In this document: positions 1 to 64,000 of the stretch, one piece after another
Layout: each line of letters opens with the position of its first letter
How positions within the stretch are numbered: the stretch's first letter is position 1
NCBI GenBank assembly: GCA_963662175.1
Contig: OY759223.1
Location: 12,130,249 to 12,194,248, forward strand
Direction of reading: 5' to 3'
DNA length: 64,000 nt
Source: Aradus depressus
Lineage: Eukaryota > Arthropoda > Insecta > Hemiptera > Aradidae
The notes under the pieces: generated by a model
What the model was told of the DNA's origin: nothing
Database searches by the model: none
What the model saw: only the letters and a program-made list of their open reading frames with translations
Made by a program: the position numbers and the translations under genes

Positions 1-283
1 TCACCCTGCGGCCCCAACTCTGTCTGCCAGGTGACTGCCGGCAACCAGGCCTCCTGTTCCTGTCAGTCCAACTTCATCGGATCACCACCCAACTGTCGAC
101 CAGAGTGCCTCGTCAACACAGACTGTCCCACCAGTCAAGCCTGTATCACAGAGAAGTGTCGGGATCCTTGTCAAGGCTCTTGTGGACTCAATGCAGATTG
201 CAGGGTACAGAATCATATACCCACATGTTCCTGCGCTCCTCGCTATACGGGAGATCCCTTCACACAATGTTCACCTATTATAG
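1..283 (+). CDS. dpy: dpy exon C0 (5' end cut by window)
   Basis: Opens in frame at base 1 (SPCGPNSVC). It shows 15 of the 16 cassette cysteines, the first lying upstream. It ends FTQCSPII plus one base, then donor G|GTAAGT at 284. The DPY module reads RPECLVNTDC...EKC, followed by RDPCQGSC. The position label C comes from register only: the next exon has the short loop typical of D. A SINE begins about 12 bp after the donor. Confidence 0.88.
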
Positions 284-3200
284 GTAAGTTAATATTTTAG
301 GTTAGGTTAGGTTTTATGACTCATGCCCGGGCTTTAACTGCGAGGTCATATCACCTGCTACCAGAGCGCTCTTTCGTCACTCTGGTGGACATGAACCCGA
401 CTCTACTGTGGGAGTCCTAAATTTTGCCTACCCTAAATTTTTATTCACCTGAGCAGGGGTCTTTAACGAGTACCTGACATCGTACAGGCTCGAGACCATC
501 GTTTAACGTCCCATCCGAAGGACGGCGTGCTTAAGTTTATTTTACCTCCCAGATAAAATAAACTAAGGGCCTCATTTCCAAAACTTTTTATGAAATATAT
601 ATATTTTTTTTAATGTGCAGCAAAAATAATAATTTTTTCTAAGATATGCAAAATAAAAGTTGCTTTAATTGATTCCCTTTGTCCCAAAACATGTTTTAAA
701 AATTACGTAAGTGATGTGTGAAGCATAGAAACGAATATGCAAATCCATATAAATTCAGTGTCAAGGATTGTCCAAGTTCTATGCGCTTAGTTATTACGTT
801 TTTATTTATTTTTATAAAGTAACTTATGTAAGGACCAACTCCTTATAAGATATATTATCGATCCTAAAAGAAATATATTGTTTTTGTCAAAAGCTATTGA
901 TTTATAATTCTGAAAGATTCAGATTCTCTTTGTTTTGGTTTTATTTTACTTATTAGTAAGTCTGGATTGAAAAACACAGATTTATAGTTCAGACATAATA
1001 AATCATATAACATTATATTAATCAATTGAAATGTTGTTTACTCAGAACCACCAAGACCAGTGATAGCGACAGACCCTTGTAACCCATCACCTTGCGGAGT
1101 GAACACCCACTGCGACAACGGAGCTTGCTCCTGTCTGACCAACTACTTCGGAGACCCGTACACTGGGTGTCGACCTGAGTGCACCATGAACTCAGACTGC
1201 ACCCGACAGAAGGCTTGTGTCAACCAGAAGTGCATTGATCCCTGCCCTGGGACTTGTGGTCAGGGTGCTCTCTGCAATGTCATCAACCACATTCCCACCT
1301 GCTCTTGTCCAACTGGGACCTCAGGGGATCCATTTGTCTCCTGTAGGCCTAAACCTCAAGGTGAGCTAGTTTGAACAGATTTTTATAATTCTTGGTTAAA
1401 GAAAGATATAAATCAATTATGTGCAGTAAGTGATTTCGTCGCTGCAGATGTCAAGGATGTTAGAATCAATAATACTTTTTTGGTTTCTGTAAGAAGATTC
1501 TTAGTTCATAACATAACAATATAGTATTTCCATTAATTGAATAATGAATTAATGTGACATTATTCATGAATGAAAAAAGTTTTAGTGACACATTTATTCA
1601 TTATTCAATTAATGAAAATACTTCTCTTTGTTACTTCATTACTTGTATTGATAATTCTTTATTTATACTCTGGTCTTCATTGCGGCGATTACTCACTGGT
1701 CATCTGGCTCATTTTTCACATTTTCAGAAAAATTTGACTGCCTCAATTTTAATTTTTAAAGAAAACAAAATTTATATATATATACATATATATTAAATAG
1801 TTTATGTTTAATAGTTTATGTATATACTGTAATAAATAATTAAATTAATAGTAATAAAATAAATTCCGACATAATATAAGGTGTCGCATTTTATGTTAAA
1901 TTTGTGATCTTGTCTATAACCTGTCTACTGTCCCTGCGACCTAAAATGCGACAGCTTATATTATGTCGGAATTTATTACTATTAATTTAATTACTTCTTA
2001 CAGTATATATATAAACTATTAAACATAAACTATGTATATATATATATATAATTTATATATTTATTTTAATAAATTATTATTAACAAATTTATTTTGTTAA
2101 TGTATATTATTCATAGTCCTATCCAACATCGATCACCGAAAATCTACATTTCAGTGTGCTATAATTAAAATATATAAGTGTATTTTTGGCTTTCTTATAT
2201 TATTTTTTTATTAATTGAACCTCGATATTGTCATATTTATTACTAGATTTTACATTTCCTAATACAAGCAATGTTTTGCCCTTATAGAAGCGCCTCGGGA
2301 CCCATGCAGTCCCTCGCCCTGCGGCCCCAACAGCCTCTGTCGTGTCTCAGATGGCCATGCTGTGTGCTCCTGTGCCCCTGGCCAGAGCGGTGCTCCGCCC
2401 CAGTGTCGCCCTGAGTGTGTGGTCAGTGCTGAGTGTCCTCTTACTCAGGCCTGTCTCTCCAACAAGTGTAAGGACCCCTGTCCTGGAGTCTGTGGTCTGT
2501 CGGCTCGCTGCAATGTGGTCAACCACAACCCCATCTGTTCCTGCCCACCAGGACAGACCGGCGACCCCTTCAGGCAGTGTTTCCCTATGCCACGTATGTT
2601 ATATTATTAATAATGAGATTTAATAGGATAATTTAATGAGATAATTAATAAGACACCTTTTTAAGTTTAATAATGTTACATTTGAATGAGTTTAACTGTT
2701 GAAGAACAGAGATTTCCTGGATTAAACGATACTAAACTTTTTTCGGTAAATCGAGCCAAAACCAGAAAAAAATTGTTCAGTAGTCATATAAATTTGTGGG
2801 GCCATTGTGAGACTTATTTGAATTATTTAGATAATATTTTTTCTTACCTTTTCTCCCAACCTCTTTCGTTCTTGACAATTCATTTCTCTCAATAGCAAGC
2901 TTGTTCGTGACCATTTCTTTTTTCAAGAGCATATATTCCGACATCGCGAGCCATGGATTGGTTACGCCCGGTGCAGATGCTTTACTGTTTCTGTGCGGAG
3001 CAACGAAAATACATACTTGCGAAACAAACTGTCTTTAGCCTTTGAAAGAGGGTGAACGGCACTTTTAAAAGATATATAGCACGCTGGTAGCTCAGAAGAA
3101 GCGTGCTTGACTACTGAGCTCAAGATCGGGCGTTTGAAACCCGGCCGAGACCCTTAGTCCTGGAACGTGAAGAAATCTTGAGCACGCTGTCCTTCGAACG

Positions 3201-6200
3201 GGACGTTAAGTGATGAGCCTGTACGATGTCAGGTACTCGTTAAAGACCCCTATCCTTATTTGCAAACTCGTATACTTGTTTGATGGAGATACGAACCACG
3301 CCCACGCGCAAACGTTTGCAAGTAACTGTTCGTGTTCCAACTGGTGTCGGTACATCAAAATAAATTCATTGTTTGTGCGCGTTCAGTGGAGACAGACTTT
3401 GTAAGTTTGATGTATTGAGTTGATACATTTTTTAAATCAAACGTTTGTTAATTCACTTTTTTTTTTTTTTTTATGTATATATTATTATTTACTAGGTCAC
3501 ATCTAATTTTTAAATACTGAATCAACAAAATTTATGGAGTGGGACAATGAAAAAAGTTTAGAATTAATTGAGTTTTACAAACTAAAGCCAGAACTATGGC
3601 AATCATCGCATGAGTTCCATTACAACAATATAAAAAAACATGACGCGTGGTGTGTAATATCAAAATATATGGGAACCAATCCTATCACTTGTCCTTATCT
3701 CAGTTAGTAGTTGCATTGAATTTCTAGTTTTTAAAAAATGGGATACCCAAAATTTATGTTTTTTCTATATTTTTTAAAAAATACTCTTTCTATTAAAGCA
3801 GACCTAAGTATAAATGCGGCACTAGCAATAAGTTTTCTTCTCGGTGTCATTTTGACAACAGTTTTCTAGTCGGATCGATAAAAAACGTTTGCGAATCTAC
3901 TGCTGTTTGCAAACATTTGGTTGGTGAAGACAAAATGTAAACATTCACAAACATTTGGGGAAAATGTTTTTTTGGTAGATATGCACCTTAGTAATGCTTG
4001 TTTTCCATGTTGCTTGCAGCAGTGGCCCCACAACCATCGGCACCACTGAACCCATGCCTTCCGTCACCCTGCGGCCCCAATTCTCAGTGTCATGTACGTG
4101 GGGAGAGCCCAGCTTGCTCCTGCGATGTCAACTATATCGGAGCACCACCCAACTGCCGCCCTGAGTGTACCATCAACCCAGAGTGTGGCCATGACCGTGC
4201 CTGTGTAAATCAGCGATGTGTCGACCCTTGTCCTGGCTCCTGCGGTGCCAATGCAGTCTGCTCTGTGGTCAATCACACTCCTATTTGCTCCTGTACTCCT
4301 GGACACACCGGAGATCCCTTCACCTCATGTATTCTTGCTCAAGGTAAGCCACAGATGCTTTATAGTTGCATGGCATGCTATTTAACACCATCAGCACACT
4401 TGCATGGAGCTATCTTCAGCGACGACAGAGATCTTCGTCTACTGTTTCACATTTACTTCGTCATACATTATTCAGTATTTTTCCTGATTGAAAATAACTT
4501 CAAATCCTAGTCACAAATCTCCCTTGTAATATCAGAAATTGTATTTTAAACATTGATCTATGTTTCCAAGATTAAAAACAGCATTTAAACCGCTGATCTG
4601 TATCTAGGAAAACGATAAACGAAACACTGATACTGTATAAAGTTCAGGAACGATACATTAAACAGTATTGTAAAGATAATGAAATACTGATAAAAACTAT
4701 TCAATTTAATTAATTTCTAATTTACTTTGAGAAAATTCGCATTGACAAAGATGACATAATTCACAAGTTTTGTTTTATTCTTCATTCTAACCGCTGTTTT
4801 TTCCATTGCAGTTTGGTCATCATGAAGAACGTATTTAAAATTTAATATCGTTTTCAAAATTATACCAGGGAGACCAGTTAGTAATTGCAATTTTGATAGT
4901 CATAAAAATAAGTTGAAATTGTCAATTATTTTCAGACAAAAAAACGGTGTTTCACTCATACACTATTACATATGAATAGTTTTCAATGTACGCTAAAAGA
5001 AGTATTCCTATTTGTATTTTGTTAATTTTTCTTTCTTAGTGGACTTTTTATAAATTTTCTTTTACTTAAAGTAAAGCAAATTTAGGACATTCATAAAACA
5101 TAATATCAAATTATATTTGTAGGCACACTATTTTTTTTTAGATGGAAGAAGAAGAAGAAGACATCAGAGAAATGCTCAAAAGTGTGCTGTGTTTGCTGCA
5201 TGTAACACTGATATTAATGCATTTTGCCTCAATTTGGCCACACTGACCAGAAAAGTGGACAAGAATAAATTTATGAATAACGTGTCTTTTTTTTCAGTTT
5301 ACTTAATTATTTTTGTCATCTAACGTATGCATTAGTTTTAGAGTCGAGGGAGTAAATAAAAAAATTCAATTAGAAGGAAAATAGAGAAAATGCACTTTAT
5401 TATTTATAAATTGCTTCTATTTATTTTTCCTTTTAGCTGAATTTATTTATTTAAACAACTAATGCAATTGACAAAAAAATGAATTAAAAGTATAAATATA
5501 ATGGAAAAAACACAAAATTCATAAATATATTGATGCCCAACTTTGACCCAATGAATTCATTCCTTATTCACCATAATACATACTTATCTACATTCGCCTG
5601 ATTATTATTAGACAATTATCGTCATATATCGCATTATTTTTGAAGATTCGTCAGAGTTTCTTATATAATTCAAATTTATATAATTATATAGCAGATATAT
5701 GGCTAAGATTATATTTAAAAAAAAAATGGTAATCAGGTTTATAATTTAACCAAATATGCATAATAGAGTGGTCCTTATTTACATGAAAAAATAAATTAAA
5801 AAAAATAATGATAGATCTCTAGTTCTGTTTCTACATACGAGATATTGAAATACCATTGGTCGACCATAGAAGCAACATTATCTTTACAAAAGTTGAGGGA
5901 ATTCGAGTTGATATAAGAAAGGAAACTCAGTAACCTGTCGGAATTTCTTTATTTCCTTCTTCAAGGTCTAACAAAAAACAAACAAACTAGTTGATAATTC
6001 ATTTTGGACAATACAATGACAACAAAAATATATATGATAGAGAAATATAAAATATATATATTTAAAATTATTATTTTTTTTTTTTTTCTCTACTATGTAT
6101 GTTTTTGTTATTATATTATCGGTAATGAATAATCACCTGAACTGTTTGTTATATTCTGTTATGTCCTGAAGAAGAAATTAAACAGTTTCTTAATATATTA

Positions 6201-9200
6201 GTCAAATTCTTAATTACACTACAGAAGTTTTTCTTCAACATTATTACACTCCATTCTTCAAATTCGATTGGATAATAATAGTCTATGCATGTCGAGCTCA
6301 CAATTTATGAAAATTCAAATTGTTGATTTTATTTTTTAATACTATAAATTGAATTAGTTTTTCTGAAATTGATCTTTTATTATGTGAATGTTTCAACTCT
6401 ATAATTTTAAAGATATTTGGTATATTTTCATCTATCAAACCTTCTTTCAATTTACATTATATATTTTATATAATTATATATTTCGTGAAATATAATCTCT
6501 CGTATGGTCGACCAAAAAACAAACTTTGTAGAACAGAAAAAATATGTATATTTTCAAAAACAAGGACTACCCTAGGAATATAACAATTAATGCTATATCA
6601 TAGCGTTTTAACAATAATTGAAATAAACTCAAATTAAAATATATTAAAAATAAATAAAACATATAACAAAATTATATATTATTTTAACCTAGTTGCGATA
6701 GTTGCTTTTGCGTAGACGAATCGAAATATTGCGAATTAAGAAGTTAAAAAATGTAGTTATTAAGGTTTTAGAAGTGCTATTATTTTTGCAGTATTATTTC
6801 ACCATAGACCGCTGAAATTCCAAGCTTATAACTTTTGAATGGCTAGAAGTATTTTTTTTTTTTTAGTATTGCTTTTTTCATTTTATTTTGCGGCTTTAGC
6901 AATTTTAAACAGTGCTTAAATAGGATTGATTAATAAATTAAAAATTCAACAATTACTTACTAGTATTATTACTTATTTATTGAAGTCTATTTTGTATTTA
7001 CTTTTTTTTTTTAATATATAAAAATTGAAAATACAAAATGATTGCATAAAATATAATTTTAAATATTGATAATAGTATATTTTAAAATAAGATTTGTTTT
7101 TATTTATATTTGTAACCATTGAGCATAAGCACTGTGTCATTTTTGAACGTATTAAGTCCGCGTATTGTTAAGTATATTAGGCAGAGTAGGGTTGTGTAAA
7201 TATAATACTTCAACCTTTACATACTTTTATATACATATCCATCTAAACACACCCCAATTACACGTAAACAACTATGTATGGATTGTTCACAGTAAAATAG
7301 TACAATTTAAAAATGTATTGTTACTAGTGATTAACTTAAATTGTTGAATATATATAAATATATAATAAATTTAAAAAAAAATATATATATATGTATATTT
7401 TTTCAATAATTTATTTATATATATTTTAAATGTATTTATATCTAAGCTTGAATAAATGTAGGAAAAATACCAAGAAAAATTAATAAATTTAATTTTCTCT
7501 TTCAAGTCTTAAGTAAACATTAAAGTCGTACATTGATTTATTCATGTACATTACTATACAATAAGTATGATGAAGGGAAAATTAACAATAGAAAAATATT
7601 GTAATTAGCTAAATATTACAAATTTCTTTGACTATAATACAAAAATCCTCTAACTTATCTAAAAAGTGTTTTAAAAATGTACTATTTTCTTGAACTATCC
7701 ATATACAGTATACATTGTGACTGGGTCTATAAGTGGCCTGCATATATCCCCACCAGAACAGCATGTTTACCAGCACGTATGATGATGTCTTGTCATCTTG
7801 TCATGTGTACATTGTGTCTTGTTGTTTTGTCTTGTATATATATATATATATATTTACTTTTGCATTTTGTCTTCTATCACATCTCTTCTATTATCTATTC
7901 ACTATTTTTGCATGCCATTGGGGAACACCAAAGGTAAGTTCGTTCCCCCGACGAGCATCGAAGAGATACGACGTTGTTCTAGGGACATTTTTTGTGTTCT
8001 TGTATATATTTATTTTTCCTCCAGTGTACCACTTGATTTGATTATTACTTTTTTTTCTGTGAGAATTTTCCTTACAGTTTGGTTGAAATAGAGATAAAAT
8101 TAATATCTTTTAATCATAATAACAAATAAAATATTAAAAGAAAATACAATAAAAAAAATAATAAAAGAAAAACAATAAAAGAAAATACAATAAAAGAAGA
8201 AAAAATAATAAAATACAAAAAAGAATTTTGTAAGACTAACTCTTGGTTATTCAAATTATAATGTGTTTATTTCCCTTATAGGGAGATAGAAAGTGTTTAT
8301 TCCCCTTAGTACTGCGTTTTATTACAACGATCGACGGCGATGTAGGTAGATAGAAAGTGTTTATTTCCCTTAGTACTGTGTTTTATTACAACGATAGACG
8401 CCGATATAGGGAGATAGAAAGTGTTTATTTCCCTTAGTACTGTGTTTTATTACAACGATAGACGCCGATATAGGGAGATAGAAAGTGTTTATTTCCCTTA
8501 GTACTGTGTTTTATTACAACGATAGACGCCGATATAGGGAGATAGAAAGTGTTTATTTCCCTTAGTACTGTGTTTTATTACAACGATAGACGCCGATATA
8601 GGAAGATAGAGTGTTTATTTCCCTTATTATGTACGGTGTTTTATTACAACGATAGACGCCGATATAGGGAGATAGACATTGTTTATTCCCCTTAGTACCG
8701 CGTTTTATTACAACGATCGACGCCGATATAGGGAGATAGACATTGTTTATTCCCCTTAGTACCGCGTTTTATTACAACGATCGACGCCGATATAGGAAGA
8801 TAGAGTGTTTATTTCCCTTAGTACTGTGTTTTATTACAACGATAGACGCCGATATAGGGAGATAGAAAGTGTTTATTTCCCCTAGTACTGTGTTTTATTA
8901 CAACGATAGACGCCGATATAGGGAGATAGAAAGTGTTTATTTCCCTTAGTACTGTGTTTTATTACAACGATAGACGCCGATATAGGAAGATAGAGTGTTT
9001 ATTTCCCTTATTATGTACTGTGTTTTATTACAACGATAGACGCCGATATAGGGAGATAGACATTGTTTATTCCCCTTAGTACCGCGTTTTATTACAACGA
9101 TCGACGCCGATATAGGGAGATAGAAAGTGTTTATTTCCCTTAGTACTGTGTTTTATTACAACGATAGACGCCGATATAGGAAGATAGAGTGTTTATTTCC

Positions 9201-12200
9201 CTTAGTACTGTGTTTTATTACAACGATAGACGCCGATATAGGGAGATAGAAAGTGTTTATTTCCCCTAGTACTGTGTTTTATTACAACGATAGACGCCGA
9301 TATAGGGAGATAGAAAGTGTTTATTTCCCTTAGTACTGTGTTTTATTACAACGATAGACGCCGATATAGGAAGATAGAGTGTTTATTTCCCTTAGTACTG
9401 TGTTTTATTACAACGATGACGGGGTAGGGGGAGGGGCGTTAATTTGCCTTATTACTACCGGATTACCATACGTTATGAGACAAAAAGTTGAGTCAGGTCA
9501 TTTTTCATGAGACTTAACATTTTCGCAGAGATATTGTGAAACACATAATAAAAATATGAAGAAAAACGAGTGTTTTTTAAAAATATTGTCTATATCACAA
9601 GATATATATAAAATCCACGACTTAACAAATACTAAATGATCATTCAGTATTTGTTAAGTCGTTGCTGAAGATGGTAGCAATACAAAATATGAATTAGACA
9701 ATATTTTTTTAAAAACACTCTTTTTCTTTATATTATTTAGGTCATTTTTCGCCAGGCGCTGAAATGAGAGGACACCCTTCCCACTTTATCGAACAGTAAA
9801 TAAATCTAACATTTTGGATGGAGTAGAGGTTAGGTTAGGTTTTATGACTCATGCCCGGGCTTTAACTACGAGGTCATATCGCCTACTACCAGAGCGCTCT
9901 TTCGTCACTCTGGTGGACATGAGCCCGACTCTACTGTGGGAGTCCTAAATGTTGCCTACCCTAAATTTTTATTCACCTAGAGTAGGGGTCTTTAATGAGT
10001 ACCTGACATCGTACAGGTTCGGGAGCATCTCTTAACGTCCTATCCGAAGGACGGCGTGCTTAAGTTTATTTTACCTCCCAGATAAAATAAACTAAGGGGC
10101 GGTTGGGTTTCGAACCCACGATCTTGAGCTCAGACAAGCACGCATACCACTGAGCTACCGGCGCCCCCAAAGGAGTAGATATTTAATTTGAAAAAATAAT
10201 TCGGTCTTGGAATCACCCTGGATTACCTAAAAATTGTTATTTTTTTAAATTCACGATTCTTTGCACCATAGAGGAGCACACTGCATCTCTGCTACTGACG
10301 CCCTTACCTCTCGTAACTTGTGAAATGCTCTTCAAAACGAAATTATGACGAAGAAATAAAATGTAGGAAAAAATTGCTATTACAAATATTATCAAAGTGC
10401 GCAGAGAAATTTCTAATCTTTTTGATGTAGTTCCTCCTTCTTACATTCGTCTTTGTATGACATTTCATTTTATTCAATAGGAAACGGTGGCAAATAGAAA
10501 TAAGTTATAGGTCTCATCAAAAATAAGATAGCTTTCTGTCCTAAAATTAATAGAGAAATAAATAAAACTACATCTTAAGATAAAAAAAGAGAAAGAAACA
10601 ATCAAGTGTGAGTCGGGCCTCACGCGATAAGGGTTCTGTACCTCACAATTTTTCCCTTGCTATTTATTTCTCTTTGAACGACACAAATTTTTAAAAAACA
10701 TTATTTCTCTTTTTTATCAGAATTTTTCCATGAGTATTTTTGTAAATAAATAAGCGGAGGTAAGGGCACCCTTTATAAAAATAAAAAAACTCGACCTCTC
10801 CAATTGTTTAACTATAATCTTTACATTTTCTTGCACAGCAACGAAATTTTTTGGTTAAACTTTTTCGTAAAAAGGGTGGGTTGCATTTTTAAGCAATTTT
10901 GACTGGCTTTCATTTGAAACTCATAATAAAGAACATTTTATAAAAAAAAAAAAAAAAAACTTTGTTGACTTTCACTCTAAACTTTGTTTTTCCATTTTCA
11001 CCTAAATTTTATTTTAGCACTGTCTGTGGGTTAGCAAGGCTCATCTCTGGCTGAAATGAAAGTTATGAGGATGTGACAAGGGCGTAGCCAGGATTTTCAG
11101 GGGGGGGGGGGGGGGGGGCAAAGTTAGGCTATAGGGGTGGGGGGTATAGACTCCCGAGGGCACAGCCCGCAGTTTCCGTGGTTAGCGCTGTAGACTTTTT
11201 GTTATTAATTTGGGAGACTCGGACCCCTAGAAACACCCCCTGAGGTAACCACTGACTGTAATACTTAAATTGACTTTACATGAGCAGCAAAAATGCAAAG
11301 CGCAGCGGCAGCAAATGCACGCTATGGTTTCTGTCCTTTTAGAATTAAATGACTTACAGCCAATAGCGTGCATCTGCTGCTGCTGCGCTTTACATTTTTA
11401 CTGCGCATGTAAAATCAGCTTTAAGATAATAAATTATAAAATAAATGAAGATTTTGAGCGAGAAAATGAAATGGTCGAATCCATGTATATTTTAAAATTC
11501 TGGCGCCTCCCCACACTTGCAACAGCTGATTGCTGATTTAGGAATCAGACGCACGAGAAATGTGAAGATCCTATTGGTAACTTGCAAGCAATCCATTTTC
11601 AATAAAAACTATTTTTTTTAGTTTATTTAATTTTTATCTTGTTTTTTTGACCTGTGGTCAGGGGGGGAGAGGCACGTGCCTCCCCCCCCCCCCCCCCCCT
11701 CCACCTCCCCTTGGGCTGTGACAGACTGACAACCAACTCTACCTGAAAATCCCATAATTCCATTATTATAATATTTTATGATATTCTTTAAAAAAAAAAT
11801 TATAAAAATAAATATAATCGAAACATAATAAATAATTTTTAAATATGATTGCATGCTGCATGTTTTTATTTTATGTTTTTTCTATCTATAAGTGGTACAC
11901 ACAGAAACTAAATAAATATTACAAGAACATATTTTAGTGGGTCTGTTGATCTGAAATTTTCTGAGAGTTGTATCTCATTTTGTTGTCTTTGCTGTCCTTC
12001 CTTGTTAAGTATTTTTTTTTTAATTTCTGTTGTTTTCTATACATAATTTTCGTTGTTATTGTTGTTGTTTTGATATTTTGGTTGGTTTTGTTGTTTCTGA
12101 ACAACAGTCTAGTGTCATTGTTTAGTTTTGATTACTCTTTTTTCAAAACATATTTTTTTTTTTTTCCATTTGGTGGATTATTCAAAGCGATATTCTGCAA

Positions 12201-15200
12201 TTATGTTTGAACAATAGTATTCTTCATGTTCATCACAGAAACATCCAAAAGTAATTTACTCCGAAATACTATTCGTTGTAATAATAAAAGGTAAATATAA
12301 CAAATTAATTTTTAGTTTATATGTTAATTGAGAAATGCATACACAACATAGATACTTCTTTGATTTCAAATTATTCTGAAAAATTGTTTAAAAAAACTCT
12401 TGTTTTTACTATTATTATTTTTTTTTTATTATATTAAACTGAAGGAAACAATGATTGTAGAATATATTGTTCACAGTTTGAATAGCGTTACAAAATGTTA
12501 TAACAAAAAGGTCAGCGTAGCGGAATTTAAGTCTGAAAGATGTATTTGCTAATCCTCGTTGCGATGCGTCCTAACAAGTATTTATTATAGGAACACCAAT
12601 GATTTGATTAGGGCTGCCATCTATCGGAAGATGGTTGGTCTACATATTGAAAAAATTTTCCCTTTCTTTTTTTTTTTTTTTTTTAATGTCCGAAAATTCA
12701 AACACTATTTCCCGACATTATTTGCGCTAGAAAATAAAAATGTTAAGTTGTCATACCTACTTAAGGTCTCAGCCTCAAAGTGGCTCATTTTGACATATAA
12801 TGATGTATACAGGGTGTCTTAATAACACCTACTCTTTTTCTGAACTTGTAACTAAACGATTTACATAAAGGAAATTCCTTCATTGTTTTTTCTTTCTGCC
12901 TCTTTTTTTCAATTGCATTACAAAAAATAAATAAATAAGAAAATAATTTCAAAAACGTCTCCTAAATTGTTTGATAGCTTCTTAGAATTACGCTAAAAAA
13001 ATAAATAAAAAGATGAATTTTGCATAGTAAAAAGACAGAAATAAACTTAAAATAAAATAATACATAATCAATACGTCTTGGTACAGTACAATGTTATTTA
13101 ATACCTACCCAAATATAGACACTCCAAATCCGTTGACAGTCCACCTGACAGATCCATTTTGGATTACCAAAGGCCCGAACATGTAGTGTTGTTACAATCC
13201 CATTACGTACCAAATTGATAAATAATAATAAAACTATTTCTTATTAATAAGTAGGGTTTGTGGGTGTACCTTGAACATTCATGATTGATCTTACCTTCAA
13301 CTGTTTGAGCCCTGTTTTACTGCTGATTGCTAATCTTTCTGCTTTCTCAGTTGAACTTAGTAAGTGTAGACGTAATGTAGTGATTTCTATTTGTTTTTTT
13401 TCCTTTATTATCCCTCTTAACGCCGTTTATTCTTTCAAAAACTGATTGTATTAATATCATTTTGATTATGTGGCATTTATTTTAAGTTCATTTCTGTCTT
13501 CTCACTCTGCAAAACATTGCTTGTTTTTTTTTTTCTACATTAGGCAGTTTATAAAGATTATTGATGGTTGGATACATAATACATTTGTCAACGCCTAGAG
13601 CATTCACGTTTTCCTATCCTTGCTACAAGCAAGAAGAATCTTTAATAATATTAGGACTCTTGAGATTCATAATAGTTATTGATGATTGGATTCATATTAC
13701 ATTTGACAACGCCTAGAGCATTCACGTTTTCCTATCCTTGCTACAAGCAAGAAGTAGGTTTTTTGAGGGCGCCGGTAGCTCAGTGGTATGCGTGCTTGAC
13801 TTCTGAGCTCAAGGTCGTGGGTTCGTAGCCCGACCGAGGCCCTTAGTTTATTTTATCTGGGAGGTAAAATAAACTTAAGCACGCCGTCCTTCGGATGGGA
13901 CGTTAAGCGATGGTCCCGAGCCTGTACGATGTCAGGTACTCGTTAAAGACCCCTACCCTAGATGAATAAAAATTTAGGGCAGGCAAAATTTAGGACTCCC
14001 ACAGTAGAGTCGGGCTCATGTCCACCAGAGTGACGAAAGAGCGCTCTGGTAGTAGGCGATATGACCTCGTAGTTAAAGCCCGGGCATGAGTCATAAAACC
14101 TAACCTAACCTAGGAAGTAGGTTTAGTTACTTACATTAGGACTCTTGAGATTTATAATAATTATTGATGACTGGATTCATATTAAATTTGCCAACTACTA
14201 GAGCATTCACGTTTTCCTATCCTTGCTACAAGCAAGAAGTAGGTTTAGTTAATTACATTAGGTCTCTTGAGATTTATAATGATTATTGATGACTGGATTC
14301 ATATTACATTTGCCAACGCCTAGAGCATTCACGCTTTCCTATCATTGCTACAAGCAAGTAGAAGGATTAGTAATATTAGGTCTCTTGAGATTTATAATGA
14401 TTATTGATGAATGGATTCATATTACATTTGCCAACGCCTAGAGCATTCACGTTTTCCTATCCTTGCTACAAGCAAGAAGTAGGTTTAGTTACTTACATTA
14501 GGTCTCTTGAGATTTATAATGATTATTGATGACTGGATTCATATTACATTTGCCAACGCCTAGAGCATTCACGTTTTCCTATCCTTGCTACAAGCAAGTA
14601 GAAGAATTAGTAATATTAGGTCTCTTGAGATTTATAATGATTATTGATGATTGGATTCATATTAAATTTGCCAACGCCTAGAGCATTCACGCTTTCCTAT
14701 CATTGCTACAAGCAAGTAGAAGGATTAGTAATATTAGGTCTCTTGAGATTTATAATAATTATTGATGACTGGATTCATATTAAATTTGCCAACTACTAGA
14801 GCATTCACGTTTTCCTATCCTTGCTACAAGCAAGAAGTAGGTTTAGTTACTTACATTAGGTCTCTTGAGATTTATAATAATTATTGATGAATGGATTCAT
14901 ATTACATTTGCCAACGCCTAGAGCATTCACGTTTTCCTATACTTGCTACAAGCAAGAAGTAGGTTTAGTTACTTACATTAGGTCTCTTGAGATTTATAAT
15001 GATTATTGATGACTGGATTCATATTACATTTGCCAACGCCTAGAGCATTCACGCTTTCCTATCATTGCTACAAGCAAGTAGAAGGATTAGTAATATTAGG
15101 TCTCTTGAGATTTATAATGATTATTGATGATTGGATTCATATTACATTTGCCAACGCCTAGAGCATTCACGTTTTCCTATCCTTGCTACAAGCAAGTAGA

Positions 15201-18200
15201 AGAATTAGTAATATTAGGTCTCTTGAGATTTATAATGATTATTGATGACTGGATTCATATTAAATTTGCCAACGACTAGAGCATTCACGTTTTCCTATCC
15301 TTGCTACAAGCTGATTTATAATAATTATTGACGATTCAATTCATAATACATTTGCCAACGACTAGAGCATTCATCTTTTCCTATCCTTGCTACAAGCTGA
15401 TTTATAATAATTATTGACGATTCAATTCATAATACATTTGCCAACGACTAGAGTATTCTTGTTTTCCTTTCTTTGCTACAAGGAAGTAGAAAGTTTAACA
15501 ATATTAGGACTTTTGAATATTATAAGGATCATTGATGATTGGATTCATAATACAGTTTTCAATGAGCAGAGCATTAAAATTTTCCCTTTCTTTGCTACAA
15601 GTAGAAGGATTAACAGTATTCGGAATTATTGATGAATAATTTCAAAATACATTCGCCAATGACTAGAGTATTAATGATTTCCTATCCTTGCTACAGGTAG
15701 AAGGATATTAGGACCCATGAAACCTATAATGATTATTGATGATTGGATTCATAATAGTTTAGCCAACGACTAGAGCATTCACGTTTTCATATCATTGCTA
15801 CAAGCAAGTAGAAGGATTAGTAATATTAGGACTCTTGAGATTTTTGATGATTGTATTCTTAATACATTTGCCAATGACTAGGGCATTCATCATGCTTGAG
15901 AAAGAAAGCAATATTAGGACCCATGAAATTTATTATTATTATTGATGATTGGATTCATAATATTTTTATTTCTTTGAGATTTAGGCTTATTACTGCAGTT
16001 TGGTTGTATTTTCATATCTATTTTGGGTTCAAAGATTTGGATCGTAGTCCATCGTATCGTGTTGAATGGTTGACGGCGGCTGCTTTCTGTTCGTACCCAT
16101 GAATTGGGTTCCTGTATGGTGTGCTTCTCAGAGAGGAAATTATATTTTGGGATAACTTCTACGAATCACTTAGAATTGCATCGATTCCTAACATATGGTG
16201 TTCAATGGAAGACGAGGCATTCGGGTAGCTGCTATCTTTTCTCGTGAAGTTGGTTTCAGTATGGTAGTACTCAAAGTGACATTCTTGGATAACTCCTACA
16301 AATCACTTGGATATGCATCGATTTCTGAACTATCGTGTTGAAAGGAAGACGAGTCATTCGGTTAGCTGCTGCTCTCTGCTCTCATGAAGCTGGTTCTGTA
16401 CGGTACTACGTAAAGTGGCAATGACATTCTTGGATAACTCCTACAATCACTTGGATATGCATCGATTTCTGAACTATCGTGTTGAAAGGAAGACGAGTCA
16501 TTCGGTTAGCTGCTGCTCTCTGCTCTCATGAATCTGGTTCTGTACGGTACTACGTAAAGTGGCAATGACATTCTTGGATAACTCCTACGAATCACTTGGA
16601 TTTGCATCGATTTCTGAACTATCGTGTTGAAAGGAAGACGAGTCATTCGGTTAGCTGCTGCTCTCTGCTCTCATGAAGCTGGTTCTGTACGATACTACGT
16701 AAAGTGGCAATGACATTCTTGGATAACTCCTAAGAATCACTTGGATTTGCATCGATTTCTGAAATATCGTGTTGAAAGGAAGACGAGTCATTCGGTTAGC
16801 TGCTGCTCTCTGCTCTCATGAAACTGGTTCTGCACGGTATTACGTAAAGTGGTAATGACATTCTTGGATAACTCCTACGAATCACTTAGATTTGTATCGA
16901 TTTCTTCTCTGTTGAAAGGAAGACGAGTCATTCGGTTAGTTGCTGCTCTCTGCTCTCATGAAGCTGGTTCTGTACGGTATTACGTAAAGGGCAATGACAT
17001 TTTTGGAAAACTCCTACAAAACCCTTAAATTCGCATCGTGTTGTATCGTATCGTGTTAAATGGTTGACAAGGCATTCTGTGAGTTGCTGTTTTCTGTTGT
17101 CAAGAAGCTGGTGGTTCCCAAAGTGTCTATCATCTCAAATCCCTTAGATTTGCTTCGTATATCTAACGTATCGAGTTGAATCGTAGATGAGGCATTCGGT
17201 TAGCTGCTACTTGCTGTTCTCTTGAAGGTGCGTTCTGTACGGTGCTAAGCAATAAGACAATGACATTTATAATAACTCCTAGGAATCAATTAGAAGTGTT
17301 CCGCTGTTTCTTCCTCATTTGAAGTAAACAACACGTACTCATGTGGCTGCTTCTCCCTGCTCTGTTCTTATATGAGACAGTTCTTATCATGCCCAGATTC
17401 AACGCATCTTTGCCTTTTCTCGCCGTATTAATTCTTTTCCACGTATTCTCTGACATGGTACTCATTCATAGTACCAGTACCCATCAATGGTTATACTTTT
17501 TGCAGTATACTTTTGAAACTCACAAGAAAATTCTAATTGAACATTCAATAGTTTTTATCGACGACAGTTCGTGAGCAATTCACTATTCTTGATTTTCATT
17601 TAGGCGTAGGGCCTGCTTAATGATCAGCAAAGTTCAGTAAATACTATAGATATTGAGCGATCTTGATCGAAAGAAATAATCCACAGTGCACCCACTATAG
17701 GAAAGATATACAATGGCTCCTTCTCTTGGACTAAATTCTGAAACGATACAAAATGTTAATATATTAGACACAGTGCTTATGGTAATTTGCTCAATTATTA
17801 TCTTAACTCATACTCCGAAATGTAACACTCCAGAACTGTCAGTAACATTCGACAATGGTTCTTTTCAGCTGAACCTGTTATACAAGAAAAGCCAACACCA
17901 TGCCAACCTTCTCCTTGTGGTACAAATGCGGTGTGCAAAGAACAAAATGGAGCTGGTTCGTGCTCTTGCCTATCGGAGTATATTGGAAACCCTTATGAGA
18001 GCTGCAGACCAGAGTGCGTCCACAACAGTGATTGCCCTTCAAACAAAGCTTGCGTTCGAAATAAGTGTCAGGATCCTTGCCCTGGTACTTGTGGACAAAA
18101 CGCAGAATGTCAAGTTGTGAATCATCTTCCGTCGTGTACCTGCTTTCCTGGTTACATCGGAGATCCATTCAGATATTGCAACATCATACCTCCACAAAGT

Positions 18201-21200
18201 AAGATCTTTGGTTAGTCATTCTTTCTTGAGGTATATTTCGGTTCACTGTTATGAAAGATTCTCATGCCCGACTTTGTTCCCACAGCTGTTCAGGAAGCTC
18301 CCAAGGACCCTTGCAATCCATCACCATGCGGGCCCAACAGCCAGTGCAAAGTGAACAATGGACAAGCTATATGTTCATGTTTACCCGAATATATCGGAGC
18401 TCCGCCAGGATGTAGACCTCAATGTGTTGTGAGCACGGAGTGTCCTTCACACCAAGCTTGCGTGAACCAAAAATGTGTGGATCCTTGTCCAGGCACCTGT
18501 GGTCAGAACGCTGAATGTCAAGTGATAAATCATAGCCCTATTTGTTCCTGTCGTTCGGGATTTACTGGAGATCCATTTTCCAGATGTTATCGCATACCAC
18601 GTAAGCACAATTAAAGCCGTTATATCTATCTCAATATGGAATCAGCCTTTCCTCCATTTTAATCTTGGGTGTTTTTTCATAGCGCCTCCACCACCAATTG
18701 CCTCACCTGTGCCAGTCAATCCTTGTCTACCATCCCCTTGTGGACCTTATTCTCAATGCAGGGACAACAATGGCTCGCCATCGTGTTCATGTCTTCCCGA
18801 GTACTCAGGCTCCCCACCAAACTGCAGGCCTGAATGCTCCATAAATGCTGAGTGTGCTAGCAATTTGGCTTGCATTAGGGAAAAGTGTCGAGATCCGTGT
18901 CCTGGTTCGTGCGGGGCTGGAGCCAACTGCAACGTCATTAACCATACTCCGATTTGCACTTGCCCAGAAGGATATACAGGAGATCCATTTAACAATTGCT
19001 TCCCGAAACCTCCTCCACGTAAGAATCAATAATTCCAATCAGTTATCAGTATTCATCTAGTGTCCATTGCCTGTTACAAGATAATTATGTGGTTATTTTG
19101 CCCTTTTTCTACAGCGGCGGAACCAGTGCAAAGTGATCCTTGTAACCCATCACCATGTGGCTCTAATGCTCAGTGCCACGATGGTGTATGCACGTGTCTC
19201 CCCGAATATCAAGGGGATCCGTATACAGGTTGCAGGCCCGAGTGTGTCCTCAACAATGACTGTCCGAGAAACAAAGCTTGTATTCGAAATAAATGTGCTG
19301 ATCCGTGCCCTGGTACTTGCGGACAAAATGCACGTTGCGATGTGGTCAATCATATTCCAATGTGCTCGTGCCTGCAGGGAATGTCAGGAAACCCTTTCAT
19401 TCAATGCTCACCAGTAGCTGGTTAGTATCGGATTCTCATATTCTCTATTTTAGTCGTGGATTGCCAGGTTTCCTTATCATTGTCGTTCTTTCAGCTCCTA
19501 TCGAATCGACACCCTGTCAACCTTCTCCATGTGGACCATACAGTCAATGCCGACCAATCAACGGGCAGTCAGTCTGCTCCTGCCAGTCTGGTTACAAAGG
19601 AATGCCGCCTTCGTGCAGACCTGAGTGTGTGGTTAACTCGGATTGTGGTCGGAATGAAGCTTGCAATAATCAGAAATGTAGAAACCCATGCGTGGGTACT
19701 TGCGGTGTGGGCGCCAGATGTGAAGTCGTCAACCACAATCCAATCTGTAGTTGTCCTGCCCGATATACTGGAGATCCATTCATTAGATGCCATCCAATTC
19801 GTAAGAGCTCTCGTATTTATCTTAAATAATGATTTTCAACCCTTTCTTTTTCTGACCCTTTTTATTTTTGGTACAGCTGAAGCGGCACCAGTTGCGCAAG
19901 AACAGACGGATCCATGCATTCCTTCACCTTGTGGTCCCAACGCACAATGCAAGGTTGTCGGAACAAGTCCTTCCTGCTCCTGTTTGCCCAACTTTAACGG
20001 GATCCCACCTAATTGTCGACCAGAATGTGTCAGTAACGGAGAATGCTCTAGTCATTTGGCTTGTATAAATCAAAAATGCAAAGATCCCTGCCCTAATACG
20101 TGTGGAGCGAATGCCATTTGTCGAGTCGTCAGTCATACGCCACAGTGCTTGTGCTCTCCCGGATACACTGGAGATCCATTTGTTCAATGTTCGGTTGTTC
20201 AACGTAAGTTCTTGCTCCTCATATTTTCTCATTATGCAGGTTTAATTTGTATTTAAGAATTCTCCTAATTTGGGAATTGGCTCTTTTCAGTTGAACCAAT
20301 TGTACAAGAAAGGCCAACACCATGCCAACCTTCTCCTTGTGGTACAAATGCGGTGTGCAAAGAACAAAATGGAGCTGGTTCGTGCTCTTGCCTACCGGAG
20401 TATATTGGAAACCCTTACGAGGGCTGCAGGCCAGAGTGCGTTCTCAACAGTGATTGTCCTTCAAACAAAGCTTGCATTCGAAATAAGTGTCAGGATCCTT
20501 GCCCTGGTACTTGTGGACAAAACGCAGAATGTCAAGTTGTGAATCATCTTCCGTCGTGTACCTGCTTTCCTGGTTACACCGGAGATCCATTCAGATATTG
20601 CAACATCATACCTCCACAAAGTAAGATCTTTGGTTAGTGATTCTTTCTTGAGGTATATTTCGGTTCACTGTTATGAAAGATTCTCATGCCCGACTTTGTT
20701 CCCACAGCTGTTCAGGAAGCTCCCAAGGACCCTTGCAATCCATCACCATGCGGGCCCAACAGCCAGTGCAAAGTGAACAATGGACAAGCTATATGTTCAT
20801 GTTTACCCGAATATATCGGAGCTCCGCCAGGATGTAGACCTCAATGTGTTGTGAGCACGGAGTGTCCTTCACACCAAGCTTGCGTGAACCAAAAATGTGT
20901 GGATCCTTGTCCAGGCACCTGTGGTCAGAACGCTGAATGTCAAGTGATAAATCATAGCCCTATTTGTTCCTGTCGTTCGGGATTTACTGGAGATCCATTT
21001 TCCAGATGTTATCGCATACCACGTAAGCACAATTAAAGCCGTTATATCTATCTCAATATGGAATCAGCCTTTCCTCCATTTTAATCTTGGGTGTTTTTTC
21101 ATAGCGCCTCCACCACCAATTGCCTCACCTGTGCCAGTCAATCCTTGTCTACCATCCCCTTGTGGACCTTATTCTCAATGCAGGGAAAACAATGGCTCGC

Positions 21201-24200
21201 CATCGTGTTCATGTCTTCCCGAGTACTCAGGCTCCCCACCAAACTGCAGGCCTGAATGCTCCATAAATGCTGAGTGTGCTAGCAATTTGGCTTGCATTAG
21301 GGAAAAGTGTCGAGATCCGTGTCCTGGTTCGTGCGGGGCTGGAGCCAACTGCAACGTCATTAACCATACTCCGATTTGCACTTGCCCAGAAGGATATACA
21401 GGAGATCCATTTAACAATTGCTTCCCGAAACCTCCTCCACGTAAGAATCAATAATTCCAATCAGTTATCAGTATTCATCTAGTGTCCATTGCCTGTTACA
21501 AGATAATTATGTGGTTATTTTGTCCTTTTTCTACAGCGGCGGAACCAGTGCAAAGTGATCCTTGCAACCCATCACCATGTGGCTCTAATGCTCAGTGCCA
21601 CGATGGTGTATGCACGTGTCTCTCCGAATATCAAGGGGATCCGTATACAGGTTGCAGGCCCGAGTGTGTCCTCAACAATGACTGTCCGAGAAACAAAGCT
21701 TGTATTCGAAATAAATGTGCTGATCCGTGCCCTGGTACTTGCGGACAAAATGCACGTTGCGATGTGGTCAATCATATTCCAATGTGCTCGTGCCTGCAGG
21801 GAATGTCAGGAAACCCTTTCATTCAATGCTCACCAGTAGCTGGTTAGTATCGGATTCTCATATTCTCTATTTTAGTCGTGGATTGCCAGGTTTCCTTATC
21901 ATTGTCGTTCTTTCAGCTCCTATCGAATCGACACCCTGTCAACCTTCTCCATGTGGACCATACAGTCAATGCCGACCAATCAACGGGCAGTCAGTCTGCT
22001 CCTGCCAGTCTGGTTACAAAGGAATGCCGCCTTCGTGCAGACCTGAGTGTGTGGTTAACTCGGATTGTGGTCGGAATGAAGCTTGCAATAATCAGAAATG
22101 TAGAAACCCATGCGTGGGTACTTGCGGTGTGGGCGCCAGATGTGAAGTCGTCAACCACAATCCAATCTGTAGTTGTCCTGCCCGATATACTGGAGATCCA
22201 TTCATTAGATGCCATCCAATTCGTAAGAGCTCTCGTATTTATCTTAAATAATGATTTTCAACCCTTTCTTTTTCTGACCCTTTTTATTTTTGGTACAGCT
22301 GAAGCGGCACCAGTTGCGCAAGAACAGACGGATCCATGCATTCCTTCACCTTGTGGTCCCAACGCACAATGCAAGGTTGTCGGAACAAGTCCTTCCTGCT
22401 CCTGTTTGCCCAACTTTAACGGGATCCCACCTAATTGTCGACCAGAATGTGTCAGTAACGGAGAATGCTCTAGTCATTTGGCTTGTATAAATCAAAAATG
22501 CAAAGATCCCTGCCCTAATACGTGTGGAGCGAATGCCATTTGTCGAGTCGTCAGTCATACGCCACAGTGCTTGTGCTCTCCCGGATACACTGGAGATCCA
22601 TTTGTTCAATGTTCGGTTGTTCAACGTAAGTTCTTGCTCCTCATATTTTCTCATTATGCAGGTTTAATTTGTATTTAAGAATTCTCCTAATTTGGGAATT
22701 GGCTCTTTTCAGTTGAACCAATTGTACAAGAAAGGCCAACACCATGCCAACCTTCTCCTTGTGGTGCAAATGCGGTTTGCAGAGAACAAAATGGAGCTGG
22801 TTCGTGCTCTTGCCTACCGGAGTATATTGGAAACCCTTACGAGGGCTGCAGGCCAGAGTGCGTTCTCAACAGTGATTGTCCTTCAAACAAAGCTTGCATT
22901 CGAAATAAGTGTCAGGATCCTTGCCCTGGTACTTGTGGACAAAACGCAGAATGTCAAGTTGTGAATCATCTTCCGTCGTGTACCTGCTTTCCTGGTTACA
23001 CCGGAGATCCATTCAGATATTGCAACATCATACCTCCACAAAGTAAGATCTTTGGTTAGTCATTCTTTCTTGAGGTATATTTCGGTTCACTGTTATGAAA
23101 GATTCTCATGCCCGACTTTGTTCCCACAGCTGTTCAGGAAGCTCCCAAGGACCCTTGCAATCCATCACCATGCGGGCCCAACAGCCAGTGCAAAGTGAAC
23201 AATGGACAAGCTATATGTTCATGTTTACCCGAATATATCGGAGCTCCGCCAGGATGTAGACCTCAATGTGTTGTGAGCACGGAGTGTCCTTCACACCAAG
23301 CTTGCGTGAACCAAAAATGTGTGGATCCTTGTCCAGGCACCTGTGGTCAGAACGCTGAATGTCAAGTGATAAATCATAGCCCTATTTGTTCCTGTCGTTC
23401 GGGATTTACTGGAGATCCATTTTCCAGATGTTATCGCATACCACGTAAGCACAATTAAAGCCGTTATATCTATCTCAATATGGAAACAGCCTTTCCTCCA
23501 TTTTAATCTTGGGTGTTTTTTCGTAGCGCCTCCACCACCAGTTGCCTCACCTGTGCCAGTCAATCCTTGTCTACCATCCCCTTGTGGACCTTATTCTCAA
23601 TGCAGGGACAACAATGGCTCGCCATCGTGTTCATGTCTTCCCGAGTACTCAGGCTCCCCACCAAACTGCAGGCCTGAATGCTCCATAAATGCTGAGTGTG
23701 CTAGCAATTTGGCTTGCATTAGGGAAAAGTGTCGAGATCCGTGTCCTGGTTCGTGCGGGGCTGGAGCCAACTGCAACGTCATTAACCATACTCCGATTTG
23801 CACTTGCCCAGAAGGATATACAGGAGATCCATTTAACAATTGCTTCCCGAAACCTCCTCCACGTAAGAATCAATAATTCCAATCAGTTATCAGTATTCAT
23901 CTAGTGTCCATTGCCTGTTACAAGATAATTATGTGGTTATTTTGTCCTTTTTCTACAGCGGCGGAACCAGTGCAAAGTGATCCTTGCAACCCATCACCAT
24001 GTGGCTCTAATGCTCAGTGCCACGATGGTGTATGCACGTGTCTCTCCGAATATCAAGGGGATCCGTATACAGGTTGCAGGCCCGAGTGTGTCCTCAACAA
24101 TGACTGTCCGAGAAACAAAGCTTGTATTCGAAATAAATGTGCTGATCCGTGCCCTGGTACTTGCGGACAAAATGCACGTTGCGATGTGGTCAATCATATT

Positions 24201-27200
24201 CCAATGTGCTCGTGCCTGCAGGGAATGTCAGGAAACCCTTTCATTCAATGCTCACCAGTAGCTGGTTAGTATCGGATTCTCATATTCTCTATTTTAGTCG
24301 TGGATTGCCAGGTTTCCTTATCATTGTCGTTCTTTCAGCTCCTATCGAATCGACACCCTGTCAACCTTCTCCATGTGGACCATACAGTCAATGCCGACCA
24401 ATCAACGGGCAGTCAGTCTGCTCCTGCCAGTCTGGTTACAAAGGAATGCCGCCTTCGTGCAGACCTGAGTGTGTGGTTAACTCGGATTGTGGTCGGAATG
24501 AAGCTTGCAATAATCAGAAATGTAGAAACCCATGCGTGGGTACTTGCGGTGTGGGCGCCAAATGTGAAGTCGTCAACCACAATCCAATCTGTAGTTGTCC
24601 TGCCCGATATACTGGAGATCCATTCATTAGATGCCATCCAATTCGTAAGAGCTCTCGTATTTATCTTAAATAATGATTTTCAACCCTTTCTTTTTCTGAC
24701 CCTTTTTATTTTTGGTACAGCTGAAGCGGCACCAGTTGCGCAAGAACAGACGGATCCATGCATTCCTTCACCTTGTGGTCCCAACGCACAATGCAAGGTT
24801 GTCGGAACAAGTCCTTCCTGCTCCTGTTTGCCCAACTTTAACGGGATCCCACCTAATTGTCGACCAGAATGTGTCAGTAACGGAGAATGCTCTAGTCATT
24901 TGGCTTGTATAAATCAAAAATGCAAAGATCCCTGCCCTAATACGTGTGGAGCGAATGCCATTTGTCGAGTCGTCAGTCATACGCCACAGTGCTTGTGCTC
25001 TCCCGGATACACTGGAGATCCATTTGTTCAATGTTCGGTTGTTCAACGTAAGTTCTTGCTCCTCATATTTTCTCATTATGCAGGTTTAATTTGTATTTAA
25101 GAATTCTCCTAATTTGGGAATTGGCTCTTTTCAGTTGAACCAATTGTACAAGAAAGGCCAACACCATGCCAACCTTCTCCTTGTGGTACAAATGCGGTTT
25201 GCAGAGAACAAAATGGAGCTGGTTCGTGCTCTTGCCTACCGGAGTATATTGGAAACCCTTACGAGGGCTGCAGGCCAGAGTGCGTTCTCAACAGTGATTG
25301 TCCTTCAAACAAAGCTTGCATTCGAAATAAGTGTCAGGATCCTTGCCCTGGTACTTGTGGACAAAACGCAGAATGTCAAGTTGTGAATCATCTTCCGTCG
25401 TGTACCTGCTTTCCTGGTTACACCGGAGATCCATTCAGATATTGCAACATCATACCTCCACAAAGTAAGATCTTTGGTTAGTCATTCTTTCTTGAGGTAT
25501 ATTTCGGTTCACTGTTATGAAAGATTCTCATGCCCGACTTTGTTCCCACAGCTGTTCAGGAAGCTCCCAAAGACCCTTGCAATCCATCACCATGCGGGCC
25601 CAACAGCCAGTGCAAAGTGAACAATGGACAAGCTATATGTTCATGTTTACCCGAATATATCGGAGCTCCGCCAGGATGTAGACCTCAATGTGTTGTGAGC
25701 ACGGAGTGTCCTTCACACCAAGCTTGCGTGAACCAAAAATGTGTGGATCCTTGTCCAGGCACCTGTGGTCAGAACGCTGAATGTCAAGTGATAAATCATA
25801 GCCCTATTTGTTCCTGTCGTTCGGGATTTACTGGAGATCCATTTTCCAGATGTTATCGCATACCACGTAAGCACAATTAAAGCCGTTATATCTATCTCAA
25901 TATGGAATCAGCCTTTCCTCCATTTTAATCTTGGGTGTTTTTTCGTAGCGCCTCCACCACCAGTTGCCTCACCTGTGCCAGTCAATCCTTGTCTACCATC
26001 CCCTTGTGGACCTTATTCTCAATGCAGGGACAACAATGGCTCGCCATCGTGTTCATGTCTTCCCGAGTACTCAGGCTCCCCACCAAACTGCAGGCCTGAA
26101 TGCTCCATAAATGCTGAGTGTGCTAGCAATTTGGCTTGCATTAGGGAAAAGTGTCGAGATCCGTGTCCTGGTTCGTGCGGGGCTGGAGCCAACTGCAACG
26201 TCATTAACCATACTCCGATTTGCACTTGCCCAGAAGGATATACAGGAGATCCATTTAACAATTGCTTCCCGAAACCTCCTCCACGTAAGAATCAATAATT
26301 CCAATCAGTTATCAGTATTCATCTAGTGTCCATTGCCTGTTACAAGATAATTATGTGGTTATTTTGTCCTTTTTCTACAGCGGCGGAACCAGTGCAAAGT
26401 GATCCTTGCAACCCATCACCATGTGGCTCTAATGCTCAGTGCCACGATGGTGTATGCACGTGTCTCTCCGAATATCAAGGGGATCCGTATACAGGTTGCA
26501 GGCCCGAGTGTGTCCTCAACAATGACTGTCCGAGAAACAAAGCTTGTATTCGAAATAAATGTGCTGATCCGTGCCCTGGTACTTGCGGACAAAATGCACG
26601 TTGCGATGTGGTCAATCATATTCCAATGTGCTCGTGCCTGCAGGGAATGTCAGGAAACCCTTTCATTCAATGCTCACCAGTAGCTGGTTAGTATCGGATT
26701 CTCATATTCTCTATTTTAGTCGTGGATTGCCAGGTTTCCTTATCATTGTCGTTCTTTCAGCTCCTATCGAATCGACACCCTGTCAACCTTCTCCATGTGG
26801 ACCATACAGTCAATGCCGACCAATCAACGGGCAGTCAGTCTGCTCCTGCCAGTCTGGTTACAAAGGAATGCCGCCTTCGTGCAGACCTGAGTGTGTGGTT
26901 AACTCGGATTGTGGTCGGAATGAAGCTTGCAATAATCAGAAATGTAGAAACCCATGCGTGGGTACTTGCGGTGTGGGCGCCAGATGTGAAGTCGTCAACC
27001 ACAATCCAATCTGTAGTTGTCCTGCCCGATATACTGGAGATCCATTCATTAGATGCCATCCAATTCGTAAGAGCTCTCGTATTTATCTTAAATAATGATT
27101 TTCAACCCTTTCTTTTTCTGACCCTTTTTATTTTTGGTACAGCTGAAGCGGCACCAGTTGCGCAAGAACAGACGGATCCATGCATTCCTTCACCTTGTGG

Positions 27201-30200
27201 TCCCAACGCACAATGCAAGGTTGTCGGAACAAGTCCTTCCTGCTCCTGTTTGCCCAACTTTAACGGGATCCCACCTAATTGTCGACCAGAATGTGTCAGT
27301 AACGGAGAATGCTCTAGTCATTTGGCTTGTATAAATCAAAAATGCAAAGATCCCTGCCCTAATACGTGTGGAGCGAATGCCATTTGTCGAGTCGTCAGTC
27401 ATACGCCACAGTGCTTGTGCTCTCCCGGATACACTGGAGATCCATTTGTTCAATGTTCGGTTGTTCAACGTAAGTTCTTGCTCCTCATATTTTCTCATTA
27501 TGCAGGTTTAATTTGTATTTAAGAATTCTCCTAATTTGGGAATTGGCTCTTTTCAGTTGAACCAATTGTACAAGAAAGGCCAACACCATGCCAACCTTCT
27601 CCTTGTGGTGCAAATGCGGTTTGCAGAGAACAAAATGGAGCTGGTTCGTGCTCTTGCCTACCGGAGTATATTGGAAACCCTTACGAGGGCTGCAGGCCAG
27701 AGTGCGTTCTCAACAGTGATTGTCCTTCAAACAAAGCTTGCATTCGAAATAAGTGTCAGGATCCTTGCCCTGGTACTTGTGGACAAAACGCAGAATGTCA
27801 AGTTGTGAATCATCTTCCGTCGTGTACCTGCTTTCCTGGTTACACCGGAGATCCATTCAGATATTGCAACATCATACCTCCACAAAGTAAGATCTTTGGT
27901 TAGTCATTCTTTCTTGAGGTATATTTCGGTTCACTGTTATGAAAGATTCTCATGCCCGACTTTGTTCCCACAGCTGTTCAGGAAGCTCCCAAGGACCCTT
28001 GCAATCCATCACCATGCGGGCCCAACAGCCAGTGCAAAGTGAACAATGGACAAGCTATATGTTCATGTTTACCCGAATATATCGGAGCTCCGCCAGGATG
28101 TAGACCTCAATGTGTTGTGAGCACGGAGTGTCCTTCACACCAAGCTTGCGTGAACCAAAAATGTGTGGATCCTTGTCCAGGCACCTGTGGTCAGAACGCT
28201 GAATGTCAAGTGATAAATCATAGCCCTATTTGTTCCTGTCGTTCGGGATTTACTGGAGATCCATTTTCCAGATGTTATCGCATACCACGTAAGCACAATT
28301 AAAGCCGTTATATCTATCTCAATATGGAATCAGCCTTTCCTCCATTTTAATCTTGGGTGTTTTTTCGTAGCGCCTCCACCACCAGTTGCCTCACCTGTGC
28401 CAGTCAATCCTTGTCTACCATCCCCTTGTGGACCTTATTCTCAATGCAGGGACAACAATGGCTCGCCATCGTGTTCATGTCTTCCCGAGTACTCAGGCTC
28501 CCCACCAAACTGCAGGCCTGAATGCTCCATAAATGCTGAGTGTGCTAGCAATTTGGCTTGCATTAGGGAAAAGTGTCGAGATCCGTGTCCTGGTTCGTGC
28601 GGGGCTGGAGCCAACTGCAACGTCATTAACCATACTCCGATTTGCACTTGCCCAGAAGGATATACAGGAGATCCATTTAACAATTGCTTCCCGAAACCTC
28701 CTCCACGTAAGAATCAATAATTCCAATCAGTTATCAGTATTCATCTAGTGTCCATTGCCTGTTACAAGATAATTATGTGGTTATTTTGTCCTTTTTCTAC
28801 AGCGGCGGAACCAGTGCAAAGTGATCCTTGCAACCCATCACCATGTGGCTCTAATGCTCAGTGCCACGATGGTGTATGCACGTGTCTCTCCGAATATCAA
28901 GGGGATCCGTATACAGGTTGCAGGCCCGAGTGTGTCCTCAACAATGACTGTCCGAGAAACAAAGCTTGTATTCGAAATAAATGTGCTGATCCGTGCCCTG
29001 GTACTTGCGGACAAAATGCACGTTGCGATGTGGTCAATCATATTCCAATGTGCTCGTGCCTGCAGGGAATGTCAGGAAACCCTTTCATTCAATGCTCACC
29101 AGTAGCTGGTTAGTATCGGATTCTCATATTCTCTATTTTAGTCGTGGATTGCCAGGTTTCCTTATCATTGTCGTTCTTTCAGCTCCTATCGAATCGACAC
29201 CCTGTCAACCTTCTCCATGTGGACCATACAGTCAATGCCGACCAATCAACGGGCAGTCAGTCTGCTCCTGCCAGTCTGGTTACAAAGGAATGCCGCCTTC
29301 GTGCAGACCTGAGTGTGTGGTTAACTCGGATTGTGGTCGGAATGAAGCTTGCAATAATCAGAAATGTAGAAACCCATGCGTGGGTACTTGCGGTGTGGGC
29401 GCCAGATGTGAAGTCGTCAACCACAATCCAATCTGTAGTTGTCCTGCCCGATATACTGGAGATCCATTCATTAGATGCCATCCAATTCGTAAGAGCTCTC
29501 GTATTTATCTTAAATAATGATTTTCAACCCTTTCTTTTTCTGACCCTTTTTATTTTTGGTACAGCTGAAGCGGCACCAGTTGCGCAAGAACAGACGGATC
29601 CATGCATTCCTTCACCTTGTGGTCCCAACGCACAATGCAAGGTTGTCGGAACAAGTCCTTCCTGCTCCTGTTTGCCCAACTTTAACGGGATCCCACCTAA
29701 TTGTCGACCAGAATGTGTCAGTAACGGAGAATGCTCTAGTCATTTGGCTTGTATAAATCAAAAATGCAAAGATCCCTGCCCTAATACGTGTGGAGCGAAT
29801 GCCATTTGTCGAGTCGTCAGTCATACGCCACAGTGCTTGTGCTCTCCCGGATACACTGGAGATCCATTTGTTCAATGTTCGGTTGTTCAACGTAAGTTCT
29901 TGCTCCTCATATTTTCTCATTATGCAGGTTTAATTTGTATTTAAGAATTCTCCTAATTTGGGAATTGGCTCTTTTCAGTTGAACCAATTGTACAAGAAAG
30001 GCCAACACCATGCCAACCTTCTCCTTGTGGTGCAAATGCGGTTTGCAGAGAACAAAATGGAGCTGGTTCGTGCTCTTGCCTACCGGAGTATATTGGAAAC
30101 CCTTACGAGGGCTGCAGGCCAGAGTGCGTTCTCAACAGTGATTGTCCTTCAAACAAAGCTTGCATTCGAAATAAGTGTCAGGATCCTTGCCCTGGTACTT

Positions 30201-33200
30201 GTGGACAAAACGCAGAATGTCAAGTTGTGAATCATCTTCCGTCGTGTACCTGCTTTCCTGGTTACACCGGAGATCCATTCAGATATTGCAACATCATACC
30301 TCCACAAAGTAAGATCTTTGGTTAGTCATTCTTTCTTGAGGTATATTTCGGTTCACTGTTATGAAAGATTCTCATGCCCGACTTTGTTCCCACAGCTGTT
30401 CAGGAAGCTCCCAAAGACCCTTGCAATCCATCACCATGCGGGCCCAACAGCCAGTGCAAAGTGAACAATGGACAAGCTATATGTTCATGTTTACCCGAAT
30501 ATATCGGAGCTCCGCCAGGATGTAGACCTCAATGTGTTGTGAGCACGGAGTGTCCTTCACACCAAGCTTGCGTGAACCAAAAATGTGTGGATCCTTGTCC
30601 AGGCACCTGTGGTCAGAACGCTGAATGTCAAGTGATAAATCATAGCCCTATTTGTTCCTGTCGTTCGGGATTTACTGGAGATCCATTTTCCAGATGTTAT
30701 CGCATACCACGTAAGCACAATTAAAGCCGTTATATCTATCTCAATATGGAATCAGCCTTTCCTCCATTTTAATCTTGGGTGTTTTTTCGTAGCGCCTCCA
30801 CCACCAGTTGCCTCACCTGTGCCAGTCAATCCTTGTCTACCATCCCCTTGTGGACCTTATTCTCAATGCAGGGACAACAATGGCTCGCCATCGTGTTCAT
30901 GTCTTCCCGAGTACTCAGGCTCCCCACCAAACTGCAGGCCTGAATGCTCCATAAATGCTGAGTGTGCTAGCAATTTGGCTTGCATTAGGGAAAAGTGTCG
31001 AGATCCGTGTCCTGGTTCGTGCGGGGCTGGAGCCAACTGCAACGTCATTAACCATACTCCGATTTGCACTTGCCCAGAAGGATATACAGGAGATCCATTT
31101 AACAATTGCTTCCCGAAACCTCCTCCACGTAAGAATCAATAATTCCAATCAGTTATCAGTATTCATCTAGTGTCCATTGCCTGTTACAAGATAATTATGT
31201 GGTTATTTTGTCCTTTTTCTACAGCGGCGGAACCAGTGCAAAGTGATCCTTGCAACCCATCACCATGTGGCTCTAATGCTCAGTGCCACGATGGTGTATG
31301 CACGTGTCTCTCCGAATATCAAGGGGATCCGTATACAGGTTGCAGGCCCGAGTGTGTCCTCAACAATGACTGTCCGAGAAACAAAGCTTGTATTCGAAAT
31401 AAATGTGCTGATCCGTGCCCTGGTACTTGCGGACAAAATGCACGTTGCGATGTGGTCAATCATATTCCAATGTGCTCGTGCCTGCAGGGAATGTCAGGAA
31501 ACCCTTTCATTCAATGCTCACCAGTAGCTGGTTAGTATCGGATTCTCATATTCTCTATTTTAGTCGTGGATTGCCAGGTTTCCTTATCATTGTCGTTCTT
31601 TCAGCTCCTATCGAATCGACACCCTGTCAACCTTCTCCATGTGGACCATACAGTCAATGCCGACCAATCAACGGGCAGTCAGTCTGCTCCTGCCAGTCTG
31701 GTTACAAAGGAATGCCGCCTTCGTGCAGACCTGAGTGTGTGGTTAACTCGGATTGTGGTCGGAATGAAGCTTGCAATAATCAGAAATGTAGAAACCCATG
31801 CGTGGGTACTTGCGGTGTGGGCGCCAAATGTGAAGTCGTCAACCACAATCCAATCTGTAGTTGTCCTGCCCGATATACTGGAGATCCATTCATTAGATGC
31901 CATCCAATTCGTAAGAGCTCTCGTATTTATCTTAAATAATGATTTTCAACCCTTTCTTTTTCTGACCCTTTTTATTTTTGGTACAGCTGAAGCGGCACCA
32001 GTTGCGCAAGAACAGACGGATCCATGCATTCCTTCACCTTGTGGTCCCAACGCACAATGCAAGGTTGTCGGAACAAGTCCTTCCTGCTCCTGTTTGCCCA
32101 ACTTTAACGGGATCCCACCTAATTGTCGACCAGAATGTGTCAGTAACGGAGAATGCTCTAGTCATTTGGCTTGTATAAATCAAAAATGCAAAGATCCCTG
32201 CCCTAATACGTGTGGAGCGAATGCCATTTGTCGAGTCGTCAGTCATACGCCACAGTGCTTGTGCTCTCCCGGATACACTGGAGATCCATTTGTTCAATGT
32301 TCGGTTGTTCAACGTAAGTTCTTGCTCCTCATATTTTCTCATTATGCAGGTTTAATTTGTATTTAAGAATTCTCCTAATTTGGGAATTGGCTCTTTTCAG
32401 TTGAACCAATTGTACAAGAAAGGCCAACACCATGCCAACCTTCTCCTTGTGGTGCAAATGCGGTTTGCAGAGAACAAAATGGAGCTGGTTCGTGCTCTTG
32501 CCTACCGGAGTATATTGGAAACCCTTACGAGGGCTGCAGGCCAGAGTGCGTTCTCAACAGTGATTGTCCTTCAAACAAAGCTTGCATTCGAAATAAGTGT
32601 CAGGATCCTTGCCCTGGTACTTGTGGACAAAACGCAGAATGTCAAGTTGTGAATCATCTTCCGTCGTGTACCTGCTTTCCTGGTTACACCGGAGATCCAT
32701 TCAGATATTGCAACATCATACCTCCACAAAGTAAGATCTTTGGTTAGTCATTCTTTCTTGAGGTATATTTCGGTTCACTGTTATGAAAGATTCTCATGCC
32801 CGACTTTGTTCCCACAGCTGTTCAGGAAGCTCCCAAGGACCCTTGCAATCCATCACCATGCGGGCCCAACAGCCAGTGCAAAGTGAACAATGGACAAGCT
32901 ATATGTTCATGTTTACCCGAATATATCGGAGCTCCGCCAGGATGTAGACCTCAATGTGTTGTGAGCACGGAGTGTCCTTCACACCAAGCTTGCGTGAACC
33001 AAAAATGTGTGGATCCTTGTCCAGGCACCTGTGGTCAGAACGCTGAATGTCAAGTGATAAATCATAGCCCTATTTGTTCCTGTCGTTCGGGATTTACTGG
33101 AGATCCATTTTCCAGATGTTATCGCATACCACGTAAGCACAATTAAAGCCGTTATATCTATCTCAATATGGAATCAGCCTTTCCTCCATTTTAATCTTGG

Positions 33201-36200
33201 GTGTTTTTTCGTAGCGCCTCCACCACCAGTTGCCTCACCTGTGCCAGTCAATCCTTGTCTACCATCCCCTTGTGGACCTTATTCTCAATGCAGGGACAAC
33301 AATGGCTCGCCATCGTGTTCATGTCTTCCCGAGTACTCAGGCTCCCCACCAAACTGCAGGCCTGAATGCTCCATAAATGCTGAGTGTGCTAGCAATTTGG
33401 CTTGCATTAGGGAAAAGTGTCGAGATCCGTGTCCTGGTTCGTGCGGGGCTGGAGCCAACTGCAACGTCATTAACCATACTCCGATTTGCACTTGCCCAGA
33501 AGGATATACAGGAGATCCATTTAACAATTGCTTCCCGAAACCTCCTCCACGTAAGAATCAATAATTCCAATCAGTTATCAGTATTCATCTAGTGTCCATT
33601 GCCTGTTACAAGATAATTATGTGGTTATTTTGTCCTTTTTCTACAGCGGCGGAACCAGTGCAAAGTGATCCTTGCAACCCATCACCATGTGGCTCTAATG
33701 CTCAGTGCCACGATGGTGTATGCACGTGTCTCTCCGAATATCAAGGGGATCCGTATACAGGTTGCAGGCCCGAGTGTGTCCTCAACAATGACTGTCCGAG
33801 AAACAAAGCTTGTATTCGAAATAAATGTGCTGATCCGTGCCCTGGTACTTGCGGACAAAATGCACGTTGCGATGTGGTCAATCATATTCCAATGTGCTCG
33901 TGCCTGCAGGGAATGTCAGGAAACCCTTTCATTCAATGCTCACCAGTAGCTGGTTAGTATCGGATTCTCATATTCTCTATTTTAGTCGTGGATTGCCAGG
34001 TTTCCTTATCATTGTCGTTCTTTCAGCTCCTATCGAATCGACACCCTGTCAACCTTCTCCATGTGGACCATACAGTCAATGCCGACCAATCAACGGGCAG
34101 TCAGTCTGCTCCTGCCAGTCTGGTTACAAAGGAATGCCGCCTTCGTGCAGACCTGAGTGTGTGGTTAACTCGGATTGTGGTCGGAATGAAGCTTGCAATA
34201 ATCAGAAATGTAGAAACCCATGCGTGGGTACTTGCGGTGTGGGCGCCAGATGTGAAGTCGTCAACCACAATCCAATCTGTAGTTGTCCTGCCCGATATAC
34301 TGGAGATCCATTCATTAGATGCCATCCAATTCGTAAGAGCTCTCGTATTTATCTTAAATAATGATTTTCAACCCTTTCTTTTTCTGACCCTTTTTATTTT
34401 TGGTACAGCTGAAGCGGCACCAGTTGCGCAAGAACAGACGGATCCATGCATTCCTTCACCTTGTGGTCCCAACGCACAATGCAAGGTTGTCGGAACAAGT
34501 CCTTCCTGCTCCTGTTTGCCCAACTTTAACGGGATCCCACCTAATTGTCGACCAGAATGTGTCAGTAACGGAGAATGCTCTAGTCATTTGGCTTGTATAA
34601 ATCAAAAATGCAAAGATCCCTGCCCTAATACGTGTGGAGCGAATGCCATTTGTCGAGTCGTCAGTCATACGCCACAGTGCTTGTGCTCTCCCGGATACAC
34701 TGGAGATCCATTTGTTCAATGTTCGGTTGTTCAACGTAAGTTCTTGCTCCTCATATTTTCTCATTATGCAGGTTTAATTTGTATTTAAGAATTCTCCTAA
34801 TTTGGGAATTGGCTCTTTTCAGTTGAACCAATTGTACAAGAAAGGCCAACACCATGCCAACCTTCTCCTTGTGGTGCAAATGCGGTTTGCAGAGAACAAA
34901 ATGGAGCTGGTTCGTGCTCTTGCCTACCGGAGTATATTGGAAACCCTTACGAGGGCTGCAGGCCAGAGTGTGTTCTCAACAGTGATTGTCCTTCAAACAA
35001 AGCTTGCATTCGAAATAAGTGTCAGGATCCTTGCCCTGGTACTTGTGGACAAAACGCAGAATGTCAAGTTGTGAATCATCTTCCGTCGTGTACCTGCTTT
35101 CCTGGTTACACCGGAGATCCATTCAGATATTGCAACATCATACCTCCACAAAGTAAGATCTTTGGTTAGTCATTCTTTCTTGAGGTATATTTCGGTTCAC
35201 TGTTATGAAAGATTCTCATGCCCGACTTTGTTCCCACAGCTGTTCAGGAAGCTCCCAAGGACCCTTGCAATCCATCACCATGCGGGCCCAACAGCCAGTG
35301 CAAGGTGAACAATGGACAAGCTATATGTTCATGTTTACCCGAATATATCGGAGCTCCGCCAGGATGTAGACCTCAATGTGTTGTGAGCACGGAGTGTCCT
35401 TCACACCAAGCTTGCGTGAACCAAAAATGTGTGGATCCTTGTCCAGGCACCTGTGGTCAGAACGCTGAATGTCAAGTGATAAATCATAGCCCTATTTGTT
35501 CCTGTCGTTCGGGATTTACTGGAGATCCATTTTCCAGATGTTATCGCATACCACGTAAGCACAATTAAAGCCGTTATATCTATCTCAATATGGAATCAGC
35601 CTTTCCTCCATTTTAATCTTGGGTGTTTTTTCGTAGCGCCTCCACCATCAGTTGCCTCACCTGTGCCAGTCAATCCTTGTCTACCATCCCCTTGTGGACC
35701 TTATTCTCAATGCAGGGACAACAATGGCTCGCCATCGTGTTCATGTCTTCCCGAGTACTCAGGCTCCCCACCAAACTGCAGGCCTGAATGCTCCATAAAT
35801 GCTGAGTGTGCTAGCAATTTGGCTTGCATTAGGGAAAAGTGCCGAGATCCGTGTCCTGGTTCGTGCGGGGCTGGAGCCAACTGCAACGTCATTAACCATA
35901 CTCCGATTTGCACTTGCCCAGAAGGATATACAGGAGATCCATTTAACAATTGCTTCCCGAAACCTCCTCCACGTAAGAATCAATAATTCCAATCAGTTAT
36001 CAGTATTCATCTAGTGTCCATTGCCTGTTACAAGATAATTATGTGGTTATTTTGTCCTTTTTCTACAGCGGCGGAACCAGTGCAAAGTGATCCTTGCAAC
36101 CCATCACCATGTGGCTCTAATGCTCAGTGCCACGATGGTGTATGCACGTGTCTCTCCGAATATCAAGGGGACCCGTATACAGGTTGCAGGCCCGAGTGTG

Positions 36201-39200
36201 TCCTCAACAATGACTGTCCGAGAAACAAAGCTTGTATTCGAAATAAATGTGCTGATCCGTGCCCTGGTACTTGCGGACAAAATGCACGTTGCGATGTGGT
36301 CAATCATATTCCAATGTGCTCGTGCCTGCAGGGAATGTCAGGAAACCCTTTCATTCAATGCTCACCAGTAGCTGGTTAGTATCGGATTCTCATATTCTCT
36401 ATTTTAGTCGTGGATTGCCAGGTTTCCTTATCATTGTCGTTCTTTCAGCTCCTATCGAATCGACACCCTGTCAACCTTCTCCATGTGGACCATACAGTCA
36501 ATGCCGACCAATCAACGGGCAGTCAGTCTGCTCCTGCCAGGCTGGTTACAAAGGAATGCCGCCTTCGTGCAGACCTGAGTGTGTGGTTAACTCGGATTGT
36601 GGTCGGAATGAAGCTTGCAATAATCAGAAATGTAGAAACCCATGCGTGGGTACTTGCGGTGTGGGCGCCAGATGTGAAGTCGTCAACCACAATCCAATCT
36701 GTAGTTGTCCTGCCCGATATACTGGAGATCCATTCATTAGATGCCATCCAATTCGTAAGAGCTCTCGTATTTATCTTAAATAATGATTTTCAACCCTTTC
36801 TTTTTCTGACCCTTTTTATTTTTGGTACAGCTGAAGCGGCACCAGTTGCGCAAGAACAGACGGATCCATGCATTCCTTCACCTTGTGGTCCCAACGCACA
36901 ATGCAAGGTTGTCGGAACAAGTCCTTCCTGCTCCTGTTTGCCCAACTTTAACGGGATCCCACCTAATTGTCGACCAGAATGTGTCAGTAACGGAGAATGC
37001 TCTAGTCATTTGGCTTGTATAAATCAAAAATGCAAAGATCCCTGCCCTAATACGTGTGGAGCGAATGCCATTTGTCGAGTCGTCAGTCATACACCACAGT
37101 GCTTGTGCTCTCCCGGATACACTGGAGATCCATTTGTAAACTGTTTAGTTCTGGAATGTAAGTTTGATTGTACATTTTTCTTGTTGATAGGTTTTATGAG
37201 TACACTTACAGGAAATAATTTATGGTTTTTCCGGTTTTAATTTAAAGCACGCGAGTTTTTCGTTTGATTATTAACATAAATTAGGTCTCAAATCTGTTAG
37301 GAATCATGCATTATTTTGTGCAATTTATGACGTATGGCAACAATAACTGTAATTTCATACGTGTACACGTTGAGTTATAATTTGTTCTTCTATGTTCTTT
37401 GAGTGTGCATTTTCTCAAGTACTACTATAGTCGTGAAACGAAAAAATGTGGTAGTGTATGAATTACCTCATACCTATATACTGTCTCTAGGACGATAGGA
37501 TATATACTGTAGGAAAAAATGTTTGTGTATGTATTTTTTTATGTAGTTTCTATAGGAATTAAGGTTTCCCTTAAGATTCAAATTCTAAGGATGTAAAATT
37601 GTTGTGTATGCATTTTCTCAAGTATTACCTACTTATTATATGCCTTCAGAGTTGAATTTGATGCCTAAATATGTGACACAGTGTAATACTCATTATGGTT
37701 TTAATATAGTTTATGTTATCATATTTTTAATTCTAGGATTTATTGTGTTTTAATACTATAGTTCGTTTCAACTAAATTTACCCACAAATGAGTCCCAACT
37801 CCCAACCGTCCCGTGGTATCAAGTCCTGGCCAAAATGCCATGACTTTCGGAGCTATTGCCTTGAGTCAAGGAGAAGCAAAAAGGCTGGTTCATGGGCAGT
37901 GTGGAAAATTAGTTGATACGAGCTATAGGTAGATACCTTCAATAATAAAAATAACAGAAATAGAATAATTCTGCCGCATTGTCAGAAATATAGAATATAT
38001 TCTAGTTCTACAATTGAATATTAAAAATTGTTATTGCAGCTGAACCAATTGTACAAGAAAGGCCTACACCGTGCCAACCTTCTCCTTGTGGTGCAAATGC
38101 GGTTTGCAAAGAACAAAATGGAGCTGGTTCGTGCTCTTGCCTACCGGAGTATATTGGAAACCCTTACGAGGGCTGCAGGCCAGAGTGCGTTCTCAACAGT
38201 GATTGTCCTTCAAACAAAGCTTGCATTCGAAATAAGTGTCAGGATCCTTGCCCTGGTACTTGTGGACAAAACGCAGAATGTCAAGTTGTGAATCATCTTC
38301 CGTCGTGTACCTGCTTTCCTGGTTACACCGGAGATCCATTCAGATATTGCAACATCATACCTCCACAAAGTAAGATCTTTGGTTAGTGATTCTTTCTTGA
38401 GGTATATTTCGGTTCACTGTTATGAAAGATTCTCATGCCCGACTTTGTTCCCACAGCTGTTCAGGAAGCTCCCAAGGACCCTTGCAATCCATCACCATGC
38501 GGGCCCAACAGCCAGTGCAAAGTGAACAATGGACAAGCTATATGTTCATGTTTACCTCAGTATATCGGAGCTCCGCCAGGATGCAGGCCTGAATGTGTTG
38601 TCAGTTCTGAATGTCCTTCGAACCAAGCCTGTGTCAACCAGAAATGCTCCGATCCATGTCCTGGCACTTGTGGTCAAGACTCTCATTGCCAGGTCATAAA
38701 CCATAGCCCTATTTGCTCATGTCGACAGGGTTTCACAGGGGATCCATTTTCACATTGTCGTCCTATTCCACGTACGTTTTTACTTATTCATTTCTCTTTC
38801 CAATTAACATTCTACAATATGGTATTTATTGTGTGTTTTTTTGTAATTTATTATTTTAGCTCCTCCTGCACCACCGGCATCGCCTGTCTATATTAACCCC
38901 TGTGTTCCTTCGCCGTGTGGACCTTACTCCCAGTGTAGGGACCATGGAGGTTCGCCATCCTGTTCTTGTCTGTCGGACTATACAGGATCACCGCCTAACT
39001 GTCGTCCAGAGTGCACTATCAATGCAGAGTGTTCTAGTAACCTGGCCTGTATCAGGGAGAAGTGCAGAGACCCATGCCCTGGCTCCTGTGGTCTGGGTGC
39101 TCTTTGCAGTGTTATCAATCATACTCCTGTCTGCACTTGTCCTGAGGGATACACTGGAGATCCGTTTACCAACTGTGTACCCAAACCTCCACCACGTAAG

Positions 39201-42200
39201 ATATGAATTCCATTTGAATTAGAAGTTCTTCTCCATAATATTCCATAGATCTTACTGTCGATGTTTGTGATGAAACACAGTGAATTGAGCCTTGTTGAAC
39301 TTTGGCAAAGGAATAAACAAGAAATTTCAAAATTAGGTGTTCAATTTAGTAACGTTTTCGTATTGCCACAACCTCCTAACTCTTTAATCTACTTGCGACC
39401 TAATAAATAATCCAGATTTTAGTGAGTAACTCTATTCTCTATACACGCTTAATGATCCTACCAGTTCAAAAGAAACTTGACAAACTCATAATTGAGGAGA
39501 AAACACGCAACTATATGTACTTATTAAAAACGACCTTAGTCTTAGAGAAATTTAATATTCACTCTCTCTGATTTCCGGCCTATACTATATTGACTAAAAT
39601 CTAGAAGATTCCATGAACCCTCATTGGTCATATTTTACAATGTTCTAGAACTAACCAGAAGGTCAAAAAACACAAAACGAACGAAACAGCTTATTTTAAT
39701 AAAAGTAAAAAGATTTCAATCAGTACTCGATAAAAAATCCATCATCGAAGGAAATTCAGTTCGAATTTTAAGGTTACAAAATGGATCCTTGTTCCGGGCC
39801 ATTATAGATTAACAATGCATTCATGAAATGACCTACTGACAAACGTAAATAATTAATTATTTTTGACATTAATATAATTAACATTATAAAACCATGAGTA
39901 AACAAAAAAAAAAAGTATTGACAACAGTCCAACGTTGCCACCTCGTTGGCCTGTAGTAGCATTGCACTCCCGTCTCACTCCTTAGTTGCCTAATAGCTGT
40001 CATTTAAATTTTTTTAGTTTTCATTGAATTTGTTTATTATAAAACGGAGAAAATAGCGTTTTTTTACTGAAAACGATAAACAGGAAATTGAGGGGTTGCA
40101 TCTGACAAAACCAAGATTAAAGTCTCCCCACCCTAATTTTCAACAGTCCGACGGACATTATTCACCTCAGTGTAGTTACAAGGCTCATCACTAATTTACA
40201 TTAAAATGTGAATAAAATATTACTTCTATTGTTTATAATATTACTGTTTAATTAAAAATGATATTTTAGCTGCTGAACCTATTGAGTCAGACCCATGCTC
40301 TCCCTCGCCGTGTGGATCGAATGCCCAGTGCAACAACGGACAGTGCACATGCCTACCCGAGTATCAGGGTGATCCATACAGGGGCTGCAGACCTGAGTGT
40401 GTCCTCAGTACGGAGTGTCCTAAGAACCTTGCCTGTATCCGCAACAAGTGTACAGACCCCTGTCCTGGAACCTGTGGTCAGGGTGCACTCTGCGAAGTGG
40501 TCAATCACATCCCTATTTGTCGATGTCCTGAGAAAATGTCTGGAAATCCTTTCCTTTCATGTTCCCCTATGGCTGGTCAGTAAATGATTTTGTTTATGTT
40601 TTATGGTATATTGTATATTTATGTTTTATGGTCAAAATATTATATATCACCTGCAAATTAATGAACTAAGTTATTGCTCTACCTCTGAACCCAATATACC
40701 GATTTTGTTCAAAATCAGTAAGTGTTTTATTCAGAGACATCGCACTAAATGTGTCGGTTTTCATGGTGATACACTGGTCGCTTCGAGTGCCAAGATTCTT
40801 TCACGCTGCTCGGCTTATATTTTATACTAGCAGTATTGCCCGGAGAACTTTGCGTTTCTCTCATAATATCCCTCATGCGATTCCTAGGCAATTCTTCGAC
40901 AATACATTCATGAAGTTGCAATTTTCAATGATTCAAGTGGAAATAAGGTATATAGTCCTTCAAATCCCGAAAAAAAAAAACAATGTTGTTTTTTGTTTTG
41001 GTTTGAAAACAAATTTTAGGCCGAGCTGCGGTGGTCATGGTACAAGGGCGGATCCAGGATGTTCATCAGGGAGTAAAGTTTTGTTGACAGGTTGAATAAC
41101 AGTCTGAGTCTGTAAAAAGAATGTCATTAAAGTCTGTGCGCAAGACCGCAAGAGGTCCTTCGCGCGTCACTTGGACGTCTTTCCCATTTTAACCTGCATA
41201 TTTCTTTATGAGCTTCTGCGCTAGGGGGGAGGGGGGGGGGGAGGGGGGTGTAATTCTGCTTTTACTACCTCCCCTTGTGTCCGCCACTGTCAACATAGTA
41301 TTCGCCAAGCAACAACTCTCTTAGTATGTGCTGAGCAACGCTTGACAACCCAATTAGTACCTATATGCTGAACAACGGCATAAGTTTTATGCTTACTCCC
41401 TCTTCCCGAGAATGCTACATGTGAAATTCTATGACCGGTTATGAGCTAACACCATTTTTATGCTTTGCACTCCATCCCGTTCTGAATTTTGAAACGTGAC
41501 ATCCTATATTTCAACAGGGCACAAAATGATGCTGAATAATTTCATAAAAATCCTTCCAGCGGTTTGGAATGTTGGAATAAACCAACCCTTTTTCAGCTTA
41601 TTAATATAAGATTGACCTCTCAGTTATGTACTCTATTGTTTGATGTAAACATGAATAACACTGTATTAAAAAAAAAAATTTAATAATTATTATATTTTCA
41701 GAACCAGTGAAAGAGACACCTTGTCAACCCTCCCCATGCGGACCAAACAGCCAATGTCGACCCATCAATTCCCAGTCAGTCTGCTCCTGTCTGCCAGAGT
41801 ACAAAGGAATGCCACCCAATTGTAGACCTGAGTGTGTTGTCAACTCTGATTGTGGACAGAATGAGGCGTGCAGCAACCAGAAGTGTAGGAATCCATGTTT
41901 GGGAACTTGCGGTATTGGTGCCAAGTGTGAAGTGGTCAACCATTATCCCATCTGTAGCTGTCCTCCACGGTACACTGGCGATCCCTTTGTTCGGTGTCAT
42001 TCAATACGTAAGTTTCATTATTAATATTGTATAGATGGTCATATCCGCCATTTTTAATTTATACATTCAATAAATGAATAAACCTATGTTGGCGAAGTTT
42101 AGGGCTCCCATAGCTCATGTCCACCAGAGTGAGGAAAGGAGCGATTGGTAGTAGGCGATATGATTTTAGAAACCGGCCGTGAATCACAATATCTAATTAA

Positions 42201-45200
42201 ATCAATTTTTGAGGGCTCGATAGCTTAGAGGTAGCGTACTTGTCTACTGAGCTCAAGATCTCGGGCTCAAAACTCGGCCGAGACCCTTAGTTTTTTATCT
42301 GGTAGGTCAAAAAACCTTGAGCACGCCGTCCTTTGGATGGGGCTTTATGCTATGGTCCCGAGCCTGTATGTCAGATATTCGTCCCTAGGTGAATAAACCT
42401 AGGTAGGCAAAATTTAGGACTCTCGAGCGATATGACCTCTTAATTAAAAGTTGGCAATGAATCATAATAACTAATTCTAATTACTTGAACAGAATCTTTT
42501 TAATTTATAAATTGATGTATGATTTGTTTTGTTTTAAGTGATATTTTTAGCAATTAAAGTATCCAATATAGTTGCGAAATTTTTGAGACAATAACAAAAA
42601 AAATATAGTGAGGGTTGGCATCCGAATGTATTTTATTTCAAGCATCACATATTTCGCCCTTACTGGCATCCACAAGAGTATATAATTTTTTAGTTGATAT
42701 GTATCATAATAAGTAATAAATCAAACTTATAGTAATACAAATTAATTTTAAACATGTACATATACAGATTTACCTAATTTTAACACCGGATCTCCTGTTC
42801 TTAAAGTTCCGAAAAAGGAGAAATGTTCTTCAAATGAATTGTCAAAAAGCAAATCATATTCATTTGTGAAATGAGTGTAAAATTTAAAGATGAAAAATTC
42901 AAAATACGTAATTATTTAATAAATCTCCCAGATTGCGTACAGTTCCCCAGAATAATTTGCCATAAATTATATTTTGAAGATCTGTAGTTCGATGTTCATC
43001 ATTTGTTATATTATTATATATAAAGAATTACACACTCGGAATATGCCCGAATTGGAGAAATATAATTGATATTTAAAAAATAATAAATTCGGAGGTCGCC
43101 CCTGACCTTATATTTTTTTTGGAAATTCTAAAAACTAATCTATATAATTTTAATGTAAAGAGGATCATATTTCTAGGTAAATATTTACTCGGATGAAATT
43201 CTCGAAGAATACCTTCTAAAAGATGAAAAATATTAACCCAAACCGTTTTACTTTAGATGTTAGTTTGCAATATGGTTACATTGGAAAAATAAGATGGGTT
43301 AAATCCCCCCGTGTTATTTTCAGTGGTGGCTTCTGCGTATATCCCCGTCAGTTTTCACTTTAAAATTATCATTTTTCTTATACAATAACATTGATAGAAT
43401 GAATAATAGTGTAAACAGCATTAAAATATATTATAATTTTTTTTTTTTTTTTGTTATTTAGCTGAAATAACAGTACAACAAGAACCGACCAACCCATGCG
43501 TACCCTCACCTTGTGGACCAAACTCACAGTGTAAAGTAACAGGATCCAGTCCATCCTGTTCTTGTCTGCCCAACTACAACGGAGTTCCTCCAAACTGTCG
43601 TCCGGAGTGTGTCAGCAATGGCGAATGTGCTAACCATTTGGCCTGTATCAACCAGAAGTGTAAAGATCCTTGTCCTGGAACTTGTGGTACAAATGCTGAC
43701 TGTCGAGTGGTCAGTCATACACCACAGTGTGTCTGTATCCCTGGATTTACTGGAGATCCTTTCGTACAGTGTACTCAGCTAAGTAAGATAATTTATAAAA
43801 CTAATATATTATTTAAATGTTATAAATTATAAAACTAATATTTAAATTGTTAACAATTTCCTAACTCTTTTTAACTGATTAGGAAAATAAATTTCAAAAG
43901 AAGGAACAATAACAAGAGTTTGAAAACGTTATTTTTGATTTTCTCAAGAAACTTTGACCCCAATCAGTTTGAAATTGGGTTAACGCAAAAAGAACTTGAT
44001 TTCCCCGAATTAAGCAGGGTAAAATTTGTGCAGAAACAGACAGACAACATCCATACTTTTGAAGAACAGGGAAATAAAAGTTTAAATTTTAAATTAAATC
44101 TTCTTTGTTTAATTGTTTCCACCTCCAGTGTGAAGCAATGATGGTTTATTATTAATAATAATAATTGTTATTTTCTTTGAACCAAAACATACACGATACG
44201 TCATAATGATAGATTATAAATTACATATATAACTCTAACCTGTGAGCTAAAGATCGTGGGTTCTAAACCCGGTCCAGGCTCTTAGGTGTTTATTTGGGAG
44301 TTGAGAATAACATTGAGCATGCTGTCCTTCAGTTGGAACGTTAAGCGATGGTCCCGAGCCGGTACGATGTTCAAGACCCCTACCCTAGGTGAATAAAAAT
44401 TTAGGGTAGGCAAAATGTATGACTCCCATAATAGAGTCAGGCTCATGTCCACCAGAATGATGAAAGCGCGCTTTGGTAGTAGGCGATATGACCTTAAGTT
44501 AAAGCCCAGGCATGAGTCATAACAACTAACTAAGCTAATAACTCTAAGACTCTGAAGCACATGTGATTGTTAACAATACTATTAAAAAAAATTAATAATT
44601 AATTAAATAAATAAATACCTGAAAATATATGAGTACAAAAATAATAATGCTAATAAAAACCGTAGATTCATTTTTTAAATGAAATAAAATTAAGATAAAT
44701 ATTTTTTATAACTCTATATATAACGGAAGGTTTTTTTTCATGACGATATTTCGGAACGGTTTTTTTTTGCCTTATGTACGATGCATATTCGCCATGACTC
44801 TTATAATGGTGTTTTACCTATTTATTTACGACATCCATGGCCACGGGAGAGAGTTCTATCTATGAAATAAAACTCACTACCAGACGGGATTCGAACCCGC
44901 AAACCATCGGAACGTTCTTACGTCCCTTCATCAGGTCTCAAATTGCAAAATATAGAAAAGAAAAAGAAAACAAAGTAACAATAACAAATATAAATAAAAT
45001 ATATATTAAACAAATGTAAATTAATAAAAAAATATTTAAATCGACAAATTAATGGATATAAATCACTAAATTGAAAAAATTATAATAATAAAAATAAAAA
45101 ATAGCAACAATAAAACATTTTAAAAAATAATGATAAAAAATGTGAACAATAATTGTTATTTTTATTAATTATTATTTGCTTCTTTTGTGATAAGCAATAT

Positions 45201-48200
45201 TGTTGATAATGACCGTTCTGAGAATCAACGAAGAAACGTTAAAACGAAAGCAGTATAATTCTAATTTATCATTATTCTTATTTTAAACATACCTGCACTA
45301 CATTCAGGTTTCATATTGAAAAGTAGCACTGATCCTCCGCGAAATACTATAAAAATAAATAAACTAATTTCGGTAACACAATTGTAACCATCGAATTGCT
45401 ATATAAGTAATAAAAAATAATGATGATTAGATGATAACCATGTGGAAGGTTGTACAATAAAAATCTCATTTAATTTCTTAATTATTGTGTTGTATCTGTC
45501 TAGTTCCACTAATGTTAACTTTATTCTAACAATCTTCTAATTTTCCAGTTGAACATCTACCTCAAGAAAGACCTACACCGTGTCAACCTTCTCCATGTGG
45601 TGCAAATGCAATTTGCCGAGAACAAAATGGTGCAGGCTCCTGCACTTGTCTACCAGAGTACGTTGGAAACCCATACGAAGGTTGTCGACCAGAATGTGTC
45701 CTCAATACTGACTGTCCTTCCAACAAAGCCTGTGTTCAGAACAAATGTAAAGACCCTTGTCCTGGAACCTGCGGACAAAGTGCAGAGTGTCAAGTGGTGA
45801 ACCATTTACCTTCTTGTACCTGTTATCCTGGTTATACCGGAGATCCGTTTAGATATTGCAATCCTATACCTCCACAACGTAAGCTCTATTTTTCACACTT
45901 TTACATTTTTTTACATATTATTCTTAATTTTGATCATTTTCATGTCAAATCAACCAGTATTTTGGGAAATTTGCTCTTCATATTTTCGATTTCCACAACA
46001 AAATTAGTTTAAAATGTATGTTTTACCAAAAACATTGGGCGATGGACCATTCAACTTTCACTCCTTAAGTATTCCTGCAAACATCCAAGTCCATTTATTT
46101 TACCTTACAACACTTTCACATACCGACCCCATCACTCCTCATTTGCGCCCCTGATTACTGTATATATATATTCACCAATTTTTTTATGGAAATCGGAGAT
46201 CTGGTTGATTTGATGATCTCTGAAATATATATTAACGAAATTTTATTTTTCATTTTAGAAGCACCACAACCAGTAAATCCATGCAATCCCTCGCCTTGTG
46301 GACCAAACAGTCAATGTAAGGAGAACAACGGGCAGGCAATTTGCTCCTGTCTTCCACAGTTCATCGGAGCTCCTCCCGGCTGTCGTCCTGAGTGTGTCGT
46401 CAGTACAGAGTGTGCTTCGAACAAAGCGTGTATCAACCAGAAGTGCTCTGATCCTTGTCCAGGAACTTGTGGAAACAATGCCCAGTGTCAAGTGATCAAC
46501 CACAGTCCTATATGTTCTTGTCGGTCTGGATTCACTGGAGATCCGTTTTCAGTCTGTCGTCCTATACCACGTAAGACAATAAAGTTCATTTTTTTTAAGG
46601 AAGCCTTAAGATAGAAGAGTTGGTGGTTCTTTGGTATGGTTTTTCTACACTAGGAATTTAATGTATTTCTTGGGTTTTAGGCGAATGTAGTGGACTTGTT
46701 AAATAAGTAACAAGAAATATCAGTCCAATATATTTTATTCATACCACAACTAGTTTCGGCAATGAACTGTCAGAGGGCTCCTCAATCATCACACAACTTA
46801 AGCTGAAGATGAGCATCTAGTTCCTTTTACGTCCTCAGTTATACGAAGTATGGAGAAAGTTATGTTATCGAGCAAGAATTTTATTTTCGTTTTCATGGAA
46901 ACGTATTTTCCGACCCACTGATTCCAAAATATTAAGAAGAAAACAAATGTCCTGTCTGTATGTGCATGTGTCTATGAAAACAATAACTCCCGATGTAATG
47001 AATATATCGACACAACATTTTACATCTATCCCAATTCATCAGTCAAATCGACCAAAGGGAGTTAAGGATTAGGGGAGGCTTAACATAAAATACTCTGATA
47101 ACTATTTTAGTAATCAATGTATTGAAACGAAATTTCATATGTAATTTCAAACACCCATAAGGCACCTATCAATTTTCCGCGAAATCGGCCGAAGGGAAGG
47201 GGAGGTCACAACTTAGAAAGCCTAGTAACTGTGGAAGTAATGAATGTATCGACACAAATGCGAGTTTAACTATTGATTTGTAGCCCAAACAGTCGATTGT
47301 TTTTTGTTGAAAACTTAATTGATTTGTGCTAGGGAAATAAATTGCTGGTGATTCACCGACAACTTTATTCCTTCTCTACATTTTAGATTCACCACCAGAT
47401 GATTGCTGTAACTAGTAATAGTGTAAATAAAATATGTTGGACTGATACGACTTGATTGATTTATTGCACGGGTAGGTTTTGCACCCATGTCATCTAAAAC
47501 CTGAAGGCCCATATAACAGCCCCCCGTTTATATGTAACTAACCTACTCTCCTATCTCTTTGATGAAGCGCAGGATCCTCTGAAGCTATGTTTCTTCAACT
47601 CATCTGGGTTGAGGAAGGCATCATCGAAGATTCACCATCGGAGATGTGAGAAACCTTCACATTAGCGTAGGATGTGTAGCATTGTTTCCTCAATCACTCC
47701 ACATCTGCAGAAAGGATCTTTGGGGAGGGACTTGGGTTAGGCCCATTGGTAAATCAGACCAAAGAACCACTAACTATTCTCGTATACATATACGAGAACA
47801 TAAGTTCTAGTATAAATAATATATTTTTTAAATTATTTTCCGATAAATTATTTAATTAATTACTGTTTATTTTCCTGTTTAGCTCCTCCACCACCACCTG
47901 CTGCGCCAGTATTTGTCAATCCATGCATTCCTTCACCTTGCGGTCCATACTCTCAGTGTAGAGACAATGGTGGTTCTCCTTCCTGTTCTTGTCTTCCTGA
48001 GTATACAGGATCCCCTCCAAACTGTCGACCGGAGTGTTCAATTAATGCTGAATGTCTGAGCAATTTGGCCTGTATTAGAGAAAAGTGTAAAGATCCTTGT
48101 CCTGGATCGTGTGGAACCGGAGCTCACTGTAATGTCATCAATCATACTCCCGTCTGCACTTGTCCTGAAGGATATACAGGAGATCCATTTACCAACTGCT

Positions 48201-48885
48201 ACCCCAAACCTCCTCCACGTAAGATACTTCATTAGCTTTTTTATTATAAAAAAATGCCAAAAAAAAAAAACCTTCAAAGGCTTTTTTGAGTTAGTGTGCC
48301 AAGAGAAACTGAATGTTCCCTGTAGAAACAATGTGTTAAATTCAAAAAAGGTTGTCCGAATACATTTTTGCGCTCTGGGTCAATATAGTGGAAAAACTAA
48401 TTAAGAACAAAGAATTTGTTTAACATTTATATTGTCCAATTCTACATATATAAATATAAAGTTGATGTTCCGAATTTTGCCATCGTCAGCACAAAGTTCA
48501 CTGTTGCACATCAATAGCAGTGTTCACGGTATATTATATTAATAAACTAGCTAAACCCGCCATGCGTTGCAAATGCTATTTTTGTAATAGAAAAAAAAAA
48601 AAAAATTAAAATTCAAAGTTGTCAAACCACTTTAAACCGTTCCAGTGATGTGTCAAACATAACCTATAGGTTTGAGCGCAATAGCTTCGACATTTTTGCA
48701 TCATATAAGCCTCACACAGACGGACTTTCATTTATGTATATACCTATATATATATATATAGGATTTGTAAATAAAAAACTATGTTCTAAACCTTCTCGGT
48801 GACTCGACAAACATAATTGCTGAACATTAGAACAAAATCGGATGGAAGTTTAGGAGTCTATGAAACACAAACATACAGACATAAG

Positions 48886-48920
<35 letters not shown>

Positions 48921-51900
48921 AGATTATACTCCCTGACTACTCAAAAATGTCTTATGTCAGAATAATAAAACCAAAATTATTTATGTTCCCTCTTCCCTGA
49001 CGATATCGGGCCGGGTGATTTACCGGAGCACTCGTTTAAAAAAAAGAAGAAAAAAATATATATACCTATATAATGTCAGAATTTCAGAAACGTCAACCAA
49101 ACTAAAATGATTCTTTTCTGGAAGTTAAAAGCATAATTGTATATAGTAATTTTTTATGCAGCTATATATCTCCCAGTTTATTTCAAGTCAGACTTAAATC
49201 GTAATAACGTGAAATGAGTATTCATATAATAAATAATAATTTAATATCATCATTATAAAAGTAAATAAGAAGCGATGGTCCCAAGCCTGCCCGATTTCAG
49301 GTACTCATTAAAGACCCCTACCTAAATGAATAAAAATTTAGTGTAGGCAAAATGTAGGACTCCCATATTCACCTACCATGGGCTCATGTCCACCAGAGTG
49401 ACGTAAAAGCAGTCAGGTAGTAGGCAATATGACCTCGAAGTTAAAACCCGGGCGTGAGCCACAAAATTATCTAAATTTTGGTCACATTATGTGGGTTTAT
49501 GTGTTAATTTACATTACAAATACTGAAAATTGTTTAAAACATTTTAGTTATTGAGGATAAAAGAGGTGTCTTACTTTTAAAACATGAAAAATCACTACAT
49601 TACCTGAAAATTTCCTCACATAACTCAATTTTTTACTTACAGCAATCGAACCAGTTGAATCAGATCCTTGCAATCCATCGCCTTGTGGACCCAACGCTCA
49701 GTGTTCAAATGGTATATGTACTTGTCTAACTGAGTACCAAGGAGATCCCTATGTCTCATGTCGCCCTGAATGTGTTCTCAACAGTGATTGCTCCAAGAAT
49801 AAGGCCTGTATCAGGAACAAGTGTACGGATCCATGTCCAGGAACATGTGGACAAGATGCCATCTGTGAGGTCATCAATCATATACCAATATGCAGATGTC
49901 CGGAGAAAATGTCTGGAAATCCGTTTACAATCTGTAGACCCCTAGAAGGTTTGTAGTAAACCAGATAAAAACATTTATATATATTTTTTTAATAGTTCAG
50001 TAAAATAGTTCAGATTATTTGCAGACATCTTCCGTATGCATTACTTATGCCTTCATCAGCAACATACCAAAAGTCCTCATCGATATTGAAAACTGCTGGA
50101 AGAAAATCATATTTATATATTTTACTCCCCCAGCTGTACGAAGTGGGGGGAAGTTATATATTCGGTCAAAAATTTGAGGAGTTTTCAATGTCGGAATGTT
50201 TTCCGATCTCCTAATTCCAAAAATGTTTCAGTGTGTGTGAACACCATAACTACCGATAGAATGAATGAATGTATCGATACGAAATTGTATATGTTTATCC
50301 AGAACCCTATTAAAAAATTGAATATGCACCATAAAAGAAGATCCAATTTTCTATAAGATTGGTGGACATTTTTTAAGACTTTTTATATAATTTCGTGTAT
50401 AATTTTGAATATGGTGGACGAAGTCCCAATTTGATCGATGGGGACATTTTAAAAAAATACGAAATATGTGCAAAAATCCAATTATTACAATTTTTTTTTA
50501 TGTTGAGGGCCTAAAATTGATCTAATTTTTATAAGTTCTTCTTTAATTGTTCCACAGAACCTATTCAAAGTTCACCATGTCAACCATCGCCTTGTGGACC
50601 CTACAGTCAGTGTCGACCCGTGAATGGTCAGTCTGTCTGTTCATGTCTTCCTGAGTATAAGGGTTCCCCGCCAGGCTGTCGACCTGAATGTGTTGTCAAC
50701 TCAGACTGTGGTAGAAACGAGGCATGTAACAACCAGAAGTGTAGAGACCCTTGTCCAGGTACTTGCGGTGTTGGCGCTAGATGTGAAGTAGTCAATCACA
50801 GTCCCATCTGTAGTTGTCCACCAAGATACAGTGGAGATCCCTTCGTCAGATGTCATCCGTTAGGTAAGAAAATATAATACTTTTTTTTTACTAACCTGAT
50901 TTCACAGTATCATTTAAATGGTCAGTGAAAAAAATCAATGAATGTATGAAAAATAATCTTTATTCTGGGACATACGACCCCTAAGAATAATAACATAAAA
51001 AATAAACAAGAGTAGACAAGTATCAACCAGTTGAGAAGAATAAAAATAAAATAAAAAAGGTCTCTAGGAATAAATATTAAATGTTAAAAACAGGCAATGA
51101 GTAAAACAGTATAATGAACTAGTGAAAAATAATGAAGAGAAGAAAAACTAGTATGAATAATAATGTGAAATATTACATAATGACTTATATATGAATTATA
51201 AAACTAAACTGATGAAAAAGAAGAGTGACAATCTGTCCAGTGGAGAGAGAGACTTATAGGAAGACGAGAACTATCTCATAGGAGCCTAGCCTTAGGAATC
51301 AGAGGTTTGCTGAGTGGAAAAGTAGGGACTGAATGAAAATGCAGAATGTTTAACGCGTTTTCACTATTGATCGGGTCATTATTCCATTCATGGATCATGA
51401 TAGACGACTAAATTTTCTTTATTATAAATTGTTGATTTGTCTTGTACCAGATCAATGATAGTGTGATAAGGAAATTATTATTTATTTTATTTTATATATT
51501 TATTTTCTCATTATTTTTTTAAAATTAATATATGTATATTTTTTTTTTCAATAGTGGAACCTCAAGTGCAACAAGTGCCAACCAATCCATGCGTGCCATC
51601 TCCTTGTGGACCAAACTCTCAGTGCAAAGTGTCAGGAACAAGCCCATCATGCTCCTGTCTGCCCAATTTCAATGGGGTTCCTCCCAGTTGTCATCCAGAA
51701 TGTGTCAGTAATGGAGAATGTTCAAGTCATCTGGCCTGTATCAATCAGAAGTGTAAAGATCCTTGTCCTGGTACTTGTGGAGCTGGTGCAGATTGTCGTG
51801 TGGTCAGTCACACACCTCAGTGTGTCTGTACCCCTGGATATACTGGAGATCCCTTCGTACAATGCACACAAATAAGTAAGTCTTAATCAATTTTATTATT

Positions 51901-53686
51901 ATTTGGTATGCTGGTTTTCCAATTATTAAACACAGAGCGCCACGTTTTGAAAACTTGAAAAGTTTTTCCCTATTGTCTTCAATTAACCCCCTTGAAAGGC
52001 CATTAAAATTATTGTGAAAGAAAAATACTGTATTTCAGTTCTTAACTTTTTACAGGAAAGTTCACACATATATAAATAATAATAGAGGGCGTCGGTAAAG
52101 TACCCATTAATCCAATGTTTTTATCATATCTTACTTGGATCTGAGGATACTAAGTTCTTTACGAAGGTCCTAGTCTCCCAAAAGGGGAAATCTAAGAATA
52201 GTGATCTAATCTTCTAAAATCTTTCTCTATGATAATATCTCTACCCAAAATGTGAAGACCCAGGAAGTGAGCTGTCGTCTCGTTTTCTTCTTCGCATCTG
52301 TCACAAGTGTATGATATATAGGCGTCTATTGAAAGGACCCGCGTCTTGGGATGTTTCCTGTTGAGATCCAGAGTGATTTCTAATTTTCCGCTCTGGGTAT
52401 ATACGATATAGGATATCCAGGTTTTCGAATGTATCTCTTTGTGGCATAATTAGAAAATCGTCCATAATGAACTTACCTAACATGATTGTCTCTTTTCAGT
52501 TGAACAAGCGCCTCAAGAAAGACCTACACCGTGTCAACCTTCTCCATGTGGAGCAAATGCAATTTGCCGAGAACAAAACGGTGCAGGATCTTGCTCATGC
52601 ATGCCTGAATATCAAGGAAATCCGTATGAAGGTTGCCGTCCAGAGTGTGTCCTCAATTCAGATTGTCCTTCAAACAAAGCCTGTGTTCGTAACAAATGCT
52701 TGGATCCTTGCCCAGGGACTTGTGGACAAAATGCCGATTGTCAAGTTGTTAACCACTTGCCTTCGTGTACTTGTCGTGTTGGCTACACTGGTGATCCTTT
52801 CAGATATTGCAACGTCATTCCTCCACAACGTAAGTTTTTTTAAAGTCCTTACTTAATTCAATATATTCTCAGGATCATTTCAAGACAAAACAAATCACTT
52901 TTTCGTCGTCAAATAATTTATTTATTAAACAGTTATTTTATCAGCGTGGAGAGGGGGCTATGTGAGAGTTAGCGAGTCCTGTGTAGTCTGGGTGGTGTTA
53001 GGTTACTCCTGCGCCAAATATTTCGGGGTTTCCACCAGCCCACCGCTCCCGCATAGGCCGAAATATCTTCTAGTCTACGGCCATTCATTCCTTGTGTACT
53101 ATTAACTATATGAAAGGTTTACAATAGTTTTTGAGTTATTTATTATAGAATGAAAAAACCATTGATTTTATAATAGCTTCATGAGTAGTACAACATATCA
53201 AAAAGTTCGTCGAAAATGTGATAATTTCGCCTTGAAATGACCCCACGTCCTGATGTGTGTCTAACGTTTTGAATATTCCCTCAGCAACAGAACCTCCAAT
53301 TCCGGTAAACCCTTGCCATCCGTCTCCATGTGGACCCAACAGTCAGTGTAAAGAGAACAACGGACAGGCCATTTGTTCCTGTCTCCCACAGTATGTCGGG
53401 GCTCCGCCTGGTTGTCGACCTGAATGTGTCGTCAGTACAGAATGTGCCTCAGACAAGGCTTGTGTCAATCAGAAATGTGCGGATCCTTGTCCAGGAACCT
53501 GCGGACAAAATGCCCAATGTCAAGTTATCAATCATAGTCCGATTTGTTCTTGTCGATCTGGATACTCTGGAGATCCTTTCTCTGTCTGCCGACCAATACC
53601 ACGTGAGTATTTATATATTCGTCCTATTGTAATTATCCCTAGGTCGAAGACCATACATGGAATTATATCAACGAATATATATATAT

Positions 53687-53717
<31 letters not shown>

Positions 53718-56700
53718 TGAATCTATTTTTCTGAAATGTCACAAAGTTAAAAAATAATATACTTCACTCATTGAGAGGTTAACAGACAAAAATACGCATA
53801 GACCCCCTGAGCAAATAGCCAATTAGATGAATTGCCTATTGTCGCCACTTTTCATTTTGTTATTTAATGGCTATCTCTGCATTGTCCCTGAAGTTTCAAA
53901 AGTTGAAACAATATATTTTTTTATTATTATTGTTCATTGTCAATATTGATTCAATAAGGAGTATTGCAACATGTAATTATTGTAGACTTCTAAATATATT
54001 TTTTCAAACCCATCGCTGTTAGTATTGACGTCTTTGCAGTAAAGTGTGGCTCCACCCACTTCCGTCTTATCTTCCCCGTAGACCTTCCTTATTTATGGTC
54101 AATGTTTCAATAAATAAATATGGTGTCGTTTTCATTTAATATTTGTATTATTGTTTTATTCTATTTATTTGGTGTATATATACTAGATATTTTTTTGGCA
54201 TGTATACATATATGTTAGATATTTATTGGGGATATATGTATTAGATATTTATTTAGTAGATATATATATTAGATATTTATTTGGGAGGTATATATATATA
54301 TTTCAATATGTTTGATTATCAACACTTCCCTTCAGAAATGTTGTAATAACTATTAAATACTTACCTACGGAATCTTTTAGCGTTTGATCTGATCAAAATT
54401 TTAGTGTGTGATCTGATCAAACCTTTTTCTAATATATTATTTCCTAATTAAATTTAAAAAAAAAAAATATTGTTTTGTATTTTCAGCTCCGCCACCTCCA
54501 CCTGCGGCCCCTGCCTACGTGAACCCCTGCTTCCCGTCTCCCTGTGGACCATTCTCTCAGTGTAGGGATGCTGGCGGTTCTGCCTCTTGTTCTTGTCTTC
54601 CGGAGTACTCTGGCTCACCGCCTAGTTGCAGACCCGAGTGTACCCTCAATGCCGAATGTGCCAGTAACTTGGCTTGTATTAGAGAGAAGTGTCGAGATCC
54701 TTGTCCTGGATCGTGTGGAGCCGGAGCTCACTGTAATGTCATCAATCATACTCCTGTCTGCACTTGTCCTGAAGGATATACAGGAGATCCATTTACCAAC
54801 TGCTACCCTAAACCTCCTCCACGTAAGATATTATTTTAAATTATTTGTTTGTAACATGTGAGAAGTCTTAGTGGGAACAGATAAATGACATACATGCATG
54901 TGCTTCAACATGATACATTTTTTTCTTTCTTCCCCAGCAACACGAGGTATAGAAGAAGTTTTGTAATCGGTTAGTTAGAGTTTTCAACGGAATTTCATAT
55001 TTTCTCACCGCCTGATTTCAAAAATGAAAGAAAAAATGTCTGCATGTGTGTGTTTGTGAACACGATAACTCTCGAAAAAATGAATGTATCGACACAAAAT
55101 TTTATATGCGTATCCAGGACCCTCTAAAAACGACAACTATTGATTTTCAGCTAAATCGGCGAAAGGGGAGGGAGGAATTAGGGGGAGGCTTAACACAAAA
55201 ACTCTAATAATTGCAGTTGTAATGAATGTATTGACAAGAAATTTCACTTGTGAATGCAAAGCCATGTAAGGACGACACCTATTAATTTTCAGCGGAATAA
55301 GCCAAAGGGGAGGGGAGGGGATCAGAGGGAGGGCTCAATTCAAAAACGCCGAGAACTGCCGATGTATTGAATTTGTCGACACAAAATTCAATACGAGGAT
55401 TTAAAAGTCCCTATGTAAGTCAACTGTTGATTATTAGCCCAAACGGTCGACTTGTCTTGGAGGGGGAGCGTAAATTTAATTGATTAATTCGTTCTGGGGA
55501 AGTACATTGCCGGTGATTCACCGACTTTTTCGTTATGTAATACATTTATTTTCAATTTCAGCTCCTGCACCGGTTGAAAGCGATCCGTGCAATCCATCCC
55601 CGTGCGGTTCAAACGCCGAATGTAACAATGGGGTTTGCACGTGTCTGCCGGAGTACCAAGGCGATCCTTACGTTGGTTGTCGACCCGAATGCGTTCTTAA
55701 CACTGATTGTCCTAAGAACAAAGCTTGCATCAGGAATAAGTGCACGGATCCATGCCCTGGAACTTGTGGACAAGACGCTATTTGTGAAGTTGTCAATCAT
55801 ATACCAATATGCAGATGTCCTGACAAAATGTCTGGCAATCCATTTATTGTCTGTAGACCTTTAGAAGGTTTGTAAAAAATTTGTTTATATTTTTTTAAAT
55901 GCTCATTCTTAGAATTTTTTTTTTAATGTCTTCAAATTCTTATTCTATAATGAAATTTTCGTTTACAGAACCAGTACAAAGTACACCTTGTCAACCATCG
56001 CCTTGTGGACCCTACAGTCAATGCCGACCTATAAATGGTCAGTCTGTCTGTTCATGTCTTCCTGGATATAAGGGTTCCCCGCCAGGCTGTCGCCCTGAGT
56101 GTGTTGTCAACTCAGACTGTGGTAGGAACGAGGCATGTAATAACCAGAAGTGTAGAGACCCTTGTCCAGGTACTTGCGGTGTTGGTGCTAGATGTGAAGT
56201 GGTCAATCACAGTCCCATCTGTAGTTGTCCACCAAGATACAGTGGAGATCCCTTCGTCAGATGTTATTCTATACGTAAGTTTTTTTATATATATTATTTT
56301 TATTTCTTTAAAGATGTGATAAAATCATTAAATTAATAATCACCCGGCTTGGTTGCGGGTCATATCGCTTCTTACCAGAGTGCTCTTTTGCCGCTCTGTT
56401 GAACTTCAGCCTGAATCTTTAGTGGGAGTCTTAAATTTTGCCTACCCACGTTTAGTTAAGAAGGTCATGTTTTAACGATTACATGACATCGCGTAACGTC
56501 CCATCTAAAGATTTTTTTCCTCCTAGATAAAGTCCTCAGCCTGGTTATAATTGTCATTTTTATTGTGTGTAATATCTATAAAATCTTTTTGACGTGAAAA
56601 CGTCCATACGCTCGTTAAGCACAGTGATAGCCGGTCAAACTTTCTTGTGTTACAAAATACCGTCAGATTTCAATCGATAATAACTACGAGACTAATAATG

Positions 56701-59700
56701 CGATAACAACGGTTGAGGTCACGATGAATAGAGCATGTCTGTACGTGTGTGTTTTGCCTGTGGCGTTATCGGGCTAATGTGGGCGCCGGCGGATGATTGT
56801 TGCGAATTAGCGTTGTGTAAAATTAGAAATTAGTGTAGCGTGATAACGCGTTTAGATAGGACGTTGATTCGGGTGTCATTGTAAAGAGCTTGAGAAGCAC
56901 TACTAGGACTCAAAGTGAAACAATAGAAATATTCGCCGAAATATATGTAAAAATCGGTATTAAATTGAAAATTGCAAAAAAAAATAAAGATGTCTCATAT
57001 GAATCGTAAATATGTGCGGAATTATAGAAAACGCAAATCAGAGGAAAGCTCGCATCAAAAGAAATTTAAAAAACCTAAAAAGTCTATTGCCGAGCAAATG
57101 CAAGAGCTACGGCAGCATCGAAAAGAAAATGAAAAATGATTTTATCCCGACGTTTTCACAGAAAATCTACGGCGTGGACCTTGACTACGCCTTAATGTTT
57201 TTTTGTTTTTTTTCTAAAGCCAATCTTTTTGTAGCGAAAGAATATATCCTGATTATACATAAGAACCAAAATACATTAAACAGTAAAAAGTCGCTGCTTT
57301 TAAGCTAAATATATACTCTATATATATGTTCTGAATATCTGCTTTATTCTGGAGCCATATAGTTATAAAGTTAGTTATATATAATATGATATATTTGCCA
57401 CAATTGACCGACCTCATGTAAACAATTTTTTTGAGCTTTTGAGTTGTGCGTTTTAAAGCTCTGATTTTTATTTTTTTATGACTTTTAGATCCTTTTTGGT
57501 TTTTGAGATTACACAAAAATAAAAACTGCTTACTTAGTATGCTTTTTTTTTCAAGAAGATATATTGCATGTTCTGGAGTTTACACATGTAGTAATGCAGT
57601 ATATTGTCTAGTGCAAACTGCATAATACTATCTGGAATGACCCTTTTTTTTTTTTTTTTTTTCTACAAAAATGTTCACAAATGTACTATTTTGTTAACAG
57701 CGGAGGCAATTGAACCAGAGATTCCAACCAACCCATGTTCACCATCTCCATGCGGTCCTAATTCACAGTGTAAGGTCGTTGGATCAAGTCCTTCCTGCTC
57801 TTGTCTGCCCAATTACAACGGTCTTCCTCCCAATTGTCGACCGGAATGTATCAGCAACGGAGAGTGTTCTAGTCATTTGGCTTGTATAAACCAGAAGTGC
57901 AAGGATCCCTGTCCTGGAACTTGTGGCTCCAACGCCATTTGCCGAGTGGTCAGTCATACACCTCAATGTACCTGTTCTCCAGGTTTTGGTGGAGACCCAT
58001 TCGTAGAATGTACTCAAAAAAGTAAGTCTTTCTTAACATAACTCTAGAATTTCTAATTTCTGTTCCTTGGTCAAAAATCAACTATTATTTTCCAATTGCG
58101 TTTATAATTATAAATTAAAATTAAAATTCACTGTATATTAAAAAAGCGGTCCCGGACTCATGATTATATGCTTTTTACTTCCTCAGCTAGTGTGGGGGAT
58201 GTGGAGTAATTGGGCAGAAATTCAGTGTCGAGTTTCAAGGAAAATTTATTCTTTCCGACCACCACATTTCAAAAACTAAAAAAAAAATCTATAACTCCCT
58301 ATAGAATGAATCTAGAATCCTCTAAGGACGACACCTATTAATTTTCAGTCAAATCAGGTAAAGGGAAGAAGGGCAGTCGGAGAGGAGACTTAATACAAAC
58401 ACTATAATAAACTGCCGTTGAAATGTATATCGCTACCTCAGAACAAGACTGTCACAACTCAAAAAATATCGAATTCGTACTAAACTCATAGGAAGAATGG
58501 TAATATGGTATACTTTTTTATGGAAGAGTGTCACAACTGTAACTTCTAATTCTGGCCACCAGAGAGCAGATGTGTCGGTCTTCCATTGTACGAAAAGGTT
58601 GGGCTTTAAAGGGTGTTACCATGGTGAAAGCTAAAGAAAATTGGCTTAAAAGTAAATATTATTAATCGTGTAAAAGCTTATTGCTCTAGCAGTTTTCTAA
58701 ATAAGTCAAAAGTAAAGTACCGTTAAGGATCAGTGAATTTTAAAACGTGATTTCCCAAAATTCACATTTTTTAGTTGTGACAGTCTTGTTCTGAGGTAGC
58801 GATATATCAAAAAAAAATCATATGTATATTCAAAATTGTATACGGAAAAAACTATCAATTTTCTGATATATATCGAAACAAAATTTATTATGATTCATGA
58901 TGTTTAGCCCAAACGGTGGATTGGTTTTCTAGTGAGAATAATTCGTGCTGGGGAAGTACACTGCTGATGATTCACCGACGACCTTTTTTTTTTACCAAGG
59001 AACAATTCTAAGATATTTGTGCAGATTTCATTGACACAGCTGTGTATGAACTGTATATTCTAATCATATATTTTTTTCTTTGTTTTCTTCAGTCGAACAG
59101 CACCCTCCAGAATCACTAACTCCATGTCAACCCTCGCCTTGTGGATCAAATGCAATTTGCAAAGAACAAAATGGTGCTGGATCTTGTACCTGTTTGGCAG
59201 ATTACTATGGAAATCCTTATGAGGGCTGTCGACCAGAATGTGTCCTCAATTCGGACTGTCCTTCCAACAGAGCTTGTATCCAGAACAAATGTAAGGATCC
59301 TTGTCCTGGTACTTGTGGACAAAATTCCGACTGTCAAGTTGTCAATCATTTGCCCTCTTGTACCTGTTGGCAAGGCTACACTGGAGATCCTTTCAGATAT
59401 TGTCACATTATTCCACCACGTAAGCTTCTCTTTATTCTGTTTTATTTTGAATGTTCTAAAAAGAAATAATAGATACTTATATTTATATATATATTTGTTT
59501 TGTTTAAATATTAGCTGCTGAACCAATCCCAGTGAACCCATGTCATCCTTCACCCTGCGGACCCAATAGTCAATGTAAAGAGAACAATGGACAAGCGATA
59601 TGTTCCTGTCTTTCTGAATACGTCGGAGCTCCTCCTGGTTGTAGACCGGAATGTGTCGTGAGCACTGAATGTGCCTCTAACAAAGCTTGCGTTAACAAGA

Positions 59701-59917
59701 AATGCATTGATCCATGCCCTGGAACTTGTGGCCAGAATGCACAATGTCAAGTTATTAATCATAGCCCTATTTGTTCTTGTAACTCTGGCTTTACGGGAGA
59801 TGCTTTCATTCGATGTCATCCAATTCCACGTAAGATTAACATTGTCTTAAATATAAACTACTCTAAATATAACATATTCTAAATGTATATAAATATAACA
59901 TATATATCTTATATTTA

Positions 59918-59948
<31 letters not shown>

Positions 59949-62900
59949 AAAGTAAAATCGGTCGGTTAATAGAAACATTTTTCTTTCGATGAGCCTTAAA
60001 CCATTGCAGCAAAGCATTGTCAAATCAGTATGTTGGGTCTTCCGAATTTTCTTTGCAGAAAAAGATTCCTCCTCATAATTTTTTTTTTGTTTTTTTTCTT
60101 TATTGACCCAAATTGTAGAAATTTGTAGAGTGGGAAACACCGAATTCTTTTGATAAAGTAGAACTTGACTCACTCTTTCGAGGTGAATAAAAAATTAGGG
60201 TAGGCAAAATTTATGACTCCCATAGTAGAATTGGGTTCGTGTCCACCAGAGTGACGAAAGAGCGCTCTGGTAGTAGGCGATATGAAAGTATAATTTAAGC
60301 CCGGGCATAACTAATTAAACTCTCAAATTCTTTTCATACTGGGTATATGAAAGTAATATGTTGACGTCAGCAGTTTTATTTGTTTCATTTCATACATAAT
60401 TCTGACTTTCTTAGACCCAGTAATGTCAATTTGAAATGAATTTGAGAGGGGGGATACGAATTGTGTATAAAAGTGGTTGGTATACGATTTATGTCCACAT
60501 AAAAAAAAAACTAGCAATAATAAAAATATATTATGAATTTCGTTGCTAACCGTTACTGTTATCTTTGTTCGTATTGGTCCTGTTTGAAATCTGACGGCAT
60601 AAATATATAATTTTTTTAAATTTTCAGTATACTCTACAATATTTATTTGAAGAGATTTCATCTCATTTTTCATGTTCATTTCTAACATCGTTTTAAGAAT
60701 TATAGCGGTCACAAAGTTTCAATCACACTCGCAAACATCATGGTGAAAAAACATGTTCAGCTATTCTTTATCTGTGAAAATCGGTTGAAAACTTGATCTC
60801 GAATTTGATTATATATATTTTTACAATACTTCCTTATATTGTATAACATTTCTAAACCATGTTTTAATGTTTTTGATCTTTATTTTAGCTCCTCCGGTTC
60901 AACCTGCTGCTCCAATTTATTCAAATCCATGCGTTCCTTCTCCTTGCGGTCCGTACTCTCAGTGTATGGACGTTAGCTCTTCTGCATCTTGTTCCTGTCT
61001 GCCAGGTTTCATGGGTGCACCACCTAACTGCAGACCTGAGTGTACCATGAATGCAGAGTGTACCAGCAATTTGGCGTGTATTAGAGAGAAGTGTATTGAC
61101 CCATGTCCTGGATCTTGTGGAGTGGGTGCTCTGTGTAATGTTATAAATCATACGCCATCGTGTACTTGTCCTGATGGATATACCGGTGATCCTTTTAACA
61201 ACTGCTACCCTAAACCTCCACCACGTAAGATTTTTTTTATACGGCTAGAATTTAAACACACAGTAACAAAAGCAGCTTACCGAATAAGAAACGTTAATTA
61301 CACAGTACAAAATGGTAAATGCACAGTAAAATGCAACACTGCAAATAAAATTTTAACCCAATAACTAAAAAGGTATTGCCTAGTAAGTTAATCAAATAAC
61401 GCAGTTAATAAGGCGCAGTAGGCAATTTCAGAATGCCCAGTAAAAAAAATTAAAGGAAAAAAATTTAAATGCAGATTATAAAATTGCAGTTTAGCAAGTA
61501 AATCCGTTGATCTATCCGAAGAAATATAATGTTGACCCTTATTGAAACAGTCCAGGTTCTCCTGATATAGAGAAACCCCATGGAGGAACATAACAAAAAT
61601 ATCTAACTGCGAACAGGCTAATTTATTTACTGTGAATATATCCTTTTTACTCTGCCTTTATTTTTTTTACTATTCGTTAAATATTTTTATACTAATATTT
61701 AATTTATTTACTATCAATATATCCTTCTTACCGTGAGTTTCTTTTTTTTTACTATTCGTGTACTTTTTTAACAGTTATAAATTTATTACTCTGAATTTAA
61801 TCTTGTAAATGTGAATTAATTTTGTTGCTGTGAATAATATGTTTTCTACTGAACTTTAATTACTGTGCACAACTGTTTGCTATTGTGCATTTAATTTTCA
61901 TTTATTTTATACTACTAGTTCCATTTAATTTTTTTTTTTAATCTTATTTTTTTTTCTTTTAGCTGCTGAACCACTTCCAAAAGATCCTTGCAATCCTTCA
62001 CCTTGTGGTCCGAATGCTCAGTGTAACAACGGAATTTGTACATGCTTGCCAGAATATCAGGGTGATCCGTACAGCGGTTGTCGACCTGAGTGTGTACTAA
62101 ACAGCGACTGTGCTAAGAACAAAGCATGTATTAGGAACAAATGCGCTGACCCATGTCCAGGAACTTGTGGTCAAGATGCCATTTGCGAAGTACTTAACCA
62201 TATACCCATTTGTCGTTGTCCTGAAAAAATGTCTGGCAATCCATTTATTCAATGTCGACCATTTGAAGGTATTCATTTTTTTTTAAATAAATGGAATTTA
62301 TGTTGCTTTATCAGCCATTTTGAGTCGGAAATTTAATTTTATAAACATCAAAATATAGAAATTAATTTCTTCATGAAGTTGATGCTTCCTCAACTTCCAG
62401 TATAGACCGACCAATCATATAGATCACATATTTTTCCAATTTCGTATTAGTTGATGTTTTTGACAGTTCGTTTTGCATTATTGTCGTTGAAATAGATTTT
62501 TCTCAACACTTCTACTACACTAATTTCAAAAATTTCTAATACACTAATTTTCATCACGAAGCGCTTAAAAAGTTTCTATTCCGAGCCCTAGAAGTCGACT
62601 GTTTTTTTTGTCAATATCCGTAACATAACATTATACTTGAGGTAGATTTTCTCAAAAACAATCTCTGGTACCCAAAAATTTATATCATAAAGAGCCATTT
62701 TGTTTTTGTTTAAAATAAAGTTTCTCTCTCTATCGAAAACTCAAAAATAACAATAAATGTTTCCGACTATAGTTATGGTTTTTAATGTATTGAATTTTGT
62801 GTATTCCTATTCTTTTACATTATTTTTATCTTTTTCTTCAATTTTTAGCACCATTGCCTGATTTGAGACCGTGTAGTCCATCACCCTGCGGACCGAACAG

Positions 62901-63157
62901 TGCCTGTCGTGAAGTGAACGGACAGGCGGTATGTTCCTGTCTCCCCAGCTATATGGGTTCGCCTCCTTCATGTCGCCCTGAATGTGTTGTCAGTTCCGAC
63001 TGTGCTCCCAATCGTGCCTGTACCAACCTTCGTTGTATGGACCCATGCCCTGGCACTTGTGGTCTAAGTGCTGAGTGTACTGTCATCAATCATAGCCCAA
63101 TATGTAAATGCCCGTCACGGTATACTGGTGATCCATTTATTCGCTGCTATCCAATTC
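1..63157 (+). CDS. dpy: Dumpy-like giant EGF/DPY-repeat matrix protein, internal segment of 75 exons
   Basis: Seen: 75 exons join in one open frame, all separated by phase-1 introns with GT-AG ends. I found no in-frame stop in the exons I translated. Each exon gives EGF-DPY-EGF with 16 Cys. The DPY core is RPEC-x5-C-x4-AC-x4-C followed by DPC, and the second EGF carries NHxPxCxC...GDPF. Known: EGF units interspersed with DPY modules define Dumpy, a huge fibrous extracellular protein anchoring epidermis to cuticle, with a C-terminal ZP domain. Inference: this is the central repeat region. The first exon is cut by the window edge, and no signal peptide, ZP domain or stop codon is present. The EGF modules lack an obvious calcium-binding D-x-D/N-E start, so rigidity probably comes from disulfides and Pro-rich linkers. 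Exons are named here by cycle position (A-F) and cycle number (0-12). Confidence 0.9.
296..573 (-). mobile_element. tRNA-derived SINE, truncated (head missing)
   Basis: Matches the minus strand of the full SINE at 13762-14113. It begins with three TTAGG units, then the body with the GCCCGGGC-type block, and ends just past the palindrome with arms TAAAATAAAC. The tRNA-like head is absent. It lies almost against the upstream splice donor. Confidence 0.85.
574..1045. other. Intron C0-D0, remainder
   Basis: AT-rich sequence with no coding signal or recognisable repeat. It ends in the acceptor CTCAG at 1041-1045, preceded by a weak pyrimidine tract. Confidence 0.6.
1046..1360 (+). CDS. dpy: dpy exon D0
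   Basis: Linker EPPRPVIATDPC, then EGF-DPY-EGF with 16 Cys. The first EGF has the short loop CDNGACSC and DPYTGCRPEC. These two traits mark every D-position exon in the window and give the register of the upstream exons. It ends RPKPQ plus one base at donor G|GTGAGC. The second EGF reads GTSGDPFVSC. Confidence 0.9.
1526..1619. repeat. Small imperfect hairpin (34-bp arms)
   Basis: Arms 1526-1559 and 1586-1619 are inverted repeats with about three mismatches around a 26-bp spacer. The core arm sequence is CATTAATTGAATAATGAAT. It may be a decayed MITE tip or a chance AT-rich palindrome. Confidence 0.6.
1795..2034. repeat. Long inverted repeat, MITE-like snapback
   Basis: Two arms of roughly 90-110 bp (about 1795-1900 and 1938-2034) face each other around a spacer of about 40 bp. 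Matching blocks include CCGACATAATATAAG on the left and CTTATATTATGTCGG on the right, TAATTAAATTAATAGTAATA with its complement, and TACTGTAA with TTACAGTA. No coding sequence inside. The structure fits a foldback or MITE element, and transcribed RNA would form a long hairpin. Confidence 0.7.
2288..2593 (+). CDS. dpy: dpy exon E0
   Basis: Linker EAPRDPCSPSPC, then EGF-DPY-EGF. The first EGF is unusual in carrying CSCAPGQSGAPPQC. The second has VCGLSARCNVVNHNPIC, a CGLSA motif shared only with the last exon of the window, which sits at the same cycle position. Ends CFPMP plus one base at donor C|GTATGT. Confidence 0.9.
2594..3079. other. Intron E0-F0, first part
   Basis: AT-rich intron with no open frame of interest. 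A short less AT-rich patch lies around 2940-3070. I recognise nothing in it. Confidence 0.5.
3080..3259 (+). mobile_element. tRNA-derived SINE, 3' truncated
   Basis: Keeps the tRNA-like head: an A-box-like GGTAGCTCAG and a B-box-like region GCGTTTGAAACCC. The central block follows, up to GGTACTCGTTAAAGACCCC, where similarity stops. The palindrome of the intact copies is degraded here. Confidence 0.8.
3260..4019. other. Intron E0-F0, second part
   Basis: AT-rich with a poly-T stretch near 3459-3473. The word CAAACGTTTG and variants recur at about 3308, 3440 and 3886, without a clear repeat unit. No coding signal. Confidence 0.5.
4023..4343 (+). CDS. dpy: dpy exon F0, with NAGNAG acceptor
   Basis: Linker LAPQPSAPLNPC, then a 16-Cys EGF-DPY-EGF ending TSCILAQ plus one base at donor G|GTAAGC. 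The acceptor reads GCAGCAG, so splicing after the first CAG (exon from 4020) or the second (from 4023) both keep phase. The result is PVAPQP or LAPQP. I chose the second by analogy with shorter linkers; either may be used. Confidence 0.85.
4344..8264. other. Large intron F0-A1, AT-rich 5' part
   Basis: About 3.9 kb of AT-rich intron. A GAAGAA run lies at 5145-5160, TA runs near 7380 and 7840, and an A-rich AATAAAAGAAAA-type low-complexity stretch covers about 8095-8225. Short open frames have no cysteine pattern or family resemblance. No gene is supported. Confidence 0.6.
8265..9416. repeat. 64-bp tandem satellite, about 18 units
   Basis: The repeat start GGGAGATAGA recurs at 8281, 8409, 8473 and 8537, a 64-bp period. 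Each unit holds GTGTTTATTTCCCTT and TTTTATTACAACGAT. Variant units exist: a shorter type with GAAGATAGAGTG, a longer one with TTATTATGTAC, and one with GACATTGTTTATTCCCC and GTACCGCG. Their order partly repeats (units 9-11 resemble 15-17), so blocks of several units have duplicated together. The array ends abruptly at ACGATGACGGGG. Confidence 0.92.
9560..9727. repeat. Nested inverted repeat, MITE-like
   Basis: Inner arms 9617-9633 and 9646-9662 are a perfect 17-bp inverted repeat (ACGACTTAACAAATACT). Outer arms 9560-9592 and 9695-9727 also pair (core ATATTGTCTA with TAGACAATAT, and GTGTTTTT with AAAAACAC). The layout suggests a foldback element. Flanking sequence 9417-9559 and 9728-9820 holds no gene. 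Confidence 0.75.
9828..10171 (-). mobile_element. Full-length tRNA-derived SINE with 8-bp target duplication
   Basis: Minus-strand copy. The right end has the tRNA-like head: A box within GGTAGCTCAGTGG and a clear B box GGTTTCGAACCC (as printed on +). The left end has the TTAGG-type tail. GGAGTAGA flanks both sides (9820-9827 and 10172-10179), a target-site duplication that defines the ends. Confidence 0.92.
10180..11261. other. Large intron, no gene; G-run at 11100-11118
   Basis: AT-rich intron with a poly-A at about 10943-10959. From 11080 a stretch reads GGGCGTAGCCAGGATTTTCA, followed by 19 consecutive G. This looks like the end of an interspersed element but I cannot name it. A similar G-rich patch is at 41226-41250. 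Confidence 0.5.
11262..11424. repeat. Inverted-repeat hairpin, MITE-like
   Basis: Arms of about 70 bp (11262-11330 and about 11355-11424) are complementary. Left has GCAAAGCGCAGC, then ATGCACGCTAT; right has ATAGCGTGCAT, then GCTGCGCTTTAC. The spacer is about 25 bp. It is more GC-rich than its surroundings, which explains the short open frame here. Confidence 0.8.
11425..13534. other. Large intron, no gene; C-run at 11682-11699
   Basis: Low-complexity AT-rich sequence, apart from GGCACGTGCCT followed by 18 consecutive C (11682-11699). A T-rich stretch covers 11990-12180. Open frames here are Phe/Leu-rich translations of poly-T and are not genes. Confidence 0.55.
13535..15962. repeat. Tandem minisatellite, about 120-bp unit, about 18 copies
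   Basis: Each unit contains GAGCATTCACGTTTTCCTAT, CTTGCTACAAGCAAG, and a TTGATGA-TGGATTCATA segment. The period is mostly 115-123 bp. Units differ by point changes and small deletions; those from 15300 onward are shorter and more degenerate. A SINE interrupts the array at 13762-14113. Confidence 0.92.
13762..14113 (+). mobile_element. Full-length tRNA-derived SINE inserted in the minisatellite, 11-bp target duplication
   Basis: Best copy of the family, about 350 bp. The head GGGCGCCGGTAGCTCAGTGG contains an A box, and GGGTTCGTAGCCC is a one-base-off B box. A palindrome follows (GTTTATTTTA...TAAAATAAAC), then the body, then a tail of CCTAACCTAACCTA. GAAGTAGGTTT occurs on both sides (13751-13761 and 14114-14124). 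The uninterrupted minisatellite units carry this word only once, proving an insertion. Confidence 0.95.
16030..17320. repeat. Tandem repeat, about 143-bp unit, about 9 copies
   Basis: Units contain ATCGTGTTGAAAGGAAGACG, CATTCGGTTAGCTGCTGCTC and TTCTTGGATAACTCCTA. The central five copies are highly similar and the outer ones decay in both directions. It is unrelated in sequence to the two other arrays of the same intron. Confidence 0.88.
17321..17868. other. Large intron, last part before the array
   Basis: Unique AT-rich sequence ending in the acceptor TTCTTTTCAG at 17859-17868. It does not resemble the 87-bp F-A intron inside the array, so the left breakpoint of the amplified block lies at or just before the exon A1 start. 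Confidence 0.6.
17869..18198 (+). CDS. dpy: dpy exon A1 (left edge of array, diverged)
   Basis: Linker AEPVIQEKPTPC, then EGF (GTNAVCKEQ), DPY (RPECVHNSDC), EGF (GYIGDPFRYC), ending NIIPPQ plus one base at donor A|GTAAGA. It differs from A2-A8 at more sites than any later copy does, e.g. YESCRPECVH against YEGCRPECVL. This is expected for the edge unit of an array. Confidence 0.93.
18286..18600 (+). CDS. dpy: dpy exon B1
   Basis: Linker TVQEAPKDPCNPSPC. EGF with CKVNNGQAICSC, DPY RPQCVVSTEC (Gln replaces the usual Glu before Cys), EGF with NHSPICSCRSGFTGDPF, ending CYRIP plus one base. Donor C|GTAAGC. The RPQC form is kept in all eight array copies, whereas B9-B12 have RPEC. Confidence 0.95.
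18683..19018 (+). CDS. dpy: dpy exon C1 (Pro-rich linker)
   Basis: The longest exon of the unit because of its linker PPPPIASPVPVNPC. EGF CRDNNGSPSCSC, DPY RPECSINAEC, EGF CPEGYTGDPFNNC, ending FPKPPP plus one base. Pro at both ends makes this the most proline-rich spacer in each cycle, a likely hinge or extended segment (inference). Confidence 0.95.
19115..19420 (+). CDS. dpy: dpy exon D1 (short-loop EGF)
   Basis: Linker PAEPVQSDPCNPSPC. The first EGF has the shortened loop CHDGVCTC and GDPYTGCRPEC. DPY ends NKCADPC. The second EGF reads HIPMCSCLQGMSGNPFIQC, with GNPF in place of GDPF. The donor is G|GTTAGT. Unit 1 reads CLPEYQ, while later units read CLSEYQ. Confidence 0.95.
19495..19800 (+). 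CDS. dpy: dpy exon E1
   Basis: Linker APIESTPCQPSPC. EGF CRPINGQSVCSC, DPY RPECVVNSDCGRNEAC, then NPCVGTCG where other cassettes have DPCPGTCG. Second EGF CPARYTGDPFIRC, ending HPIR plus one base at donor C|GTAAGA. Confidence 0.95.
19877..20203 (+). CDS. dpy: dpy exon F1
   Basis: Linker PEAAPVAQEQTDPC. EGF with GTSPSCSCLPNFNG, DPY RPECVSNGECSSHLAC, EGF with VSHTPQCLCSPGYTGDPF (SH replaces the usual NH), ending SVVQ plus one base at donor C|GTAAGT. The next intron is 87 bp and leads to exon A2. Confidence 0.95.
20291..22625 (+). CDS. dpy: dpy array unit 2 (exons A2-F2)
   Basis: Exons 20291-20620, 20708-21022, 21105-21440, 21537-21842, 21917-22222 and 22299-22625. Distinctive: A2 keeps GTNAVCKEQ like unit 1. 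C2 alone reads CRENNGSP (Asp to Glu; others CRDNNGSP). C2 shares the Ile linker form (PPPPIASP) with unit 1. The A-B intron has GTGATTC, otherwise seen only after exon A9. Confidence 0.95.
22713..25047 (+). CDS. dpy: dpy array unit 3 (exons A3-F3)
   Basis: Exons 22713-23042, 23130-23444, 23527-23862, 23959-24264, 24339-24644 and 24721-25047. From this unit on, A reads GANAVCREQ (two substitutions) and the C linker becomes PPPPVASP. E3 carries GVGAKCE (Arg to Lys), shared with unit 6 only. The B-C intron has a private T-to-A change. Confidence 0.95.
25135..27469 (+). CDS. dpy: dpy array unit 4 (exons A4-F4)
   Basis: Exons 25135-25464, 25552-25866, 25949-26284, 26381-26686, 26761-27066 and 27143-27469. 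A4 is a mosaic: GTN as in units 1-2 but CREQ as in units 3-8. B4 has the silent variant CCCAAAGACCC, found again only in unit 6. Confidence 0.95.
27557..29891 (+). CDS. dpy: dpy array unit 5 (exons A5-F5)
   Basis: Exons 27557-27886, 27974-28288, 28371-28706, 28803-29108, 29183-29488 and 29565-29891. It carries the commonest state at every variable site I noticed (GANAVCREQ, CCCAAGGACCC, PPPPVASP, CLSEYQ, GARC), so it serves as the array consensus. Confidence 0.95.
29979..32313 (+). CDS. dpy: dpy array unit 6 (exons A6-F6)
   Basis: Exons 29979-30308, 30396-30710, 30793-31128, 31225-31530, 31605-31910 and 31987-32313. It combines the silent B variant of unit 4 (CCCAAAGACCC) with the E variant of unit 3 (GAKC), a combination best explained by exchange between non-adjacent units. 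Confidence 0.95.
32401..34735 (+). CDS. dpy: dpy array unit 7 (exons A7-F7)
   Basis: Exons 32401-32730, 32818-33132, 33215-33550, 33647-33952, 34027-34332 and 34409-34735. It appears identical in type to unit 5 at the variable sites I followed. Confidence 0.95.
34823..37157 (+). CDS. dpy: dpy array unit 8 (exons A8-F8, right edge)
   Basis: Exons 34823-35152, 35240-35554, 35637-35972, 36069-36374, 36449-36754 and 36831-37157. It holds several private changes: PPPSVASP linker (Pro to Ser) in C8, CQAGYKG (Ser to Ala) in E8, and silent changes in A8, B8, C8, D8 and F8. Exon F8 stops matching the other copies at about 37137 and ends VNCLVLE instead of VQCSVVQ, with donor T|GTAAGT. It is a chimeric edge exon. 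Confidence 0.94.
37158..38039. other. Intron F8-A9, unique 882 bp at the array edge
   Basis: Replaces the 87-bp F-A intron of the array. The sequence is mostly AT-rich. About 37790-37930 is more balanced in composition and open in two frames for some 40 codons, but has no EGF pattern and no convincing acceptor. Ends in TTATTGCAG. Confidence 0.6.
38040..38369 (+). CDS. dpy: dpy exon A9 (array-like)
   Basis: Linker SEPIVQERPTPC. Nearly identical to the array A exons (GANAVCKEQ, YEGCRPECVL), including the following 87-bp intron. It is therefore part of the homogenised zone even though an 882-bp unique intron separates it from unit 8. Confidence 0.94.
38457..38771 (+). CDS. dpy: dpy exon B9 (chimeric)
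   Basis: The first 99 or so coding bases equal the array B exon (linker TVQEAPKDPC, CKVNNGQAICSC). From about 38557 it diverges: CLPQYIGAPPGCRPECVVSSEC and CGQDSHCQVINH. The sharp switch marks the right limit of homogenisation. Donor C|GTACGT. Confidence 0.93.
38860..39195 (+). CDS. dpy: dpy exon C9
   Basis: Linker PPPAPPASPVYINPC, CRDHGGSPSCSC, DPY RPECTINAECSSNLAC, second EGF CPEGYTGDPFTNC, ending VPKPPP plus one base. Same design as array C exons but clearly diverged in nucleotides, and its 5' intron is only 88 bp. Confidence 0.93.
39196..40269. other. Intron C9-D9
   Basis: 1,074 bp without a recognisable element or coding signal. Poly-A near 39904-39914. Composition is typical of the other introns. 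Confidence 0.5.
40270..40575 (+). CDS. dpy: dpy exon D9
   Basis: Linker PAEPIESDPCSPSPC, short loop CNNGQCTC, GDPYRGCRPEC, DPY CVLSTECPKNLAC, second EGF CPEKMSGNPFLSC with the D-type GNPF. Donor G|GTCAGT. Confidence 0.93.
40825..41614. mobile_element. Possible RTE-type LINE 3' remnant with nested G-rich insert
   Basis: The region starts with ACTAGCAGTATTGCCCGGAG and ends with AATCCTTCCAGCGGTTTGGA and a TATAAGATT-like tail. Both resemble 3' regions of RTE-type LINEs from memory. Inside, GGGCGGATCCAGG (about 41047) and a G-rich stretch (41226-41250) with CCCCTTGTGTCCGCC suggest a second, inserted element. No reverse transcriptase frame remains. Confidence 0.35.
41702..42007 (+). CDS. dpy: dpy exon E9
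   Basis: Linker EPVKETPCQPSPC, CRPINSQSVCSC, DPY CVVNSDCGQNEAC, then NPCLGTCGIGAKC, second EGF CPPRYTGDPFVRC, ending HSIR plus one base. It keeps the E-type NPC-x-GTCG junction of the array copies. Confidence 0.93.
42073..42200 (+). mobile_element. SINE 3' fragment
   Basis: Matches the distal body of the tRNA-derived SINE (CATGTCCACCAGAGTGA, GGTAGTAGGCGATATGA) without a head. Strongly diverged. Confidence 0.7.
42211..42484 (+). mobile_element. Diverged tRNA-derived SINE
   Basis: Head GATAGCTTAGAGGTAGCGTA and a decayed B box (GGGCTCAAAACTC), then the middle block CACGCCGTCCTTTGGATGGG and a shortened body. Older than the copies at 9828 and 13762. The rest of this intron to 43461 holds only AT-rich sequence. 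Confidence 0.8.
43462..43782 (+). CDS. dpy: dpy exon F9
   Basis: Linker PEITVQQEPTNPC, EGF GSSPSCSCLPNYNG, DPY CVSNGECANHLAC, second EGF VSHTPQCVCIPGFTGDPF, ending CTQL plus one base at donor A|GTAAGA. It shares the SH variant and NGEC motif with all F exons. The intron upstream ends in a long T-tract. Confidence 0.93.
44236..44535 (+). mobile_element. Diverged tRNA-derived SINE, 5' truncated
   Basis: Starts at the B-box part (GTGGGTTCTAAACCC) and runs through the body to GGCATGAGTCATAACAACTA. Lacks the A box, and the tail has lost the clean CCTAA units. Confidence 0.8.
44780..44960 (-). other. tRNA-like T-arm in a second, unnamed repeat
   Basis: The minus strand carries GCGGGTTCGAATCCCGTC, a good T-arm with B box, at about 44881-44901. 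No matching A box or acceptor stem could be found, so this is probably a fragment of another tRNA-derived repeat rather than a tRNA gene. The remaining intron to 45548 shows no gene. Confidence 0.35.
45549..45878 (+). CDS. dpy: dpy exon A10
   Basis: Linker IEHLPQERPTPC, GANAICREQNGAGSCTC, DPY CVLNTDCPSNKAC, second EGF YPGYTGDPFRYC, ending NPIPPQ plus one base. A-type hallmark NPYEGCRPEC. Donor C|GTAAGC. The 380-bp intron that follows contains nothing recognised. Confidence 0.93.
46259..46570 (+). CDS. dpy: dpy exon B10
   Basis: Linker QAPQPVNPC (shortest B linker), CKENNGQAICSC, CLPQFIGAPPGCRPEC, DPY CVVSTECASNKAC, second EGF NHSPICSCRSGFTGDPF, ending CRPIP plus one base. Donor C|GTAAGA. Confidence 0.93.
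46718..47447. mobile_element. Inverted-repeat element interrupted by a nested repeat
   Basis: Ends 46718-46770 and about 47395-47447 are imperfect inverted repeats: TATCAGTCCAATATATTTTA against the complement of TAAAATATGTTGGACTGATA, with further matches inward (ACTAGT, CAGCAAT/GGCAATGA). Between them lies a copy of the repeat found in three other introns (46821-47370). Likely a non-autonomous DNA element hit by a later insertion. Confidence 0.6.
46821..47370 (+). repeat. Interspersed repeat X, copy 1
   Basis: Shares an ordered set of words with 50122-50310, 54921-55530 and 58171-58985. They are a start like CCTCAG...CGAAG, then AATAACTCC, GTATCGACACAA, AGGGGAGGCTTAACA, and an end like GCTGGTGATTCACCGAC. 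All copies lie on the same strand. No coding capacity seen; the family is unknown to me. Confidence 0.7.
47500..47760 (-). pseudogene. LINE reverse-transcriptase C-terminal remnant
   Basis: Minus-strand translation gives DPFCRCGVIEETMLHIL, a stop, then CEGFSHLRW. The C-x-C-G...EET-x2-HIL...C pattern is the zinc-knuckle-like block near the end of many non-LTR retrotransposon polymerase proteins. Two in-frame stops show that it is dead. The downstream part reads FDDAFLNPDELKK. Confidence 0.55.
47883..48218 (+). CDS. dpy: dpy exon C10
   Basis: Linker PPPPPPAAPVFVNPC, with six consecutive Pro. CRDNGGSPSCSC, DPY CSINAECLSNLAC, second EGF CPEGYTGDPFTNC, ending YPKPPP plus one base. Donor C|GTAAGA. 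Confidence 0.93.
48542..48930. mobile_element. Possible RTE-type LINE tails and TA microsatellite
   Basis: ACTAGCTAAACCCGCCATGC followed by a short body and CACAGACGGACTTTCATTTA resembles an RTE 3' end from memory. A second tail-like piece ends in a TA run at about 48889-48918. Short, degraded and non-coding. Confidence 0.4.
49268..49466 (+). mobile_element. tRNA-derived SINE, 5' truncated
   Basis: Body and 3' part only (GCGATGGTCCCAAGCCTG to AACCCGGGCGTGAGCCAC). Diverged from the intact copies. The rest of the intron up to 49642 is AT-rich. Confidence 0.8.
49643..49948 (+). CDS. dpy: dpy exon D10
   Basis: Linker PIEPVESDPCNPSPC, short loop CSNGICTC, GDPYVSCRPEC, DPY CVLNSDCSKNKAC, second EGF CPEKMSGNPFTIC, ending RPLE plus one base. 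The donor is G|GTTTGT, weaker than the GTAAGN used elsewhere; exon D11 has the same form. Confidence 0.92.
50122..50310 (+). repeat. Interspersed repeat X, copy 2 (partial)
   Basis: Matches the first half of the family (CAGCTGTACGAAG, ATAACTACCGATAGAATG, GTATCGATACGAAATT); similarity fades afterwards. The rest of the intron shows nothing. Confidence 0.6.
50558..50863 (+). CDS. dpy: dpy exon E10
   Basis: Linker EPIQSSPCQPSPC, CRPVNGQSVCSC, DPY CVVNSDCGRNEAC, then DPCPGTCGVGARC, second EGF CPPRYSGDPFVRC, ending HPL plus one base. Nearly identical in protein to E11. Donor G|GTAAGA. The 691-bp intron that follows has no element I recognise. Confidence 0.93.
51555..51875 (+). CDS. dpy: dpy exon F10
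   Basis: Linker VEPQVQQVPTNPC, GTSPSCSCLPNFNGVPPSC. The bridge to the DPY module reads HPEC in place of the near-universal RPEC. Second EGF VSHTPQCVCTPGYTGDPF, ending CTQI plus one base at donor A|GTAAGT. Confidence 0.92.
   Translation, partial: WNLKCNKCQPIHACHLLVDQTLSAKCQEQAHHAPVCPISMGFLPVVIQNVSVMENVQVIWPVSIRSVKILVLVLVELVQIVVWSVTHLSVSVPLDILEIPSYNAHK
52090..52480 (-). pseudogene. LINE-like remnant with CDRCEEENETTAHF
   Basis: The minus strand reads YTCDRCEEENETTAHFLG at about 52263-52315. This resembles the C-x2-C...EET-x2-H block at the end of non-LTR retrotransposon polymerases. Flanking frames are shifted, so the copy is degraded. It lies just upstream of the acceptor of exon A11. Confidence 0.5.
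52500..52829 (+). CDS. dpy: dpy exon A11
   Basis: Linker IEQAPQERPTPC, GANAICREQNGAGSCSC, DPY CVLNSDCPSNKAC, second EGF RVGYTGDPFRYC, ending NVIPPQ plus one base. The following 455-bp intron includes a more GC-rich patch at 52940-53095 of unknown origin. Confidence 0.93.
53285..53602 (+). CDS. dpy: dpy exon B11
   Basis: Linker PTEPPIPVNPC, CKENNGQAICSC, CLPQYVGAPPGCRPEC, second EGF CRSGYSGDPFSVC, ending CRPIP plus one base. The acceptor TCAG at 53281-53284 is followed six bases later by a second in-phase ACAG (53287-53290), which would drop two residues. I chose the first for its better tract. Donor C|GTGAGT. Confidence 0.9.
53603..54486. other. Intron B11-C11 with TA tract and a small minisatellite
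   Basis: A TA run spans about 53675-53716. At about 54172-54302 a motif like TATTAGATATTTATT recurs four times, spaced roughly 30-40 bp. No coding signal. Confidence 0.6.
54487..54822 (+). CDS. dpy: dpy exon C11
   Basis: Linker PPPPPPAAPAYVNPC, CRDAGGSASCSC, DPY CTLNAECASNLAC, second EGF CPEGYTGDPFTNC, ending YPKPPP plus one base. The second half is nearly identical in nucleotides to exon C10 (e.g. CACTGTAATGTCATCAATCA), so duplication or conversion also links the older cycles. Confidence 0.93.
54921..55530 (+). repeat. Interspersed repeat X, copy 3
   Basis: The fullest uninterrupted copy, about 610 bp. It includes two internal similar blocks (GACACAAAATTT and GACAAGAAATTT, each followed by an AAAGGGGAGGG-type block), so the element may itself contain a diverged tandem duplication. 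Confidence 0.7.
55562..55867 (+). CDS. dpy: dpy exon D11
   Basis: Linker PPAPVESDPCNPSPC, short loop CNNGVCTC, GDPYVGCRPEC, DPY CVLNTDCPKNKAC, second EGF CPDKMSGNPFIVC, ending RPLE plus one base. Weak donor G|GTTTGT. The next intron is only 101 bp. Confidence 0.92.
55969..56274 (+). CDS. dpy: dpy exon E11
   Basis: Linker EPVQSTPCQPSPC, CRPINGQSVCSCLPGYKG, DPY CVVNSDCGRNEAC, second EGF CPPRYSGDPFVRC, ending YSIR plus one base. Very close to E10 over most of its length, including silent sites. Confidence 0.93.
56339..56545 (-). mobile_element. Diverged SINE fragment
   Basis: Minus-strand body of the tRNA-derived family (GGGTCATATCGCTTCTTACC, TTTTGCCTACCC, TAACGTCCCATC), badly decayed and without head. 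Confidence 0.65.
56546..57700. other. Intron E11-F11 remainder, with an unexplained less AT-rich block
   Basis: From about 56560 to 56930 the sequence is richer in CG dinucleotides (TTATCGGGCTAATG, GGGCGCCGGCGGATG) than the rest of the intron and may be the end of an unnamed transposon. The open frame at 57012-57308 is lysine/phenylalanine-rich with no homology I recognise, so I do not call it a gene. Confidence 0.4.
57701..58021 (+). CDS. dpy: dpy exon F11
   Basis: Linker PEAIEPEIPTNPC, GSSPSCSCLPNYNG, DPY CISNGECSSHLAC, second EGF VSHTPQCTCSPGFGGDPF, where the usual Thr/Ser before GDPF is Gly. Ends CTQK plus one base at donor A|GTAAGT. Confidence 0.93.
58171..58985 (+). repeat. Interspersed repeat X, copy 4, split by a DNA element
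   Basis: Starts CCTCAGCTAGTGTGGGGG and ends CTGATGATTCACCGAC like the other copies. It is interrupted at 58426-58806 by a terminal-inverted-repeat element. Confidence 0.7.
58426..58806. mobile_element. Non-autonomous TIR transposon (MITE), about 380 bp
   Basis: Ends are perfect inverted repeats of 34 bp: 58426-58459 begins TATATCGCTACCTCAGAACA and 58773-58806 is its exact complement, ending CTGAGGTAGCGATATA. The TA at each tip fits a TA target duplication as in Tc1/mariner elements. The interior (about 310 bp) has no transposase frame. The arms are still perfect, so insertion is probably young. Confidence 0.9.
59093..59419 (+). CDS. dpy: dpy exon A12
   Basis: Linker IEQHPPESLTPC, GSNAICKEQNGAGSCTC, GNPYEGCRPEC, DPY CVLNSDCPSNRAC, second EGF WQGYTGDPFRYC, ending HIIPP plus one base (no final Gln, one codon shorter than other A exons). 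Donor C|GTAAGC, then a 95-bp intron. Confidence 0.93.
59515..59829 (+). CDS. dpy: dpy exon B12
   Basis: Linker PAEPIPVNPCHPSPC, CKENNGQAICSC, CLSEYVGAPPGCRPEC, DPY CVVSTECASNKACVNKKC, second EGF CNSGFTGDAFIRC, with GDAF in place of GDPF. Ends HPIP plus one base. Donor C|GTAAGA. Confidence 0.93.
60180..60318 (+). mobile_element. SINE 3' fragment
   Basis: Matches the distal body (AGGTGAATAAAAAATTAGGG, CACCAGAGTGACGAAAGAGC, GCCCGGGCATAA). Fairly well preserved but 5' truncated. The surrounding intron from 59830 to 60888 shows TA and T tracts and nothing else. Confidence 0.82.
60889..61224 (+). CDS. dpy: dpy exon C12
   Basis: Linker PPPVQPAAPIYSNPC, CMDVSSSASCSCLPGFMG, DPY CTMNAECTSNLAC, second EGF CPDGYTGDPFNNC, ending YPKPPP plus one base. 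The most diverged C exon of the series. Donor C|GTAAGA. Confidence 0.93.
61225..61962. other. Intron C12-D12
   Basis: 738 bp, AT-rich, with repeated words such as TACTATTCGT and ATTTATTTACTAT around 61620-61760 that suggest a decayed short tandem duplication. No gene. Confidence 0.5.
61963..62268 (+). CDS. dpy: dpy exon D12
   Basis: Linker PAEPLPKDPCNPSPC, short loop CNNGICTC, GDPYSGCRPEC, DPY CVLNSDCAKNKAC, second EGF CPEKMSGNPFIQC, ending RPFE plus one base. Donor G|GTATTC. Confirms that the cycle register continues to the end of the window. Confidence 0.93.
62269..62848. other. Intron D12-E12
   Basis: 580 bp of AT-rich sequence without recognisable element. Ends in the T-rich acceptor ATTTTTAG at 62841-62848. 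Confidence 0.5.
62849..63157 (+). CDS. dpy: dpy exon E12 (last exon in window)
   Basis: Linker APLPDLRPCSPSPC, CREVNGQAVCSCLPSYMG, DPY CVVSSDCAPNRACTNLRC, second EGF CGLSAECTVINHSPICKC, ending YPIR plus one base. It resembles E0 (CGLSA motif) more than E1-E11, so the two ends of the window share an older E type. Donor C|GTAAGT, so coding continues beyond the window. Confidence 0.92.
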
Positions 63158-64000
63158 GTAAGTTAATCAATACTTCTTTATTAAAAACTGTACTATTTTA
63201 CAATATGTGCGAAAACCATAATATTTCTGTAGTATTTTCGTTTGCTAAATCTGAAATTGGCATCTGAAATTTCATGTCAAGTCAGGACTTAGGGATTTTC
63301 AAAAAAGTCAGCAATATTTGACATCAGGGATTTTCAAAAAAGTCAGCAATATTTGACATCAATCTGCTTTACGTACCAGATTATAAGAGTAGTTGGAATA
63401 ATCCTCTGCTCCGTTGTAATACATAACATGAATTACAAAATTACACTTTAAGTCACTGCTTAAACATTTTCTTACCAATGATTTTTTTCTTAAATAATAA
63501 GATAGTTAAGGGAAACAACCGCCAATAAAGAAAGTCCTCCGCAAAAACTCTTAAATTAAATTATGTAAATTACCTTTACAAGAAATGGAAGATTAACGAG
63601 ACTATACTTCCATCTCACTGGAAGAAAAAGGAGTGGTATGTTTTGCCTACTCTAAATGTTTATACACCTAGGGCAGGGGTCTTTAACGAGTACCTGACAT
63701 CGCACAGGCTCGGGACCGTCACTTAACGTCACATCTGGAGGATGGTGTACTATATTTATTTTTGAACTTGAATGAAATAAAACTCGTTTATTTGTATGTC
63801 TCTTTTCATAAAATATCTCACAGTTTGACAGTTTAGCATAGATAGGAATGTCTGACATCATGGGGAACACCAGGAGGGAGGGTAAGGGGTTCCTCGAGAG
63901 GCTGACATTCTGTAATATTAACTTAGTCTTATCTCTTATGCTTTTGGCTGAGGATGGTAGAAATACAGAAAGTACTCCCATGTAAATATAGTTGGTGAAA
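63158..64000. other. Intron after E12, incomplete
   Basis: Contains a 35-bp tandem duplication (63292-63326 and 63327-63361) starting GGGATTTTCAAAAAAGTCAG, and a SINE fragment. No exon found before the window ends. Confidence 0.6.
63641..63765 (-). mobile_element. SINE middle fragment
   Basis: Minus-strand match to the central part of the tRNA-derived family (GGGGTCTTTAACGAGTACCT, GACATCG-ACAGGCTCGGGA). Head and tail are both missing. Confidence 0.75.

Follow-up and report, generated by a model that had tools for sequence, protein, structure and literature searches.

A window of 64,000 nucleotides from Aradus depressus (Hemiptera; Aradidae; assembly GCA_963662175.1, contig OY759223.1, positions 12,130,249 to 12,194,248 of the forward strand), which is the whole stretch of DNA analysed here, harbours between positions 17869 and 37157 an array of eight head-to-tail units on the forward strand, each exactly 2,422 bp long and following each other in register without insertions or deletions. 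Self-comparison of this interval gave 99.68% identity at a lag of 2,422 and 99.63%, 99.59% and 99.47% at two, three and four times this lag, with the next best lag among 100-11,999 reaching 34%. Of the 2,422 columns, 43 are variable across the eight units; the final 87 are represented by units 1-7 only, unit 8 having left the repeat there. The description in the first-pass annotation of eight near-identical six-exon units with an exact period and few substitutions has thus been confirmed, the copy number being that of one assembly. Unit 1 (17869-20290) possesses a diverged left edge in its exon A with scattered differences up to 18157, and unit 2 (20291-22712) differs from units 3-7 at 7-9 positions in 2,335 bp. 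Self-comparison and unit alignment delimit units 3 (22713-25134) and 4 (25135-27556), followed by unit 5 (27557-29978), which is identical to unit 7 (32401-34822). Unit 6 (29979-32400) carries one variant otherwise found in unit 4 only and one otherwise found in unit 3 only (columns 437 and 1849), and in the last exon F (36831-37157) of unit 8 (34823-37157) the final 20 bp are diverged. The ten pairs among units 3-7 differ by 0-4 of 2,335 bases (mean 2.0), introns included.

Near-identical coding arrays probably collapse in short-read assemblies. An assembly artefact, with fewer real units in the genome and the extra copies contributed by the assembler or by two mixed haplotypes, would be in line with the identity of units 5 and 7 and with the at most four differing bases among units 3-7, as haplotypes might show them. 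However, the left edge is seen only in unit 1 and the right edge only in unit 8, so that two whole haplotypes have not simply been joined, and six distinct sequences among units 1-7, with unit 8 at least 16 bases away from every other unit, render such an artefact quite improbable.

Each unit is composed of six exons of 330, 315, 336, 306, 306 and 327 nt, amounting to 1,920 nt or 640 codons, and of six GT..AG introns of 87, 82, 96, 74, 76 and 87 bp, as detailed for unit 1 with its forward-strand exons A (17869-18198), B (18286-18600), C (18683-19018), D (19115-19420), E (19495-19800) and F (19877-20203). Splice sites were found for each of the 48 array exons and, under one splice model, the spliced array encodes 5,119 amino acids with zero stops; the search for this model imposed phase 1, so that the divisibility of the exon lengths by three is built in rather than independent. 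With exons in phase 1 at both ends in this model and a unit of 1,920 nt, adding or removing an entire unit or exon is frame-neutral. The predicted product contains 48 PSPCG heads, 48 DPY cores and 768 cysteines, equalling 8 x (12 EGF x 6 + 6 DPY x 4), in agreement with an earlier count of 96 EGF and 48 DPY modules. The figure of 12 EGF modules in each unit derives from the number of cysteines, because Pfam gives only ten EGF_3 stretches on one unit, next to six Dumpy_DPY stretches (E=2e-63). The latter match and the repeated EGF-DPY-EGF triads support the earlier identification of the protein as Dumpy, a giant protein anchoring the cuticle, and the solved DPY module 1oig was equally matched (E=7e-6). 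The predicted mass of the eight units is 0.54 MDa.

The unit is the published Dumpy super-repeat, with one triad per exon, and not a new module. This super-repeat is described (Wilkin et al. 2000, cited in PMC10895422) as six EGF-DPY-EGF units of 639 aa in Drosophila, and is said in the same source to occur thirteen times in Drosophila Dumpy. The unit in Aradus likewise holds six triads, in 640 codons; unlike the Drosophila super-repeat, eight consecutive copies are near-identical in DNA, introns included. A novel six-exon module arisen at this locus was considered and rejected, as the super-repeat had already been published (PMC10895422) and the array adjoins older blocks built from these exon types. 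The six types return in order in the downstream blocks on the forward strand, and by best match also in Periplaneta and Aedes. The first three of these blocks, d1 (38040-43782), d2 (45549-51875; inner introns of 383-1,424 bp) and d3 (52500-58021; inner introns of 101-1,426 bp), contain six exons A-F each, d1 having diverged from the array from inside exon B on, and the fourth, d4 (59093-63157), contains exons A-E, no sixth exon being modelled before the window ends. The gene extends past the modelled exons; Dumpy is further characterised by calcium-binding EGF modules near the N-terminus and by a C-terminal zona pellucida domain and a transmembrane segment. Upstream, three forward-strand Dumpy triad exons (1046-1360, 2291-2593 and 4020-4343), designated D-E-F by order and motif only, are separated from the array by an intron of 13.5 kb and have their best match in P0140 of Nezara viridula (75%, 91% and 84%).

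In an exon-type tree, which took in 24 of the 48 array exons, the A, D and F types each unite copies from the array with downstream ones at starred support and the E type does likewise minus the copy of the fourth block, with the B and C types grouping less firmly. The second upstream exon falls among the B types and the placement of the third is unsure; the first was taken as 1046-1375 in this tree and in the third-position count, 1360 being the better end. Synonymous sites are saturated between unit 5 and exons C-F of d1, and equally between unit 5 and d2-d4, with a dN of 0.11-0.17. Comparison of d2 with d3 gave a dS of 1.10 and a dN/dS of 0.07; across the pairs d2-d3 and d3-d4, in which silent sites approach saturation, dN/dS amounts to 0.06-0.07. 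These values bear on the idea that the array is unused, that is, spliced out or untranscribed, which would be compatible with a divergence within the array too small for measuring selection. That 48 spliced exons are without a stop and each have usable splice sites, and that amino-acid change in the older blocks with these exon types lags far behind silent change, nevertheless makes this idea extremely unlikely. Intron lengths in d1-d3 differ from those of the array and from one another (87-1,766 bp). The 882-bp F-A intron before d1 was considered as an odd insertion and rejected, the other F-A introns outside the array being 624, 1,071 and 1,766 bp long. Because the F-A introns elsewhere measure 624-1,766 bp, it is the internal 87-bp F-A intron, present in seven copies in the array and lacking a match elsewhere within the window, which is the unusual one. 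A dispersed element is present elsewhere in the window and has no match in the array; a search for tRNAs returned none, and among prokaryote genome contigs scanned for stray insect DNA 27 stretches fitted the pattern, none encoding a relative.

Very probably, the ancient Dumpy super-repeat with its six EGF-DPY-EGF triads has undergone recent re-amplification or homogenisation in this array, because synonymous sites are saturated between the array and the downstream blocks, whereas units 3-7 are close to identical. The earlier claim that exons and introns repeat jointly, recently and in frame by a step of 640 residues is supported. Differences crowd at the edges: of the 17 private to unit 1, 14 lie in exon A (p=3e-10), and of the 16 private to unit 8, 9 lie in the final 20 bp of exon F (p=3e-15). 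These p-values take sites as independent, though a single converted tract accounts for many of them. The left edge is diffuse rather than a sharp switch. On the right, array sequence gives way to a diverged F tail at 37138 on the forward strand, inside exon F of unit 8. An array-like tract lies in d1 (38040-38556, forward strand), consisting of exon A (38040-38369), an 87-bp intron and the first 100 bp of exon B. It mismatches unit 5 at 5 of 517 positions before dense mismatches abruptly begin at 38557 inside exon B; one of its five differing states is common to unit 1, one to units 1 and 2 and one to unit 2 alone. Furthermore, columns 437 and 1849 show all four combinations among units 3-7, a mosaic of two columns only, which repeated mutation could also give.

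From the edge-concentrated differences, the two in-exon switches (37138 and 38557) and the mosaic columns we infer several exchanges in place of the one recent process proposed earlier. Equally, the about 5,100 residues thought to have been added have to be reduced to at most seven extra units (4,480 aa), because at least one of the eight must be ancestral. A model in which one ancestral unit was duplicated just once was rejected, since it does not accommodate the divergence in exon A of unit 1 and in the F tail of unit 8, or the array-like stretch of d1. A one-step model fails at some junctions because nothing in the window beyond the array matches the internal 87-bp F-A intron. Duplication driven by a transposon, judged on one dispersed element family, was likewise rejected, this element being unmatched in the array and the two switches lying inside exons. 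Rather, repeated unequal exchange together with gene conversion, probably between in-register paralogous exons, would have both added units and made them similar. Whole-unit gain or loss would leave the reading frame intact, the predicted Dumpy fibre would become longer in steps of 640 residues (67 kDa) and the number of units would vary among individuals. On the other hand, an old array of fixed unit number might have been kept alike by gene conversion alone, without recent gain. Conversion is suggested by the mosaic columns and by the stretch of d1 (exons A and B) that resembles the array, and concerted evolution is reported for another dumpy region in PMC2930355. This alternative is nonetheless unlikely, as the identity spans all introns with an exact period, while the introns of d1-d3 vary in length, and conversion would need a reason to halt at the array borders.

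A statement in PMC10895422 that insects share a stable triad organisation counts against re-amplification. At the protein level, Aedes and Periplaneta proteins contain near-identical repeats with a period of 635-636 aa. Such repeats are not general among insects, since Ladona, Callosobruchus and Psylliodes showed 0/10 comparable triad pairs at ≥95% and a clean A-F order was absent from most of the 25 proteins typed. P0140 of Nezara has the upstream triads, after which its gene model continues with a single A-like triad and lacks an A-F run, and a search for longer proteins found 13, none beyond those already collected. In a tree of 37 blocks from 8 sources, the 11 blocks of the window formed one clade (100/100), being more alike within the genome than between species, as expected under concerted evolution. 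Aedes blocks 1-4 also formed one clade (99/91), with Aedes block 5 apart and joined with Anopheles (100/100); the Ladona blocks were unclustered, and two changes are required for each of Periplaneta, Aedes and Callosobruchus.

Carmon et al. 2007 reportedly found a dumpy region expanded in mosquitoes and Tribolium, to which the array in Aradus bears likeness as an expanded Dumpy repeat region outside Drosophila. A published parallel is offered by the PIGSFEAST repeats of Drosophila dumpy, described as 102 aa long and situated inside one large exon (PMC2930355), in contrast to the six-exon, 640-codon block with introns found here. A further parallel is the triplicate region of nebulin, a human skeletal-muscle gene, in which an eight-exon block is present in three copies with copy-number variation reported (PMC9109913); in both cases a multi-exon block is repeated within one giant structural gene, although there are three copies there versus eight here and the present number comes from one assembly. 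The LPA KIV-2 coding VNTR is equally a coding tandem repeat of multi-exon units of several kb, described as having 5.6-kb units of two exons each, with between 1 and about 40 of them on an allele, and as affecting lipoprotein(a) (PMC11462820). Its units differ from the six exons and 2,422 bp here, and share with them the in-frame property (1,920 nt, no stop in 5,119 aa, with phase 1 imposed).

This kind of protein-length change is already known, and is here unusually visible in DNA. Dumpy is described as a load-bearing giant of 2.5 MDa in Drosophila, its filaments being predicted to measure 1 um or more (PMC4574473); the eight units would correspond to approximately a fifth of this mass and one unit, by simple proportion, to about 27 nm or more of fibre length. 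Length variation between individuals is plausible. Tentatively, the super-repeat might be seen as a length-changing device, re-amplified repeatedly in some lineages by harmless in-frame steps of 640 aa, varying in unit number within this species today and adjusting the length of the fibre between epidermis and cuticle, a possibility which we hold to be less probable than its negation. So young an array might offer a way into the within-species length variation of structural proteins and into the mechanics of cuticle and wing.

The window holds a portion of a dumpy gene on the plus strand, modelled as 74 exons with one EGF-DPY-EGF triad apiece. As the exon search imposed phase 1 at both exon ends, the divisibility by three of 74 out of 74 exon lengths follows from the model; independent of the imposed phase are the presence of usable AG and GT splice sites for each of them and the absence of stops in the 7,563 amino acids that the array and 23 downstream exons encode upon splicing. 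The array unit is assigned Dumpy_DPY and EGF_3 (Pfam) and matches the solved DPY module 1oig. Third-position GC is 0.54 in the three upstream exons (1046-4343), counted with a 15-bp excess on the first exon, versus 0.37 in unit 5 of the array and 0.31-0.40 in the downstream blocks.

At 17869-37157, six exons (types A-F) and six introns recur every 2,422 bp exactly, at 99.68% identity in self-comparison, so that the eight units and the period proposed in the first-pass annotation hold, with a copy number taken from a single assembly. The array is young. Any two of units 3-7 differ by 0-4 per 2,335 bases (mean 2.0, 0.09%), with units 5 and 7 identical in sequence, and from these five units unit 2 differs by 7-9 per 2,335 bases, unit 8 by 16-18 and unit 1 by 22-24; divergence within the array is too small for a measurement of selection. 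Introns span 74-96 bp in the array versus 87-1,766 bp in the first three downstream blocks including block-to-block introns.

The 43 variable columns of the aligned unit are concentrated at the array edges: unit 1 alone carries 17, of which 14 lie in exon A (dS 0.09 against unit 5), and unit 8 alone carries 16, nine of them within the final 20 bp of exon F. Since the differences in exon A of unit 1 are scattered as far as 18157, the left edge is diffuse. The first downstream block, d1 (38040-43782; exon A 38040-38369), starts with an array-like tract with 5 mismatches in 517 bp, three of them in states that unit 1, unit 2 or both also carry. From 38557, within exon B, the divergence sets in abruptly; this tract end and the exon F tail of unit 8 thus mark two sharp in-register switches inside exons, at 38557 and 37138. 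Among units 3-7, the variants at columns 437 and 1849 are found in all four possible pairings. Edge-private differences, switches and mosaic columns speak against the one-step origin initially proposed and are read as unequal exchange and conversion, repeated several times between exons in register, which would have produced the array. The interior 87-bp F-A intron has no match in the window outside the array.

The 13.5-kb intron directly upstream of the array contains minisatellite arrays at 8277-9421, 14135-15805 and 16150-17112, the last ending about 750 bp before the coding array, with units of 64, about 118 and about 145 bp plus further periods. The window also contains 11 matches to a dispersed, roughly 350-bp repeat that is probably a SINE by its sequence, at 13762-14111 (plus strand), 299-573, 9827-10171, 56358-56491 and 63630-63762 (minus strand), and 3082-3256, 42113-42163, 42208-42422, 44243-44530, 49270-49466 and 60181-60320; none lies within the array. 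Its head is similar to tRNA promoter boxes, and the CCTAA repeats ending the three best copies are like the insect telomere unit; no tRNA was found by ARAGORN. Two copies in opposite orientation, 94% identical, bracket a stretch of about 3.6 kb in the upstream intron (9827-14111).

The six-exon unit itself is old. Exon types A-F are present again in d1 and in the blocks d2-d4 (45549-51875, 52500-58021 and 59093-63157), and a tree of 24 of the 48 array exons and 26 others gives starred support to types A, D and F, and to E minus its fourth-block copy, while B and C are grouped less firmly, upstream exon u0E sits on a long branch among B types and the placement of u0F is unsure. Synonymous sites are saturated between unit 5 and both d2-d4 (dN 0.11-0.17) and exons C-F of d1 (dN 0.13); for d2 versus d3, dS is 1.10 and dN/dS 0.07, near saturation and to be read with caution. 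In Drosophila, the published six-triad super repeat of Dumpy spans 639 amino acids, compared with 640 codons in the Aradus depressus unit, and is said to occur thirteen times; triad organisation is described as stable among insects (PMC10895422).

Two protein searches (120 listed of 945, plus 78) provided 198 relatives, 13 of which contain one or more windows of 100 residues that recur elsewhere in their own protein at 95% identity (lag 150-2,599 residues). The super-repeat period occurs at a main lag of 635 in Aedes aegypti (P0123) and of 636 in both Periplaneta americana (P0122) and Anopheles coluzzii (P0143); the lag in Timema (P0124) is mainly 317 and, to a small extent, 640. Crustaceans account for six of the 13: DPY/EGF proteins of Homarus (P0156), Penaeus (P0149) and Cherax (P0148) carry near-identical blocks at 497-500 residues, not 640, and Lepeophtheirus, Daphnia and Amphibalanus show lags of 689, 672 and 270; Planococcus, Lamprigera and Blattella have other lags. 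Among 25 proteins typed against the window exons, A-F runs are clean in Periplaneta and Aedes, partial in Mischocyttarus, Ladona, Callosobruchus (P0125) and Psylliodes, and absent from most others, for example Ostrinia, Manduca, Bemisia and Nezara. Triads of the same type and equal length, six apart, are at least 95% identical in 12/25 pairs in Aedes, 13/33 in Periplaneta and 1/2 in An. coluzzii; for Ladona, Callosobruchus and Psylliodes the figure is 0/10 each. A tree was built from 37 blocks, of which the window supplied 11 (of 11 proteins tried, four yielded no block under the filter). In it, window blocks form a single clade (100/100), Aedes blocks 1-4 another (99/91) with Aedes 5 apart and paired with Anopheles (100/100), and Mischocyttarus blocks lie on one side of a branch (95/92), yet far apart; two changes each are needed for Periplaneta and Callosobruchus and three for Ladona. 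Lineage-wise re-amplification or homogenisation, as seen at protein level, is therefore likely in some lineages and not general. Among the 198 relatives listed, the three upstream exons match Nezara best (75-91%), and Halyomorpha is the best match of 12 of the 32 exons tested (78-86%), the rest matching cockroach, termite, odonate, mosquito or other sources best; a true bug is the probable source on these matches.

Carmon et al. reportedly described in 2007 that an adjacent region of Dumpy is expanded in mosquitoes and Tribolium. Multi-exon coding arrays are known from nebulin (PMC9109913) and LPA (PMC11462820), and none of the open-licence papers listed in the searches describes such a super-repeat array by its title or abstract. 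The full gain of about 5,100 residues initially credited to the array is not sustained; the variation between individuals that was also proposed would be plausible. The array is very probably a known module of a known gene that was amplified or homogenised recently and in frame, and its scale and purity are striking.
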